Part shown: positions 1 to 64,000 of the stretch, piece after piece
Position numbering within the stretch: the stretch's first letter is position 1
Layout: every line of letters begins with the position of its first letter
Source: Nitzschia sp. DOCU1
Taxonomy: Eukaryota; Bacillariophyta; Bacillariophyceae; Bacillariales; Bacillariaceae
DNA: 64,000 nt
Direction of reading: 5' to 3'
Assembly: GCA_951394045.1 (NCBI GenBank)
Contig: OX595997.1
Span: forward strand, 930,001-994,000
The notes under the pieces: model-generated
Databases searched by the model: none
Told to the model about the DNA's origin: nothing
The model's input: only the letters and a program-made list of their open reading frames with translations
Program-made: the position numbers and the translations under genes

Positions 1-870
1 GGTAACGCTCGAGACTAGACCGGCTGAAAGGAAGATGGAATCGATGCGTTTAGATCCTTTCTCGTGGGTGCGAAACGTGGGGCTGTCTGGATTCCGTAAG
101 TACCATGGGTCGCATAAATTGGTATCGGTCATCATACGAAGAATGCCAGACCGTGCTTCCTCAATTGTCTCGTTGAAATCGCCCCCGACAATTATTTCGT
201 GGCCTTTGGTCTGAAACTCCTTGATTTGACTGGTCAAATCTTTGATGAATGCGTCCCGTGGTCGCTCAGATTCTCGGCCTTCAAGATCTAGCGCGCGCCG
301 TTGTTGATGCCAGGCAGTGTGTCCAATCTCGTTAGTGGCACCAGAGCAGACTTGATAGACGGAGAAGACTGTGATTGGTGGTGCCGCTTTACGCCGGATG
401 TGTACATAACTCCATCGCCCCATTGGATCGCCGCCGCGCCCGTTTGCTTCAAGTTTGGGAACGAGAGAGCCGATCATGGTAATACCTGTGCCTCCACATT
501 GGTTGCCGGACAGGGATGATTCTTGGCAAGAGTCGAATTGACAGGCAGCCTGGCCTGGGGCACTCCGATGGACAGTGTCGCTGAGGCGTAGTCGTCGAGT
601 AACCATGGTGGTATCTTGATGGTGTTCAGATATACCAAGAAGATCGATGCCATGGAGTTGTTGCAGCTGGACCAGATCTTCCAAGGTGTCCTCGTCTTTA
701 GTCTTTTTCAGGCCGCGAACATTGTGGAATAAAAACCGGGTGGCGCCTTCAGGTTTGTCTGGGAGCATCGCGTCGCCTTGCCATAAAGAATCGGACGGTA
801 GGTGGACAGGTGTCGTCTCGTGTCGAGTTTGATACATTCGGGGTGCCGGAGGGTTGCTCGGGGTAGACAT
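1..870 (-). CDS. LINE ORF2 N-terminus: endonuclease/exonuclease/phosphatase (APE-type) domain, partial
   Basis: An open frame of 290 codons starts at the ATG at 870 and is still open at base 1. The translation shows the signature blocks of the exonuclease-endonuclease-phosphatase fold in retroelements: an N-terminal NVRGLKK strand with the metal-binding Asn, the catalytic-Glu block GISEHH, the GGTGI turn, FSVYQVCSG, the active-site block IIVGGDFNET, and downstream TFRTHEKGSKRIDSIF, which matches the S/T-F-R...RID-IF block of LINE endonucleases. In LINEs this domain nicks the target DNA to prime reverse transcription. The reverse transcriptase domain expected downstream is outside the window. 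The start overlaps the ORF1 stop by one base. A cellular EEP nuclease is unlikely given the coupled upstream ORF. Confidence 0.82.
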   Translation of the reverse strand, partial: MSTPSNPPAPRMYQTRHETTPVHLPSDSLWQGDAMLPDKPEGATRFLFHNVRGLKKTKDEDTLEDLVQLQQLHGIDLLGISEHHQDTTMVTRRLRLSDTVHRSAPGQAACQFDSCQESSLSGNQCGGTGITMIGSLVPKLEANGRGGDPMGRWSYVHIRRKAAPPITVFSVYQVCSGATNEIGHTAWHQQRRALDLEGRESERPRDAFIKDLTSQIKEFQTKGHEIIVGGDFNETIEEARSGILRMMTDTNLCDPWYLRNPDSPTFRTHEKGSKRIDSIFLSAGLVSSVT

Positions 871-872
871 TA
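868..872 (-). promoter_or_regulatory. TAATG stop-start overlap between ORF1 and ORF2
   Basis: Read on the minus strand, ORF1 ends TAA and ORF2 begins ATG, sharing one A (TAATG). In the insect LINE SART1 a UAAUG overlap is known to mediate translational coupling (termination-reinitiation) for ORF2. The same arrangement here suggests the same mechanism; that part is inference. Confidence 0.7.
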
Positions 873-2657
873 TTTTGGTTCGCCCGCTGCTTCCTCAGAA
901 GTAGCTGGGCGATCAATTTCCATTCCAGTGCCGTTAATGTTGCTCCGCTTTCGTGGCGGGGACATGGTGTCTGTAGCGTCGATGGACGAGGCAGAGTGTC
1001 GACTGAGCGAGGCTACCAGAGCGTCAAGAGTGGACTGGAGACGTTCAACCGAGGCATTCAGAGTGATGTGATCTGCTTTGGTGGCAAACGGAGACGAATT
1101 CGAATTGCCGAGGCCGGCAATAGTCTTATCGATGATCGTGTTGATTGTGGCGTCCAGTTTTGCATTAAGAGCAAGGAGCTCCTTTTTGAACTGACTTTCC
1201 AAGTTGACCAATTTTTGATTTTGTTCCGCTTGCATTGAAGCGAGAGCGTCGTTGAGGCGCCGATCAAGAGTAGCTTCATCGAAGGTGACTGTACTCTGGG
1301 CTTGAGTTGTAACTGTATTGGCGGTCGTGCCACGTGCTACTGGCTTGGGGGCGCTCGCCAAAGGAGGAAACGCGGCGGCCGAGAGGTCGCAGATGACAGT
1401 GATGGGAGTGGGGCGTTGCCAGGCGGTCTTCTTGGATTGAGACTTGGCGGAACGGATGGTAGATTCGCCAGCTGACGCTTCATCGTTACCCCATGCAAAG
1501 GCGGCGGAGTACTTTCCAGCTGAGGTGCTATTTCCGCCGATCGAGCTTGGCGCGGTGTGGTTTCCGTAGTTTCCAGTGTAACGTTTGAAGGCGGTACCAG
1601 AAAGAATCGAGTCGAGCCAAGGGATGACGCGAGCGACGGTTTCTTCATTAACAGAGATGTGTACGCGGCGATTGTCCAAGTCGGGATAAATGCGATAAAT
1701 GTCTTGATTTTCTTCCAATTGTTGCTGGAGGGATACTGGAGTGTCGACCGTACTGACAAAGGCTCCGTAAGTCTCGACGTTGTGGATCTGCAAATTGCGA
1801 TGAGTAAACATATAATCGTCATGTTTTTCCATGCATTTGCCAAAGAGCACGGGCTCGTCTTTGGACATTGCGAAGGGAAGGAAAGTAGTCCATTTCTTGG
1901 AATGAAAGATGCTGCGGTCGAGAAGGAATTTGGCAAATGCAAGGACGGAACGGGTGACTGTCAATTGAATGACAGACGTGTCTTTGCGATGGCCGTCAAA
2001 CTGGTACTTCACGGTAGCTTGCTCCAGGCCAATAGAAAATGCGAACTCTTCAATGCTCATCCATTTCTGAAGATCGAACTCCTTGACTTTGCTTTCAATT
2101 TCTTCCTCGGAAGCAGTTTCCACGTAGAGATCCCACGCAGTTTGGAAATGCAAGTTCGCTTTATTTTTCAGCGTGGCGACGTCGAAAAAACGAGGATGTT
2201 CCTGGGTCCAATAGCCGAGAAGAACTATATCCATACCGTGGGTAAAATCCATCGGATGCTTCCTCAAGAAGTACCCGTGGTTGTGCCACCAGGCCATGTC
2301 CGAACGCGATTTGAGGGTGGAAAAAGGAGTTTTCGCCTTGACAGTGAAGCCCAAGACCACTTTTTGGTTTTTTCCGGCTACATTAACCACGCCAAAATTC
2401 TCCAAAAAGGTGTCCATGTTAGGGGGTTTCGCAGGGGAGAATGGGTTGCCTTTGATGTCCTCGAAGACGATGGGGTCATATGCTTCCGCGGCATCAGCGA
2501 GGCGTTTGACGACCTGCATCAACGACTTGGCCGCATTCACTCGGGCGGCTCCCGTTTTTGGCGCGATTTCGAGACGACAATGATGGATGACAAACAGACC
2601 AGTACCGGTGTACCCGGTGGCCGGATAGTTGGCGGTAGTGGTGTTGGCAACGGTCAT
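870..2657 (-). CDS. LINE ORF1-like protein (595 aa)
   Basis: An intact 595-residue frame directly 5' of the endonuclease ORF, starting at an ATG and ending at TAA (872-870). I do not recognise a named domain. The N-terminal two thirds look globular. The C-terminal third is Ala/Ser/Thr-rich, with a helical stretch near residues 465-515 that could form a coiled coil, and the tail holds a PPRKR basic patch. A nucleic-acid chaperone or RNA-binding role is inferred only from its ORF1 position; there is no CCHC knuckle. The 369-residue frame on the opposite strand is a shadow. Confidence 0.6.
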   Translation of the reverse strand: MTVANTTTANYPATGYTGTGLFVIHHCRLEIAPKTGAARVNAAKSLMQVVKRLADAAEAYDPIVFEDIKGNPFSPAKPPNMDTFLENFGVVNVAGKNQKVVLGFTVKAKTPFSTLKSRSDMAWWHNHGYFLRKHPMDFTHGMDIVLLGYWTQEHPRFFDVATLKNKANLHFQTAWDLYVETASEEEIESKVKEFDLQKWMSIEEFAFSIGLEQATVKYQFDGHRKDTSVIQLTVTRSVLAFAKFLLDRSIFHSKKWTTFLPFAMSKDEPVLFGKCMEKHDDYMFTHRNLQIHNVETYGAFVSTVDTPVSLQQQLEENQDIYRIYPDLDNRRVHISVNEETVARVIPWLDSILSGTAFKRYTGNYGNHTAPSSIGGNSTSAGKYSAAFAWGNDEASAGESTIRSAKSQSKKTAWQRPTPITVICDLSAAAFPPLASAPKPVARGTTANTVTTQAQSTVTFDEATLDRRLNDALASMQAEQNQKLVNLESQFKKELLALNAKLDATINTIIDKTIAGLGNSNSSPFATKADHITLNASVERLQSTLDALVASLSRHSASSIDATDTMSPPRKRSNINGTGMEIDRPATSEEAAGEPK

Positions 2658-2786
2658 GGTAGTTAGATTTCTAGGTAGGAATTTACGTGAAATTTCTACG
2701 GCTAAGTTTTTCGCACTGCTGCGCTCTCTGTCCGGCAGAAAGTAAGAACTAATTCATCTCTACTAGGGAGCAGAAGTATTAGAGAC

Positions 2787-5700
2787 CTAATCGTACAGTT
2801 CCAAGACTCGTCCAAATTTCTGAGCCATGTTCGGAGAGCGGAAGCGTTCCAGGGAGGCAGGCCGGGACAATTGTGGCGGAAGCCGCTTATCAGCTCGACC
2901 TCGTTCCATTTCAGCCGAGACGTCAGGGTAGTATGCAGGCGAGAGGGGATGCAGCCGGATTGTAGGAAGGGGGCGGGCATTCGACGCAGGCAGCGTTTGG
3001 GCATCTTTGCTACCCATGGTGGCTTTGGATTTATTTTTTTCTTTCCGCTTGAAAGCTCCCAGGAAGCCTCGACGAAGCCCCTTAGTGCGCAACTTATCCT
3101 GGCCTAACCCTAACGACATGCAACTAATTGCGCGAGTCTCCCGCGGGTCGAAAATCTCGACTGTCTGGGCTGCCTGGGAGGTCTCGGCAGATACATTGAC
3201 CTCATCTTCATCTGAGATCAAAGACACCTCGATCGCTCCTCGTTCTATGTCGCTCTTGCGCTTAAGTTCCTTAGCCGTAAGTTCGGGCAACTTTCGCTGC
3301 GGAAAAGAGTCGGCACTATCGACGGAATCGTCCAAATCAACAGCCGTGTCACTAGTATCCAGATCGCGTTTCGGTTTCGTGTCGTTCTTGGGCGGAGATA
3401 GCCAAGCTGGCTGAGGTTCCGGGGGCTCTTGTCGCTTTGGGCGGGCTGGCTGCTTTTTGGCGTCATTCGTTGGCGGTCGGTTTTGCTGAGGGCTTGGTGG
3501 ATCATGGGCTTGCTGCTTGGCAATAGCACCTGACGGCTTTCCTGGTGCAATATCACCCCCTAACAAAGCTGATGCCCAAGCATCGAATTCAAAGAGACCA
3601 GTAGGTTTGGATTCTGTCGATGCTTCCGTCGGAAAATCCTCTGCTTTCTTCCGACCGAAACCGGTATCAAAGAAGATTGCAGGGTCGTACGGAAAAGCTT
3701 CGATCAATGATTGATCTCTTCGTGCCTGCCTATTAGCGTCGTGAACTGGGTGTTCAATCGGAGCCCTCGACGACTTTGGTGATGCAGATTCTTCCGCCAT
3801 CGATATTTCCGGCGATCGCAGCCTGCTGTCATCCAAGTCCAAGCCCCTTCGAACGGGCATCGCGGTTTCCACCCCTGCAGCGTTTTCCATGGACGTGTCG
3901 CGCGTTTCCACTCTTTCAACGCGTGCAGGGATTTCCCCATCCCAAGGATGGGCTCGATGCGACTTGGTAAGCGCGGGAAGAGGCTTCAGGGCATAGGCTT
4001 GCTGGGGCTCGTCCCCAGGCTTTTCGACATGTTCATTCTCTCTGCGTTCTTGCCGAGTAACAGTAACCCTGACGCGTTCATCAAAAGAACGTAAAGGAGA
4101 CGGAGGGCGCGCACGTCCTTCGGTGCTAGCTTGAGTGACAGTAACTCTCACTCGATGGTCTTCAAATTTGTCGGACTTAGGGGCTCTTTCTGACGAAGAT
4201 GCGTCATTCGAGTCCTTTACGTTGATGGTCAGAGGAGGGGGGTGCTTCCTCATTTGTTCCCGCCGCTCCTTGGCCTTGCGCAAACTTTTGCCTTCCTCGT
4301 GTGGCCTGGTAGGCATTTCCACTGGTTGGAACTTTGGCGTAACATAATTATTCAGCCCAGAAGGCCGAGGGCGACGGAAGGTGGAAGTCGACGGGGAGAA
4401 ATTCTTGCTTGATCGTGATTCTTGGTCCTGAGCAAATTGAGCTTGAGATGACAGAATTCGCACTTCATCGTGATATGGTTTGCCGGAACTTTGGAATGTT
4501 GGATTAGTAATGGATGACACAGAAGTTTCGTCGTCAGAATATTCGTCATCCATTTGGGATGAAACTTCTTCGCCGCCGAAAGGATTCGGAGACTGTCGTT
4601 GTCCAACTTCCCCCAAGCCTCCACGGTAAGCCTGATCGGGGGCGACCGCGTGGCTAGTACTTTCTTGGCGCAAAATGGAATCAATCTGCGCCAAAGCCTG
4701 GGATGGATTCGCTCGATTGACAGCACTCAACTTTGCCACCAAATCAGCAACGTTATTGTGATCAACATAGCCGACTGCTGGCTCCGAGCCGAAAACGCCA
4801 TCCCGCTCAATTTGCGAGCCTTCATCTGAGGGCCGACTGCGAAAAGTTGTAGCCGGGTCGGGAATAGGAAAAGTGGGAGACGCCCTTGCCTTTTCCTGCC
4901 AATATGCGGCAATTTCTTCATGTTGTTTCGATCGACTATCGCCAGCTATTTCAGGTTCCTCCCGAGAACGACCGTCCTTCGGCATGGAGCGATTAATGGG
5001 CGTCGGAGGCCGCCTGTCCAGCGAAGAGGATCGCTTTGAAGGGCCATCACGAATGGTAGTCATTCTTCGAATTGGCTCACGGGGCAAAAAACTTTCTGAT
5101 CCGTAGGGAGAGTCTGAGACCTCGCTCTCCACCAGCAGATGCGGCTGGGAAGCGTTCGATGAATGACTTCCTATCGAGCTTAGTCCCCGACCACCTTCTG
5201 AACTGTATGGAACGTGCGAATCATGGCTCCACGATTGTCTTTGGGGTGGAGTTCTCCCTGAAGAGCGACTACCATTCGGCTTGAGCATTTCCTGTCCGAA
5301 TCCCAGGGCCAGTCGCTCAACCGAAGCTCTTGAATCCTTGGACCTTGGATCGAGAGAACGGGATCGACTTTTGGTGTTTGGTAAAGGAGGAGGTGACTTG
5401 TTCCTTCCCCTAGGCTCCTGAGAAAACTCTTGCACGCGTTGCTTGATTAGCGGGGACGGAGAACGCCGACGAGGCCGGGATTCGTCTTGCTCAAAATTTC
5501 GGGGTATAGATCGGGAGCGAACTCTTGCGGCTTCTACATTCTGGTCACGCTGCTCTCTGACAGCGATGTGGGGTCTTCTTTCGGTTGTCTCCCGATAGGC
5601 GTCCGACTTGGATCTTGTCTCGTGGCGTTCTGGTGGGCGCCGGAAAGCACCCGCGCCACCATCTTCATTATTAGAAGAATGAAGTGGAGGCATGTTCAGA

Positions 5701-6938
5701 GACGCAGGTTGGTCCTGGCTTCGCGAGGACGATCGAACATTCGATCTACCCCTTTCGTCGTAAGGACTCGATATCGAGGTTACCTGCGTCTCGTCGCCCC
5801 TACTATCGGTACGGGAACGTGACACCGTTGCACGGGAAGTTACGGGAGAAAAATCACGCGGTACATTCGATCTACCGCCTTCGTCGTACGGACTCGAGAT
5901 CGAGGTTACCTGCGTCTCGTCGCCCCTACTATTGGTACGGGAACGTGACACCGTTGCACGGGAAGTTACGGGAGAAAAATCACGTGGTATGCTTGTGATT
6001 GAGGCACTACCTCGAGCTACCATGGCTGCTTCATAGTACTTGGACTTAAAGTTGGCTGTGTTGTCACTTTCGAAGGTACCGGCTTTACGAATCATCGCAC
6101 GACCTGTAGAGAAGGTCCGAGATGGCTGGCGCTCCCTGGCAAGTTTTTGATCCAGTCTACCCCCAGGAGATTGGATACTAACTTGCAAGACTTCTTCATT
6201 GCTCCACAATTGCTTCTTGATATCCTGAACGGACGCGGTCGACGGAGTTTCGATACTACTCCCAAAGCTGTCATCAGGATCCCGAGATACTGGTCCATGC
6301 TGCGCAGAGTTTCTCTGCTCCAGCAAATTCTTCTTGGCCCTCATTTCCCCATAATGCTGTGCCAAACTTTTCTTCCCTGTCTTCCCTTCGATGTGGGGCG
6401 CAGAGTAAAATTCCCGCGTTTGGGATTCTCGATCATTCTTCGCCGGAAAGCTGAAACTACTACTAGTTTGCACCGATGGTCCATACGAAAGCTGCTCATG
6501 ATGATAGTTGTCCACAACAAACTGCAATTCAGGATCGCCATTTCGACGGAGACGGTTAAAGTTTCGTATTTGCTCTGCAGTCGTTCCTGCTCCAAGATCA
6601 GAGGCGGGTACATGTAGATGGGAAGCCTTCTGGATATAACGATCATATTCCGTCGATACTCCAGAATCACTCACACTCTTTCTAACACGAGGATATCGTG
6701 AAGGGGGGGTCGAATATCTTCCCGACTGACGCTGTTGCTGTTGGCCGTAGTTGGAGTTGCTGGTTGACATGCTGGTAGTTTCGGTCGTTCGGGTGCTGTA
6801 AGAGGCAGATGCTTGTTGCTTGTGATAATAACGTGCCGAGCTGCTGGAATTCGAATCCGCTGTAGATGTCGAAGTATCGTACAGCGACGGAGGGTGCCCG
6901 TGACTCGCCCCAGTGTACTCCGAGGCCATCGATTCCAT
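2787..6938 (-). CDS. Large intrinsically disordered protein, function unknown (1383 aa)
   Basis: A single open frame from an ATG at 6938 to TAG at 2787. The composition is dominated by Ser, Arg, Pro and acidic residues with many SP, RS and RSRS dipeptides, and no catalytic domain is recognisable. A 42-residue unit containing PRDFSPVTSRATVSRSR is present twice in tandem (about 5737-5988). A second internal echo is RVRVTVT, occurring twice about 30 residues apart. The least biased part is near the C-terminus, around FPYDPAIFFDTGF and LFEFDAWASALLGGD. The style suggests a scaffold or a heavily phosphorylated cytoskeletal or nuclear protein, but this is inference. Its stop codon lies 130 bp from the LINE ORF1 start on the same strand. 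Confidence 0.7.
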   Translation of the reverse strand: MESMASEYTGASHGHPPSLYDTSTSTADSNSSSSARYYHKQQASASYSTRTTETTSMSTSNSNYGQQQQRQSGRYSTPPSRYPRVRKSVSDSGVSTEYDRYIQKASHLHVPASDLGAGTTAEQIRNFNRLRRNGDPELQFVVDNYHHEQLSYGPSVQTSSSFSFPAKNDRESQTREFYSAPHIEGKTGKKSLAQHYGEMRAKKNLLEQRNSAQHGPVSRDPDDSFGSSIETPSTASVQDIKKQLWSNEEVLQVSIQSPGGRLDQKLARERQPSRTFSTGRAMIRKAGTFESDNTANFKSKYYEAAMVARGSASITSIPRDFSPVTSRATVSRSRTNSRGDETQVTSISSPYDEGGRSNVPRDFSPVTSRATVSRSRTDSRGDETQVTSISSPYDERGRSNVRSSSRSQDQPASLNMPPLHSSNNEDGGAGAFRRPPERHETRSKSDAYRETTERRPHIAVREQRDQNVEAARVRSRSIPRNFEQDESRPRRRSPSPLIKQRVQEFSQEPRGRNKSPPPLPNTKSRSRSLDPRSKDSRASVERLALGFGQEMLKPNGSRSSGRTPPQRQSWSHDSHVPYSSEGGRGLSSIGSHSSNASQPHLLVESEVSDSPYGSESFLPREPIRRMTTIRDGPSKRSSSLDRRPPTPINRSMPKDGRSREEPEIAGDSRSKQHEEIAAYWQEKARASPTFPIPDPATTFRSRPSDEGSQIERDGVFGSEPAVGYVDHNNVADLVAKLSAVNRANPSQALAQIDSILRQESTSHAVAPDQAYRGGLGEVGQRQSPNPFGGEEVSSQMDDEYSDDETSVSSITNPTFQSSGKPYHDEVRILSSQAQFAQDQESRSSKNFSPSTSTFRRPRPSGLNNYVTPKFQPVEMPTRPHEEGKSLRKAKERREQMRKHPPPLTINVKDSNDASSSERAPKSDKFEDHRVRVTVTQASTEGRARPPSPLRSFDERVRVTVTRQERRENEHVEKPGDEPQQAYALKPLPALTKSHRAHPWDGEIPARVERVETRDTSMENAAGVETAMPVRRGLDLDDSRLRSPEISMAEESASPKSSRAPIEHPVHDANRQARRDQSLIEAFPYDPAIFFDTGFGRKKAEDFPTEASTESKPTGLFEFDAWASALLGGDIAPGKPSGAIAKQQAHDPPSPQQNRPPTNDAKKQPARPKRQEPPEPQPAWLSPPKNDTKPKRDLDTSDTAVDLDDSVDSADSFPQRKLPELTAKELKRKSDIERGAIEVSLISDEDEVNVSAETSQAAQTVEIFDPRETRAISCMSLGLGQDKLRTKGLRRGFLGAFKRKEKNKSKATMGSKDAQTLPASNARPLPTIRLHPLSPAYYPDVSAEMERGRADKRLPPQLSRPASLERFRSPNMAQKFGRVLELYD
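5737..5988 (-). repeat. Two-copy tandem repeat, 126-bp unit, inside the coding sequence
   Basis: The 126-bp unit beginning ACATTCGATCTACC at 5737 recurs at 5863 with only a few differences visible by eye, for example CCTTT/GCCTT and a Ser/Gly-type codon change. 126 bp is 42 codons, so the reading frame is kept. The near-identity points to a recent duplication. Confidence 0.85.
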
Positions 6939-7608
6939 CCGTCCTCACCCCAAAGAGTCGTTCAACCGATCTCTTCCGTTCCAACAACTACTGTTCAGAC
7001 CGTCGTTTCCAAAGAAGCTCTTTTAACACCAAATAACCCCAGTTATCCCCCGGTCGCCTTCTCTTAATCTCCAATGAGAAATAGTCCAGTCTCCACAGTG
7101 TAGGCAATGGAGCAAACGTCTATGGCAGTTGGCCTCTTGTGTTGTAGAAGTGGGCTTGCCCTGATTGTTCTACGTCGATCACGACGGTGGGAGTTGCATT
7201 TGGGTGCGAAATTCAGAGGTGGCAAGGGTCCGATTACAGCGATCAAAATCGAAATTTTCCAAGACCCATAACGCTGGCACTACCAATTTGTACGGCATTC
7301 GTTGGCGGGAAACCACACGTTGAAAAATTGGTCGGATAGGGCATATATACCTCCTGCCGTTGGATGCCGACCAACGAGGCGGGCTCACCTTTTTTCATTC
7401 CTCGGGATAGTTGTCTGATTCGAATGGGTCGACATGTCCTAACCGCCATCCGTCAAATCGAACGCACGCCGCACGTACCAAGCGAGCGCGACGAACCGAT
7501 AGCCACCAAAGATCCAAAAAGCGAGAAAGGAATGCGAATCTAAAAATGCAAATCCTCAATGGCCGCAACGAGTTCACAAAGAGAGACAGCACTGTCCCAT
7601 GCCCAGCC
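6939..7608. other. Intergenic region between divergent genes
   Basis: About 670 bp separating the start of the disordered-protein gene (-) and the dioxygenase-like gene (+). It probably holds both promoters and 5' UTRs. No conserved element, RNA gene or repeat was recognised. Confidence 0.5.
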
Positions 7609-9489
7609 ATGAGCCCTCCAACAACTACAGCGAAACGACAAAAAGTAGGCGGAGCTGAAGATGTCGCGGTTCAAATGTGGGAACACTATCGAAACTATGT
7701 GGATTCTCTCGACGAACCACACGGAGGAGACATTGACGAGCTGCAAGAAATGATTGAAATCTCCAAACCACACGTGACCATCAAGTCGATGGAGGTCGTC
7801 AAGGAAACTTGGGAAACTGTGGTCGACTTGCTTCCCATGCTGGTCAGTGTCGGATACTATCACTTGGCCGAATCTGCCATTGCCGAGTATCTTCAGCCCG
7901 GCAACAACACGACCGCCCAAGCCGAACAATGTCAATCCTTGTTGATGAAATCCTTGGAATTCTTCCCGAAAAATGCGGCAACGTGGTCCATGGGAGCCAA
8001 CTTTGGTCGCATGGCGCAGCGTCTTTCCTTGTCGACGGCCCGTCAGTGGTATGAACGTTCATCTGAGTATGCATCTGAATTGAGAGAACGAGCACTACTC
8101 GCTTTGGAAGATGAAGGTCTCGAGGATGCCATGTTGAAAGAATGGATCGAATTGTTGGTTTTGAATCAAGTGGTGGGAGTGGAATTTGAAGTGGACGAGA
8201 AGGTCGAGGCCACCACGAACCAAGATGAAATTGAAGAGAAAGATACTGACGACGACGTCGACCACGAGGAGACCGACGGGCACTTTTCGGCGTCGGCAGT
8301 GGAAGGCACATCACGGTTCATGTGTGCCATGCTGGCGTCAATGGAAGGCAAGCATGACGACGTCATAATGCATTTGCAACGCTTTGATTTTACACATCGA
8401 CTGCATCCAAATGTGTGGAAGTCGACACCATCGCCTCCGACTGCGGAAGGACCGATAAAGCCGCCGTTGGTCTTTGCTCCCAGCGATGGCATCTTACCAC
8501 AGCATTTGTATGAATCCATGAAGGTAGCATTTGCTCCCAACGCTGCCTATTGGGTGGAAAGCAACTACATGGGGCGAGGCTATTATTCCTATTTCATGGA
8601 CTATGATTCCGAACAAAAGGAGCCCCGAAACTTGATCGAAGATGTGATTGTGAACTACTTGCTACCCCGTGCAAAGCAAGTGCTGAGCAAGGAAGAGGGT
8701 GAACAGATTTGTGGATTTGAATGGTGGACCCATACTCGTCCCATTCAAGCCAACTTGGGTCATAATTTGCACTTTGATACCGACGAAGCCTTGCTGGCGC
8801 AGGAGAAAAAGGTGACGCATCCTATTCTGTCGTCGGTACTCTACTTGACGGGAGGTAATAGTGATGATCAAGAAGCAAAATCGCCTGCGGGAGCCACCAT
8901 TATCTTAGATCAAACTCCAGAAGCAGCACAAGTTGCCGAATGTTGCTGGAAAGGTAGCCCGAAGGATAATTCATTCTTGCTCTTTCCGGGCAATCTTTTG
9001 CACGGCGTCTTGCCATGTCCCGGAAGGGAATCGGCCGGTGATGGCAAAGTGGGAAAAAAAAGCTTGACGCCTTGCGAGTTATGGAAAAATTGGAAGTCCC
9101 CTGGGAAACAATTCGTAGAGAACCGCTTGACGTTTATGGTGGGATTTTGGACTCGCAACGTACCCGAAACAATGAAGGAACGACATTTGTATGGACCATG
9201 TGGTCCTTTGCCGCCAGCAACAAAAGAGCACAGTTGGGTTCAATTCATTAGCCAAGGATACAACGAAGGTCAAAGTCGAGTTACTAGCAGCAAGGCACCT
9301 GAAACTCTAACACCATCTCCCATTCCACAAATATCCCCGGCTTGGGAAGTGATCCCACCTATGGATAAGGACGACGAACCTGGTGAGGTTTTGATGGTTC
9401 CACCGTCCATCAACCACCGATTCTTTGTGACAGGAGCCCCAAAATGCTTCTATGACTGTCTCTTTGAAGAAGATATTCCCTGCGGATAA
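7609..9489 (+). CDS. 2-oxoglutarate/Fe(II)-dependent dioxygenase-like protein with N-terminal helical region
   Basis: 626 residues if translation starts at the ATG at 7609; an in-frame ATG at 7546 would add 21. Residues 1-240 are helical and include paired segments reminiscent of TPR helices. The C-terminal half has the pattern of a prolyl-4-hydroxylase-type double-stranded beta helix: an HxD iron pair in LHFDTDE (H388, D390), a distal His in NLLHGVLP (H465), and an Arg in NRLTFMVGFW (R506) placed where 2-oxoglutarate would be bound. An acidic linker separates the two parts. Members of this superfamily hydroxylate proteins, nucleic acids or small molecules; the substrate cannot be told. No signal peptide is evident, so a cytosolic or nuclear site is likely. 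Confidence 0.7.
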   Translation: MSPPTTTAKRQKVGGAEDVAVQMWEHYRNYVDSLDEPHGGDIDELQEMIEISKPHVTIKSMEVVKETWETVVDLLPMLVSVGYYHLAESAIAEYLQPGNNTTAQAEQCQSLLMKSLEFFPKNAATWSMGANFGRMAQRLSLSTARQWYERSSEYASELRERALLALEDEGLEDAMLKEWIELLVLNQVVGVEFEVDEKVEATTNQDEIEEKDTDDDVDHEETDGHFSASAVEGTSRFMCAMLASMEGKHDDVIMHLQRFDFTHRLHPNVWKSTPSPPTAEGPIKPPLVFAPSDGILPQHLYESMKVAFAPNAAYWVESNYMGRGYYSYFMDYDSEQKEPRNLIEDVIVNYLLPRAKQVLSKEEGEQICGFEWWTHTRPIQANLGHNLHFDTDEALLAQEKKVTHPILSSVLYLTGGNSDDQEAKSPAGATIILDQTPEAAQVAECCWKGSPKDNSFLLFPGNLLHGVLPCPGRESAGDGKVGKKSLTPCELWKNWKSPGKQFVENRLTFMVGFWTRNVPETMKERHLYGPCGPLPPATKEHSWVQFISQGYNEGQSRVTSSKAPETLTPSPIPQISPAWEVIPPMDKDDEPGEVLMVPPSINHRFFVTGAPKCFYDCLFEEDIPCG

Positions 9490-10065
9490 CGGAGAGCGTG
9501 TACATGGGCAGACTTTCATCCCGTCCATTGGGCATCAGTGGGGCGTCAAACGGACGATTCATCTGCACAATGAAGTAGACCACTCTAGCTTGGAGTGTGA
9601 CCATGGTGTGTGTCGAAGTTAGCTATCCTAGTAGGTGGTGAGTAGTCAAACTCTTCACTACTATAGCTGCTGCTATTTTTCTAATCGGGTACCTGTAGGT
9701 GGCAGTGGTATGCACGAGGGAGCGCACGTCATCGTGCTATGATACGACAGTCGTGTCAGCCAATCAGCGACTTGCACGCGCAGAGCTCGCGCGTCTCCAA
9801 ATCGTCGATTTGCCGCCAAGGAATGGGTTTCGCCGCCATCCTCTCCTTTTCCCGCATCATTCGACCACGGAAGGAAGAAAACATCAAATGGCATTCTTCT
9901 TGTGATAGAAGCATAGTTGACAACAAGCCATCAATAACTCATTCACATTCACCGCTTCTGACAAGTTCTGAATCACGAATCCTTTCGAAATCTTCCCTAT
10001 CTTGGTCATTTTCTACCCAAGCTAGAGGTGTTTCCATATTTTTGCACTCGTTTCGATCAAGTGTT
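9490..10065. other. Intergenic region
   Basis: About 575 bp between two genes on the plus strand. The frame of the downstream gene stays open upstream of its chosen start, but the composition there is not protein-like. Nothing else recognised. Confidence 0.45.
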
Positions 10066-10905
10066 ATGCAACCCCAGGCGGTCGTTCCCGAAGATTCATC
10101 CGAGCACGATATGACTGTGGTATCGTCTGAAAACAGCAGTGCTGTATCCCCAGTACCGTCAAATGTTGCAATGGCTACTAAATGTCGATTAGCAGCAGGT
10201 GAAGTTTGCATCTGTGAAACATGTGAAGCCAAGAGGACTCGAATGATTCATCGCCAAGGTAGGAAGAGGTCGCTTTCCGTTGCTACTCCGGACGAGTCCG
10301 TCGCAAAGAGGCCGAGGGAGGAAGACCCGGAAACTCTAAACAAAATGACCGACGCCTGTCGCACGATTCTAGAATGCATCGGAGAAGATCCCGATCGCGA
10401 AGGCCTGGTTAAGACTCCATCGAGATGGGCCAAGGCCCTTCTATTCATGACGAAAGGCTACCATCAAACCTGTGAAGAAGTCACGAATGGAGCTGTCTTT
10501 TCAGAGGATCATGATGAAATGGTTGTGGTACGAAATATTGATATTCACAGTTTGTGCGAACATCACATGGTTCCTTTTACCGGTCGCGTTCACATTGGCT
10601 ACATTCCCAATGGGAAAGTTTTAGGCTTGAGCAAGCTTGCCCGCATTGCGGAAGTTTACGCACGTCGTCTGCAAGTGCAAGAGCGCTTGACGCGACAAAT
10701 TGCGGATGCCATTGTAGAATCGGTAGAGCCATTGGGTGTGGCGGTGGTGGTTGAATGCACACACATGTGCATGCAAATGCGGGGCGTTCAAAAGGTTGGG
10801 GCCTCAACGACCACTTCCTCTGTCCGCGGAATCTTTGAAAGCAACCCCAAGACAAGAGCGGAATTCTTCAGCATCATTCATGGAAGTGGGGTGAAAATGT
10901 GCTAG
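10066..10905 (+). CDS. GTP cyclohydrolase I
   Basis: Catalyses GTP to 7,8-dihydroneopterin triphosphate, the first step of folate and tetrahydrobiopterin synthesis. With the ATG at 10066 the protein is 279 residues. The first ~90 form a variable extension with a small CICETC cysteine cluster. The rest is a full GTP cyclohydrolase I core: [17 protein letters not shown], the zinc/active-site block [10 protein letters not shown] (C164, H167), [17 protein letters not shown], and the second zinc Cys in [11 protein letters not shown] (C235), followed by [11 protein letters not shown]. All zinc ligands are present, so the enzyme should be active. In-frame upstream codons to 9739 could add about 109 residues, but they look untranslated; a start at 10159 is also possible. 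Confidence 0.93.
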
Positions 10906-11241
10906 ATGGTTTGCGTCAGCATTAATATGTTAATACCACCTTGCAGTTTTTGTGTTTTAAGTTTGGTGGTCTTGCGACGATGCCCGGTTGCTTCTTAGCA
11001 GATCTTCATATTGCAAGTAACCTCCTTAAAAGCAAAGCCTCTATATCCTATCGTCGCACTAGTAGTGACGAGATTCTACCTCAACTGTACGAAATCAAAC
11101 AGTGAATACGAAGCACAGCGGTGCGGTGCCGAGATTCGACTATTATAACCTCAAACACTAGCTAGAGTAGGGCAACTATGAGCTTGGTTTTTATCTTACG
11201 GTACAGTAACGTTTCCCGTTCACGATACACGCACCAGTTAC
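10906..11241. other. Intergenic region between convergent genes
   Basis: About 335 bp, expected to hold two 3' UTRs. No structure recognised. Confidence 0.45.
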
Positions 11242-12639
11242 TTACTGGGCTCGAATGCCCAGCTTTTCCGGAACCTGAGAGAATCTATCAGCTCTATCAC
11301 TAAATACGTGTCCCAACTGCGTCGAGACTGTGACTACCACCTCCTTCGGTAGGAATTTGAGTAGCTCATGACTACCAGGCTTTTGGTTCTTACCGATAGC
11401 GATAGCTTCGGCAATCCCTGTTGTCCCAAGAATGTCAAACAGGTAGGCACCCAAAGGCGAGATCGCCGGGTCCCAACTGAAACAGGCTCGTCGTCCCCCT
11501 ACAAGCCAGTTCCGCACCTCTTGTTCTACGGACGTCAGAGACTCGCTGGGCTCGAGCGCAAGCCCGGGGACATCCATAGTTAGACATGATCGCAAGGGGA
11601 AGGATGCCGGGTCTTCGCCCATGGCTTCCACGACGGCGACAAGGACCATGGCTTGGAGCTGGCGAACTTTGCCATATTCCCACATGACGTCTAGATTCTC
11701 GTGCGTCTTCCGTTGCTTCTCGGCCATTTCTTCCTCGGACGGCACATGTCGAAAACCTTGAAAGATCTTGTGAACATTGGCCTTGAGAAACATTGTCCGG
11801 CCTTCCAATGCTTTCAATTCATTCATCCACTCCATCAGGGGACAATCCTCTTGGAGTAACACTGGTCGAGCCTCAGGTATAAGTTTCCAGGAACTGTCCA
11901 AAAAGAAATTCCGGTCATCACTATCGAAAGAACACAAGTCGAAGTTGGCAGTCGCTGCCGCCTTATTAATAGTAGCGACCAGCCACTCTTCGGATTGGTC
12001 TGGGCACACAGATTTCAAACGGTCGTACAGACGATCCATCGGCGTCTTGTCATCGATGACCGGACGGAAGGGAATCGTGGCTTCGATGCACGCTGCCACT
12101 TCCATAAGTTGGATCTCTGAAAGCCACTTGGATAGAATTTTGACCCCAATAATGCCCGAAATAAACTCGTTCGTTCCTAGCTTTGGAAGCGGTTCTCCTG
12201 GAGTGAACCCATATATCTTGACAACCTTTTCCATCAACTCGTCTCCGTTGAAATCGCTGGCAAGCGACAGCTCATCGCCCTCCATGATGACAATGTCCTT
12301 AATGAGTTTCTGTTGCTCATCGAGGAACCCTTTGTCGATTGAATAATAAATTACGTCATGAAATAAGGCCGACAACACGAGGATAGGGTCATTCATCGTC
12401 CTGGAAATGTCAAATACATGCTGCATGGCATGATACACACGCCCCCCTGTTGTCATGGAGTCGTACACGAGCTTGGCGACAGACGAGGCATCCTCGGGGT
12501 CTACGGAAACATCGGGCCGTAGTTTCCCAATGCTCTCAAGAAACATCTTTTCGACATGAGGGAGAGCAGTCTCCGACGGAGCCTCCTTGCTACGGACTAA
12601 ACAAGTAGCGACGCTAGTACAACACATTTTCATTGCCAT
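11242..12639 (-). CDS. HD-domain metal-dependent phosphohydrolase-like protein (465 aa)
   Basis: The N-terminal 100 residues contain the metal-binding pattern of HD-superfamily proteins: GGRVYHAMQHV (H70, H74) followed by LSALFHDVIYY (H93, D94). Spacing and wording match the family of predicted HD phosphohydrolases that usually stands alone in bacteria at about 200 residues. Here about 250 extra residues follow, mostly helical, without a recognised domain. Possible substrates are nucleotides or cyclic nucleotides; nothing in the sequence decides. The ATG at 12639 starts MAMKMCCTS; no clear targeting peptide. Convergent with GTP cyclohydrolase I. Confidence 0.72.
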   Translation of the reverse strand: MAMKMCCTSVATCLVRSKEAPSETALPHVEKMFLESIGKLRPDVSVDPEDASSVAKLVYDSMTTGGRVYHAMQHVFDISRTMNDPILVLSALFHDVIYYSIDKGFLDEQQKLIKDIVIMEGDELSLASDFNGDELMEKVVKIYGFTPGEPLPKLGTNEFISGIIGVKILSKWLSEIQLMEVAACIEATIPFRPVIDDKTPMDRLYDRLKSVCPDQSEEWLVATINKAAATANFDLCSFDSDDRNFFLDSSWKLIPEARPVLLQEDCPLMEWMNELKALEGRTMFLKANVHKIFQGFRHVPSEEEMAEKQRKTHENLDVMWEYGKVRQLQAMVLVAVVEAMGEDPASFPLRSCLTMDVPGLALEPSESLTSVEQEVRNWLVGGRRACFSWDPAISPLGAYLFDILGTTGIAEAIAIGKNQKPGSHELLKFLPKEVVVTVSTQLGHVFSDRADRFSQVPEKLGIRAQ

Positions 12640-14562
12640 GGATGAGAAAAGTGCTGGCAGGAAAATGACCTGCGCGAAAACTCAATGGAAACCCCCTTCA
12701 ATTGGCCCCAGTTCTATTTGCCACTGGAACCACAAGAGTAACAAGTTCGTTCCAACCTGCTGGTTATTGAACCTTTCGCTTGCCCCTACGGCGAAGTTGA
12801 GGATGAGTATGATGGCATGGGAGTGGTCGGAATGGACCGAGAAGGGATTTTGTTGGCGGGCGGTCGCATTTCGTTCCAGACAGTACTGTATGTACATAGA
12901 TGCTGGGTAGCCGTGGTGCGGTCGAACCGGCTCGTTAATAGTAATTCAGAAGTGCGTACCCACGGGAGGAAGCTGTCGCAGGACGAATGGTCATAAATAA
13001 AATAAAGCCCAACGCTCGTACTATTTGCCGCAAAGAGGCTGGAAGTTGGCGTAGTATGAACAAAATCGAAATCCAAAGGGCCGAGATAATCGTAAAATTC
13101 AGATACGGCGAATTCACGTGTATATGCCAAGCAGGCTTTTGATGCACGTGCCGGCCATAAAGACCGCAAAGAAATATGATATATGCCCTGATCCATTGAT
13201 GCAAGCGGTCACCGGATCTCTGACGAGAGAGAATCGACTGACGTGCCGAATACTGCACAGCTCACCAAAACGCCATCATTTACATGACCAAACCAATTTC
13301 GGTCGACAACAATGCCAGTGGGCAACTTGCCCAGCATGCAGTCGTCATTATCATTGACATGCTCAGCGAACAAGATAAACCTTGCACAACGGCGCCCTGC
13401 TCAGCTAAAGAAAAATACAGTCACGCTTCAATGTCTTGCAACTTGTTTGCCTGGGGGGATCACAGCGCTCTCACGAAACGACAAAGATCAAACATCGGGC
13501 TACCTTGTCCTTTCCTCCGTCAAATTTCAACTGGGCCGTGCCATAGGCGAAAATTGGATGTTCCAAAGTTAATGGTTCAAGCATCACCCTTTGAATTTGG
13601 CTGGACGGAATTATTATAAATCTCAATTGTGGAGAACAAGCACGGCGATTGTGTGATGCCTAGCATACTGGTTGTGGTTGAGTCAGCCGACGCCTGGAGG
13701 TCCATCCACCCGCCGGCGAAAATGAATTTCACTTTACGCAAATACTTCTTGGCTCGTTCCAACAACAAGGATCCAGTCGTCCAACGTGCAATTGGCATTT
13801 TCGTCTGGAACAATTTGTGATGGTGGCAAAATGAATAGTTTAAAGCTGCTCTCCGATGGATTATTCATACGGCGATATCTTGATTTTTCGGCGAATCTGG
13901 TCTAATCTGTCATCTCTTTGAGAAAATCACGTCGCTGGACAAAGGGAGAAGTGGGGGACTGACCCTCTGTCCAGCGAAGCACCAATTGGCAAAACAGCTG
14001 CTGCTCTTCTTGATTGACAGCGGCATCATGTTACGCAAGCCTTCGTTATGTCAATTCCTTCTTCTGCATCGAGGCGACAATCTACCGTAGCAGCAACGAT
14101 AAAGCTGCTGCTGACAAACAGTGCCGCTACTTACTTTGACGGCTTTCTTGTGCTCTACCGGTAGTCGACAAGATCCACCAAATGATCGGATCTTTTCCTT
14201 CTATCTATCCACGATTGGTGACTCCTTCGACTTCAAAGTATGCGCGTTTACCGCGCCAAACGAGATCGCCCGCCCGACAAGCGGGCGCATTTTCGAACTA
14301 TTTAGCAGTACTGACTCCAACGTTGATTCCTACGACAGCTGCATCCAACACGATTTTCGGCAGCAACTTCATTTTCGGCGCACACACTCATGATGTTCGT
14401 TTCGCACATATTTTCTGTTCGATCGACCATGGCAAGAGTTGTTGCTTTCTTCTTTGATGCAAGCAACCAGTGCCACGAGATCGATTGATTACTTTGCAAG
14501 CCTTTTTTGATTTGAAGTGTGATACTGGGTGATTGTTGGCAGGACACCGAACAGCTTTCGCC
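12640..14562. other. 1.9-kb region without a supported gene
   Basis: Several short open frames occur on both strands, the longest about 136 codons, but none has recognisable protein features or overlaps plausible splice sites that would extend it. At 14267-14287 there is a GC-rich hairpin (CGCCCGC / GCGGGCG, 7-bp stem, 7-nt loop). The last ~500 bp are probably the promoter and 5' UTR of the next gene. Confidence 0.4.
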
Positions 14563-17340
14563 ATGGCATACAATTACCTCCACCAGTCGAACAAGAACCA
14601 TGGAAAATCGCCGCATGTGGGATATTACTCTTCTGTTGCTGCCCGAAGCTACAATGCTCCGAAATCGCAAGGTCTTCCTCGGTTTTCGAAAAGGCCGGAT
14701 CTACGACCGTCGCTGCCTCGGGCCCGTCAGGGTCAGTCCCCTGCGCCAGCACATTACAGCAAAATGCCTCCCATGCAAGACTCGATGGTCGAGGGCCGCT
14801 TCGAAATGGAGCCCATGTCGCAGCTCACCTGCAACTCGCACGAGAGCTCCGAAACAAGTATGAACGAAACGTACCACGAAGGTCCTCCGCTACATCAGAA
14901 CTCATCTGCATCGGGCTGTGGGTCCACTCAGAGCACCTTTGGATCGGCGGCGTCGGGACGACGCTCGTCGTCAAGCAACATGATGCTCCCGCCCTATCAA
15001 CAGCAGGCGCCAAGTTTGTTCGCTGGCCTTGCAACTGTATCCACGTCTCGTTCCCCGTGGTTGAAACAGCAGCAAGCGGTCCGACAACCACAGCATCGGT
15101 CGGCAACTTCTCTGCAGGCGTTCAACAATGGGTTGGCCCCACGAGAACAGTTGCTTCGCGCACACACAAATCAGCCTGTCGGAAAACCCGTTGCAAAGGT
15201 TCCTCTAGTTGCCGGAGGCTGCATGGTACTCGGCTCGTCCTCCTCGGTCGCCAGCAATGGCTCCAAGCAGCGACAAAGTCGTTCGGTACAGTTCACTGCG
15301 CCCGACGATCGGAGCACTAGTGGCACGCAAGGTTCGGTCTGCACTATGAGTAAACAAGGCCATCCTCCTCAAGTGGATGTCAATGTTGAAATTATGCAAG
15401 CCCTCAAGAATGAGTTGCTTGCGCTATTTGAAGCCAAACAACAAAATTTCAAGGCTCTAGTCAGCGAGGAAGTGCAAACTCTGGTCACGACTCGAGTCAA
15501 CGACCAGGTACAAACTATCAAGAATGAAGTCAGTGACCACATGGCCAATCTGGAATCCAAAACGCGGGAAAGGATCGCCTCCGATTCCCTGGCCCTAGAC
15601 GATCGCGTTTCCGCCAAGTCCTCGGAGCTTGATGCTCGGATGGAACGATTGGCGCTTTCATCGGAAGTTCTACAAGAAAATGTCCAATACGCCAAGGCAG
15701 ACTTTGCATCTATAGTCGACTCTGCTATATCTAAATTTGAGGCTTCCAAGTCTGAATTTGAGGACAATCTAGAAACCACCAAGGAGAATTTGGAGCAGGG
15801 CCGTCAAGTCTTGGTGGCGGAAGGTAGGCGCCAGGTGGACTTGATCAAATCATCTGGCAAGTCGATGATGAATGAGATCAGAGAGATGGCAGAGGCAGCT
15901 ACTAAGAAATTTGCCGTGAGTGTACGAAACCTTATCACACCCTCAATCATGACGGTAGGATCACTATTGCAACGCTCCAATGTGGAGCAGGAAGAATCGT
16001 CCCTTGTTGGTAACCAAGGCCGTACAATCTCGCCACCAGCCGCCCAAACCAAGAGCCAGCGATCTTCTCCTCGGTTAGCCCAGCCTATGGAGGAAGACTC
16101 TTTCCGCGAGGAGATAGTACCCGCCAAACGAGGCCGCACCATCTCGCCCATGCCTCCCAGAGGAATAGGGAAGGGCGATCGTTCGTCTACTCTTTCGACA
16201 TCCCGGGAGGTCAGGGCGGCGGACAAGAATTCTCTCTCTGATGTCAGTGCATCTAGCAAACGAGGCCGTACCATCTCGCCCCCGCCTCCAAAGTCCAAAG
16301 TCAAGCGATCGTCTACTAGTTCGGCGTCTAAGGCTGCAGGTGACGACTCTTCATCTCGCGGCAAACGAGGCCGTACCAAATCGCCGCCTCGTTCCAACGA
16401 TGCGCGATTGTCTGTGCCACAGAAACGATGCCGTGGTTCCGTCAAGGAAACAGAATCGAAGGAGTTCTCCCAAGATACAAAGTCTAGTGTGGAATCTGCA
16501 ATCTCACTGGGTGTAAGTAGCCGCGATAACTTCAGTGGCACCAACCACAAGACTCCGACTCGCCTCCCTCGCCCTGGATTCGAACCGCTCGAATTGCGTA
16601 CGGCGGGAAAGTCGGTGCCAGAAGCCAAGTCTGCAGCCACTCCAAAAAAGACCAAGAGTAAGCCCGTCAAGAATACGAAGAAAAGGGGCACCAAGTTGAC
16701 ACCACGAAATGTGTTGTCGCAAGATACGGCACTTTCTTCGATTACTGCTACTCAGCACGAGCCGTCACCCTCGCTCCGATCCTCTACCAAGAGGCTCTTT
16801 AGCAGCCAGCCTGATGACAAAGAGAACATTTCTCCTATTTCCTCCACCAAAGACAACAGGTATTCTTTTGTTACTCCGGTTGGTGGTGCAGCAGGCAAGC
16901 GTGGATCTACTAGTTGCGATGATGGCCTTACTCATGTGCTTGAAGTCACTGGCCGGGGGATGACGAAGCGTTCTTTGGAACCGACCAAGAAGAAAGGATC
17001 GCCGTTGAAGACTATGGAGCTTTCTTCTTCTCAGGAAAGTAGCGTCCCTATGGAGGAAATCGTCACTCTCGATCAACCAAATTGTTCACCCTTGAGTCAG
17101 TGGACGGTGGCCAACGTAAAGAAAAAGAAGACTGCTCGGACTACTACTAGGAAAGCCGCTGCCACGAGGCGCCTCTCATCGGAGAAGTCACCGGTTGTTC
17201 GCCGCAATCGCAAGACCTACGCCAAGCCGCGCAACCAGAAGTCGTCAGGTGACTCAAAGTCCCGTGGCAAGCAGAGAAGCGATGACGACTTTTCATTTTC
17301 CTTCGGGGACTCTGAGCAAGTCAGCACATCGTCCGCCTAA
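14563..17340 (+). CDS. Coiled-coil nuclear-type protein with SP repeats and KEN box (925 aa), function unknown
   Basis: The start is the ATG at 14563 in a good context (GCCATGG). Residues ~1-270 are low-complexity, rich in Ser, Gln and Pro. Residues ~275-460 form a long helical, probably coiled-coil segment (VSEEVQTLVTTRVNDQVQ and following). After that come four copies of a KRGRT(I/K)SPPP-like motif between 16017 and 16400, each a basic patch followed by a Ser-Pro site of the kind cyclin-dependent kinases use. A KEN tripeptide in DDKENISPISS matches the degron recognised by the anaphase-promoting complex. The C-terminus is Lys/Arg-rich with an acidic end. A cell-cycle-regulated chromatin, kinetochore or spindle protein is a reasonable guess, unproven. 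Confidence 0.7.
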   Translation: MAYNYLHQSNKNHGKSPHVGYYSSVAARSYNAPKSQGLPRFSKRPDLRPSLPRARQGQSPAPAHYSKMPPMQDSMVEGRFEMEPMSQLTCNSHESSETSMNETYHEGPPLHQNSSASGCGSTQSTFGSAASGRRSSSSNMMLPPYQQQAPSLFAGLATVSTSRSPWLKQQQAVRQPQHRSATSLQAFNNGLAPREQLLRAHTNQPVGKPVAKVPLVAGGCMVLGSSSSVASNGSKQRQSRSVQFTAPDDRSTSGTQGSVCTMSKQGHPPQVDVNVEIMQALKNELLALFEAKQQNFKALVSEEVQTLVTTRVNDQVQTIKNEVSDHMANLESKTRERIASDSLALDDRVSAKSSELDARMERLALSSEVLQENVQYAKADFASIVDSAISKFEASKSEFEDNLETTKENLEQGRQVLVAEGRRQVDLIKSSGKSMMNEIREMAEAATKKFAVSVRNLITPSIMTVGSLLQRSNVEQEESSLVGNQGRTISPPAAQTKSQRSSPRLAQPMEEDSFREEIVPAKRGRTISPMPPRGIGKGDRSSTLSTSREVRAADKNSLSDVSASSKRGRTISPPPPKSKVKRSSTSSASKAAGDDSSSRGKRGRTKSPPRSNDARLSVPQKRCRGSVKETESKEFSQDTKSSVESAISLGVSSRDNFSGTNHKTPTRLPRPGFEPLELRTAGKSVPEAKSAATPKKTKSKPVKNTKKRGTKLTPRNVLSQDTALSSITATQHEPSPSLRSSTKRLFSSQPDDKENISPISSTKDNRYSFVTPVGGAAGKRGSTSCDDGLTHVLEVTGRGMTKRSLEPTKKKGSPLKTMELSSSQESSVPMEEIVTLDQPNCSPLSQWTVANVKKKKTARTTTRKAAATRRLSSEKSPVVRRNRKTYAKPRNQKSSGDSKSRGKQRSDDDFSFSFGDSEQVSTSSA

Positions 17341-17845
17341 GTCCCTTGGCATCCATCATGGCAAATCGGCTTTCCTGGCTAGGATAAGGGAATGTAGAAG
17401 AACTGGTGCCTTGACACGAGAAGAACCATTGGGGGAGGTTGCCCCGCTCTGGGGCAGTGTGACTTGAGGCACCTGTCCGCATTCTTTGTTTGACTGCTTG
17501 ATCAGCGGGTGAGACTTGACCCTACAGAAACTTTCTCTATAGTCTAGGCTTGAACAATTCTTCGTAAAATGGCGATTGTGAGCCCCTTCTCATATTTTAG
17601 AAATAGCTACTAGAGTAGCGGGCAACGTGTGGTGGAGCAATATGTGTTACAAAGTCTCGGGATTTCTATCGGACTATCTGGCTCGAAGAGCGCTTTGCAC
17701 CGACACTTTCCAACTATTTCGTCTATTGTCCACGTGCCCACCAATACAAACACTTTTGTTCCCCAAGGCAGTCTTGGCTAGAGTGCCGTTATCCCAGTGC
17801 TTCTACGGAGACGCTACTTATGCGACTCTTCAAGTTTTGTGCTGG
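17341..17845. other. Intergenic region between convergent genes
   Basis: About 505 bp of 3' UTR and spacer. No feature recognised. Confidence 0.45.
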
Positions 17846-20800
17846 CTACCCCGCAAGTTTTCGGGCCCGGGCCTCTGCTCTTTTCGCTGCTTGTTCCTTT
17901 CGCTTCTTTTCTCCTTTGGCGAGTTCTCGGAGCTGTTCAGCTTGCCGTTCCGCATGCTGGAGCAGTCGTCGCATTTCTTCTTCTCGAATTGCGGATGCTG
18001 CCAAACTGTTTTGCGTCTCTTGTGCAAATCGCGCCGCTTCTTCTCGCTTTTCTTGTGCTTTTCGCTCTGCCTCGGCACGCTTCCTAGCACGCCGTTCCAC
18101 TTCTTCTGGGTGGTTGTACAAGGGGCAGTTCTGTGGAGTCGCGGTCGCTCGATTGTGGCCTTCCCGTTGGCAGGCGCCGCATGTAGTCTTCTTACTACCA
18201 GCTGGAGTTGACGCCGCTGCGTTAGCCTGCTGATTGGTTAGAGCAGCTCGCGTGCCAATCTCGGCATCCAAAGCGAATTGGGGGCCCTCGTCGTACAATA
18301 GATTTTCAACGGAGGCCACCTGGAAAGTACTCCGCCGCTTCCCACAGGCTTCACATTTCTCAACTCCAACATCATTTTGGAAAGTGCACATGTTGCAGTT
18401 CCATGCAGCAGCTTGACGTGCAACGGGGGCAGTAGTCGCTTGGTAGGAGATGGATCTTGGTTCTTCACAAACCTCACAGGTCAACGAGGCGACACCGTTC
18501 TCGAGAGTGCATACTCTACATGTCCAAGCACCACTGCTGGGGGTATTTGTGGTAGCACAACTTGCCGTGTTAGCAGAAGAGTTGTTTCCGCCACCACCAA
18601 ACTTGCGAAGCCTGGCTTCTCGAACAGCAGCCGCAGTGGAAGACGATTGGACTGAAATTGGGATCCTACTAGCAGACGGAGTAGGCTTGGGGGGTCGACC
18701 CAGATGCGCGCTTGGAGTAGACCTAGCAACCGTGTTCTCACCTCGATGTGCTTGTCCCGCTGCACTTGATCCCACAGATCGGTGATCTTTTGGAATCCCG
18801 ATGCCTTCAAAATTGCAATGCGGGCAGTTTCGAGTCCCCGAGCCTTGGACCCAGACGGATAAACACTCCCGATGAAAGGTATGATCGCAAGGAGTAGTCA
18901 TTCCTTGATTATCTTCTATTGCGGTAGAGCAAATCAAGCAAGGCAAAACCGATGCGAAATTCAGGCTGCGGCGGGCATCAGGACGAATGGTTGCTGCGGG
19001 TGCGAAGACGGCACCAGCCTGGTTATGATTCGGTTGCTTGTTCCATTCACTTCTAATGGATCGCATCTCTGCAGTTGTCCTGGTGACGAGGAGTCTTGCG
19101 TGCACATTGATTTGAGCAAAGAGGCACCAAAAGAGGACAAAATCTCTCGGAACAAGTGGACATACGTCAGCATGAAACAATCCACTAGCTCGAAGCCTGT
19201 CAGCGGCAAAGTCGTCAAACGTCTGTGTTCCACCCTGTGGAAAGGCATGGTACGTTGCCTTCCACACTTTGTTCACATCATCAAAAAATTCCTTGTCGTA
19301 CTCGTACAAGCCCGTAAGTAGAATGAGGGGTACAGTAGGTGATCTGGCCCCATTCGTTGCGGAACCAGCCCGCATGCTAGCAGCTCGTGAGGACGAGCTT
19401 GGTACCTGATGGACAACTATGACTTCATCATCGTCGACATCTTGCGAACGACGAGGACGCTTTCCAGCCAATGGGGTTACTTCAATCTCGTCATCTTCGT
19501 CGTTCAGCTCGATGACCGGACTTTGAAGATTCTTCTTCGGTTTGGAAGACCTTGCTCGCTTCTTTGATCCACTATTGCCGCTAACAACATGCAGGAGGAT
19601 GACGGAATCTTGGGATTCCGGTGCAGCATCGGATGAACTGTCGCTGTCGTCGCTATCCAGGAGCACAACTTCTTCGTTACCAGATCCTTGAGAGATAGCC
19701 TCCGAGCGGCGATGGGGCAGAGGATCATCGCTGATTTCGACGACATCTTTTGGCACGACACCAACACTCGTTTGATTCAAAGCAACAGATTGCAAGGTAG
19801 TTATGATATTTCCCTGCTGGACCTTTCTTACGTAGTCATCTGCCTCCAACGTGACCACACTCCCCCGTGCAGGTATGCTGATAGACGGCTGGGCATTTGA
19901 CGATCGAGCATTCGTGCAAAACTGAGCATAGGTCAGAGTGCTGACACCATTCCCATCTTGTGCAAGAATATCTCGGATCATGAACAGAGATTTGATTGTC
20001 TCGTTGAATCCCCGAGTAAAGTGAATGATGCAATCATGGTTCACTTGAAGGTTCCTCAACACAATCTCTAACCTATCATGGGTCATTCCTGGCCCGTGAC
20101 GCTCGACCAACTCCTGACAATACTTGCAGCGAGCTGCACTATTGCATTTTTCTTCACCGTCACGATTTAGACATCGGGCACCTTCGATGATAAACATCAT
20201 CTTGGAGCAGCCACTGCGTTTCATTCGACACAGCTGACACCCACCCGAGCATTGCCGAGCGCCATCCAATCGGACGCAATCCAAACGACGTCTCCCCCTC
20301 CCAGTGACTGAATCAGCCAAATCACTCCACGACTTCCGCTCAATTATCAGCGGCAGAATGGTTTCCTGGTCAAACGCATTCTTGGTGGAGAAGAGATAGT
20401 CGCCGGCTGGTAGCTCCCGCTGGTCCGTTTCGATAGATGCATGAACGCACCGTTCCAAAAGCCGATCGGTATAGGTAGCGTCTTCTCGGCTGTCGATAAT
20501 AATTTTAATGCTAGAAGCTGTTGCTGTTAGAGCATTTGCCCTTTCTGTCTTCATTGAAGTAGTCTCCATGAGGTTCTCCAAGCACCGTTCGTAAGCCAAG
20601 CAGCACCTTCCAACATCTTCACCCGGACGCAACAGACTGAACTTCGGCTCGTCTGATCCTGGAATCATCTCCTTGCGAACTAGGTCCTTGGCCACCAGAT
20701 TCTCTATGCATGCAAAGGCATTGCGACCTCTAGCCTGGCGATCGTACAAGTTGGATCGACATCGTTGCTGGGCCAACTTTTTCAGGCGGCTTTCCGAGAG

Positions 20801-21895
20801 GCTGTATTCACGCACTTCATTTCCTTCTTCAGAGACTTCGACTAGTGTAGCCAGAATCGAAAATGGTCCAGAACTGTACTCGGGAACATACGGGAGGCGA
20901 TTTTGCTCACGGGTGGCTCTCTTTGCCCGCTGATCCGTCAGTGCAACGCGCTCATGATTTCGTTGTAACGCAGGATGGTTACCTTTAAAGCAATGCAAGC
21001 AGCACACCAGTTTGTAGAACGGGCATTGCTCCTCTAAGCAGATCGAGTCTGCTGTCGACTGGCAAGTACCGCAGACCTTGTTGTTCCCGTTTCGCGATGG
21101 GGAAGGGTCAATGGCGAGCCGACGGCGCAGTCGCTTTGACGGAGTTGATCCTGGAGTAGTAGGTCGACGAGGTGTACCGGCAGGTGCCCCGGGTTTTTGA
21201 TGTCTAGCAGAGTCGGCTTTGACAAATTCTTCTAGCGCGTCCTGATTCGGCCCCACTCTCGCCCTGATAGCCGCCAATTTGTCCAACTTGTTCTGCAAAA
21301 GCACCCAGCAGGTCGTCGGCCTGCCTTCTCGGTTGTTAGCGCTCACAATATAAGAATTGCGATTGCGATGATTTCTTCCTTCTTGTTGCCAAACGGGTTC
21401 CATCAAAGCGACCAGACCGTCCAAGTTGTGGCATGGCTTCACATTGAGGTCCTCATAGCGATCCATACGTTGAATCACCTTCTTCATGGTTGCCAAGCAT
21501 ATCACTCTATCCTTTATGGACTTATTCGCCCAGCGATCAGGCCAGGGGTCCAGCACTGCTCCATCCAGAAGTGGCCGAACATTTGCTTCCGTTCGATCGT
21601 CTTCCGGCAGCTTTTCCACAGCGTTGAAGTCTTTCATCACAGCCGTAAGAACAGCAGATAACTCCGGGCAGGCGCAGCTCTCGATCGTATCACCATCCTG
21701 AATATTGTGAGAGGCCAGAGACGAATTCAAGGGCAATTCTTTCCCATCAAAGTAGAAATGAGTTCCTTTCTTCTCCAACTTGAGTTCCGAAACGATATCT
21801 TCCACACGCTGCGACGTGTCCACGGTGATTTTTCGGGTTTTCCCCGGTGCCGAATAGGCGGTGGTGGGACGAATCGTCAGAGCCAGACGAACCAT
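17846..21895 (-). CDS. MUS81/XPF-type ERCC4 nuclease fused to ubiquitin-like, SIM, RING-H2 and RanBP2 zinc-finger modules (1349 aa)
   Basis: A single-exon protein starting at the ATG at 21895. In order: ubiquitin-like domain (1-77); Cys/His cluster (275-317); winged-helix-like segment (~400-432); ERCC4 nuclease (464-645) with IIIDSRE (D468), AGDYLF (D499) and the catalytic ERKSWSDLADSV, i.e. ERKxxxD (E519-R520-K521, D525), interrupted by a Cys-rich insert (CSGGCQLC...CKYC); the C-terminal part (NHDCIIHFTRGFNETI) resembles MUS81. A linker (717-831) holds up to five hydrophobic-acidic SUMO-interacting motifs such as VVLLDSDDSD and PVIELNDEDD. Then an unassigned globular block (850-945), a RING-H2 finger (986-1027), two RanBP2/NZF fingers (1124-1147, 1165-1188), a CxxC...H...C knuckle (1239-1260) and a basic coiled coil to the end. 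All nuclease residues are present; the helix-hairpin-helix pair usual in this family is not seen. Likely a structure-specific nuclease with ubiquitin-ligase and SUMO/ubiquitin-reading modules. Confidence 0.85.
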   Translation of the reverse strand: MVRLALTIRPTTAYSAPGKTRKITVDTSQRVEDIVSELKLEKKGTHFYFDGKELPLNSSLASHNIQDGDTIESCACPELSAVLTAVMKDFNAVEKLPEDDRTEANVRPLLDGAVLDPWPDRWANKSIKDRVICLATMKKVIQRMDRYEDLNVKPCHNLDGLVALMEPVWQQEGRNHRNRNSYIVSANNREGRPTTCWVLLQNKLDKLAAIRARVGPNQDALEEFVKADSARHQKPGAPAGTPRRPTTPGSTPSKRLRRRLAIDPSPSRNGNNKVCGTCQSTADSICLEEQCPFYKLVCCLHCFKGNHPALQRNHERVALTDQRAKRATREQNRLPYVPEYSSGPFSILATLVEVSEEGNEVREYSLSESRLKKLAQQRCRSNLYDRQARGRNAFACIENLVAKDLVRKEMIPGSDEPKFSLLRPGEDVGRCCLAYERCLENLMETTSMKTERANALTATASSIKIIIDSREDATYTDRLLERCVHASIETDQRELPAGDYLFSTKNAFDQETILPLIIERKSWSDLADSVTGRGRRRLDCVRLDGARQCSGGCQLCRMKRSGCSKMMFIIEGARCLNRDGEEKCNSAARCKYCQELVERHGPGMTHDRLEIVLRNLQVNHDCIIHFTRGFNETIKSLFMIRDILAQDGNGVSTLTYAQFCTNARSSNAQPSISIPARGSVVTLEADDYVRKVQQGNIITTLQSVALNQTSVGVVPKDVVEISDDPLPHRRSEAISQGSGNEEVVLLDSDDSDSSSDAAPESQDSVILLHVVSGNSGSKKRARSSKPKKNLQSPVIELNDEDDEIEVTPLAGKRPRRSQDVDDDEVIVVHQVPSSSSRAASMRAGSATNGARSPTVPLILLTGLYEYDKEFFDDVNKVWKATYHAFPQGGTQTFDDFAADRLRASGLFHADVCPLVPRDFVLFWCLFAQINVHARLLVTRTTAEMRSIRSEWNKQPNHNQAGAVFAPAATIRPDARRSLNFASVLPCLICSTAIEDNQGMTTPCDHTFHRECLSVWVQGSGTRNCPHCNFEGIGIPKDHRSVGSSAAGQAHRGENTVARSTPSAHLGRPPKPTPSASRIPISVQSSSTAAAVREARLRKFGGGGNNSSANTASCATTNTPSSGAWTCRVCTLENGVASLTCEVCEEPRSISYQATTAPVARQAAAWNCNMCTFQNDVGVEKCEACGKRRSTFQVASVENLLYDEGPQFALDAEIGTRAALTNQQANAAASTPAGSKKTTCGACQREGHNRATATPQNCPLYNHPEEVERRARKRAEAERKAQEKREEAARFAQETQNSLAASAIREEEMRRLLQHAERQAEQLRELAKGEKKRKEQAAKRAEARARKLAG

Positions 21896-23037
21896 GATTT
21901 CAAGCCCACACCACGCCGTTTCCAGGCTTTGTACACCAGTATCTGATTCCAAGAAGAGCTTCTGTTGGATGGCAAGCAGAGGACGAAAAGATGAAGGCTA
22001 AAGAGTCAATGCCAGAAGGTATTTTGTAGAGAGTTCAAACTTTTTGTGGGACTTGATCGATCGCAGATGGATGCAGTAATAGAAGGGCGGCTATTTATGA
22101 TACACGACAAACGGTGCGGTCGATATTTAACGGACGTCGGATGCGTTAAACGACTGGCAACAGTCGAGTCAGTCGTTTGGTCCAATTGATCAACGATCAG
22201 TAGCACTGTTCTTTTCGTTCGCTGTTCGAAACAAAAAGCGGAAATACTACAAGCACTATCGCCTGCTCTTGATGCTGTGGCTATTGGCCATCGACAGCTA
22301 CATGCTGCGATACCTCTTCCGCCGAACAAAAATGATTGTATTTTGCTAGATGATTTTCTAGTAATATAATGCTAGAAAGGCAAGAACTCGGGGGGACCGG
22401 CAAGACGAACGCAACCAGCAGTTTGTTCTCGCTATTACTACTCCATGATTGATACAGCTCTCGCACTCGGCACTCCTACTTGGGGGCGCTTTGTGCACCA
22501 ACTGCTGTAGTATATGCTAGATGTACCTTTACTCCAGCAAGTAGCGGGAGATAGCCAAACCCCCGCAAATCAACAACAGTGTAAAAATTTTGGTCGTCGC
22601 CAACGCAGTACAAACGTCGTAGACATCAAGCCAATACTGGCATGCTTGGAGAATTTTCCTAGATAGCGAGCGCAAAAATAAATAAATGTTGTACTATGTC
22701 TTTGCAAACCGTAAATAACGCCATCTGCCGTTCGTTATGAGGTCAACGCCAACCAAAGACCTTTGTGACATGCAATTCTCGGCGTGAACGGAACTCAAAA
22801 GTGATACACATATTCCGAAAATCCGAATGAACCACCATTTTCGGCCATGATGGCAATTAGTCGAACAAGGAAACCACAAAGAAATTTCAATAATGAAATG
22901 CAGAAGAAAGTTCGAAAGATACAGTAGCCGTGTCGGAAGTTGCACACAGCTTCTCCACCCTTTGCCGTACAGCCCAAGGTGCTTCTTCTTGTTAACAGGA
23001 TTGTAAGACAGAAAGCAAGATATTCTTGAAAGGTCAA
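21896..23037. other. 1.1-kb intergenic region between divergent genes
   Basis: Presumed bidirectional promoter region. No repeat, RNA gene or conserved motif recognised; short frames on the minus strand (22694-23110) lack protein-like character. Confidence 0.4.
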
Positions 23038-25290
23038 ATGTTCCCTTTCTCGGCATTCCTACGGGAGCAAGATGAAGAGCCTGTTGATGGAGACGATTGG
23101 GCAAATCCATGTCCGGTTATCACTAATCCTGTTGATGGAGACGATTGGGTAAATCCATGTCCGGTTATCACTAATCCGTGCTTACCGTCGGATGCAACTG
23201 ATGATTCGCCGCCAACATTAGAACACCGCCAAAGTAATAGCAGGAGAATTGACATGGCCGCGGAAATCAACGAAGACTTCTCAGTCCCTCTTGGGCTTGT
23301 TCCGTCCAAGGACCCGGAAGCTGCGGACGGGGACACCCTTCGGACTCGAGACGAATGGTCAGCAAATGGAAGCGAACAAGCAGGATCAGAAAGTTTGCAA
23401 AGGAACTGTAAGGGTGTCTCTGCGTGGAATTGTACGTCATGCATGTGTCGAATCTGGTTTGTGATATCCACCTTGCTGGTATTGTTTACAATCGGTCTTG
23501 GGGTTGGGCTCGCCACACGAAATAATCCTTCCAACCCAAGCTCGTTGGAAGCGTCGGCTCAAACCCAAATCACTGGGAATCCAATATCATCGGGAACTCG
23601 CCCGCCCAGCCCCCCTGTGAGCTTACCTACACAAACACCTGCGAGCTCGCCTATTCAAATACCTGTGAGCTCGCCCACAGAAGGAGCTGTGAGTTTGCCT
23701 ACACAAACATCTGTGAGCTTGCCCACAGAAGCAGCCACGAGCTTGCCTACAGAAATACCTGTGAACCCGCCCACAGAAGCAGCCGCGAGCTTGCCTACAG
23801 AAATACCTGTGAGTTCCCCCACAGCCGCGAGCTTGCCTACAGAAATTCCTGTAAGCCCACCCACAGAAATCCCTGTGAGCTCACCCACAGAAGCAGCTGT
23901 GAGCGCGCCTACAGAAATTCCTGTAAGCCCACCCACAGAAATACCTGTGAGCTCACCCACAGAAGCAGCTGTGAGCGCGCCTATACAATCACCTACTCCG
24001 TACCCGACAGTCCTTTTTCATTGGGACTTTGATCCTGAGGAATTGCAGCAAGACGATGACCGCACATACAACGAAAATTGGAACGACCTCTCAGAGAGCC
24101 TCAGCGATGTGGGCACTGGGGTTCAGAGCGTCCAAGACGAGGGAGTCAATTATGTCACACAGAGCTATCAAGAATGGGATACACAAGCTAGCCCTTATTT
24201 GGTGGGTGCGTACTATTATCCGTGGTATGGTAAGTTCGATAACTTTGAAAACGAAGTCCATGACGCTTGGGCATCTAACGGTTTTGCGTCCTGAACAGGG
24301 AACAATTTTCACAATGGCGATGGCTACGTGCGAAGAGATCTTGAGCCCCGGCACGTGCCTACACTTGGAGAGTACGACGATTCGACTCCGGAGGTCGTTG
24401 GTCAGCATATTCGCTGGAGTCGCCAAGCAAACATCGGCCTGTGGATTACTAGTTGGTGGGGCCCGGAGCGACTAGAGGATTACACCACAAAGGACGTAAT
24501 TTTGCAACATGAGGACTTGGGTGATCTAAAGATTGCGTTGCACTATGAGACATCGAATCGTGTGAAAGGTGGGGTGACTGGTATCAGCGATGATATGAGC
24601 TACATGTGTGAAAACTACTTTGATCATCCAAACTACTACAAAGTTAATGGCCGGCCGGTCATCTTTGTCTATATTACACGCGTCCTCCAAACTGAAGGAC
24701 TTTTGGAGGCCACGATACTCACAATGCGTACTGCGGCAAGTAAATGCGGCCATGATGTTTTTCTTGTGGGGGATCAAGTATTTCAAAGTGCACCGGACGA
24801 GGCACAAGTTTACAACCCGTTTTGGTATTTTGATGCCGTCACCAATTATGATGTTTACGGGTCGATGGGGATGCCCTCTCCCTACGCTGGAAGCGCCGCT
24901 GTGGATAACTACTATTCGCAGCAAGAGCAATGGAGAACCGTTGCCCATGAACAGGGTTGTCGATACATTCCTGCTGTCAGCCCTGGCTACAATGACAGAG
25001 GCGTCAGATACCAAAAGAATCACCCTCCTTTGTCAAGAAAACTCGACGAGAATTCTGCCGAAGGAACCCTTTTTGCCTACCAGTTGAGCAAGGCAAAGCT
25101 TTTGGTTGACTCAGATCTGGACAATCTTCTTGTAGTGAATTCTTTCAATGAATGGCATGAAGACACACAGATCGAGCCTTGTGTGGGTGAAAGGACGAAC
25201 AGTCCATTCAATATGACGCAAGGCGTGTACTATGAGGGATATGGTGAGGTCTACCTTGACATACTGAGAGAAGGTACATTGCAGCGATAA
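23038..25290 (+). CDS. Type II membrane protein with GH99/WbsX-like glycan-processing domain (727 aa, two exons)
   Basis: Exons 23038-24229 and 24299-25290. The 69-nt intron has GTAAGT and ACAG ends; removing it restores YYYPWYGNNFHNGDGY, which aligns with the intronless paralogue at 35309-36796 (YYYPWYSHDFHRGSGY). Layout: cytosolic tail (1-137) with a 16-residue tandem repeat starting PVDGDDW; one transmembrane helix (~138-159, IWFVISTLLVLF); a Pro/Thr/Ser/Glu stem of PTEIPVSSPTE repeats (~180-340); then the catalytic-type domain (~385-727). That domain shows GEYDDS, NIGLWITSWWGP, NGRPVIFVYITR, AVTNYDVYG, VSPGYNDRGVR and SFNEWHEDTQIEP, typical of the GH99 endo-mannosidase / WbsX group. Likely a Golgi or cell-surface enzyme acting on mannose-type glycans; the exact substrate is unknown. 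The start at 23038 is the first ATG in frame. Confidence 0.82.
23080..23175 (+). repeat. 48-bp coding tandem repeat, two copies
   Basis: Two adjacent 48-bp units (23080-23127, 23128-23175) encode PVDGDDW(A/V)NPCPVITN. They differ at one visible base (GCA/GTA). The frame is preserved; this is a recent in-frame duplication in the cytosolic tail. Confidence 0.88.
23625..23985 (+). repeat. Degenerate minisatellite encoding the Pro/Thr/Ser stem
   Basis: Irregular units of about 24-66 bp around GAAATACCTGTGAGCTCGCC encode PTEIPVSSPTEAAVS-type repeats. A larger 66-bp period (PTEIPVSPPTEIPVSSPTEA) is visible twice near 23837-23975. The region should be prone to length variation. The encoded stem is likely O-glycosylated and holds the catalytic domain away from the membrane. 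Confidence 0.8.
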
Positions 25291-26071
25291 ATCGTATAGC
25301 ATGCCGCACACCCCATCAGTGGGCACGCTTTCGATGAACAAGTTCTCTCTCTAGTTTAGTCATGCGCCGGAAATGAGTGCCCAGCACGCCATGGCGACAC
25401 ACTACTAGTACTGTTGTTCTTAACATACTTCCCCGTCAACACGATGTTTCACTCGGTAGAAAAAGTGAGGAGAGATTTGATTCGAACCCATAAATAGAAT
25501 TAATGTATATATGCCCCTGTTCGTGATGAAGACTGAAGATATTTTTCCAATTAATCATAACCGTCATGCAATTCTCCAAATGTGTCCACATCCTTTGGTT
25601 TGTTAATAACCAAATCCTGCGTCAACAAATTTTGTTAACAGCAACTTCGGTACTCCTTTTCGCGGGTTCATTTTCCTCGCGTCGCAATCCGGCAGAAGGT
25701 ATTCTTCGGGAAGACTGGCAATTAGTGCTAGGATCAGTGGGCTTATGCTGTTGGGCCTATTATTAGCGAACATGACACCAATTTCGTCGCACCATCTCAA
25801 CGAAAAACTGGAAAGATGTTCCAATTAGTGGGGATAAACAATTGATGGGATTCCTACGAACTTTTCAGTACCATTTCTACATGACGGCATTTCGGCCACC
25901 TCGGCAAGAACCAGACCCTCAAAAAGCGTGTCTTTCTTCCTGCGCGCGAGAGATGCTCTTTCGTTGGGTTCGTCGACTTCGCTTGCTGCTGCTCGGTTGA
26001 ACGACAAGAACCACAAACCTGAATGTCTCGAAAGTGAGCAGCACACATCCAGAAAAGACCGTATCGACGAC
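25291..26071. other. Intergenic region
   Basis: About 780 bp. Nothing recognised. The frame of the downstream gene stays open back to 25928 without an ATG, so an upstream exon cannot be excluded. Confidence 0.4.
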
Positions 26072-26740
26072 ATGCGACTCACAGAAGAATCGGCACCCTC
26101 AAATCCGTCCATTCTGGATCGGAAAAGAAAGCGCTGCTTAACTGGGGGCAAGCGATCCTCGAAACGCAGGGTTGGTTGCCCTCCAAGGAAACAAGTGCGT
26201 TTTGAGAGGAAGGGTCCGAACACCGAAGACGTGAGGACAGAAGAGAAGTATATCGACATTTTCCGTTCTGAACTTGATAAACCAGCGTTGTGGTGGTCAA
26301 GGGCAGAGCGTGAAGAAATCACCGACGAATGTCACGATGAAATCGAGCATTTTCGTCAGGAATGCATCGAACAAGTGAGGCACTTTATCGTTATTTTTGA
26401 ACACTGCCAGCAAACACCTTCTGAAGAAACAAGTGATTACCTTGAAAAGGCTACCATCAACCTTCCAGCTAGTATCCGTGGTCTCGAGTGGGGCTGGGCA
26501 CCAAGTACCATCGCACATCGCCGCGCCCACATTCGAGACGTATTAGCTGCTCAGGACCAGGTCAAGTCGCTGAACCCTGAAATGCGTGATCGAGTCCTTT
26601 CATCCCGTTCTCTGCGCTCGAGTCGTCCTGGCCGAGTTCTGGCACGAATCTTGGGAGAGGGAGATGAAATTCAATGCAAGGATATCGAGAGGACAACGGA
26701 AGGTCGTCGACTGCCATGCCGAATGATGCCAGGCTGGTAG
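26072..26740 (+). CDS. Small basic protein of a duplicated family, copy A (222 aa), function unknown
   Basis: Starts at the first in-frame ATG (26072). The N-terminus is Lys/Arg-rich (KRKRCL, KRSSKRR), which could serve as a nuclear localisation signal. The core around KYIDIFRSELDKPALWWSRAERE is followed by a helical segment and a C-terminal block ending LSSRSLRSSRPGRVLARILGE. All these blocks recur in the disrupted neighbour at 27751, so the constraint is real. A Y-x-x-I...LW-(Y/W) pattern of this kind resembles small lineage-specific diatom families of unknown role. No enzyme motif is seen. Confidence 0.7.
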   Translation: MRLTEESAPSNPSILDRKRKRCLTGGKRSSKRRVGCPPRKQVRFERKGPNTEDVRTEEKYIDIFRSELDKPALWWSRAEREEITDECHDEIEHFRQECIEQVRHFIVIFEHCQQTPSEETSDYLEKATINLPASIRGLEWGWAPSTIAHRRAHIRDVLAAQDQVKSLNPEMRDRVLSSRSLRSSRPGRVLARILGEGDEIQCKDIERTTEGRRLPCRMMPGW

Positions 26741-27750
26741 AATCTCCATTCAAGCTGTTAACTCCCTACCAACAATGGTGAGACTAGCACCCATAAAGAA
26801 GCTTATAAGTACATATATCTCATTGTTATTACTACAGCTGCTCGCCGGAACTTCTATCAGTAGGAGTGACGGGAGAATGCGTCTGTTTTCTTTCGCACTT
26901 ATTATTCAGGGCAGCCAGCACCAATGAGCGTTTGTTTGACCCAAAGAGTGTCACTCGAATTATCATAAAGATTATTTGCAGTATCGCTTGTCTTTCATAT
27001 ACCGTAATTCATGAGATCATCGAATACATGGCCCGGGCCTCCGTACCGGTACAAGAGGGCAACAACCAGAGAGACGCAGAGGGGCAACAAACGCTTCCCG
27101 TCGTTCAGAGATCGTAAAAAGAGGCAGACGGCAAGGTTGGACTGATGATCGAAGTGGAGGCAAGGGTGAGCCCGCCACGCCGAACGCTGACGGTCCCCTA
27201 TTTAGGAGAATTCGTCCCGTACATAAATATATTTTTCTCGGTGACCTCGGACCATATGCCCAGTAATTCCTCCTTCACTGCATTACTGAAAGGAATTATC
27301 TAAAATGTCTTCTGCACGTATGTATACCTAAGTGTAAATAGGGAATCTTCATTGCAGAAGTTTGGTATTATCAGATATATGCCTTTTCAAGGAAAACCGT
27401 ATCGATCGAAAGAATTTGTTGTAGGTTAGACAAATTCATCGTCCACGGTCAACCTCCGTAAAAACTGTACGATGGCGGAAGTCCCACAAATCACTGCGAC
27501 CAATCTAAAAACCCAAAACAAGTGGGACGGAGAGCGAACGGGTTCTGCTTTGAGATCGTCACCGGAGCGTACCCTGTGTTGACAGTTAAGTACGAGCTTC
27601 TACTTGCCGCACACAAATTCGTGAAACCCCCCACGCCACAGTTTCACTCCCGCCGTTTGACTTGAATCCTTTACAGTCTGAACTCTCATTGCATTGCTGC
27701 TCACAACCTCTGCCTACTACTGGAACTAATCAATTCTTCGCAAGTACAAG
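26741..27750. other. 1-kb spacer between tandem paralogues
   Basis: No gene supported. The 27259-27295 stretch can pair in two competing ways (CAGTAAT/ATTACTG and TAATTCC/GGAATTA), but no RNA family was recognised. Confidence 0.4.
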
Positions 27751-28165
27751 ATGATTCTACTCAAAAAGAGAAAAATCGAATCTCCTGTCTCCATTCTTGG
27801 AGGCAAGAGGCAACGCACAAATCTCGAGGGCAGACTCTCCCCCCATCAACAACGTGTTCCGTTCTCGAAACGTGTTAGCTTTACGTCGAACGGCAGCAAT
27901 ATTATTAGAACATCAGAGCGATATATTGAAATATACCGCTCTGAGCTGGACAAGCCGAATTTGTGGTACACTCGCAAAGAACGAGAAGAAACCTTCGCCG
28001 AGTGCGAAGATGCCATCGAAAACTTCAAGAACGAACACGTTGACGAAGTATCGAAATTCGTGAAAGTTTTCGAACAATGTTGCCAATCTCCTTCTCACGA
28101 GTCAAGTGAGTTCTTGGAGACAGCGCAGCTTCATATTCCTTCATCGGTTCGGGGTATGGAATGGG

Positions 28166-28170
28166 GATTT
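28166..28170. repeat. Target-site duplication, left copy (GATTT)
   Basis: GATTT directly before the left LTR; the same five bases follow the right LTR at 34788-34792. Five bases is the normal size for copia integration. Confidence 0.93.
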
Positions 28171-28474
28171 TGCGAGGAACCGTTGTAATCAGTTCTAATG
28201 CTAGCGATGGAAAGTCGCCGAGCAAAGGATAAAGGTAAGAAAGAAAGATGCTGGTAAAAGCGTTGTTGATAGATGTGAAAACTATAAAATAATTTCTCGC
28301 TTCTTGTTTTTGATGTCCGAAATGATTGATGTCATCGTCTTGTACGAGAATACGTAAGATTTGACTTGTATCGAAATATAAAATGTAATTGGCTGAAGAA
28401 AGAGGAGTTGATGTCAGCAACGTCAAGGATGTCAATTTCCTGACACTGACGTCAAGGATGTCAATTTCCCGACA
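28171..28474 (-). repeat. LTR, 304 bp (3' LTR in element orientation)
   Basis: Begins TGCGAGGAAC and ends TTCCCGACA on the plus strand. Line-by-line comparison with 34484-34787 shows no difference. At its U3 end it holds two copies of a 26-bp unit (28420-28445, 28449-28474) with a perfect TGACGTCA palindrome at 28447-28454. Confidence 0.95.
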
Positions 28475-28483
28475 CTCCCTCTC
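28475..28483 (-). promoter_or_regulatory. Polypurine tract
   Basis: On the minus strand GAGAGGGAG directly precedes the 3' LTR, where plus-strand DNA synthesis of the element would be primed. Confidence 0.8.
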
Positions 28484-28503
28484 AAATCGCACGGATTCAC
28501 AAG

Positions 28504-31500
28504 TTACCAACCACACAACAACTGTCGCAGCACCTGGAATTGCTGTCTTGGAAGCGGCTTTGTAAAGATATCTGCTTGTTGTTTGTCGGTAATAATGTGT
28601 TTGACTTGAATTTTTGGGTCGCTGCCGTCGAGTCCTTTCATCGTCCAAGATCTGAAGTGATGATACTGAATTGCGAGATGCTTGGTACGCGGGCGCAGCT
28701 TTGGAAGTTTTGCCAACTCGATGGCTCCAGCGTTGTCTTCGAAGATAGTGACGCAAATTTTTGGTTTCGAAGTGATCAGATCGACACCATGAGACTTCAA
28801 TTCATCTGTCAGATTGATGAGGTAAATCACTTCTCGCGCAGCGGTGCTTAATGCCATGTATTCGGCTTCGGTAGTGGAAAGCGCAATTGTCGATTGCAGT
28901 TTCGAAGACCACACGATTGGACATCCGGCATACTTGATAACATAGCCGGTTCGGGAGAGACAATCCCTTGGGTTTTTGGTGTTTTCCTTTCGAAAGCCAC
29001 CGGCAAAGTCAGCATCAACGAAACATTCAATTCCTTTTGATTCGTCAATCTGCATGATAATGCCTTGATCCCGCGTTCGTTTTAAATATCGAATGATGCG
29101 CTTGACGGCCTTTTCATGACTCATCTTCGGATTCTCGCAGAATCTCGCGCATTGATGAACGGCAAACGTGATTTCTGGCCTTGTCGTTGCCGCCAAATAA
29201 TTGAGTTGTCCGATGATTGAACGGTAATGAAACTCGGTCTTTCTTTCTGCGCCGTCTTCATCACGGTGCAAAATCGCATCGGCTGGTGTGTCGTGCATTC
29301 GTTGATCTTTGAGATTGCATTGCTCGATTATTCGATCAATAAATGCGGGTTGCTTCATCGAGATTCGGTTTCCACTCAATCGCTCAACCTGAATTCCGAG
29401 ATATGCTGACAGTGGGCCTTCATCTGTAAGGATGTAACCCTTGTTCGCAAGGTCAACAATCAACTTGTCTGCATCTGCTTTATTCGGCGTCAAACAGACG
29501 GCATCGTCGACGTACAGAATGAACAAAATGTTGCCTTTAATGAACAGGCATGGATCAGTTTGGCTTCTCTTGAATCCGAAATCCTCGAGGCCTTTGGAAA
29601 TATGCTGATGCCAGGTCAAACTAGCATCGACCAATCCGTAAACGTTTTGAATTAGCTTGACACAAGAGTCTTGCTTCGAAGGATGAGGGGCTTTTTCATC
29701 GAGGATCATCGCGCCTTTGGAATCGACACGAAATTTTTCGGGCACGTTCATGTAAATGTCCGTTTTAACTTTTGCCTGCGGGAAAGCGAGAACAAAATCA
29801 ATCTGCCGAGCATGCCATCCATAGACTTCCGAAAGTGTAAGCATTAGTCGCACAGTTGACCAAGCGACTACAGGAGAGAACGATTCATCGTAGTGAACGC
29901 CTTTGATGGTTTGGCCTCCGTGGCAACAGAGGCGAGCCTTGTACTTGGTTATTTCGCCGAATGGATTGCGCTTGCGTTTAAAGGACCAAATTGCCATGAT
30001 TGGCCTATAATTGTAACCTTTAGAACGCATTTCGGCTTTAGTCGTCACCCTCCAATGTCCACGACGAGTATGATCATCAATTTCCTTGACCATGGCTTCC
30101 AGAAACTTATCTTTGTCTGGTTGCCGCATCGCTTCCTTGAGGTACATCGTGTCGCTATCTGCCAGACTTGCAGGAAAGGCGACAAACTTTGTCAACTCGT
30201 TGAGGCTATTGTCGTCCAAGCGAGACAGCACATTGGTCACGTGATGAGCAATGGAGACCAGAGAACGAAGTCTTGGTAATAACTCGGACTCTGTAAGCCG
30301 GCGAGTTCGTTGGATTACCCGGCCACTTCTCGTTGTTCTAATCGGTTCATCGGCAAAGAACGGAGACTGAATTGCTCCCTCTTGCTCTTGCATGGGATTT
30401 GGAGGTTCTTGACTAGGCTGTTCATCGTTGAATTCATCGAGGGCCAAATCTTGATCTTCGTTTGCGGCATCGTCCCCCTCGTCATCAGGAATTGGGAAAT
30501 CGTCGTCTTGAGTCGGCTCTTCGGCTGCCGGAACGGGAGGCTCGAAAGGAACCTGCAGATGCATTGGAATTGCTCTGCCTGTATAATCGCTTGGAGAGAA
30601 ATCAAACGAAGGTTCTTCTTCGGGCTCCTCTGATAATCCAGCCTTATCGGCCCATAGCTGAGAAAAATTTTTGTCACGACTTGGAGTGTCGAACTTGTTA
30701 TCGTAGATGCAATGAAATTGTGGCGACACGTAGCCTGTCGTCGGATTCAGAATGAGTGCAACACTTGGTGCGTGCTGGGCTGAATGGCCCAGATAAACGC
30801 CAACTCTTGATCGATCGTTCCACTTTGGTTGTGTTCCCCCACTCTGAAGCGCTGCCTGCAGAACATAGACGGGGCAACCAAAGGGATGCAAATATTTCGT
30901 TGTCGGACGAACTGGAGCTCGTGTGAAGAACTCTTCTGGACTCTTGCTATGCCCATTGCGGGGCAAAATTCGTCTCGTGTAGCTCGCATGCCGCAAAGCA
31001 TACGGCCACAAATGAGCAGTCACAGCGGGATTGCGATGAGATGCATGAGCTAGCATTGCTCGAGCAGAGTCGGTGAGGTCTTGGATGCGACGTTCGGCCA
31101 CCCCATTTTGATGATGAGCGCCAACGCCGCAAAAGGTTAGCTTTTGGCCACAGCGGTGCACCTCTTCCCTAAAACCTCTAGATGCAAAAATGCCATTGTC
31201 GGCATGATATTGTTCAATTTTGACGCCACGATCGAGTGCAAATTTCTCGAAGGCTTGTTTTGCTTCAATGGTGTCCTCCGCCGAAGTGGAGGCTTGCACG
31301 TGAACGTAGTCGAGATCCGAGTAGTGGTCCACAAAAATCGTAGCCACCATGTATCGACTCTTCGTCAATTTACCAGTCGTTTGTCCCACGAGACCTGGAA
31401 CGCCGGAAATTAATTGATCAACCGAGACGCATTCGCCTGGTCGAGTTGCCTTTTTGATCTTTCCTTGTTGTTCTGCCGACCCTTTAGTTCGCCACGGTCG

Positions 31501-32952
31501 TCGCTTCTGCTTGCCATACATGCATGCAGGGCATACGACGTTCCGTATTTTCTTCAGCTTGGGTGGCAGGATTCCAAGTTCGGCAGCCCAACGAATATAT
31601 TGATATGGGGCATGACCGAGCTTGAGATGCCAGGAAAGAAAGAGCTCTTCGTCTCGATGAGTAATCGGATCATCGATCGAAACAGTTGGTTCCTTTTGAT
31701 TCGGACCCACAGAAAAATCCACCCTCTTTGCTTTCGACGGTGTTGCGAAGCTCTCTGCGTCATGATCCTGAACGGTGTCGTCGTCAGAATCCGCAGCAAT
31801 TGACATAGCTTCTCCCATTTCGTCGTCATCATCATCCTCGATAACGTTCGGGAAGGCTTGGAATGCCGAAACAAAGGCCTTGAACTCGCGATATTCGCCC
31901 GTAGTGTAAACAGTAGGCAGATTGTTCGAAGGATCAATCTTGCACGTCACCAGGGTTTTTCCACGATTCCAAGATAGAACGTAGTCATCGTCCAAGTCAT
32001 CGGGGGATAGCATGAAAGTTGCCTGATCTCCCTCTGTTTCTCCCGCCTCGTATCGCTTCTTGTTGCGACATTTTTTCCAGTTGTGTGGGCAGAGCAACCG
32101 ATACGGAGCGTTTGGAGCATAGTAGCAAGTATCGTCTTCGAGATAGACGTTGTTGCCGTTGATGTCCTTAACACACCAAGATACCTCGCCAACATGCGTA
32201 ATATTGCTTGCACCAAAACCTGTTACCAATGACTTGTAAGGTCTGATGTTCCGCAAGTCACTTTTGAACGGTGTCATGGAGGCGGAGCTCGCCGAGTCGA
32301 CAACTATTGGAATGGAGTCAGAGTCCCAGTCACCGATCAAGCGGGGCGAGCTCTCCTTTTCAAGCATTGCCATGAATGCGCAATGTTCATGTTCACAGCT
32401 TGAGTGCCGAGCCTTCGATACTTTGAACAGTCCTTGGAATGAAATGTCGGGCAATTGGCTCGTCAGGAGAAAAGTCAGAATCGAGAAAACGATAATGGGC
32501 AGAAATCTTCGAATGTTTGCCCCTTTAGGAGCCACAGCGATAATAATGTCGCTTGGCAGGGCAAAGAATTTGTCGGGCGGTCGCCGGTAAAGGAGACACG
32601 ATCCAACGAGAAGAAATAACAAAATGGGTTCTAGAACAGAGCAAGGTGATAACTCGTTCATGACTTGACAATCATCCGCAATCACTGTCGCAAGCCATGG
32701 TATCAGAACCAAAAAGCTCACTCGCAACTGGATGTGTGAGAGGACGCAGTAGGTCTCAGATAGGGCACAAATCGTGATCGGGGGCCGGCGGGCTGGCCTG
32801 ATCTTTTGCGGAGCATGCTTGTGTCTTGAAAACACTGAGTGAACCGTATAAGGATTTGGTTCACCCACGTTAAAATGCGCAAATACACAAAGCTTCATAA
32901 AGATACAGACTAGCCAGGCTAGTCGCCAGATGAGCCTGCAGGATGCCACCAT
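28504..32952 (-). CDS. Copia Pol: protease, integrase, reverse transcriptase, RNase H (1482 aa)
   Basis: The ATG at 32952 is in a strong context (GCCATGG). Residues 1-170 hold four hydrophobic segments (about 8-24, 76-91, 106-122, 148-164), unusual for a retrotransposon polyprotein. Then: aspartic protease (IPIVVDSASSASM, Asp219, with Ser-Ala where DSG/DTG is usual); integrase with an HHCC zinc region (HLKLGH...CPACMYGK) and DDE core (FVDHYSD, HADNGIF, HQNGVAERR); reverse transcriptase with ARQIDFVLAFPQA and the catalytic YVDD (LFILYVDDAV); RNase H (CFVDADFAGG, STTEAEYMAL, DNAGAI, TKHLAIQYHH, QQADIFTKPLPR). All motifs are intact. The frame is the same as gag, separated by one TGA and seven codons. 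Confidence 0.96.
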   Translation of the reverse strand: MVASCRLIWRLAWLVCIFMKLCVFAHFNVGEPNPYTVHSVFSRHKHAPQKIRPARRPPITICALSETYCVLSHIQLRVSFLVLIPWLATVIADDCQVMNELSPCSVLEPILLFLLVGSCLLYRRPPDKFFALPSDIIIAVAPKGANIRRFLPIIVFSILTFLLTSQLPDISFQGLFKVSKARHSSCEHEHCAFMAMLEKESSPRLIGDWDSDSIPIVVDSASSASMTPFKSDLRNIRPYKSLVTGFGASNITHVGEVSWCVKDINGNNVYLEDDTCYYAPNAPYRLLCPHNWKKCRNKKRYEAGETEGDQATFMLSPDDLDDDYVLSWNRGKTLVTCKIDPSNNLPTVYTTGEYREFKAFVSAFQAFPNVIEDDDDDEMGEAMSIAADSDDDTVQDHDAESFATPSKAKRVDFSVGPNQKEPTVSIDDPITHRDEELFLSWHLKLGHAPYQYIRWAAELGILPPKLKKIRNVVCPACMYGKQKRRPWRTKGSAEQQGKIKKATRPGECVSVDQLISGVPGLVGQTTGKLTKSRYMVATIFVDHYSDLDYVHVQASTSAEDTIEAKQAFEKFALDRGVKIEQYHADNGIFASRGFREEVHRCGQKLTFCGVGAHHQNGVAERRIQDLTDSARAMLAHASHRNPAVTAHLWPYALRHASYTRRILPRNGHSKSPEEFFTRAPVRPTTKYLHPFGCPVYVLQAALQSGGTQPKWNDRSRVGVYLGHSAQHAPSVALILNPTTGYVSPQFHCIYDNKFDTPSRDKNFSQLWADKAGLSEEPEEEPSFDFSPSDYTGRAIPMHLQVPFEPPVPAAEEPTQDDDFPIPDDEGDDAANEDQDLALDEFNDEQPSQEPPNPMQEQEGAIQSPFFADEPIRTTRSGRVIQRTRRLTESELLPRLRSLVSIAHHVTNVLSRLDDNSLNELTKFVAFPASLADSDTMYLKEAMRQPDKDKFLEAMVKEIDDHTRRGHWRVTTKAEMRSKGYNYRPIMAIWSFKRKRNPFGEITKYKARLCCHGGQTIKGVHYDESFSPVVAWSTVRLMLTLSEVYGWHARQIDFVLAFPQAKVKTDIYMNVPEKFRVDSKGAMILDEKAPHPSKQDSCVKLIQNVYGLVDASLTWHQHISKGLEDFGFKRSQTDPCLFIKGNILFILYVDDAVCLTPNKADADKLIVDLANKGYILTDEGPLSAYLGIQVERLSGNRISMKQPAFIDRIIEQCNLKDQRMHDTPADAILHRDEDGAERKTEFHYRSIIGQLNYLAATTRPEITFAVHQCARFCENPKMSHEKAVKRIIRYLKRTRDQGIIMQIDESKGIECFVDADFAGGFRKENTKNPRDCLSRTGYVIKYAGCPIVWSSKLQSTIALSTTEAEYMALSTAAREVIYLINLTDELKSHGVDLITSKPKICVTIFEDNAGAIELAKLPKLRPRTKHLAIQYHHFRSWTMKGLDGSDPKIQVKHIITDKQQADIFTKPLPRQQFQVLRQLLCGW

Positions 32953-32973
32953 GGCTTCCCACAGGCGTCCCCT

Positions 32974-34395
32974 TCAGGACTGCATGACGGCCATGATGGC
33001 CTCGAGCTTGGAAGTGACCTCATCGTCAGAAAGATCTTTGTTGTTGCGCTTGATCATTCCGGTCAAAGCTGTTTTATTGTATCCGGTTGCGCCAGCGTTG
33101 TCGTCGCCATTTTCCTTGAAAGTGACCTTGTTCGACTTGGATTTCTTTTCTTTACCATAGTCTTTGCAAGTTCCAGGGTCGTGGAGTACCCACATTGCAG
33201 TACCACCGTGTCCAGGTCCAGTGCACCATTTATAAGTCTTATCATTTCGCTCCAGCTCCTGAGTAGTGGAGAGAGAGCGATCCTTTTTCCACGAGAGTTT
33301 ATGTTCCTTGTCGCTAGACCCCTTGTTGCTACCACCGGTGCCCTTCTTTTGCTTCGAAGAGGCACCATCTTTGAGGGATTTGATCTGCGAGGTCAAAGCG
33401 ACAATTTGCTCGTCTTTTGCTGACTTCTTTCCCCAGGACCCAAAGTCGCGGAGCGAAGTGTACTTCTCGTCAGCCTTTTCCATGAGAACTTCAGGATCTG
33501 TGAACTCGTTAGTTTCCCACTGATTACGCCAGAAAGCCACAGCTGTCTTGAAGTCCTCGTTTGTGCTTGTATTGTAGGCACGAAACAAATTGATCACGAG
33601 CTCGGTATCGTCGGCTCTGTGACCTGCTGCGACGAGATCGACCATTTTTTCACGAACGTCCTGATTCAAGGCTTGAACGTTGTGCTTGTACCTCTTCATA
33701 TCCAAATTGAAGAGTTTTTCTTTGATCGAGAATGTGGTCGCATTTGTCGCAGTAAAAGTCGACTTCAGAATGACCTTTAACAACATAGGGCCATCCTCAT
33801 TAATGTCGTCCAGTTGATTTTGAATCTTCTTGAGAGGGTAATTTTCCAACGAATCGTAAAGAAAGTGGAACATCATCAGACGATGAATTCCCTCTTGAGC
33901 CTCCGCCAAGGTTGCGGGGGCGCCTTTAGCCTTGTAGGCATCACGAGCATCTCGAACAGTGGTCAATGGAATCTGTCCATGGTCGGACAAGAGGCTCAGA
34001 TTGCCGAAACGAACGATGTAGTTGTAGCGGCACTTGAGAACACGCACTTTGAGATCACCCATGAAACGGGGAAGATCCTTCGCAGTTCCCGTGAATTTTC
34101 TATCCATCGCCTCAATTCCTTCCTCCCACATTCTTTGACCATGACGAGTAGTCAAGTCGATTTCTCCATCCCATGGAGTGAGAAGGATTCGTTGTGGAGG
34201 GACTGGAGGAGGATTCTGGACTGGATTAGCTGGAGGAGGTCCACCTCCACCACCGCCACCGCCACCAGGAGGCCCACCACCACCGCCGCCACCGCCGCCA
34301 CCACCCGCTGCAGGGGGGGCAGCTGGAGCAGCGGCTGGTGCGTTTGCCGTGGTGGATGCCGCGGCAATGACTCCCGTTCTGGTCTGGGTTACCAT
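32974..34395 (-). CDS. Copia Gag (473 aa)
   Basis: Starts at the ATG at 34395 and ends TGA at 32974. The first 70 residues are Ala/Pro-rich with long Gly runs (encoded by the GGN tract at 34232-34318). A helical capsid-like body follows (residues ~75-320, LTPWDGEIDL, ...). A Lys-rich tail contains WCTGPGHGGTAMWVLHDPGTC, which in part keeps the C-x-H...H-x-C order of a zinc knuckle with non-standard spacing. The frame continues after the single TGA directly into pol. Confidence 0.88.
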   Translation of the reverse strand: MVTQTRTGVIAAASTTANAPAAAPAAPPAAGGGGGGGGGGGPPGGGGGGGGGPPPANPVQNPPPVPPQRILLTPWDGEIDLTTRHGQRMWEEGIEAMDRKFTGTAKDLPRFMGDLKVRVLKCRYNYIVRFGNLSLLSDHGQIPLTTVRDARDAYKAKGAPATLAEAQEGIHRLMMFHFLYDSLENYPLKKIQNQLDDINEDGPMLLKVILKSTFTATNATTFSIKEKLFNLDMKRYKHNVQALNQDVREKMVDLVAAGHRADDTELVINLFRAYNTSTNEDFKTAVAFWRNQWETNEFTDPEVLMEKADEKYTSLRDFGSWGKKSAKDEQIVALTSQIKSLKDGASSKQKKGTGGSNKGSSDKEHKLSWKKDRSLSTTQELERNDKTYKWCTGPGHGGTAMWVLHDPGTCKDYGKEKKSKSNKVTFKENGDDNAGATGYNKTALTGMIKRNNKDLSDDEVTSKLEAIMAVMQS

Positions 34396-34468
34396 TCTTG
34401 ATCAAGATCTTGTAGAGACAATTTTAAAGCTTGTAATGCGTTGCAAACGAGGAAGTTACTGCCAGAAA

Positions 34469-34483
34469 CTTGGGCTCATAACC
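34469..34483 (-). promoter_or_regulatory. Primer-binding site complementary to a tRNA-Met anticodon arm
   Basis: The bases next to the 5' LTR read TTGGGCTCATAACC on the plus strand, which looks like the anticodon stem-loop of a methionine tRNA with CAT as anticodon. The minus-strand genomic RNA would pair with an internal piece of that tRNA rather than its 3' end. Drosophila copia primes in this way, from a 5' half of initiator tRNA-Met. Confidence 0.65.
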
Positions 34484-34787
34484 TGCGAGGAACCGTTGTA
34501 ATCAGTTCTAATGCTAGCGATGGAAAGTCGCCGAGCAAAGGATAAAGGTAAGAAAGAAAGATGCTGGTAAAAGCGTTGTTGATAGATGTGAAAACTATAA
34601 AATAATTTCTCGCTTCTTGTTTTTGATGTCCGAAATGATTGATGTCATCGTCTTGTACGAGAATACGTAAGATTTGACTTGTATCGAAATATAAAATGTA
34701 ATTGGCTGAAGAAAGAGGAGTTGATGTCAGCAACGTCAAGGATGTCAATTTCCTGACACTGACGTCAAGGATGTCAATTTCCCGACA
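34484..34787 (-). repeat. LTR, 304 bp (5' LTR in element orientation)
   Basis: The same 304 bases as the left LTR. As the upstream LTR on the minus strand it should carry the active promoter. A TATA-like stretch (TTTTATATTT on the minus strand, around 34690-34699) is a candidate core promoter. Confidence 0.95.
34733..34787 (-). promoter_or_regulatory. U3 direct repeats with CRE-type TGACGTCA
   Basis: Two 26-bp repeats (34733-34758, 34762-34787) around ACGTCAAGGATGTCAATTTC, plus a palindromic TGACGTCA at 34760-34767. TGACGT/ACGTCA cores are the known CO2/cAMP-responsive elements bound by bZIP factors in diatom carbonic-anhydrase promoters. Their placement at the start of U3 suggests an enhancer; function is inferred. 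Confidence 0.55.
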
Positions 34788-34792
34788 GATTT
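34788..34792. repeat. Target-site duplication, right copy (GATTT)
   Basis: Matches 28166-28170. Removing the element and one copy restores the host frame. Confidence 0.93.
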
Positions 34793-34996
34793 GGCCCGTA
34801 CGTTGAAACGTACCGAAAAGATCATGTTCGAGACGTTCTTAAAGTTCAAGAGCAGATACAAGGCTTGAAACCAGCCATGCGGGATCATTTGCTATCATCA
34901 AGATCCTTGAAGTCAAGTCGTGCTGGCCGTGTCATGGCGCGATTGTTAGGAGAATGTGATGCTCGAAATGTTTCACAGGACGACGAACAGAAATAG

Positions 34997-35308
34997 TATC
35001 GCTGTGTCGTTTGACCCCACCTCGTCGCGTTTTCTGGTAATTTAGTATGCATAACATAGCCAGAATGTGATATTCAAGTGTATATATTATCGGAGAAGAA
35101 TCAATTATATGCGGTTGTATTCGAAACGATGAGAGCTACTGATCATTTCTGTTTGAAATAGCGCTGAGAATATGGGGCTTTCTACAAGACCTACTATTTC
35201 ATGGTAGAGTGACTATATGTAATCTAAATCGCCGTCTATATGACCATCAATCATCATCGGATGGCCTAATCCGCACATTAAGGACACCCTCGCAATTCTT
35301 CGCTACTA
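34997..35308. other. Intergenic region
   Basis: About 310 bp between the end of the split gene and the end of the GH99-like gene B. No feature recognised. Confidence 0.4.
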
Positions 35309-36796
35309 CTACAGCCTGGTCTCTTCACGGAGTATATTCAGGTAATGTTCTTCGTAGCCGATATATTCAACTCCCTGTGTCAGACTCTCTGGTAAAGTCG
35401 TAGATTTCCCTGTACACGGTTCGATTTGAGTGTCCTCGTGCCACTCGTTGAAGGAATTTACCATGAGAAGGTTTCCCAATGTTGGGTCAAGAAGCTTGCG
35501 AGCATAACGCAACGACGTCGTGAACAAGGAACCCTCAACGTCATCTGCACTCAGCTTTCGTGATAAAGGACCATGCTGCTTCTCTGGCCGTACCCCTAAA
35601 TCATTGTAGCCTGGTGCCACAGACGGTATGAATGCACATTTGTATTTGGCTGCAAGGGCTTTCCACTCGCGAGCACGCTGATAGTGTTCTAGCACTCGAG
35701 CCTCTGTGGCATAAGGACTGGGTTGGAACATGTTTCCGTATACATCGTAGTTAGTGATGGCATCCAAAACTGTAAACGTAGGTTTGATTTCGTCCTTGTT
35801 GGGAGCGCTGTGGAAGACGTGGTCTCCCGCGATAAAGATGTTGTACCCTCCATTACCAGCTGCAAGCCGCATTTGCTCCACAACATCATCTAGGACACCC
35901 AAGCCTTCAAGCTTCCTTGTCAGATACACAAACAGTACAGGACGACCATCGATTCGATAGTAGTTCGGATGACCGAAATATTGCTGAGCCATGTACTCGA
36001 TATCCGGTATCACTCGGTGCGTGGAGTATCCGTCATCTTCCTTGATGCGGCCTGTCGTCTCATAGAATAGAGCAATCCGATGATTCCCTAGAGCAGGGTG
36101 CTCCAGAATCACGTCCTTCGTGGTCGTATCTTCTCGAGTGCCAGGTCCCCACCACGAGGTGACCCATAGGCCAATATTCGCCTGCGCGCTCCATTTCAGA
36201 TGCTGATATATCGTTGCGGGATCAGTATCATCGTATTCTCCCAAAACAGGTTTCTGGACGGTAGAAAGTTTCTTTCTCAAATATCCAGAGCCACGATGAA
36301 AGTCGTGACTGTACCATGGATAATAATATGCGCCGACTGTCATATTTGTCTCAGGCCAAATCCAAGGAGAACCAAAGAACTCTTCTCGATCGTCGCGTTT
36401 TGACCGAATGACATGCCATATAACGCCTCCGAGAAGCAGGCCAAGTATTAAAATGGCGAAATAGGCGAAGAATCGAGTACAACGTCGAAGTTGGCGAAGG
36501 GTGACGGTACAACAGCATATCTTTAGTTCTCGCTCGTTGTTTGGTAAAGGAGTGGTAGGTACTTCTCTGTCAACAGGAGGTTCAATCTTATTGGAAGGAA
36601 AGTATTGTTCTCTGGTGATACGAGCTTGTGCCTGAAATCCGTAGGTCGATGGATCTGTAGCAGGACGGCCTGTTCCAGAAGATTGTTCCGTATCATATAC
36701 CTCGATCCCCTCACCCGAAGAATCGTCGTAGGTGTAAGTTGTGGTACGACAGCGGTTGGCAGCAGAGTCTCGATGTGCAGTGAATAGATGTGACAT
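35309..36796 (-). CDS. Type II membrane protein with GH99/WbsX-like domain, copy B (495 aa)
   Basis: Intronless; starts at the ATG at 36796. Cytosolic tail (1-108, with a CCC cluster just before the membrane), one transmembrane helix (~109-130, FFAYFAILILGLLLGGVIW), a short linker, then the catalytic-type domain (~156-495) with VGAYYYPWY, GEYDDT, NIGLWVTSWWGPG, DGRPVLFVYLTR, AITNYDVYG, VAPGYNDLGVR and SFNEWHEDTQIEP. Clearly paralogous to 23038-25290 but without the long repeat stem or the intron. The conserved YYYPWY and NEWHEDTQIEP blocks point to the GH99 endo-mannosidase / WbsX group. Probably a Golgi glycan-trimming or glycan-building enzyme; substrate unknown. Confidence 0.83.
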   Translation of the reverse strand: MSHLFTAHRDSAANRCRTTTYTYDDSSGEGIEVYDTEQSSGTGRPATDPSTYGFQAQARITREQYFPSNKIEPPVDREVPTTPLPNNERELKICCCTVTLRQLRRCTRFFAYFAILILGLLLGGVIWHVIRSKRDDREEFFGSPWIWPETNMTVGAYYYPWYSHDFHRGSGYLRKKLSTVQKPVLGEYDDTDPATIYQHLKWSAQANIGLWVTSWWGPGTREDTTTKDVILEHPALGNHRIALFYETTGRIKEDDGYSTHRVIPDIEYMAQQYFGHPNYYRIDGRPVLFVYLTRKLEGLGVLDDVVEQMRLAAGNGGYNIFIAGDHVFHSAPNKDEIKPTFTVLDAITNYDVYGNMFQPSPYATEARVLEHYQRAREWKALAAKYKCAFIPSVAPGYNDLGVRPEKQHGPLSRKLSADDVEGSLFTTSLRYARKLLDPTLGNLLMVNSFNEWHEDTQIEPCTGKSTTLPESLTQGVEYIGYEEHYLNILREETRL

Positions 36797-37586
36797 AATA
36801 CTTTAGTCCGTACCAACAGATTGTCAGATGGGATTCATAAAGACGTCCCAACGCAATCGCTGCCAAACTGCTCTGTTTGAAGCTCCGTGATCAATGCAAT
36901 GACTTCTTGGTGAGCGAGTGGTGGGAAAGATGTTGAATGTGGAATGAGGTTCGCTTGGAATTGTACAGTAGAGGGGTGCGGTTTTTATCGCGAGCGCGTC
37001 GGCGTTGGTTCACTCATAGTTCTACGTGGTACCAGGTATGAATTTTTCCGCGCCGGGCGAGCCTCTGAACGGAAAAGGCCGGAGGGATCCAAGTTTCGCG
37101 ATGCGCCGGTTCCGAGTCGAGTCCTTGAAGGCGGGAGTGGAGTACTCCGTTGAGGCCACGCTCGAGTACTGGTAGTAGTCAATGATATCATCACCACCAC
37201 AATGTCCAGATATCGAGAAGCAAAGGAGTGAGTTCTTTGCTCTCAAGTCGATGATAGCCTGGCAACAAGACTCAGATCTGGGAGTTACGATCTGCAATGA
37301 AATCATCCTATCGTTCGAATCACGAGCGTCTGTCTGTCTAACCATGGTTGCACGCACCGACCGACCGTCCGTCGGTCCAATGTCCCCATTCTACCCCATT
37401 CTAGTCCAGTGAATCCAATCGCCAAAGAAAGAGATCCAAGTGGAAGCACACGTTGGACGAGAACACGAGAACCGACGACGATGACCAAATCCGAAGATGC
37501 CAATGATCTTTCGTCATGGCCGACCAAATCTAGCCACAATAATCACGAAATTAGAAACAAATCGAACGTGCAAACTTTCAATTACA
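36797..37586. other. Intergenic region between divergent genes
   Basis: About 790 bp. It probably contains both promoters. A small imperfect palindrome (ACCGAC...GTCGGT, near 37356-37376) is present. Nothing else recognised. Confidence 0.4.
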
Positions 37587-38468
37587 ATGTGCAGTCGAAG
37601 CTCCATTTGCGTCTGGGCCTTGTTGTTGCTGGCTGCCTTCACAGTCCAAGGCTGGACGACTGTTCCTTCCACCGCATCTACCCGCCTAGCTATTGCATAT
37701 CCCCAGCACCCGTCGCGTCTGTTTGGGGCAGCGGAAAGTGAGGAATCGACCGATCCTCTAGGTGATGGCAGAATCGATCTCTCGGTGGATAACCGGCTGT
37801 ATCGCATCCGACTACCTCGCGCTCCAGGCATTGAGTGGGGAACGGATCTCAGTTTTGCCTTTGTCTACGTGCGAGATTTGGATCCAACGGGTCCTGCTTT
37901 GATGTCGGGGCAGGTCAGCAAGGGCGATCAACTGTGTGAGCTGATTCCTGTCAAGGAAGGAGGCAGGCCTGTCAATTTGCTTGGTGCTAGCTTCGATACG
38001 GTTATGGGATCCTTCGCGTCTCTCGACAAAACGACGAGAGACGTCGATTTGGTCTTTTTCAAGGGCACCAAGGAGGAGCTCAAGGCAGCCTGCGAAGGCG
38101 GCGGAGATGGAAAAGAGAAGGAAAAGATTACCGTGACTGTCATTCAAGATAAAGGCTCCCCCAATGAAAAAGTAGTGACACTGCAGGCCGCTCCTGGTGT
38201 AAATCTTCGGCAGCTACTGGTCGACAACAATATCAACGTCTATCAGAGTGTCACGAGATGGACCAATTGCAAAGGCAAGCAGTTGTGTGGGACATGTATT
38301 GTCAATATTGCAGAAGGATTGAGTAATACTAATTGGAAGAGTATGGACGAGGCATCCACTCTGCGAGAAAATCCCGAGAGCTATCGACTATCGTGCGTCG
38401 CTTTTGCCTACGATGATGTTACGGTCGAGACATTTCCACCCATTCAAGCCTCACAATGGACGCGCTAG
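37587..38468 (+). CDS. Plastid-targeted PDZ plus 2Fe-2S ferredoxin-domain protein (293 aa)
   Basis: The start chosen is the ATG at 37587, because it puts a signal-peptide core (ICVWALLLLAAFTVQG) at the N-terminus, followed by W at the predicted cleavage site and a Ser/Thr-rich stretch, the bipartite plastid presequence of diatoms. Residues ~80-165 look like a PDZ domain (FAFVYVRDLDPTGPALMSG, VSKGDQLCELIPV). Residues ~180-285 are a ferredoxin-type 2Fe-2S domain with ligands C228, C234, C237 (NCKGKQLCGTCIVNI) and C270 (YRLSCVAFAY). The CKGKxLCGTC form resembles ferredoxin-like subunits of plant photosynthetic NDH complexes more than soluble PetF. Role: electron transfer or a structural cluster in the plastid; the PDZ part may anchor it to a partner. 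Confidence 0.78.
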   Translation: MCSRSSICVWALLLLAAFTVQGWTTVPSTASTRLAIAYPQHPSRLFGAAESEESTDPLGDGRIDLSVDNRLYRIRLPRAPGIEWGTDLSFAFVYVRDLDPTGPALMSGQVSKGDQLCELIPVKEGGRPVNLLGASFDTVMGSFASLDKTTRDVDLVFFKGTKEELKAACEGGGDGKEKEKITVTVIQDKGSPNEKVVTLQAAPGVNLRQLLVDNNINVYQSVTRWTNCKGKQLCGTCIVNIAEGLSNTNWKSMDEASTLRENPESYRLSCVAFAYDDVTVETFPPIQASQWTR

Positions 38469-38719
38469 CTAGAAGTTTCTCTAATAATAATGATTGTCTT
38501 TTGAAATCTAGTCGTAGCGATGTGTGCGCGTGTTGAAGCAACGGCAAACGTGCACCATCAAACTAGTGTTAATAGTATTAGATTAAAGAAGCGAAGATTG
38601 AGAGCCTCAATTTTCAACGCTACCTTCGAGTGGGTCTACTGCTAGAGATGATGCTTTGCTACTCTAGTAGAAATAGAAAAAAATGATTGCAAAATCTACT
38701 ACTATAGTGCATCTTCTTA

Positions 38720-41700
38720 TTATGACTGACTAGAAGAGGGCGGCCACTTGACCCCTGCTTGATCGCCACGCGGTGGCCACACGTACGTGGCGGTAGCTGC
38801 AGCGGCAGCTGCTGCACTGTCCGGCGCCAACGGCTTGCTGCGCAACAGGGCTCGACTTGCCGCCGTAGCCGCTGCGGCTGCCGCAGCAGCTGATTCTTGA
38901 CCTCGTAGGGCCGCAAAGGATGGAATGGCACGTTGTTTGGGATTGCCCAGTGCTGCGCCAAAACCATGTGTAGCAGCAGCAGCCGCACGATCCACAAATG
39001 CCGAAGAGTGATAACCAGCACCTTGGCCATTTTGTTGTTGTTGCTGCTGCTGCTGCAGCTGTTGTTCTTGCTGATGTTGATCGGCCTTGATTCCAGCAAA
39101 GCTAGCCAACGCCACCAATGCATCAGCAGATGCCAGAGTAGCCATGGAGGTGGAACCCGACGGCAAATTCAAAGACGACCGATAGGCTGAAACAGAATCG
39201 GCCACTTCGCGAGAAGCCGCTGGCGGTACTCGTTCCCATGAAGTAATTGGAGGAGATGCTGCAGGGACAGCTGCTTCCGTCGCATACGACCGCCGATTGT
39301 AGTCGACAGAGTTCACTTCCAGCGCAGCAGGTTGAGACGGAACGGCAGTCGCATGCGATATGTGGTTGGCATAGGATGCGACAATCATTTCCCGGCGTTG
39401 TCGTTCCAAATCTGCCGCAGTCAGTGTTGGTGCTGGCGCTGGTATCGTAGTATACGACGGCGCAGCAGCAGCTACAGTAGTAGCCTGCTGTCTGGTCTCT
39501 TCCAAACGAATTAACCGTTCCCTTTCTTTTCGCAATTCTTCTTCTTCGCGACGACGTTGTTCTTCCAATTCACGTTGCTTTTGCTTACGAGCGTCACGTC
39601 GTCGTTGATCGGCTAGACGTCGCTTTTCTTGTCGACGCGCCTTTCTCGCTTCTTCCTCCTTTTCACGCTTTTCACGTTCGACCTTGGCCATTTCATCAAA
39701 ATCAATAGGCAATGCCCGCTTGCCACAGGAGTGAATGACAAGACGGCCCCGACAAGCATGGCAGTTGGGATCCATCTTGGGTTCCTTTCTTGTTTCCATA
39801 ATCACAAAATCCGAATCACGGTCCGATCCGGCCTTGCTGCTGTAAGCATGAGCTTGATTATTATCATTTTGGGATGAACTTCTCGAGGCCGTATCAGAGG
39901 GATCAGTATCAGGAGTTTGAACGCCGCGTACATGATTGGGACTCAACCCCAAGAGTCCCAAGGCAACGGCGGCCTCATCTTGTCGAATCTTGGTTTGGAG
40001 GGCATCCAGCTTGGTAGCACCATTGCCGCCACGGCCACCATTTACCATGACAACGGCGTGTTCCTTTTCGTCGTCGTCATCATCATCGTCGTCGTCGTCC
40101 GCAGCGGCCTCATCCGCTGCGTTAGGAGAAGGAGTAACTTGCTTCGGAAACAGAGGGAGAGGAGCCAATTTGCTTCCATTGCCATCGGCAGCACAAGCTT
40201 GCTTGGAAAACATGAATCGTTGTAATCGGGGATCAATGGAGGACTTGATGAGTGCTTCCAAACTGGCAGCTCGAGATCGTTTTCCGTGTCTGCCACCAGC
40301 AACGACCGCACCGCGGTTAACGACCACTGCCGATGACGAGGGCGGCGCACTGGCAATGACAACCTTGGCAGTAACAGAAAAGGAAAAGTCGCCACCACCT
40401 TCGTGTTTCTTGGGGTTAGCATGACCCAAACTTTCTAGAATATTCGAGACAAAAAGTTTGGGATCATGCTGGACTGGCAGCTGTGCGGCAGCATGAACTT
40501 TGGAGGGACTGCCGTTCGGTTGGTCCTCATCATGAGCGTGCTGTTCGGCGACAACTTGTTCCTCCTCGACGTCGTCGTCATCGTCCATTTGAGAGTTGAC
40601 CGCTTGTCGTAGATATGCTTCTGGTCGACACGGAATCAACGTCCCGTTGGCGTCTTGTGGTTTTAGAGGATATACCACATCCACATCGACATCCTCAATA
40701 ACGTGACTGCGTCGCTGCCTCTCCAGCTTTTGCTCCAGAAGAGAACGTCGCATGGCCTCTCTCAAGTCTTCGTCCATTTCGTCTTCAAAGACATTGACTG
40801 AGGCTGATTCATCGTCATCGTCGTCGTTATCTTTGGACTCTGTGACGGCATTCTCTTTTGACGCCGACGACGGCTCGACCACTTGATCCAATTCGCCTTC
40901 GTCTTCCATGTAATCCAGATTATCTGTAATAACTTGATAACCCGGCGGATACATGATTCCAGCAAAGTTGGACTTCATTCTTGGCTGCAGTACATGAGCT
41001 TCCCCGTCTCTGGAAGCCACAATGAGACGATCGCCATTGGCAGTGGGTGCCGACACCAATGCTTGAACGCCATCCGATTTCAGAGGCAATGGTAAAGAAA
41101 TGGCAGGTACCACGCTAGCTTGTTCCACTCGCCAGACATGCAATGTCTCTGTCAATTCCTTGGGTCCCTTGTAATGAGGGACACCAATCACGTACTGACC
41201 GAGATCACTACTTGCCTCCGCTGGCTCGTCGTCTTCGTCTTGCAACCAGTCGTCGCATTCCACGTTATTGGCACTGCTACTAGTACCAGCAGCAGTATCC
41301 TGGCAGAGACGGAATTTGCCAGGTGGCAAGCGTTTTCCCAGCATCAAACAATCTTTCCATACTATCGATTGTCCATGCAAGGCCAGTTGATCCCCATAGA
41401 CATGAATCAGTTCCAGTGTTTCTGTTTGATAGAGTCGGATCCCTCTCGAGCACGCCACCAAGGTGTACGTGCCTTGCGGTGATTGTCTCAGACTGGTAAA
41501 GTGATTGGATTGTTTGACAGGAATGCGCGTCTTGCAGGCCACCTTCCAATTGTCTATACTTCCTCCCTGTACGAGAATGAGTTCCAATTCTTCATTGGCG
41601 ACTGCCACAAAGAGCAATCGATTCTCCACATTTTTGGAATTGTCCCAGATTGCTGTGCAGCAAGGGCTTTTTAATAGAATCGGAGCATTTGCATCGCACA

Positions 41701-43135
41701 CTTCGACATTGTTCTGCGAGTGCTGCAGCAGCATCAACGGCGAGGACTGCCCCAGCATGGCCGCGTTGTCAAAGAGCGAGCAACTGACGAGTACATCAAA
41801 GCGCGATGGATGCACATCTAGCGATGTGACGAGTCGGTCTTGAGCCAGCGGACAAACCCACAGCGAAGTCTGCGAGGGCACATCCATGCACTCCAACTCA
41901 CAGGCCGTCGCTAGGACCACTCGATCGCCAATCATCCCCAGAGCATGAATGGTCGTTTGTGAGGTGTCCACAACTAGTGACTTTCGCTTTCGCCGTTGCT
42001 GATCTCTAATCTTTTCTTGTTCTTGAATTGCGCGTTGCTGACACGCCACCGTCTCGAGTCTCGCCACAGGTCGCAGAACGGCCGCCTCGAGGCTGTAAAT
42101 AATGCAAAATCCCATCGAGTCGCCCACTGCCATGTAGCTGTGATCAGGCTTTCTGGTGGTCATGCAGGTGATGGAGCGTGTGACGGGCGTCAGATCGTCT
42201 GGCAGTCGATTCGTGTCGGCATCGTAGTCATCGTCGAAATAGACATTTGGCTGGTAGAGCGGAGCCCACTGCGGCGATTCCAGCGGAGTCGTTACTTTGC
42301 CGAGACTCTTAACGACTTGCGAGCAGGACTTGTTGTTATCTTTGCTGACCCCGTTGAGAGCTAAAGGCGCGGACGAATCTTGCACAACGGGCGGCAGAAT
42401 CGGAGCCAGTCGGACCGCGTGGTTTACAAAGACGCCTTCCAAGTCGTTCAGGGGTGGCGGTGGCGTCGCAGGGATTTCCTCAGGAGACGAAGAGACTACT
42501 TTTTCGCGCTTTCCCTTGAGGTTCTTGACTAGCGGTGCTGAGCTGGCCACGGCTTTTGACGGCGACACCGGGGCAGGAACCGCCTTTGCCGCCAAAGGAG
42601 CCGAAGCCGCCGTCTCCAAACTACTACTCGACGTCATGGGGGCAGCAGCCGCTGTAGACACTGTAGAAGCAGTCACTGCAACTGTTGCGGGAGGTGCTAC
42701 TGTCGCTGGCTTGATCAAATTCTTATTCTTGGGTGGTCGGCCGCGTTTTCTCTTGACGGGAACAGAAGGGTCCACCGCCGGCTCTGCCGCAGCAGTCATT
42801 TGACGCTCTTGCGATAAGGCTTCTAATTTCTCCGCCGTCGTCATCTCCAACATGTCGTCTTTATGATAGGGCTTTCGCCTTCGATAAGGCCTCTTCTTGC
42901 TGGGAGAAGAAGAATCATCCTCCACGTCTTCTTCCACGAAATAAAACGAAGGCTTCGGGGGCTTCAATTCGGGTTCGACGCGGTCGCCCTTGCGAATTTT
43001 AGTGGTGAAGGTGCTGGGGTTGTCATCCGTGTACAACGTTGTAGGAGTGCGTTGCCGTTTAGGTCTCCGACGATCTCGACCCATGGTGGGCACACCCAGC
43101 AAGTCCCCAGTATCCACTTGCAAAGAAGTAGACAT
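38720..43135 (-). CDS. Large AT-hook nuclear protein, possibly WD40-like, function unknown (1471 aa)
   Basis: The ATG at 43135 is chosen. The N-terminus is basic, with an AT-hook core KRKRGRPPK (~residue 130) that binds the minor groove of AT-rich DNA, and Ala/Pro-rich linkers. Residues ~290-740 show weak repeats of the beta-propeller type (for example TTIHALGMIGDRVVLAT, VTSLDVHPSRFDVLVSC, HFTSLRQSPQGTYTLVA). Acidic stretches include a run of ten Asp. Later come a Cys/His knuckle (CHACRGRLVIHSCGKR), a highly charged helix rich in Arg, Glu and Lys, and a poly-Gln and poly-Ala tail. A chromatin-associated scaffold is a fair guess. No catalytic domain seen. Confidence 0.72.
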   Translation of the reverse strand: MSTSLQVDTGDLLGVPTMGRDRRRPKRQRTPTTLYTDDNPSTFTTKIRKGDRVEPELKPPKPSFYFVEEDVEDDSSSPSKKRPYRRRKPYHKDDMLEMTTAEKLEALSQERQMTAAAEPAVDPSVPVKRKRGRPPKNKNLIKPATVAPPATVAVTASTVSTAAAAPMTSSSSLETAASAPLAAKAVPAPVSPSKAVASSAPLVKNLKGKREKVVSSSPEEIPATPPPPLNDLEGVFVNHAVRLAPILPPVVQDSSAPLALNGVSKDNNKSCSQVVKSLGKVTTPLESPQWAPLYQPNVYFDDDYDADTNRLPDDLTPVTRSITCMTTRKPDHSYMAVGDSMGFCIIYSLEAAVLRPVARLETVACQQRAIQEQEKIRDQQRRKRKSLVVDTSQTTIHALGMIGDRVVLATACELECMDVPSQTSLWVCPLAQDRLVTSLDVHPSRFDVLVSCSLFDNAAMLGQSSPLMLLQHSQNNVEVCDANAPILLKSPCCTAIWDNSKNVENRLLFVAVANEELELILVQGGSIDNWKVACKTRIPVKQSNHFTSLRQSPQGTYTLVACSRGIRLYQTETLELIHVYGDQLALHGQSIVWKDCLMLGKRLPPGKFRLCQDTAAGTSSSANNVECDDWLQDEDDEPAEASSDLGQYVIGVPHYKGPKELTETLHVWRVEQASVVPAISLPLPLKSDGVQALVSAPTANGDRLIVASRDGEAHVLQPRMKSNFAGIMYPPGYQVITDNLDYMEDEGELDQVVEPSSASKENAVTESKDNDDDDDESASVNVFEDEMDEDLREAMRRSLLEQKLERQRRSHVIEDVDVDVVYPLKPQDANGTLIPCRPEAYLRQAVNSQMDDDDDVEEEQVVAEQHAHDEDQPNGSPSKVHAAAQLPVQHDPKLFVSNILESLGHANPKKHEGGGDFSFSVTAKVVIASAPPSSSAVVVNRGAVVAGGRHGKRSRAASLEALIKSSIDPRLQRFMFSKQACAADGNGSKLAPLPLFPKQVTPSPNAADEAAADDDDDDDDDDEKEHAVVMVNGGRGGNGATKLDALQTKIRQDEAAVALGLLGLSPNHVRGVQTPDTDPSDTASRSSSQNDNNQAHAYSSKAGSDRDSDFVIMETRKEPKMDPNCHACRGRLVIHSCGKRALPIDFDEMAKVEREKREKEEEARKARRQEKRRLADQRRRDARKQKQRELEEQRRREEEELRKERERLIRLEETRQQATTVAAAAPSYTTIPAPAPTLTAADLERQRREMIVASYANHISHATAVPSQPAALEVNSVDYNRRSYATEAAVPAASPPITSWERVPPAASREVADSVSAYRSSLNLPSGSTSMATLASADALVALASFAGIKADQHQQEQQLQQQQQQQQNGQGAGYHSSAFVDRAAAAATHGFGAALGNPKQRAIPSFAALRGQESAAAAAAAATAASRALLRSKPLAPDSAAAAAAATATYVWPPRGDQAGVKWPPSSSQS

Positions 43136-43914
43136 TTCAACAGTTTCCTTGGTATTATTGCAACAGTAAAAATGGAGTGTTGTGCTGTGCGATTCGGGTG
43201 GTGGTGGTGACGCTGTCTGCTAGCTGCACCCATAGATGTTGCGGCGGGGGGGGGGGGGGCTGGCATCCCAAAAAAGAGTCTTTTTCTTCGTGCCACGAGG
43301 AGGCCGAAATGAGTGTTCGGCCTACGTAGAAAGGATAGGGATTCCAACGTGACAACTCCTCTCTCATCGCATTGGATCGTAAACAACGTAAGTATTTACT
43401 TTTGCGAAGCGAATCTCCGGCCAATCAGAGTGCGTCAGTCGCAAGTTCAAGTCATTGTGCGACTCACGTATATTGCTACACACCAAATGTACTGTGCATA
43501 AATAACCAGGGTCATGTGAGAAAGGAGAGAACTTGGTGTCACTCCGACGACAATGCCATTCGAGCGCCCGCCGGCCGGCATCCAAAGCGATCTTGCTTCC
43601 GCCGAAACATCAAGAACAAAAAGTTCGCGCAACGACAGAACTTTCTCGTCGTCGTGTCACGAAGAAGCGTTGTCAAGTCAGCATCTGCGCAAGATATCTT
43701 TTCTGTTGTGTGGTCGACAGACGACGACCGAAAGATCCACTTTGTGTTTCTCTTTTATTGTTCATTTATTTACTCCACAATCATCCATTCACTCATCATG
43801 TGGTGTCGGTGAATTGAAATCGGAATGATCCTTTCCTTGTCAAGAATGTGGTGGTAGTGTTGTCTTACAGCTCCCTCCACTGTCATTCAATTCAATTCAC
43901 AAGCAAGCAGAAGT
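43136..43914. other. Divergent promoter region with G14 tract
   Basis: About 780 bp between divergent genes. An uninterrupted run of 14 G residues lies at 43246-43259, a likely site of length polymorphism and sequencing error. Short plus-strand frames at 43372-43828 overlap in all phases and are not protein-like. Confidence 0.5.
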
Positions 43915-45516
43915 ATGCCGATTGATCGCAAATGGCTCCGGAATCATCCTGATCAAGTGGAAGAATGGCAACGTTTACGGGGACTCCCTCGAGAAATTGT
44001 CCAAACAGCCTTCGAACTCGATCAAACGTCGCTCCAACTCTTGTATCAGGCGGATCGATGCCGGGAACGTCTCAATACCTTGCGACAACAACTGCGATCC
44101 AATCGAGATTGTCTTTTGCAAGAACTACGAAACACATGTCAAGTCCAACTCCAAGCCTTGGAGGAACAATACCTAGAAGCAAATGGAAAGTTATTGCGTG
44201 TCTTGTACAAGTTGGCGAGTCCTATGGATGGTTATTTGTGCGAGCAATTTCCCATTTGGAAGGGTGGCACGCCTCAGCCCGTGATGATGGGCGTGGATTT
44301 CCACAGTCACGCGGCATGGCACTTGTATCGTGCCATGATCCAATATGCACAAGAATTCTTTGGACGAAAATATTCCAATAATCATTCCATGTCCAATAAT
44401 AATGAACGGCAGGTAGATAAGGATTGGATGCATGCCATGTGGGGATGTACTGCTGTGGGTCTTGATGATGAACCTGGTGACGACAACAATATTACTCCGT
44501 CGTCTTCTTGCCCTATTTGTGCTGGTTCACAGGGAGAACAGGATGAAACCTTGCTGTCACCACCCGCATGGATCACATGGTTGGCACAATCCATGCCTCG
44601 CAAATCCATTTGGGGGTCCAAACAAGTTCCTAGATTTACCATTCTTCGAGGAGGCAGTACTAATAGTGGCGGCACGAGCAAGGCGTCCACAAAAAGGAAC
44701 AAGTCGTCCAACAAGAAGCAGCATAAAGTGGATTCAGTATCATCATCATTGGCCACTTCTCCTGTTTCTTCGTCTCAACAAGAAACAATCGAACTCTTGG
44801 CCATGACGGCTAGTTCTACTTGGGATGCCCGACAAGTACAACTGGAACTAGCACACGAGCTGGTTGCATTTTATCAGACCTTGTTGGTGTCCTCGAGTCA
44901 AAAGATATCGATAGAAGCAGTGGATCCATCCCAGTTGCATCTTCACGAACAAGGTCGGCTAGTGGTGGTAGTAGAAACTGCAACATCCAGTGGCACTATC
45001 CTACTGGGCTGGGTTTCCAACTTTGGAGATTCGGCAAGCCGGGCCTGTGATATTTCCTTTAAAGGTGGAGGTTTGGCGGATGCCAAGGATAAGGTATATT
45101 TGGTCCATGCTACCATTGTAGGACCAAATACTATATCGCGGATTGTACAATGCAATTTCAAGGCTGGTCATGATGTCATTCAAATTCCAGTATGTCTCCA
45201 AGCATACTTGGGAGCAGTGCTGGAAATGGAAAAAGAAGATCAAGGTACAATGACGATTCCCTTGAAGGCGCTGGGACCGTCCAAGGCTTCGGACAGTGTA
45301 CTGGCGCCGTCTCGCCCAAGTGTGAATTTGGTGGCCGCCGCCGCAAACCCTGAAATTGCTGCTGGAGGGATTCCAGCCAATTGCAGCAGCAGCAGCAGCA
45401 GCCAACGCCCGTCGTTATACTTTGCGTTGATGGATGCGGGCAAGCCGCAGTGTCAAGCACAGATACGCAACGAGGCGCTGTCTTGTCCTTATGGATTCTT
45501 GCTGGATACAAACTAG
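43915..45516 (+). CDS. Protein with a seryl-tRNA-synthetase-like N-terminal arm, no synthetase core (533 aa)
   Basis: Starts at the ATG at 43915. The first ~100 residues (WLRNHPDQVEEWQRLRGLP, FELDQTSLQLLYQADRCRER) follow the pattern of the SerRS N-terminal tRNA-binding coiled coil: a short lead, an R-x-NP-x-x-V block, then a long antiparallel helical hairpin with LD and QLR positions. The rest has no class II synthetase motifs 1-3. It contains GVDFHSHAAWHLYRAM, a CPIC pair, a Ser/Lys-rich linker, and a beta-rich C-terminus. So it is not a synthetase; the arm may bind tRNA or simply be a coiled coil. Function unknown. The 45380-45405 AGC repeat encodes a Ser run. Confidence 0.65.
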   Translation: MPIDRKWLRNHPDQVEEWQRLRGLPREIVQTAFELDQTSLQLLYQADRCRERLNTLRQQLRSNRDCLLQELRNTCQVQLQALEEQYLEANGKLLRVLYKLASPMDGYLCEQFPIWKGGTPQPVMMGVDFHSHAAWHLYRAMIQYAQEFFGRKYSNNHSMSNNNERQVDKDWMHAMWGCTAVGLDDEPGDDNNITPSSSCPICAGSQGEQDETLLSPPAWITWLAQSMPRKSIWGSKQVPRFTILRGGSTNSGGTSKASTKRNKSSNKKQHKVDSVSSSLATSPVSSSQQETIELLAMTASSTWDARQVQLELAHELVAFYQTLLVSSSQKISIEAVDPSQLHLHEQGRLVVVVETATSSGTILLGWVSNFGDSASRACDISFKGGGLADAKDKVYLVHATIVGPNTISRIVQCNFKAGHDVIQIPVCLQAYLGAVLEMEKEDQGTMTIPLKALGPSKASDSVLAPSRPSVNLVAAAANPEIAAGGIPANCSSSSSSQRPSLYFALMDAGKPQCQAQIRNEALSCPYGFLLDTN

Positions 45517-45880
45517 CTAACTGTAGGAGGATGGAATGCTGCAAGTTGCTAACAGTACCAACAGAGTAAACGCTAGATTTGATGACTACTAAAACCTTTT
45601 TTGCAATCCCACAAGTACGGTCGATTGCCCCACGATGGACCCTTGGACGACATGACGTTAGGTGTAGTCCCAGGCTAGTTCTTAACTAGAGTAATAGTTT
45701 TTTAAATGTGGTATTTACAAATGTTATGGTCGATTCTTCATTTAATATCGTAGCGGCGTCAGATTCAAACGCAATGATCTAATCCGGTTTGGTCGGTGTA
45801 GCCTTGACTTTGTAGTCAGTCATGGGAGTATGATGCGTGTAGTTGCCCTTTGCTTTCTGATGCGAAGATAAGCTTTCTAA
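45517..45880. other. Intergenic region between convergent genes
   Basis: About 365 bp of 3' UTR sequence for both neighbours. No feature recognised. Confidence 0.45.
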
Positions 45881-47116
45881 CTACCTCGCCAGAGGCAGGA
45901 ACAGATACGACAGGTAGAATAACTTCCACAAGTGCATGTAAAAGTGGTACACTTGCTTGGAATCATCAGGGTCCACCGGAGCCGCTTCGCTTTGGACGGA
46001 CCATCCCGCGAGAATAGCCGACAAGCCCACGAGGCCTCGACCCGCTCGGACGGCCCATGGCGCGGCGGACAGCAACGCTCCACGCAAAAAGCTGACTCCG
46101 ACACCAACAAAAAGAGTCGTCAATAAACGGTGCATTCCACCAAAGACTCGTTTTTGCCCCAATCGGACGGAAAAGGTTCGTACATTCTGACTAGCATCTC
46201 CCTTGACATCTGGCACATCCTTCATGAGCGCAATGACAATTCCGAACACTGCAAAGTACAAACTAGACAAAATGCATCGTGGATCTTGGGTCAGACATTG
46301 CCAGACGCTTCCCGTGCCTCCAAAGGCCGCCGAGCTGGCATGGGCAAAGAATCCCGCATTAATGACCGCACCTCGAACGGCGACGATACAAAAGGCCGCC
46401 AAGAATGGAAATCGCTTGAGACGAAAGGGCTCGAGTGAATACAAGGTGCCCAGAATGCCCGACATCCATAATGCCACATTCAATCCCTGCGTCCCAAAGA
46501 CGGGATGGGCAAAGCCCATACCGACACTGAGCAATAGAGCTACCAAAATGGTAATGATACCCGTTTTCATACTCAAATCTCCCGCCGCAATGGGAAGATT
46601 TGGTTTATTAATCTTGTCAATTTCCACGTCTGTCACCTGATTCAAACCCGTAATGTACAAGTTCATGAGAAGGGCGGGTAACATGGCGTATCCCATGCTC
46701 GCCAAGGATTGGGCCGAAATGGCGGCCACATAGGTAGGAGCCGCCAAGGCGTGCAACGCTGGAATGGCCAAGGCGGATCCAATCAGAGTATGGGGGCGAG
46801 TAAATCTCCACAAGACAATGGGAAAGGGGACCTTGGACGTTTTCTCTCCTTCGTTGACCGCAGAGGAGATTACGGGGCTGGAGGTGTGCAGGGATGATGT
46901 TGTGTGAGTGACGGGTCTTAGTGGGTATGAGTTGACATTCCAACTCGTTGTTGTCGTTGGCTTATCGGGGAGTACTCTTATAACGGAAGGTCGTGGCAAA
47001 GTCGTTTGATGACGATGATGATGATGATGTGTTTGAAAGCCCCATGCCAATGCTATTTGTAGGGCCAGCAACCCACCGCAGGCCAGCATTTTTGGGATTC
47101 GCTGGTATCTTTGCAT
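45881..47116 (-). CDS. Homogentisate phytyltransferase, plastid (tocopherol synthesis)
   Basis: A UbiA-family membrane prenyltransferase that joins homogentisate and phytyl diphosphate, the committed step of vitamin E synthesis in the plastid envelope. The start is the ATG at 47116 (411 residues). It exposes a signal peptide (MLACGGLLALQIALAWG) with F at the likely cleavage point (AWG-F), the diatom plastid-import signature, followed by a His run and a Thr/Ser-rich transit region. The two Asp-rich prenyl-diphosphate/Mg motifs are intact: NQVTDVEIDKINKP and KDVPDVKGD. About eight to nine hydrophobic helices follow. The first motif is close to plant HPT (N-Q-x-x-D-x-E-I-D-K-x-N-K-P); a homogentisate solanesyltransferase is the main alternative. 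It shares a ~530-bp promoter region with phosphomannomutase. Confidence 0.87.
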   Translation of the reverse strand: MQRYQRIPKMLACGGLLALQIALAWGFQTHHHHHRHQTTLPRPSVIRVLPDKPTTTTSWNVNSYPLRPVTHTTSSLHTSSPVISSAVNEGEKTSKVPFPIVLWRFTRPHTLIGSALAIPALHALAAPTYVAAISAQSLASMGYAMLPALLMNLYITGLNQVTDVEIDKINKPNLPIAAGDLSMKTGIITILVALLLSVGMGFAHPVFGTQGLNVALWMSGILGTLYSLEPFRLKRFPFLAAFCIVAVRGAVINAGFFAHASSAAFGGTGSVWQCLTQDPRCILSSLYFAVFGIVIALMKDVPDVKGDASQNVRTFSVRLGQKRVFGGMHRLLTTLFVGVGVSFLRGALLSAAPWAVRAGRGLVGLSAILAGWSVQSEAAPVDPDDSKQVYHFYMHLWKLFYLSYLFLPLAR

Positions 47117-47649
47117 CGGAATCGTTCTCGTCACAGATCTTTCGTTTGAAATTTCCAAGCGAGATCAACAAACTGAGTAGTACGGATCGATCTTGGGGGG
47201 TTTCAAGGCTAGTTGTTGTTGTTGTAGCAAAGAGAGATTTGCTCCCTTAGCCCTCTCATTCATCCAAGGGCCTCACCGTGTTGCCTTCGCTTTTGCGTCC
47301 GACAAGCAAGCAACAACTTTTGTGTTGCAAAATGAATGACGTCGTTGGTTGGAGGATCGGAATGCTAGCACGCTCGCTGGCTGGCTGGCTTTTTTCGCGC
47401 GCTTCCCGACGAAAGGATCTGCAACTTTAGTCGAACTAATCGGTTTAGACTGATTTAGCCCTCTTTCTGGATACAACCAACGGATCTTTGACTTTGGTGG
47501 TGCGAGAAAGGCAGACCGCCGCCTTTCCCATCATTGCTGGCGCGGGGCGTCGTCGGCATTGCAAAAACAGGATGATGCGACTGTCGTCGCCACTCATCAC
47601 ATCATTATTATTGTTGCAACGACCACGATACGGATTTAGCTTCAAACCC
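47117..47649. other. Shared upstream region of the phytyltransferase and phosphomannomutase genes
   Basis: 533 bp between the two divergent starts. The phosphomannomutase frame is open back to 47488 and has an ATG at 47572, so part of this may be its 5' UTR or N-terminus. No motif recognised. Confidence 0.4.
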
Positions 47650-48526
47650 ATGTCTGACGACTCTAACAAGCGTTTGAAAATGTCCACTCCCGAGAATCCC
47701 CGCATCATTGCCTTGTTTGACGTCGATGGCACCTTGACGATTCCTCGTGGTGAGATTAGTTCGGACATGCTGGCCTTTATGAAGGACCTTTCCAAGAAGA
47801 TTACCGTTGGTATTGTCGGTGGAAGTGATTTGCCCAAGCAAGAAGAGCAACTCGGGGAAGGCATTGTGAACCTTTTTCCTTACAACTTTTCGCAAAACGG
47901 ACTGGTGGCCTACAAGAATGGCGAATTGCTCGAGTCGCAAACGATTGCCAAGTTTCTGGGAGAAGACAACATCAAGCGTGTTATCAACTGGACGCTCAAG
48001 TACTTTTCAGAACTCGATCTTCCCGTCAAGGTAGGCCTTTGTTTGACGTTTGCTTGTTTTGTGGGTGTTCGCTGTATACCGTCCCATTCCTCTCTAAACC
48101 CTGCTTTCTCGCGTCTGCTACTATTAGCGCGGCACGTTTATTGAATTCCGATCGGGCATGCTCAATATCTCTCCTATCGGTCGAAACTGTTCCAGGGAAG
48201 AACGTAACGATTACGAAAAGTTTGATCTGGAAAACAATATCCGAAAGAACATGGTAGAGGCGATGAAGAAGGAATTTGCCGATTTGGATTTGACGTACAG
48301 CATTGGTGGCCAAATCTCCTTTGATTGCTTCCCGACGGGATGGGATAAAACGTACTGTCTCAAATACATCAACCCGGAAGACTTTGATGAGATTCATTTC
48401 TTTGGAGACAAGACGTTTGAAGGAGGAAACGATTTTGAAATCTTTTCTCATGAGCGAACTATTGGACACACTGTTACCTCTCCTGAAGATACCAAGGAGC
48501 AGTGTACTAAACTCTTTATGAGCTAA
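47650..48526 (+). CDS. Phosphomannomutase (two exons, 259 aa)
   Basis: Interconverts mannose-6-phosphate and mannose-1-phosphate, feeding GDP-mannose for N-glycans, GPI anchors and, in algae, ascorbate and cell-wall mannans. Exons 47650-48030 and 48128-48526; the 97-nt intron (GTAGGC...TTAG) splits the protein at [15 protein letters not shown]. The HAD catalytic motif is FDVDGTLT, with both Asp. Further family blocks are [55 protein letters not shown] and [12 protein letters not shown]. Length fits eukaryotic PMM. ATGs at 47572 and 47680 are also possible; the first would add a hydrophobic leader unusual for this cytosolic enzyme. Confidence 0.95.
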
Positions 48527-48808
48527 AGAAGCGGGTAGGTGGCTGGTCTGAATAAGGAAACCGTTGCAGTAACGAATAGATGACTTTGAGACTTGACAAA
48601 GACGCTGTTCCTAAAATCGAGATACACAATTCGTGACTTTACTCTATCTTTCTAGTCCTCTGTTGATGAAAGCAGATGCTTGACGGCACTGACTCTGGAC
48701 TCCAAGCCAGACTAGCACGTCAAGTGACAACGAAAGGGTCAACACAACGCAGAATGAAGGAGAGATTCCAAACATCCTTGGAACTTAAGAGGAACTCAGT
48801 TCATTCCC

Positions 48809-51800
48809 TTAGGTTTCGTCGAGACTGCGCTTGACCCCTGCTTTGGGACGCTTGGTGCCACAGGCAGAGCACTTGCGGAGCCCTTTCTTGTTAAAGAGCG
48901 TGCAAGTGAAGCATTCCCATTCGTCCTTGGCGGGGGATGGTTGGCTACTGCGACTTGAATCCTGTGTAGGTTCCTGCGATGCCACGACAGCCTCGACCAC
49001 GGATGCATCGTCGCCCTGCGACTGGGAAGTGTCGACAATCTCAACTTCGGGAGTATTTTCGATAGGAGTGGGCGGATCGTCACGCACCGGCGACGACGAT
49101 TCATCGGAAGATTCATCATTACTGTTGTCCTTGGATGACTTGACGGGAGTGCTACTCTCATCGCTAGTAGAAGAGCCTTCGCCGCCATCTTCATCCTGCT
49201 CTTGCGCAGGAGCCTCTTCGACGTCCATCGCTGCGGCATTCTCATCGTCATCACTGCTAGAAGCCTCGTCATCACCAGCATTTTCTTCGTTGTCTCCGTT
49301 ATTGGCCGCCAAAGCGTTCTCTAGCTCTTCTTCGCCAGCCTCCTGAATCGCCTCCAAAGCTAGTCTGTCTTCCTCGTCTTGTTGACGTTGCTGGATGAGA
49401 CTCCAAGTCACCTCCAGACCGAACACGAAGCTGACAGAATCTAGCCCACGCATTGCTGCTCGGAATACAGGATCGTCCACCGTATCGGTAGTGTGATGAT
49501 GAGACCAATGTCTCATATTCTCTTCATCGGGCATACCAATCTGCTCTTGGTAATCATCGCCACGCTCGTTGTTGAATGTGGCACAGCCACCCAAAACCTC
49601 CGCTAGAGGATCGTTTTCCTTGTTCGACTCGTCTGCTTTTTCAACCTTCATTGTCATCAGGCGCGGGACCGTTTCCGTCCACTTTTCAATCCTACAAGCA
49701 TGCATGGAATAAGCCTCTCGAATTGTATATATGAGATGGTATGCCCACGCCTTGTATATCAACTTACCACCAGTTCTGAAGTCGATGTGCTGCGTCCGCA
49801 ATCTCATCACCCGGCGCCCACACCTTCATCACATTGGAAAAGATACGGTTGACGTCCTTCGAAACGCTAGAAATGTTCTTGTAGGAGGACGCCTGTTCTT
49901 GTGACATTTTCAAGCGAATCTGAATCGTTCCAAGGTCCATGGGTTGTTTGACGGCTTTCTCGTAGTCTTCCTTGCTAACGCCATGGTCAGTGGACACCAA
50001 AGGTTTGTGGAAGTAATGAGCATCTTCATGCTTCATCATTTCGTCCAACAACGCAAGACAGGCCTCTAGTTGCATCGGAAGTACCTTCAAAGCTTCCATC
50101 TCAGCATTGTCCTGAATGATTCGGCAACGCTCGCAGCGCAGTTTGTCATGTGTATCCGACGGAGTACCGGTACGAAGTTTGAACAGATTGCGCAAGTCCT
50201 TGGTACTCAAAGCGTTGACTTGTTCCTTGTCGTCCACCACGGATTGTAAACCTTCCTTGGAAAGTTGACGCTGAAAGATCTTTTCTTCGACTGTCCCCGT
50301 AGCGAGAAATCGATAGGTGAAGCAGCGTTTCTTTTGACCATCACGCCAGCATCGAGCAGCAGCTTGCTTGTCCACTGCCGGATTCCAATCAGGATCGAAC
50401 AAGACGAGGCTGCATCAACCCATATGAAACCGGGTTAGTGGCAAAGAATAACCCAACCGCAATCAACCATCTCAGGCAATTGATTCATTGTTCTTACCGA
50501 TTGCCACCAATGAGATTCAGACCGCAGCCTCCAGCCTTACTGGACAATAGGAAGGCGACCAAGCTGCTACTTGGGTCATTGAATTCGTCCACCATCTTTT
50601 GACGCTTCTTCATAGTAATACTACCATCCAAACGGCAAAAGCCCCAAGAATTTTCTCGGCACATTAGCCCAATCAGGTCCAACGTTTGTGTGTAGTTGGA
50701 AACAATGACAATCTTGTCGTTTCCATTTCCAGGCTTGCGCATTTCCTTCATGAGTCGATACAGCACAAACATTTTACCACTCCATTCGGGGTGCACAGGT
50801 CCACTATTGCCACCACGACCACCGCCACCAGTCGAGTAGGGCAAGAACTTGGCAATACCATCGGCTCCAGGCGCCGCAAAACTAGTTTCCTCCCCATCCG
50901 TATACTTGATTTGCTTGCTCGCCGCCGCACGCCGTCCCTTGTTATTTTGCGCCTTGCTACCGTAGGTCTGATCCTCTTCCGCCACCAGACTGGGATGATT
51001 GCACAACTTCATGAGCATTTGAATCGAACCCAAACAGTTGACTTGTTTTCCATCCATGACATGCTGCAAATCTTTGGATGTAATCAGATGTTGATACATG
51101 TTCTGCTGAATCTCTGTCAAATTACAGCAAACGACCTGCACTAACTTGGGCGGTAAGTGCTCGGCATTCAGAGTATTGACGCGGCGTAGAATAAATTCAT
51201 TGACAATCCGGCTCATTTCTTCCTGGATCTTCATCATTTTGTTCTTTTGCGATTCGGTCGCATCAGGTTCACGGCCGCGAAGAATTGGAAAGAGCATGTT
51301 CTTTCGAAACTCTTCTTGAGTGCCCAAGACGCCAGGATTAGTAAAATCGACCATTGCAAAGAATTCTTGCAAATCTGTAGTAGAGGGAGAAGAGGTTGTG
51401 AGTATCATCATTCAGCGTGTTCAACAACTATTGATCAATGCATCGCGACATGCCACCAACGTACCATTCTGCATTGGCGTTCCCGTCAATAGCACTCGTC
51501 GTTTGACAGGCAACGAATCTAGAGCTCGACTCGTCTGGTTGTCATTATTCTTGAGCCGATGTGCTTCATCACAAACCAGCAAATCGCAACAATCCTTGTA
51601 TTTTGTCAAACGCTTGACATGGGTCCGTAAGCATTCGTAGCTACAAATCAAGACTTGATGCATACGCAGTCGACCAAAGAGGTCGAGTTCCTTTTCGACC
51701 GTTTTGCGATCCGCTTCGGCAATGGCTAGAGTCTTGACCACGTTGGGGCCCAGCCACTTGACAAATTCATTTTCCCAGTTTTTGACAAGTGAACAAGGGC

Positions 51801-52866
51801 AAACGACAATGACACGTTTGGCGGTAGGCTCGCCGTTGGCAGTAATGCCCGTCTTCAATAGAGTGTAAATCAAAGTTACCGACTGCAATGTTTTTCCCTG
51901 TAGTGTTATTTGCAACAGACAATCAAACACACAAGTAGTATAAGTTAGAAACGATCATTGACTTTTCCCTTGGCACACACACTTATTGTTTGACGTACCA
52001 GCCCCATATCGTCGGCCAGAATACAGCCATTGCCATTATAGCCATCCTTGAGTCCCATGACGCATTCGTACATGAATTGGACACCTTCGCGCTGGTGAGG
52101 ACGTAGCCACTTTGCCAAGACGGGAGGAACAAAGACATCTTCCTTGGCATACGAGGTAAGTGGCGCTGGTCGTCGGCACTTGACTGTCATTTCAATGCCA
52201 AATTCATCCGTTTGCACTTCTTCCACCCTGTCAAGAAAGCAAGAACTCGCGTGAGTTTGTGTGTCATTTTACAGGAAAGCAAACACTCCTCCACAATACT
52301 ACGTACATTCTTGTAGGCAATCCTTTCGGTTCACCGCCTTGATGAGGACTTTGCCATACTCGAAGGGGTTCAAAGGGTCGGTCTTGCTCGTCTTCTTCTT
52401 CTTCGGATGTTTCCCCGCTAGTGCTACGATCCTCATCATTTTTCAACATGGATCGACCCTTGCAATGAATTCCCTTGCCACATAATTCCAATAGTCGAGC
52501 CATGCCATCAACGCGACGTTTCATTCCCAGACTACTAGTCTTCAAAGCCTCATCGTTGACCTTTTGTTTGGCTCTTCGTAATTCCTTTGGTCGACGAAAG
52601 GGCTGCAGTACCGAAGCGGACAAGCCATGACACGTCAAGCCACTCATGATCGGTGCTCGTTGCACCGTTAATTGACGACCGGAAGAGAAGAGTTTATTGC
52701 TGCTATGTCCATTCAAAATAGGTTTATTGCCCAAGCGAGGGACCATAGAGCCACAATTAGTAGCAGTAGCAGCGCGGGCGGCTGGTGTGGGAGGACCAAA
52801 GGGGGCACCGACACGGCGGCCGTCGGCACCAAACGACGACCCCGAGACTTTTTTGCGTTTGAACAT
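48809..52866 (-). CDS. RAD54: RAD54-type SNF2 ATPase with C-terminal bromodomain and RanBP2 zinc finger (six exons, 1207 aa)
   Basis: DNA translocase of homologous recombination. Exons on the minus strand: 52866-52307, 52227-51999, 51897-51465, 51374-50498, 50409-49768, 49691-48809; introns of 79, 101, 90, 88 and 76 nt, all GT-AG, phases consistent. The motor is complete: [12 protein letters not shown], Walker A ADDMGLGKT across intron 2, [58 protein letters not shown]54-specific wording includes [11 protein letters not shown] and [11 protein letters not shown]. After the motor come a bromodomain ([32 protein letters not shown]), an acidic Ser-rich linker with a SIM-like VEIVD, and a RanBP2 finger ([20 protein letters not shown]). 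The last two modules are not part of animal, fungal or plant RAD54 as I know them. Confidence 0.92.
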
Positions 52867-53325
52867 TGTGTACTTCTAGTTATGAATGAGCGATTGTTAT
52901 GAAAGGGGAAAGATGGGAGAGCAAAACTGATCAATGTTGTTGTTCGATGAAGGGGTATGTTCATGGCATGTTGCCGGTTTGAGGATTTCCCTCGTGGCGC
53001 AGAAAGTGTACGCATTGCTGCCGTAGAATGCCGTAGAATGCCGTGGAGGCAAGTTCCGAGGGGATGGTCTGGTACAATTTTTACGTGGAATCGTCGTAGA
53101 AATTCCATCCATGGCCCGAATTTTTGGCTCGATCTTTTACAATGGTCCTTTGAGTCGAAGCACGGCATACTTGCATATTCGACTTGTTGGACTTGGGCTA
53201 GAGGGGCAGTTCCAACGCGAGCTATCGATAGCATGCAAAAAGTGCATGTATTCATACCAGGTAGCTACTGATGGTACGTCTACCTGCACACAATTAATAG
53301 CAAGAGCTTTGCTATTTAATACTAC
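52867..53325. other. Intergenic region upstream of the RAD54 gene
   Basis: About 460 bp between the RAD54 start and the SRP receptor stop, both on the minus strand. A GCCGTAGAAT direct duplication sits near 53021-53040. Nothing else recognised. Confidence 0.45.
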
Positions 53326-55047
53326 TTATTGAAACAGCGATCGAATGACCGATGGTGTCGATAGTTTTTGCAAGTGATGGTACTTTTGTCCCGTTCCGAC
53401 AAAGAGAATGGGAGCATTGGTCACATGCGTCATGGTCAGAGCGGCACCTACCTTGTCGGACACTGTATCAAACTTGGTCAACAAGATAGCATTGACTTTT
53501 TGGTTGTGACTCTGACTGCTCACAGCCTGATTGAACATGCGAACTTGATCGACGCCATCATTTCCTACCAAGGCTTCTCCGACAAAGACAACCAGATCGG
53601 GTTGGTTATCTGCCGCAAGTTTGCCCAAGGCTTTCATGAGCGGGACATTGTTTTGCATACGACCGGCAGTATCGACCAAGACAACATCATTGCCGCTTTT
53701 GGATGCTTCTTCAATAGCCGCCTTGGCGACACTGCTCGGATCTTTACTGTAGCCTTGATGGAAAATCGGCAAATCTAAGCATTTGGCATGAACACTGAGT
53801 TGTTCCACGGCACCACTTCGAAAGGTGTCGCATGCTGCCAATAGGGGCTTGCATCCATTGGATTTGAGATAATAGGCTAGTTTGGCCAAACTCGTCGATT
53901 TTCCAACACCATTGATTCCCACTACCACAATGACAAATGGCCGCCGCTTACCAAATAATGCATCTCGTTTGGAGACAACAAGCCTTAACAGATCCAATTG
54001 TGAACTTGGCAACAAGAGTTTGTTGATTGCCTTTTCCAAAGCTTGTCGAACTGCCGTCTTGACACGGTACATACTACTCAATTTCTTGCCGACCAAACTA
54101 GCTTCGACATTGTCACAAACATGTTGTGCAATGTCAGAAGCCACATTTTTACTTGCCAACATTTTGTGCATTTCCTTGAGAGGTTCTTGCAAATCAGCCT
54201 TGGTCAAAACCTTTTGGCCCGTTGCTTGTTGAAAAAGTCCTTTCAAGGAATTTCCCCAAGACGATGATTGGTCGTCATTATCATCATCATCGTCGTCCAG
54301 TGTATCTTCTGGAATTAATTCAAAATCGGCCAAATCGGCATCCGTCGGTAAATAGGCCGCTCGAGCTTCGGCCAGTGCCACGGCGTCCTTGTCCGCCGCT
54401 GTCGCCTCGTTATCGTCTCCACCGTCATTCTCTTTGCTAAAATCTAATTCGGCCATGGCCTCCTTGGTCACTTTGGCCTTGCCATCATGCCACTGTCGTT
54501 TCTCCTTTCCACCAGCACCAGCGCCACCTTTCTTGGCCTTGTTAGCAGCAGCACTGTTGGCCTTGTTGGATTTGTTCGTTGTCGAACTAGCAACCTCTGC
54601 ATTCTTGTACTTTTTGAATAGCAATAGAAATGTCTTGTCAAAGAGTGACGTATCCATGGGTTGTGGAAGAAGTTTGTGTTGTGGACTGTTGTTTTCTTGT
54701 TCTTCTTGTTGGGCAGTCCAAAAGACTTTGAATTCCCCAAGAGCGCGTTGAAGCAAGGCCGAAATCCACGGCGAGTCGTCATTTGGAAGGCGCAAATCAG
54801 GATAGACGGCTACCATCATCCAATCATCCATTTCATGCCATTCCACCACTTGCTTGGTACCATCCACGGAAATTCTAGCCTTGCGATCACCCAAAGCTTT
54901 GGTTGGATTTAAATAGACTTCAGCCATCCAAGTATTAATGACATTGGCAGTGCTGATTTGCGTAGGATCATCCTCTTCATTGTCGACGGGAGAATGCTGG
55001 TACAGCATCAAGCCGCCCTTGTGGAAGATCGAAAAGGAGACTAACAT
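53326..55047 (-). CDS. SRPRA: Signal recognition particle receptor, alpha subunit
   Basis: GTPase that docks SRP-ribosome complexes at the ER. The start at 55047 (573 residues) gives MLVSFSIFHKGGLMLY, the expected beginning of the longin-like SRX domain that binds SRP receptor beta; the frame is open further upstream but looks untranslated. A charged linker (Lys/Ala-rich, then an Asp run) leads to the NG domain: P-loop GINGVGKSTSLAK, ACDTFRSGAVEQL, VLVDTAGRMQ, TKFDTVSDKVGAA and the C-terminal FVGTGQKY. All G-motifs are intact. No intron. It is divergent from YKT6 with about 380 bp between the starts. Confidence 0.95.
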   Translation of the reverse strand: MLVSFSIFHKGGLMLYQHSPVDNEEDDPTQISTANVINTWMAEVYLNPTKALGDRKARISVDGTKQVVEWHEMDDWMMVAVYPDLRLPNDDSPWISALLQRALGEFKVFWTAQQEEQENNSPQHKLLPQPMDTSLFDKTFLLLFKKYKNAEVASSTTNKSNKANSAAANKAKKGGAGAGGKEKRQWHDGKAKVTKEAMAELDFSKENDGGDDNEATAADKDAVALAEARAAYLPTDADLADFELIPEDTLDDDDDDNDDQSSSWGNSLKGLFQQATGQKVLTKADLQEPLKEMHKMLASKNVASDIAQHVCDNVEASLVGKKLSSMYRVKTAVRQALEKAINKLLLPSSQLDLLRLVVSKRDALFGKRRPFVIVVVGINGVGKSTSLAKLAYYLKSNGCKPLLAACDTFRSGAVEQLSVHAKCLDLPIFHQGYSKDPSSVAKAAIEEASKSGNDVVLVDTAGRMQNNVPLMKALGKLAADNQPDLVVFVGEALVGNDGVDQVRMFNQAVSSQSHNQKVNAILLTKFDTVSDKVGAALTMTHVTNAPILFVGTGQKYHHLQKLSTPSVIRSLFQ

Positions 55048-55429
55048 GTTGCTATATGTGCGTATTGTCCAACGAAAAAGTGGGTGGGGGCTGGAACAGG
55101 AGACAATGCCAATAGCTGATAAGAATGAATGACAAATGCCTTCAGGTTTCTCTCGCCAATCCGGAAAGGCTGACGCGTGCAAGACTCTCTCTTTCGCGCC
55201 TTTCCGTCTCGCCCGTCCGTCCGTCCCTCCGTTCCATTCCTAAGAAAGTACTACCAAAGTCGCAACGTTTGGCGAGTGCGCGCGCGCCGGTCTCTGTTGG
55301 CGAAAAATTGATTTTGTCCCACGACCTGCGCGCGGGTCGTCGTTGTTGCTTGTTCGTCGTTGGGTTATTTTTTTCTTGTTGTTGTTGGTTGTCATCGTCA
55401 TTATCCTACTACACTATTACATTGACACC
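55048..55429. other. Shared promoter region of SRP receptor alpha and YKT6
   Basis: 382 bp between two divergent secretory-pathway genes. CCGT-rich microrepeats near 55206-55225 and a GT-rich stretch near 55340-55395. A bidirectional promoter is plausible, not shown. Confidence 0.45.
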
Positions 55430-56522
55430 ATGGTGAAAGTCTTGGCATTGGCAGTCGTTCGAACGGGAACAGAGCTTCCTGAACCGATTATCTGCTCCCA
55501 GGGGACAGAATTGAGCTCGTTTGGTTTCTTTCAGCGACCGGTACGTGGGACTTTCGAACTTGGCGTTTGTCCGTCGACCCTTTGCGCGCCGAAAAGGAAG
55601 AGAAAAAAAAAGAGGCCCTTGGAAGGAACCGTGTCACCACTATATTGTGGACGATAGTCCAGAGTGGGTGGGGTCATTCATCCTGTTGGAGCTACAAGCT
55701 TTTCTGGTGAGAGCGATGAGCAAGAGATTGTCTGGGAGTATCTCCGCGGTGGACCTTCTCAGTGCAGTTGACTCCCATCACTGGGAATCAACGGCGCGGG
55801 CGAATTCGTCGAAGGCCTGTCATGGACGTGACTTCCTCTTCTTTGGATGAAGCAAGAATCAAAGCTCTATGGCAGGGAGGATACAGTGTTATTGTTGTGG
55901 TGATTGTCTGTCTGGGTGGTTGTAGTTTGCGGTGGAATGAATGCTACGAGTCTTTGGCGTCTACTCAACTTTATTTCTCATTCGTGCCTCTCTGACTTGT
56001 TCTTTTTTCTCACAATGACATTTGCAGACTCTCAAGGAAATGATTGGTTTCCTCACCAAGACATTTATCAAACGAACGGAACCTGGTCAACGTCAGTCAG
56101 TTACACATGAGGGGTATGTAGTGCACTGTTATGTTCGATCGGATGGTCTGGCAGGCACCGTTACTACCGACTTGGAATATCCCGCCCGCGTCGCCTTTGT
56201 CTTGTTGGGACAATTGCTCGAGGATTTCACGGCGACCATGGGGGATACTTGGCGAACTTGTACCGTTCCAGAATCGATGGCCTTTCCCAAAATTGACGAA
56301 TACCTACAAAAATATCAGGATCCGGCTTCGGCGGACAAGATTACCAAAATTCAAAAAGATTTGGATGAAACAACACAAATCCTGCACAAGACGATTGATA
56401 GTGTTTTGGAGCGTGGAGTCAAGTTGGATAATTTGGTCGAACGCAGTAATGACTTGTCGGCGCAGTCCAAAATGTTTTACAAGCAGGCCAAGAAAACCAA
56501 CAGCTGCTGTGTCATTAGTTAG
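55430..56522 (+). CDS. YKT6: YKT6 R-SNARE (two exons, 201 aa)
   Basis: A soluble, lipid-anchored SNARE acting in Golgi, endosomal and vacuolar fusion. Exon 1 55430-55540 encodes MVKVLALAVV...SFGFFQRP. Exon 2 56028-56522 begins TLKEMIGFLTKTF. The 487-nt intron (GTACGT...TTGCAG) is in phase 0. The longin fold shows VVHCYVRSDGLAGTV and EYPARVAFVLL; the SNARE helix follows (QKDLDETTQILHKTIDSVLE, with Arg at the zero layer in VLERGVKLD). The end NSCCVIS is a CAAX box (CVIS) preceded by the palmitoylated Cys, as in all YKT6. The intron is the longest in the window. Confidence 0.95.
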
Positions 56523-56821
56523 ATGAATGATATGAATGAATTTTTAAATGTGGCGGTTGCTCTCTATTACACGCAAATGAAAAGTGTTGGACGTTCTATC
56601 ATACAAATGTACTCTAGTAAAAACGATTGAACTATTACTAATTGAAGAAACTGTGTAGAGACCAGGGGGGGCAATGTGGTAGATCGAGAGTGTGCGCGTG
56701 CGGTTGTCGACTATCCTAGTCTTACCGTCAAGGTCTAATGTAGACTGAACTACCGTCCGGAAGAGCACTTGTCTATGTTATCCAATAGTACTTTATTGAA
56801 AGTCTTATTATAGTAAGAAGC

Positions 56822-58273
56822 TCACAATGTCACAAATTTGTGATTGCCTCCTTTTCGCATAGCACTTCGATGTGGGTTTTCATCGTTTCGAGTCAACGAG
56901 GATGTTCCTTCATTGACAAAGGAGCGTGTCGCCGCATGAACGCCTGTAAAACTCGCCAATGCCGTAGTACGAACGGCCATCCACATGAGACGCGATGAAA
57001 ACAGCGCGGGGGCGAGCAATTGTTTGCCAGCCACCACCAGGGGTCCCAACAAGCTGGCTGTCGTTTGTCCAATGGGTGTGGACAAAAAGACGTCTGCAGG
57101 TAGCAATGCGAGGTTGAGGGTGGAATCGATAAGGTTCTTGCGTTCAATGACAAAGACAGCGTTCCGATGAATCTTTAGACAAGCTTTGTTTTGATGAGGG
57201 TTATTGGCAAGGTGGTATTCCACCAAGAGCCATGGTCCGGAAGTTTCCAGGACATGCAGCGGCAACCGAGGAGGCAAGATGGGGCGACAGCTGGCAGCTT
57301 TCATGTCCTGTCTCGCAAATACTTCCAAAGCGACAATATCATGCGATTGGGGTTCCATACCATGGGGATGATAGCTCACTAGTACCCGAACTCGCCCAGT
57401 AGGAGTATTGGCAGCTTCCTCAGCATCCTTGTGTGGAGGTGGCTTCTTCACAGGATCGTACGAGCCACTGAGCACTTTCAATGTGGCTTCGGCATCTTCT
57501 CGTTGCTTCTCTTGATGATTTCGTCGCAAATAAATCGGTACCCAAGTATCCAAAACTCCCACTTGGGGTTGCCCCGTCTCCACTACTTGACCCAAACATA
57601 ACGAAGTTAAATCCACTTCTCCAGTCCCCAGCAGTCTAGAATCCCCTCCCGACGGAACACCCGGTAGGAAACTCTCTACAGCCGTCGCATCTTCATCCAC
57701 TCGCAATTGAATTTTGATGGCTTGTCCATCTCGCAAGACTCCTTTACGCAGGGGAAGAGTAAAGTGGGAATTCGTCCACACCGGATTGTCATCGTGGGGC
57801 GCCACGGGAGATACAAAGCAAGGCTTTATCATCGGCGGCTTGGCAGCTGGTTTGGCATCCATCTTTTGATTTCGAGTGGTATTTGCTGCCGCTTCCGCCG
57901 CAGCCGCTTCTTCGGCTCGCGCCGGAGCTTCTGGATCAAAAGTAAAACTAACAAAACTACTCACAGCGCCGTGCGCTTTTGACAAACCTAACAGTTTGAC
58001 AGGCCCGATAGCCAATGCACTCCAATAACTTCGTTTGAGATCTGCAGCTTCCAACAATCGAATTTGAAAGGTTCCAATCAATCCTTGTTGATGATACAAG
58101 TGTCGATAATTTTGATTCCGATATGCCGCTTCCCGTTCCCAATGAATTTGATCGGCTTGGGTCGCATTGACTTCTTGGGCTCGTTTCGCCTCGTAAGTGG
58201 CGAATTCCGACTCGAGAGCCGCGGCTGGTAAAGTAGCGACAGCAGAAGAGGATGATGATGCTGCTAATGCCAT
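56822..58273 (-). CDS. C2-domain protein, probably secreted or membrane-associated (483 aa from the ATG at 58273)
   Basis: A single C2-like beta sandwich at about residues 60-250: GTFQIRLLEAADLK, then SFVSFTF, NPVWTNSHFTLPL, IKIQLRVDED and LLGTGEVDLTSL, with a long Ala/Lys-rich insertion in the middle. C2 domains bind lipids, often with Ca2+; several acidic loop positions are present (PHDDNP, DED). The C-terminal half is less clear, with a hydrophobic stretch (LLGPLVVAGKQLLAPALF). The ATG at 58273 gives MALAASSSSS. The frame stays open for 20 more codons upstream, which read as a strong hydrophobic leader (LKGLLPLLLAAMALAA), but these have no ATG and are preceded by an in-frame stop. A missed 5' exon is therefore possible. 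Confidence 0.65.
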   Translation of the reverse strand: MALAASSSSSAVATLPAAALESEFATYEAKRAQEVNATQADQIHWEREAAYRNQNYRHLYHQQGLIGTFQIRLLEAADLKRSYWSALAIGPVKLLGLSKAHGAVSSFVSFTFDPEAPARAEEAAAAEAAANTTRNQKMDAKPAAKPPMIKPCFVSPVAPHDDNPVWTNSHFTLPLRKGVLRDGQAIKIQLRVDEDATAVESFLPGVPSGGDSRLLGTGEVDLTSLCLGQVVETGQPQVGVLDTWVPIYLRRNHQEKQREDAEATLKVLSGSYDPVKKPPPHKDAEEAANTPTGRVRVLVSYHPHGMEPQSHDIVALEVFARQDMKAASCRPILPPRLPLHVLETSGPWLLVEYHLANNPHQNKACLKIHRNAVFVIERKNLIDSTLNLALLPADVFLSTPIGQTTASLLGPLVVAGKQLLAPALFSSRLMWMAVRTTALASFTGVHAATRSFVNEGTSSLTRNDENPHRSAMRKGGNHKFVTL

Positions 58274-58687
58274 GGCTGCAAGTAGTAAGGGCAAGAGGCC
58301 TTTTAGATAGGAAAGGAACGAATGGAATTCCAAAAAGCAAAAGCAACCTTCGTTTTATTGGGGCCCCCACCATTGCCACGAAAAGGAAGAATGCGCGTCA
58401 ATCCGATCATGCACGTCGACAACGACGATGGCGAACGAACTCGCAGTTTGGCGATCTCGCTCGCAGTCGCCGACCGTGATTGGACTCAAAGGACCTTCCA
58501 TTTTCACCTATACACATACATATGTAACATACGTGGATTTGCCTTTTGTCACTCTCATTCATCCACGATCTTCTTTTCCTTTTTTGATGTGGCACCAACT
58601 TTCACTTTTGCTGTTTATTATTGGATTGCTAGTAGGTAGACGGCACCTTCTTGTTGCTGCCGTCGATATAAAAGCCAGTAGCAATCA
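58274..58687. other. Intergenic region between divergent genes
   Basis: 414 bp between the C2 gene and DNA ligase IV; part of it may belong to a 5' exon of the C2 gene. No motif recognised. Confidence 0.4.
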
Positions 58688-61600
58688 ATGAAAATAGATG
58701 CAGTATCTCAACGTGGAGAGTATGCCTCGATCAATATGAATCCAGACAACAACAGCAACGAGAACGAGAAGGATCACCCCTCGCTGCAAGAGGACAATGA
58801 TGAAAACGACCATCCGCCGGAAGATCCGCCACAATCGGAGCTTGGCGGCAATGACGACGACGACGCTGACTCTAATAGTAGTGTACTGAGTGATGCTACC
58901 GTGGAACCAGATCATGACATGGCAGATTCGTTATCCTTTGCCAAGGTGTGCGAGCGCCTGGAAACCGTCTGGGCTCTCAAATTTCGACGAAAGAAACCCA
59001 CCTTGGACGAACGGAAACGGTACTTGTTGCCGCCGCCATTGTTACAGAAAATGGAATCACAGTCACTCTTTCCACTGTTTCGTCTATTAATGCCCGACAT
59101 TGATTCATCCCGGAATACAGCAATGAAAGAAAAGGTCATTGCGCAAGCTTATTGTGACGTCGAAGGCTTTGCCAAGGGAACGCGCAACTATGAAATGTTG
59201 TTTTCCTACACGGATCCCACCAAAGTTCCAGACAAGACGGCAGGGGATCTCAGTCTAGTTGTTCAACATATGCTCAAGCAAAGAATTCCGGATCAGCCTA
59301 GTAAGCTCACCGTGGGGCAAGTCAATGAACTGCTAGATGAACTGGCGGCTATTGGACAGCGGCGCCGGGGCAGCTATAGTCATGAATGGCGTGAAAGCCA
59401 GAATGAACAGTCCGGGGGACCCAAAAAGAAAAAGAAGGAGACCAGTATCAGTACACAACGTGAATATTGGCTTCGAAAAGTCATGAACAAAGGTCTGTCT
59501 CCGCTCGAACACAAGTGGCTAGTCCGGATTCTGTTGAAAAAAATGGAGTTTGGAGTCGGCTGGAAGGCAATCTTGGTGTATTACAATAAATTCTCTATGC
59601 AGTTATGGAATTCTCATCAATCACTCAAGAATCTTTGTGGAAAGTTGGCGGATCCCGACTTTTGTGCGAGCCTAGAAGCGGAACAAGCGAGAAAGGAGGC
59701 CTTGCAGCTAGCCAAGGACGCACATGGAGCCAACCGCTGGGAACCTCAAGAGCAACGGGCTGCCTTGGGCAATACAATTGCACCCATGCGATCGAGTCGA
59801 GTCTTTTTTGACGACTGCATGTTCAAGCTTCAACAAAATCATGCCGAATATCTCAAGAGTCTTCCTCCACCGGCCGCGGCCCTTCGAGAGAGTCTCGCTC
59901 TGCGATTACCTGCCATTTGTGCCGAAATCAAGTATGACGGTGAACGATTCATTGCGCACGTCAAAGACGGACAGGTCACAATGTTGACACGGAATGGGAA
60001 ATGGTACAGTCAACTGTACAGTCCAGTTCTGGGACCTCCCATTCGCAAAGCTCTCTCCAAGTATCGTGTCAATGTCATTTTGGATGGGGAAGTCGAGGCT
60101 TGGGGCGATGGACGTCAGGAATTGATTCCATTTGGAAACAATCGAACGGTAGCTAATGCTCGTCGAGAATACTTGCGGCGTAATGGACTTTTGGAATCCA
60201 TTGACCAAAATCTACATGTTGGTCCAGATGGATCGGTGTCGAATCCAAATGTCATGCTGGCATCTGACGATTTCCGTTTTATCAAGCTCAAAGAAAACGA
60301 CAATGAGACACAAGCAGGAAAGGATTGTTGGTTACAGTTTCTGGTGTTTGACATTCTCTATGTGGACGGCCCGGACGCGAAAAGACTCTTTCGCGATTGC
60401 CTCATGGAGGATGAATCCATTGTTCCAGGTAGTCTACTTCACTTTACGCTCTTGCAGCGCAAGATCATTTTGCATCAGCTCTTGACGGAACAACCCAATC
60501 AAGTGGAAATTGGTAAAACTGTGGTTATTCGGCCGAACGGGGACTATGTTCGGGGCGAAAAATATTTCACAATGACCGATCCACTGTTGGACGAAGGCGG
60601 GTTTCCAGCGGCCCTGTTGGACTCGACTCAGACCGCTATTCAAGGATGCATGCCTCCAAATATTCTTGAGTTGGATCGTTTGAGATGCAAGGGTCGGAGC
60701 GATGCCGAGATATGTCGGTTGCGGTCAAAGGCGGTAGAAGAATTTTACACGACAGTGGTGGAAATCCACAAAATGGAAGGTTTGTTGCTAAAGGACCTAG
60801 CATCTCCGTACATACTTGGACAAGCATCCAAGGGCCGCAAATATTGGCACAAGTTCAAGCCTGATTATGAGCAAGGCGAGAGCATCGATGTAGTTATCAT
60901 GGGCGCCTTTTTCGCGACGGGGCTTCGCAACTCTGGCCGATTTTCCAGTTTTTTGTGCGGGATAGTTGACGAGAACGATGCTACGGCATTCATGCCTCTT
61001 CTCAATATCAATGGGGGATCGATTTCTCACGATAAACTCAAAAGGATTTTGGAGTTGACGGGGTACCGTCCAGCCACTGACGAAGAACCATTCCAAGCAG
61101 GAAAGTGGTTTGAGACTGAAGAACCAGGGAAAACGTTGCCAGACTTTATCTCTCATCGTTCGTACCAGCGAAGTGCCAAAGAAGGCTTCACAGGGTGGAC
61201 CGAAGACTTTGATGGTTGGACATTCAGCAAGAAGACCTATCCGGACCTGTGGATTCACCCCGATGATTCTTTTGTCTTGGAAATCAAAGGGCAAGAGTTT
61301 GTCAAAAGCGATGAATATTCGGCTGGTTTGACAATGCGTTTTCCTCGAATCAAACGTGTCCGCCACGACGAATTCGACGGTGATGCCAAAACAGCTTATG
61401 ACGCTGATACTCATCGGTTGCTTTTCCAACTGTATTGTGAAACGTTCCGCCAGCGTCAGGAACAGACGAGTGGCATTCTAAACTCATTCTCACATTCGGC
61501 CACGTCGACGAATGCTATGATTTCCTTCTCCCAGTCCCGGTTTCTTACACCGGAAGAATATACCGGGAAGAAGACAAAGCGAAAAGGGAAAACTAAGGCG

Positions 61601-62779
61601 TTATCTCCAGCCAAAGTGCCCAAGGTGACGCACGTCAAGTCTCGGGCCCTTGCAGGAGTTTCCTTTACTGTTCTTGAAGGCAACTATTCATTCGACGTGG
61701 AAAGTTTGGAAGCCCAAGATGCCAAGGACAATGGCTGGTACGACGAGGCACTGAAAGTCAAATCCAAAGAAGACATAATGGAATTCATCCTTGCTCATAG
61801 TGGAAAGGTGCTTGTATCGGCTGATCTCGACGATACCCTGGTGCTCGGTGGACGAGTCAACGATGCCAAGGTCATCAAACACATGGACGCAATCGCATAC
61901 GCGCGATCATATACAGCGGGAACAAAGGTGCCAAAAACGAAGAAAGCTTTGTTGTTACAGAAGATCGCCGATGACGAAGGTATACTCAAGTGGACGTATG
62001 TGTTTTCAATTGTTCACCGATGGCTTGCCGACCAGTTGCGGCATTCTCAGGTCGGTGAGACTTCCACACGCACGATCAAGGAGACAAGTGAGTGGCTCTT
62101 GCATCCCAAGGCACATGACTATTTAGTCAAGAGTAGTGTGAAAGTGGGCTCCAATGATCACATTTTTGATCTCGAGCACCCCGACAGTATTACCAAAATC
62201 GAACTTTTGCGTGCTCTTGAAGAATACGGAGACAAAGAATCTGCTGATTATCGGGTCCGCCCCTGGCAGTACGAGTTCATTCACTCGATTGACTTGGAAG
62301 ATCGACGGTTTCTGCAATCATCCACTCTTGATGAAAGCTACGGAGTTGGCGGCTCCTACGAATTTGAAGCTATTATTATCTATCCAGACATTTTCCTCGA
62401 TGGGTTTGGGCTTGGGACTGCTCAAGACGCATTTATCGTTGATCTTGATGAGAAGGGGGAGAAGCGGTGGACGGAGTGCCGCGGCGAGAATGCAGATGAC
62501 GTAGCTTCTGTCCTCCCCCTTGCTTCGGCCTCGGGCGCCATCGTGACGCCATATTTACACAATGGTGTGACCCACGTGCTGACAGACTTAGCGGGAGGAC
62601 TTGGCTACATAGCGGCTTGTGCCGGCGGCAAAAAGCACTTTGTCAGCTATGAAAGGGGTGAAGCAGTAATTTCTCGTCTTGGCGCCCTTGGCATTTTGGA
62701 CAGGGTCAAGCTGGTTTCGCCTGGGTGGGTTCGAACTCAATGGCGACAACGGCGAGAGCATGATGCTGTGAGCGTGTGA
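58688..62779 (+). CDS. LIG4: DNA ligase IV, ATP-dependent (1363 aa)
   Basis: Seals double-strand breaks in non-homologous end joining together with XRCC4. Starts at the ATG at 58688. After an acidic, Asn-rich extension (1-80), the alpha-helical DNA-binding domain covers ~85-330. The catalytic core follows: motif I EIKYDGERF with adenylated Lys415, motif III FLVFDILYVDG, motif IV EGLLLKDL, motif V YWHKFKPDY. The C-terminal part has two BRCT-like blocks: one starting LAGVSFTVLEGNYS, the second ending HFVSYERGEAVISRLG...VKLVSPGWVRTQW. This order, core then tandem BRCT, is specific for ligase IV. It is about 450 residues longer than the human enzyme, from the acidic N-terminus, core insertions, and extra sequence within and between the BRCTs. 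No intron. Confidence 0.94.
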   Translation: MKIDAVSQRGEYASINMNPDNNSNENEKDHPSLQEDNDENDHPPEDPPQSELGGNDDDDADSNSSVLSDATVEPDHDMADSLSFAKVCERLETVWALKFRRKKPTLDERKRYLLPPPLLQKMESQSLFPLFRLLMPDIDSSRNTAMKEKVIAQAYCDVEGFAKGTRNYEMLFSYTDPTKVPDKTAGDLSLVVQHMLKQRIPDQPSKLTVGQVNELLDELAAIGQRRRGSYSHEWRESQNEQSGGPKKKKKETSISTQREYWLRKVMNKGLSPLEHKWLVRILLKKMEFGVGWKAILVYYNKFSMQLWNSHQSLKNLCGKLADPDFCASLEAEQARKEALQLAKDAHGANRWEPQEQRAALGNTIAPMRSSRVFFDDCMFKLQQNHAEYLKSLPPPAAALRESLALRLPAICAEIKYDGERFIAHVKDGQVTMLTRNGKWYSQLYSPVLGPPIRKALSKYRVNVILDGEVEAWGDGRQELIPFGNNRTVANARREYLRRNGLLESIDQNLHVGPDGSVSNPNVMLASDDFRFIKLKENDNETQAGKDCWLQFLVFDILYVDGPDAKRLFRDCLMEDESIVPGSLLHFTLLQRKIILHQLLTEQPNQVEIGKTVVIRPNGDYVRGEKYFTMTDPLLDEGGFPAALLDSTQTAIQGCMPPNILELDRLRCKGRSDAEICRLRSKAVEEFYTTVVEIHKMEGLLLKDLASPYILGQASKGRKYWHKFKPDYEQGESIDVVIMGAFFATGLRNSGRFSSFLCGIVDENDATAFMPLLNINGGSISHDKLKRILELTGYRPATDEEPFQAGKWFETEEPGKTLPDFISHRSYQRSAKEGFTGWTEDFDGWTFSKKTYPDLWIHPDDSFVLEIKGQEFVKSDEYSAGLTMRFPRIKRVRHDEFDGDAKTAYDADTHRLLFQLYCETFRQRQEQTSGILNSFSHSATSTNAMISFSQSRFLTPEEYTGKKTKRKGKTKALSPAKVPKVTHVKSRALAGVSFTVLEGNYSFDVESLEAQDAKDNGWYDEALKVKSKEDIMEFILAHSGKVLVSADLDDTLVLGGRVNDAKVIKHMDAIAYARSYTAGTKVPKTKKALLLQKIADDEGILKWTYVFSIVHRWLADQLRHSQVGETSTRTIKETSEWLLHPKAHDYLVKSSVKVGSNDHIFDLEHPDSITKIELLRALEEYGDKESADYRVRPWQYEFIHSIDLEDRRFLQSSTLDESYGVGGSYEFEAIIIYPDIFLDGFGLGTAQDAFIVDLDEKGEKRWTECRGENADDVASVLPLASASGAIVTPYLHNGVTHVLTDLAGGLGYIAACAGGKKHFVSYERGEAVISRLGALGILDRVKLVSPGWVRTQWRQRREHDAVSV

Positions 62780-63567
62780 ACGTCATGAGAGCATGTGGCA
62801 GAAGATAGTCGACCAATAATGACGAACAAGAGGTGACAGGATGCTCCTCGATGGGATTGGCGGCTAGGTGATTTAAAACCACCCCAGCGGTAATGGAAAT
62901 GTCATCAAGGTACCAGTAGGCCGTCTCTGGCTAGTTTACGTACCTGGCATCTTCGCCATAGTACCAGTAAACGCTGCATAGCTACGCATGACGAGCAGCA
63001 GCGAGCGATGAATCTAACTACTGAGTAGTATCTATCTATTATTATGTCGAGGTCTTCGACTAAGAGGAATGTTCGATGGTCGGGCGGTTCAACTTCGTAT
63101 GCATTGATATTCTTGACACCGAGATGTCATTTAGCAACAACGTCACCCGAAATGACTTTACAAGAATGTCCTACTTGAGGTTCGCCTTGGTCTCTACGGG
63201 TGGTCCGGCAGGAAGACAAAAGGAAATTTATCAACAAGGTTAAATCTTTTTCCATCGATCTACGTCAAAATGTCGATCCTCCTAAATAGGAATTCGACAC
63301 ACTGGGACGTAATATTGCCCAGAAAAGCCCAATAAAGAATCTCTTTGACGTTTTCCAAACTTCCGGCGTATCCATTGGGCCCGTAGAAAGCTACACAAGG
63401 ACCTCACTCCAATATCCAACTTCCAGTCATAACGGAGGAATACCGGCAAAAAGCAAGCGAAGGATCGCGAATCAAAATCCATTCACCGGAGCACGTATTT
63501 TGCGCCGCGGGCAGGCACATCCAGCGTAAAGTGAACGACCTCTATTTCTTCTTTCGCACCGTATCCA
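62780..63567. other. Intergenic region
   Basis: About 790 bp after the ligase stop. No gene or repeat recognised. Confidence 0.4.
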
Positions 63568-64000
63568 ATGGAACAAGCAAACAATCTGGCATCAAACGGA
63601 ACGCACCGTCTACTGAATAGGGAAACCAAGACTTTCTCGACATCCACCAACACTAACGATTCGAGTAGTAGCGCCAATATGACCGATCACCATGAGGAGA
63701 TCGTAAACCTTTCTGATTTCCACGACAAAATCAGGGGGGGCGCGTACATGAGCGCTTCAAGTGAAGACGATGATAGTTCTAGTTCCGGGGGCTCTTCGTA
63801 CAGGCGTCGTTCGTCAGCATCAACAGATGGTTCTAACAGCGACTTGGAATCGTTGACGGGGCGTCAGGACACGAAAATTGCGGCGAAATTGCGCCTGACG
63901 GTGATTGCTCTCTTCGTTGCCATGGGGATTCTGTTTCCAATCATAATTTATATGACAACGAGTTCGAATGAAGTTGAAAATTTTGAGGATACCTTTCACG
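63568..64000 (+). CDS. Membrane protein N-terminus, partial; perhaps a receptor-type nucleotide cyclase
   Basis: Frame open from the ATG at 63568 to the window end (144 codons). A Ser/Asp-rich cytosolic tail (SEDDDSSSSGGSSYRRRSS) precedes one transmembrane helix (LRLTVIALFVAMGILFPIII), followed by TSSNEVENFEDTFH. In diatom receptor-type guanylate cyclases and related receptors, a similar tail, helix and E-x-F-x-x-x-F start of the extracellular region is common; that assignment rests on memory of the pattern and is tentative. The rest lies outside. Confidence 0.5.
   Translation, partial: MEQANNLASNGTHRLLNRETKTFSTSTNTNDSSSSANMTDHHEEIVNLSDFHDKIRGGAYMSASSEDDDSSSSGGSSYRRRSSASTDGSNSDLESLTGRQDTKIAAKLRLTVIALFVAMGILFPIIIYMTTSSNEVENFEDTFH

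Follow-up and report, generated by a model that had tools for sequence, protein, structure and literature searches.

A diatom protein family joining a MUS81-like nuclease core to putative SUMO- and ubiquitin-binding modules

In MUS81, which works with a non-catalytic partner (EME1 or EME2), a winged helix precedes an ERCC4 domain whose active site is GDx(n)ERKxxxD, and in the MUS81/XPF family an (HhH)2 domain aids DNA binding by the catalytic subunits (as described in PMC3834828). ZRANB3 carries an NZF finger, which helps its recruitment by polyubiquitylated PCNA, on one chain with an HNH nuclease and an SNF2 motor; the domains listed in PMC5481773 include no ERCC4, RING or ubiquitin-like (UBL) domain. 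According to PMC8599992, SLX4-SLX1 reads ubiquitin through UBZ4 and SUMO through a SIM to place structure-specific nucleases, and SLX1 pairs its nuclease with a RING-type finger; the two are separate chains, the nuclease is of the GIY-YIG type and the SLX1 RING is used for contact with SLX4. FAN1 and SNM1A, as described, are repair nucleases of other folds that bear a finger for ubiquitin binding on the same chain. Their finger types are not those of the diatom protein considered here, and a FAN1-like gene is separate in its genome. The SUMO-targeted ubiquitin ligases (STUbLs) RNF4 and Slx5/Slx8 combine SIMs with a RING and, to our knowledge, carry no nuclease. In yeast, Mms4, the partner of MUS81, is described as an Slx5/Slx8 target (PMC8161396).

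Here, we analyse a gene in the window, the whole stretch of 64,000 nucleotides of Nitzschia sp. DOCU1 under study, whose predicted product shares features with each of these systems. Like MUS81, it has a winged helix and then an ERCC4 domain with the same active site, but it differs in a cysteine-rich insert within the nuclease and in the lack of a recognised (HhH)2; it adds a UBL, SIM-like motifs, NZF fingers, a zinc knuckle and, in some members, a RING, and it coexists with a canonical MUS81. It resembles ZRANB3, FAN1 and SNM1A in holding a finger of ubiquitin-binding type and a nuclease on one chain, SLX1 in pairing a nuclease with a RING-type finger, and the STUbLs in having SIM-like motifs and a RING, although the RING of the diatom family is limited to one clade. 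Judged by sequence comparison, the gene is a member of an undescribed family spread across diatoms. The sequence-only reading knew of no described protein with this order of domains; none was found in the literature searched for that point, yet relatives are already deposited under automatic names (P0022 and P0033 as “Crossover junction endonuclease MUS81”, P0026 as “ERCC4 domain/Ring finger domain”). A search of PMC12618581 by term yielded nothing on the window's gene, and a Skeletonema proteomics table in PMC7841394 lists an ERCC4-domain protein.

Architecture and distribution of the family

The uninterrupted frame claimed from the sequence is borne out (Table 1), and the genome search found a single full-length copy. 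Most relatives displayed in the alignment begin with the same MV residues. Protein searches returned at least 104 relatives, and all 13 whose organism could be read are diatoms. Our census of 77 comprises the window protein and the 76 of 104 relatives of at least 1150 aa, with 28 shorter matches left out; a larger collection holds 114 relatives, fragments included. Counts by alignment column exceed those by stricter regular expression (active site 75, cysteine insert 66 and zinc knuckle 60, each of 77). Three protein searches for relatives beyond diatoms, restricted by length and shared words and with the scored candidates capped (7991 and 7992), gave among the matches listed none with E worse than 1e-29, and all of these were taken as this family. 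No relative was found in viral contigs, with the window protein and the family alignment as queries, or in phages, with residues 333-660, and a viral origin was thereby removed from consideration.

Table 1. Features of the gene and its predicted product
Feature	Residues	Position in window	Strand	Evidence
Whole gene		17846..21895	minus	Single 1349-aa ATG frame, open throughout
Ubiquitin-like domain	1-76	21668..21895	minus	Rad60-SLD, residues 18-72, E 3.2e-5
Conserved N-terminal domain without assigned fold	78-232	21200..21664	minus	No Pfam match
B-box-like Cys/His cluster	275-314	20954..21073	minus	Pattern in 30/77; no Pfam match
MUS81-type winged helix	336-430	20606..20890	minus	PF21136 in 7/18 scanned members
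ERCC4 nuclease domain	467-638	19982..20497	minus	Pfam E 8.8e-16; hhalign to canonical MUS81 96.7%
ERKSWSD active-site motif	519-525	20321..20341	minus	E, R, K, D columns 77/77
Cysteine-rich insert and flanks in nuclease domain		20117..20278	minus	Each Cys in 71-77 of 77
Linker with five SIM-like motifs	680-829	19409..19858	minus	5 vs 0.36 in shuffles
Conserved region D without assigned fold	850-962	19010..19348	minus	In 101/114 relatives, fragments included
RING-H2 finger	986-1028	18812..18940	minus	Pfam zf-RING_2 E 3.3e-8
REARLRKF motif (also written REARLRRF)	1092-1099	18599..18622	minus	A, R, L columns 77/77, F 76/77
NZF finger 1	1121-1147	18455..18535	minus	PDB match HOIP/RNF31 NZF (1120-1147) E 5e-4
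NZF finger 2	1162-1188	18332..18412	minus	PDB: TAB3 NZF (1161-1188) E 0.007, TAB2 NZF E 0.02
Zinc knuckle CGACxxxGHNR...CPLY	1239-1260	18116..18181	minus	C, C, H, R 77/77, last Cys 76
Basic, probably coiled tail	1265-1349	17849..18103	minus	Sequence; coiled is our reading

The UBL, winged helix, ERCC4 domain with its cysteine-rich insert, SIM-rich linker, NZF fingers and zinc knuckle are conserved across the family. Complete MMETSP transcripts (“type:complete”) lie behind three relatives, P0017, P0057 and P0062, each of which holds the nuclease and NZF halves on one transcript; the RING is absent from all three and the UBL from P0017. Thus, at the level of the family, the two halves do not come from separate genes, though this holds for RING-less members. 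The winged helix, the cysteine insert, the B-box-like cluster, region D, the REARLRRF motif and the zinc knuckle had not been recorded in the sequence-only reading.

The N-terminal ubiquitin fold proposed from the sequence agrees with a Rad60-SLD profile match, which in the window protein scores just above the cut-off (24.1 against 23.8 bits). Among 18 scanned members (window included), Rad60-SLD matches in three and Pfam ubiquitin in four, at E up to 0.1, and E32, N57, S59 and E72 are invariant in all 18 as aligned. The adjoining domain has W122, R130, K138, Q142 and R146 invariant in 18 members. “B-box-like” is our own label for a cluster without Pfam support, which is confined to the RING-holding clade. 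At the other end, zf-CCHC_6 matches the zinc knuckle in six of 18 scanned members and not in the window protein.

The nuclease core and its kinship to MUS81

The proposal of an ERCC4 nuclease with an intact ERKxxxD motif stands: the profile match is significant, as is that to the RING, the window protein holds an intact GDx(n)ERKxxxD and the active-site columns are invariant (Table 1). By sequence comparison, the nuclease appears nearer MUS81 than XPF. Against proteins of the same genome, hhalign gave, besides the canonical MUS81, 95.9% and 91.5% for two MUS81-like paralogues and 8.9% for XPF, and HMM scores were 35 bits for MUS81, 36 and 22 for the paralogues and 1.3 for XPF. The preference is weaker on PDB reference pieces (human MUS81 21 bits, A. 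pernix XPF 20, human XPF 13). Against it, the sole nuclease matches in the PDB profile search were two XPF chains (E 0.0098, 48 positions); the same search returned RanBP2/Nup153 matches, attributed to the paired fingers, and residues 333-660 alone matched nothing in the PDB at E 5. The hhalign alignment to canonical MUS81 covers ERCC4 only, and the insert (C540, C549, C553, C556, C563, C575, C584, C590 and C593), which probably binds zinc, falls mostly in its gaps.

PF21136, the winged-helix model, has its best match among other members at 9.8e-5 (threshold E 0.1) and does not match the window protein itself. The genome's own canonical MUS81 frame gave no winged-helix match, hence no comparison there, and in the genome search the model found nothing, control genomes being likewise silent. 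Pfam showed no HhH or EME1-MUS81_C match in the window protein, nor was either among the families listed for the 18 scanned members (threshold E 0.1); over this genome, the EME1-MUS81_C model hit the canonical MUS81 locus only, below its cut-off. Since a separate canonical MUS81 is encoded in the genome and no (HhH)2 was found here, the protein is not a standard MUS81 subunit. The gene would represent a diatom offshoot of the MUS81 lineage.

Putative reader modules and the RING-H2 finger

The SIM-rich linker is supported in the window and in the family. By our own rule for these short motifs, residues 662-857 hold five, where shuffled sequences average 0.36 and none of 2000 shuffles reached five; family linkers average 2.70 against 0.27 when shuffled, and 68 of 77 have at least two. 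A UIM pattern occurs in 19 of 114 relatives (0.25 in shuffles), directly past the nuclease in the rows displayed.

The two NZF-type fingers, also predicted earlier, find their PDB counterparts in HOIP and TAB3 (Table 1). The NZF pattern is W-x-C-x2-C-T-(F/L/Y)-x-N ... C-x2-C, and finger 1 follows it closely, with W, C, C and N in 77 of 77, T in 76 and the last Cys pair in 69. In finger 2, 62 members keep the W and 61 the T. The Pfam RanBP2-type finger matches the window protein at E 1.7e-3, under its cut-off, and fingers of this type can have RNA or Ran, not ubiquitin, as their ligand.

The RING-H2 pattern arose in none of 5000 shuffles of the window protein. Of the 77 long members, 20 have it, the window protein among them, and 57 lack it. 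Its bearers all lie, with Seminavis and Cylindrotheca, on one side of one branch of the 77-member tree, a quick search with midpoint root and no bootstrap. The RING label changes at least six times on this tree, indicating several gains or losses; P0078, inside the RING clade, has neither the RING nor the B-box pattern. In one subclade, SIM-like motifs occupy the place of the RING. All 20 fingers have Pro in the last Cys pair, and 19 of them have the Trp. The residue that follows the last Cys is Asn in 13 of 20, a place often taken by Arg or Lys in active ligases. Thus, the ligase proposed from the sequence holds as far as the RING-H2 itself, and SIM-like motifs and a RING do share a chain in the window protein, but a finger found in 20 of 77, on one side of one branch, is not part of the family's core function.

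Proposed role and alternative readings

On balance, we lean towards the view that these proteins are branched-DNA endonucleases of the MUS81 lineage recruited by SUMO and ubiquitin marks, with a ligase finger added in some diatoms. The domains, conservation and lineage described above are the starting point from which we infer binding, cutting, ligase activity and a site of action. An ERCC4 endonuclease with its catalytic site intact, a winged helix of MUS81 type and no recognisable (HhH)2 would have acquired modification readers: the tandem NZF fingers (with the UIM in some relatives) probably bind ubiquitin chains, the SIM-like motifs probably SUMO, and the UBL and REARLRRF motif probably partners. 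Recruitment would most likely be to stalled forks or recombination intermediates that bear ubiquitin and SUMO marks, K63-ubiquitylated PCNA being one example, and branched DNA may be nicked there side by side with canonical MUS81. In one clade, including the window, a RING-H2 C-terminal of the SIM-rich linker, which either this clade gained or other members lost, could allow ubiquitylation of SUMO-marked partners or of the protein itself. Of the earlier suggestions, a nuclease reading both marks is supported by the conservation of the active site, SIM-like motifs and NZF finger 1; that it performs by itself the work of a complex in other eukaryotes is unproven, given the separate MUS81 and the lack of a recognised (HhH)2. 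SLX4 gave no match in the window's genome, control genomes being likewise silent.

A bolder version, possible but unlikely, is that in the window lineage one chain is at once an endonuclease for branched DNA and a SUMO-targeted ubiquitin ligase complete in itself, RING-less relatives reading the marks only. If true, the chain would find forks marked by SUMO and ubiquitin and cut them, and it would clear the site or stop the reaction by ubiquitylating itself or neighbours that carry SUMO, a nuclease bearing its own recruitment and removal signals.

It is rather doubtful that the protein instead serves programmed recombination in meiosis, taking over MUS81-EME1 work in diatoms without a recognisable EME1. 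EME1 was not found in the six diatom datasets of Patil et al. (2015), which also report MUS81 missing from T. pseudonana (PMC4647503), and other Thalassiosira have members of our family; the window's genome, however, retains canonical MUS81. Less probable again is that the RING/NZF/SIM half is a STUbL-like business end, the ERCC4 domain and winged helix binding branched DNA whether or not they cut it. The RING-H2 and SIM-like motifs on one chain and the lack of a recognised (HhH)2 would suit such a ligase or adaptor, but most long members lack a RING while the catalytic columns are invariant in all 77, although a relic kept for binding DNA should have lost them.

Region D was first read, from its pattern, as EME1-like, which would make the chain a MUS81-EME1 fusion with D as a degenerate second ERCC4-like half. 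We regard this as improbable. One of 21 sampled D regions matches Pfam ERCC4 positions 79-128 (E 0.068), and against the family's own nuclease C-half D gives 4.4% in hhalign; the 21 aligned columns are in the register expected, and none of 40 shuffles exceeds 1.2%. However, the PDB profile search returned no EME1, and hhalign to human EME1 and MUS81 gave 0.2% and 0.1%, below the shuffle maxima of 1.8 and 2.5%. With a small ERCC4 profile, D averages -1.4 bits, slightly above shuffles (-2.6) and reversals (-1.9), and none of 101 D regions reaches 4 bits, as some controls do; these controls were reversed and shuffled sequences only, random slices having been dropped as some held nuclease pieces (up to 29.5 bits). 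Other Pfam families beat ERCC4 in other rows (DUF4268, E 0.0083). Finally, nothing was found in favour of an artefact of gene model or assembly fusing two genes, and this is highly implausible, as the frame is open from end to end, 76 long relatives align, and the order recurs in three complete transcripts as well as in relatives on many contigs.

Elsewhere, separate scaffolds and ligases such as SLX4 and Slx5/Slx8 bring MUS81-type nucleases to SUMO- or ubiquitin-marked places or take them away. A MUS81-lineage endonuclease with readers on the nuclease itself, and in one clade a ligase finger, would provide a single-chain system for direct tests of mark reading and cutting. It could also bear on how diatoms cope without a recognisable EME1, and the family makes visible the gain or loss of a RING upon a constant nuclease core.

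The gene and its family

The gene at 17846-21895 on the reverse strand is a single open frame from ATG to stop of 1349 codons, and its stop-to-stop frame extends upstream to 21997, just 34 codons more; the start residues of the product are the same in most relatives displayed. The open frame, the Pfam (see table) and PDB matches and a motif count bear out the sequence-only reading of a nuclease, a RING-H2 finger, a ubiquitin-like domain, NZF fingers and a SIM-like linker in one polypeptide. The RanBP2-type finger lies below the curated Pfam cut-off (E 1.7e-3); the first finger matches the ubiquitin-binding NZF structure of HOIP (PDB, E 5e-4) and the second those of TAB3 and TAB2 (PDB, E 0.007 and 0.02, respectively). 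Five SIM-like motifs lie in the linker, where 2000 shuffles average 0.36.

Features of the window protein, its neighbours and related loci of the same genome
Feature	Position	Strand	Observation
Rad60-SLD, SUMO/ubiquitin-like	residues 18-72	-	Pfam, E 3.2e-5
B-box-like Cys/His cluster	residues 275-314	-	
ERCC4	residues 467-638	-	Pfam, E 8.8e-16
Region D	residues 850-962 (19010-19348)	-	W invariant; Y, R, Q near-invariant (21 rows)
RING-H2	residues 986-1028	-	Pfam, E 3.3e-8
REARLRRF motif	18599-18622	-	ahead of the NZF fingers; A, R, L in 77/77 long members
Convergent neighbour	14563-17340		925 aa; repeated KRGRTISP-type motifs; no Pfam match at E 0.001
Reverse-transcriptase element	28507-32973	-	RVT_2 (Pfam), E 9.4e-40; 'Copia-type' is our label
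ATP-dependent DNA ligase gene	58682-62776		DNA_ligase_A_N, E 1.2e-22
L013, nuclease elsewhere in the genome			VRR_NUC, E 2.8e-6; FAN1-like by reading of the sequence
L021, non-canonical ERCC4 protein with SAP domain	1097-4048 of its locus	+	N-terminal SIM-like run VIDLCDSSADE
L022, non-canonical ERCC4 protein with SAP domain	2115-5858 of its locus	-	N-terminal SIM-like run VITLCDSSDDD

With residues 340-660 as query, 104 proteins were retrieved, every one at E 5.4e-30 or better. The organism is legible from the name or taxid in 13 of these 104 rows and is a diatom in all 13: Cylindrotheca (2), Bacillariaceae sp., Seminavis, Chaetoceros sp. GSL56, Thalassiosira (3), Cyclotella (2), Skeletonema (2) and Conticribra. 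A second protein search gave 53 proteins, all among the 104, and a third gave 23, of which 13 had been found previously and the new ones include one from Cyclostephanos. There is one full-length copy in the window's genome, which spans 52 Mb in 63 contigs; five further matches cover the RING part only. The tree of the family suggests that this is the genome of a raphid diatom. The relatives P0017, P0057 and P0062 are complete MMETSP transcripts, so that one mRNA carries both the nuclease half and the NZF half. All three lack the RING, and P0017 also begins downstream of the ubiquitin-like domain. A RING-bearing relative from Seminavis, P0033, carries the source label 'expressed unknown protein'.

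Conserved core and lineage of the nuclease

Among the 77 long members (76 relatives of at least 1150 aa and the window protein), the alignment columns of D468, R470, E471, D472, G498, D499, Y500, E519, R520, K521 and D525 are constant in 77/77, and a stricter regular expression recovers the active site in 75. Nine cysteines of an insert in the nuclease domain and its flank (C540, C549, C553, C556, C563, C575, C584, C590 and C593) are each present in 71-77 of the 77; we infer that this insert, mostly unpaired in the alignment to canonical MUS81, binds zinc. The first NZF keeps W, C, C and N in all 77, T in 76 and the last Cys pair in 69, and the second is less constant (W 62/77, T 61/77). A C-terminal zinc knuckle has C, C, H and R in every long member; of 18 members scanned with Pfam, 6 match zf-CCHC_6. 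To our knowledge, no function has been assigned to the REARLRRF motif.

Five ERCC4 loci are recognized by the Pfam model in the window's genome: XPF, canonical MUS81, the gene described here and two SAP-bearing paralogues. The canonical MUS81 frame matches a solved MUS81 structure (E 1.6e-20), with HHH_8 and EME1-MUS81_C both sub-threshold and no winged-helix match. In hhalign the family profile scores 96.7% (E 3.2e-10) against this canonical MUS81 and 95.9% and 91.5% against the paralogues, compared with 8.9% against XPF; the corresponding HMM scores are 35, 36 and 22, and 1.3 bits. The gap is narrower with reference pieces: human MUS81 scores 21 bits, against 20 for A. pernix XPF and 13 for human XPF. 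A PDB profile search with the family listed two XPF chains (E 0.0098) but no MUS81 among its matches. PF21136, a model of the MUS81-like winged helix, is matched by 7 of 18 members (best E 9.8e-5). Neither Pfam nor the alignment to MUS81 found an HhH domain after the nuclease. According to Fadden et al. 2013 (PMC3834828), the active subunits of this nuclease family include (HhH)2. The window protein is therefore most likely MUS81-derived, yet not a standard MUS81.

Patil et al. 2015 (PMC4647503) did not find EME1 in six diatom datasets, and they list MUS81 as absent from T. pseudonana. Region D, present in 101 of the 114 collected proteins, has a pattern reminiscent of the C-terminal half of EME1. 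One of 21 sampled sequences matches Pfam ERCC4 at the expected positions (E 0.068), and the hhalign score of region D against the family's own nuclease (4.4%) exceeds 40 shuffles. However, the PDB search did not find EME1, direct comparison with human EME1 and human MUS81 stayed at noise level, scores from a small ERCC4 profile did not set region D apart from controls, and no convincing match in Pfam or the PDB emerged from the 21 sampled rows. We do not claim an EME1 half.

Probable ubiquitin and SUMO readers and the changing RING

SIM-like motifs average 2.70 in the linkers of the 77 long members against 0.27 when shuffled, and 68 linkers hold two or more. In 19 of 114 proteins there is a UIM pattern (e.g. 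DDDLQRAIQLSL), where shuffling predicts 0.25; in the rows displayed it lies directly C-terminal of the nuclease, and it is absent from the window protein. Combined with the NZF fingers, these patterns make ubiquitin and SUMO reading the best-supported common theme that the sequences suggest for the family.

The RING-H2 occurs in 20 of the 77, all within one group of 31 rows (SH-aLRT 100) that includes Seminavis and Cylindrotheca. Ten further rows of this group have the B-box-like cluster and no RING, and one has neither, as do the remaining 46 rows, Thalassiosira, Skeletonema, Cyclotella and Chaetoceros among them. At least six changes of the RING label are required on the 77-member tree. A seven-row, RING-less Cylindrotheca-type subclade has two or three SIM-like motifs at the RING position in six rows (P0009, P0010, P0011, P0015, P0017 and P0022; e.g. 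PVYTIDDD), whereas the means after shuffling lie between 0.04 and 0.13; two of these six rows reached 2 motifs when shuffled, and the seventh row has none. An earlier, stricter pattern gave a single such motif in 4 of the 10 rows that have the B-box-like cluster and no RING. It is as if the ligase finger had been traded for extra SUMO binding in this subclade. Because the RING is confined to 20 of 77 members, requires at least six changes and has SIM-like motifs in its place in one subclade, it is, judged by these comparisons, a changing part of the family and not its core. All 20 RINGs keep the Pro in their last Cys pair and 19 keep the Trp; the last Cys is followed by Asn in 13 of them, by Lys in 6 and by Arg in 1.

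Possible function and naming

Given the observed frame, domains, conservation and MUS81 affinity of the window protein, its domain families suggest that the winged helix and nuclease would bind and nick branched DNA, that the NZF pair (plus the UIM in other members) would bind ubiquitin chains, and that the SIMs would bind SUMO. Binding of these marks could place the enzyme at marked stalled forks or recombination intermediates and, in the RING clade, SUMO-marked partners or the protein itself may be ubiquitylated. There are parallels for such readers: the NZF of ZRANB3 helps to recruit it to polyubiquitylated PCNA (PMC5481773), and the UBZ4 and SIMs of SLX4 act as recruiters (PMC8599992). In yeast the STUbL Slx5/Slx8 turns over Mms4, the MUS81 partner (PMC8161396); a nuclease bearing its own SIM-RING pair is therefore plausible but unproven. 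As a speculation, pairing without (HhH)2 may fall to the conserved cysteine insert or to region D.

Public entries of the family bear automatically assigned names. Some are called 'Crossover junction endonuclease MUS81', a label that is misleading at least for the window's genome, since this has a separate canonical MUS81. Among the papers listed in searches of the open PMC literature, none was seen to describe the gene or its domain architecture, in keeping with the initial impression that no protein with this domain order had been described.

Neither of the SAP-bearing proteins L021 and L022 matches HhH. L021 is roughly as near to the family as canonical MUS81 is, and L022 is somewhat more distant. 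There may be several SUMO-linked MUS81 relatives without HhH in diatoms. What appears to be new here is a MUS81-lineage nuclease with putative built-in ubiquitin and SUMO readers, to which one clade adds a RING.
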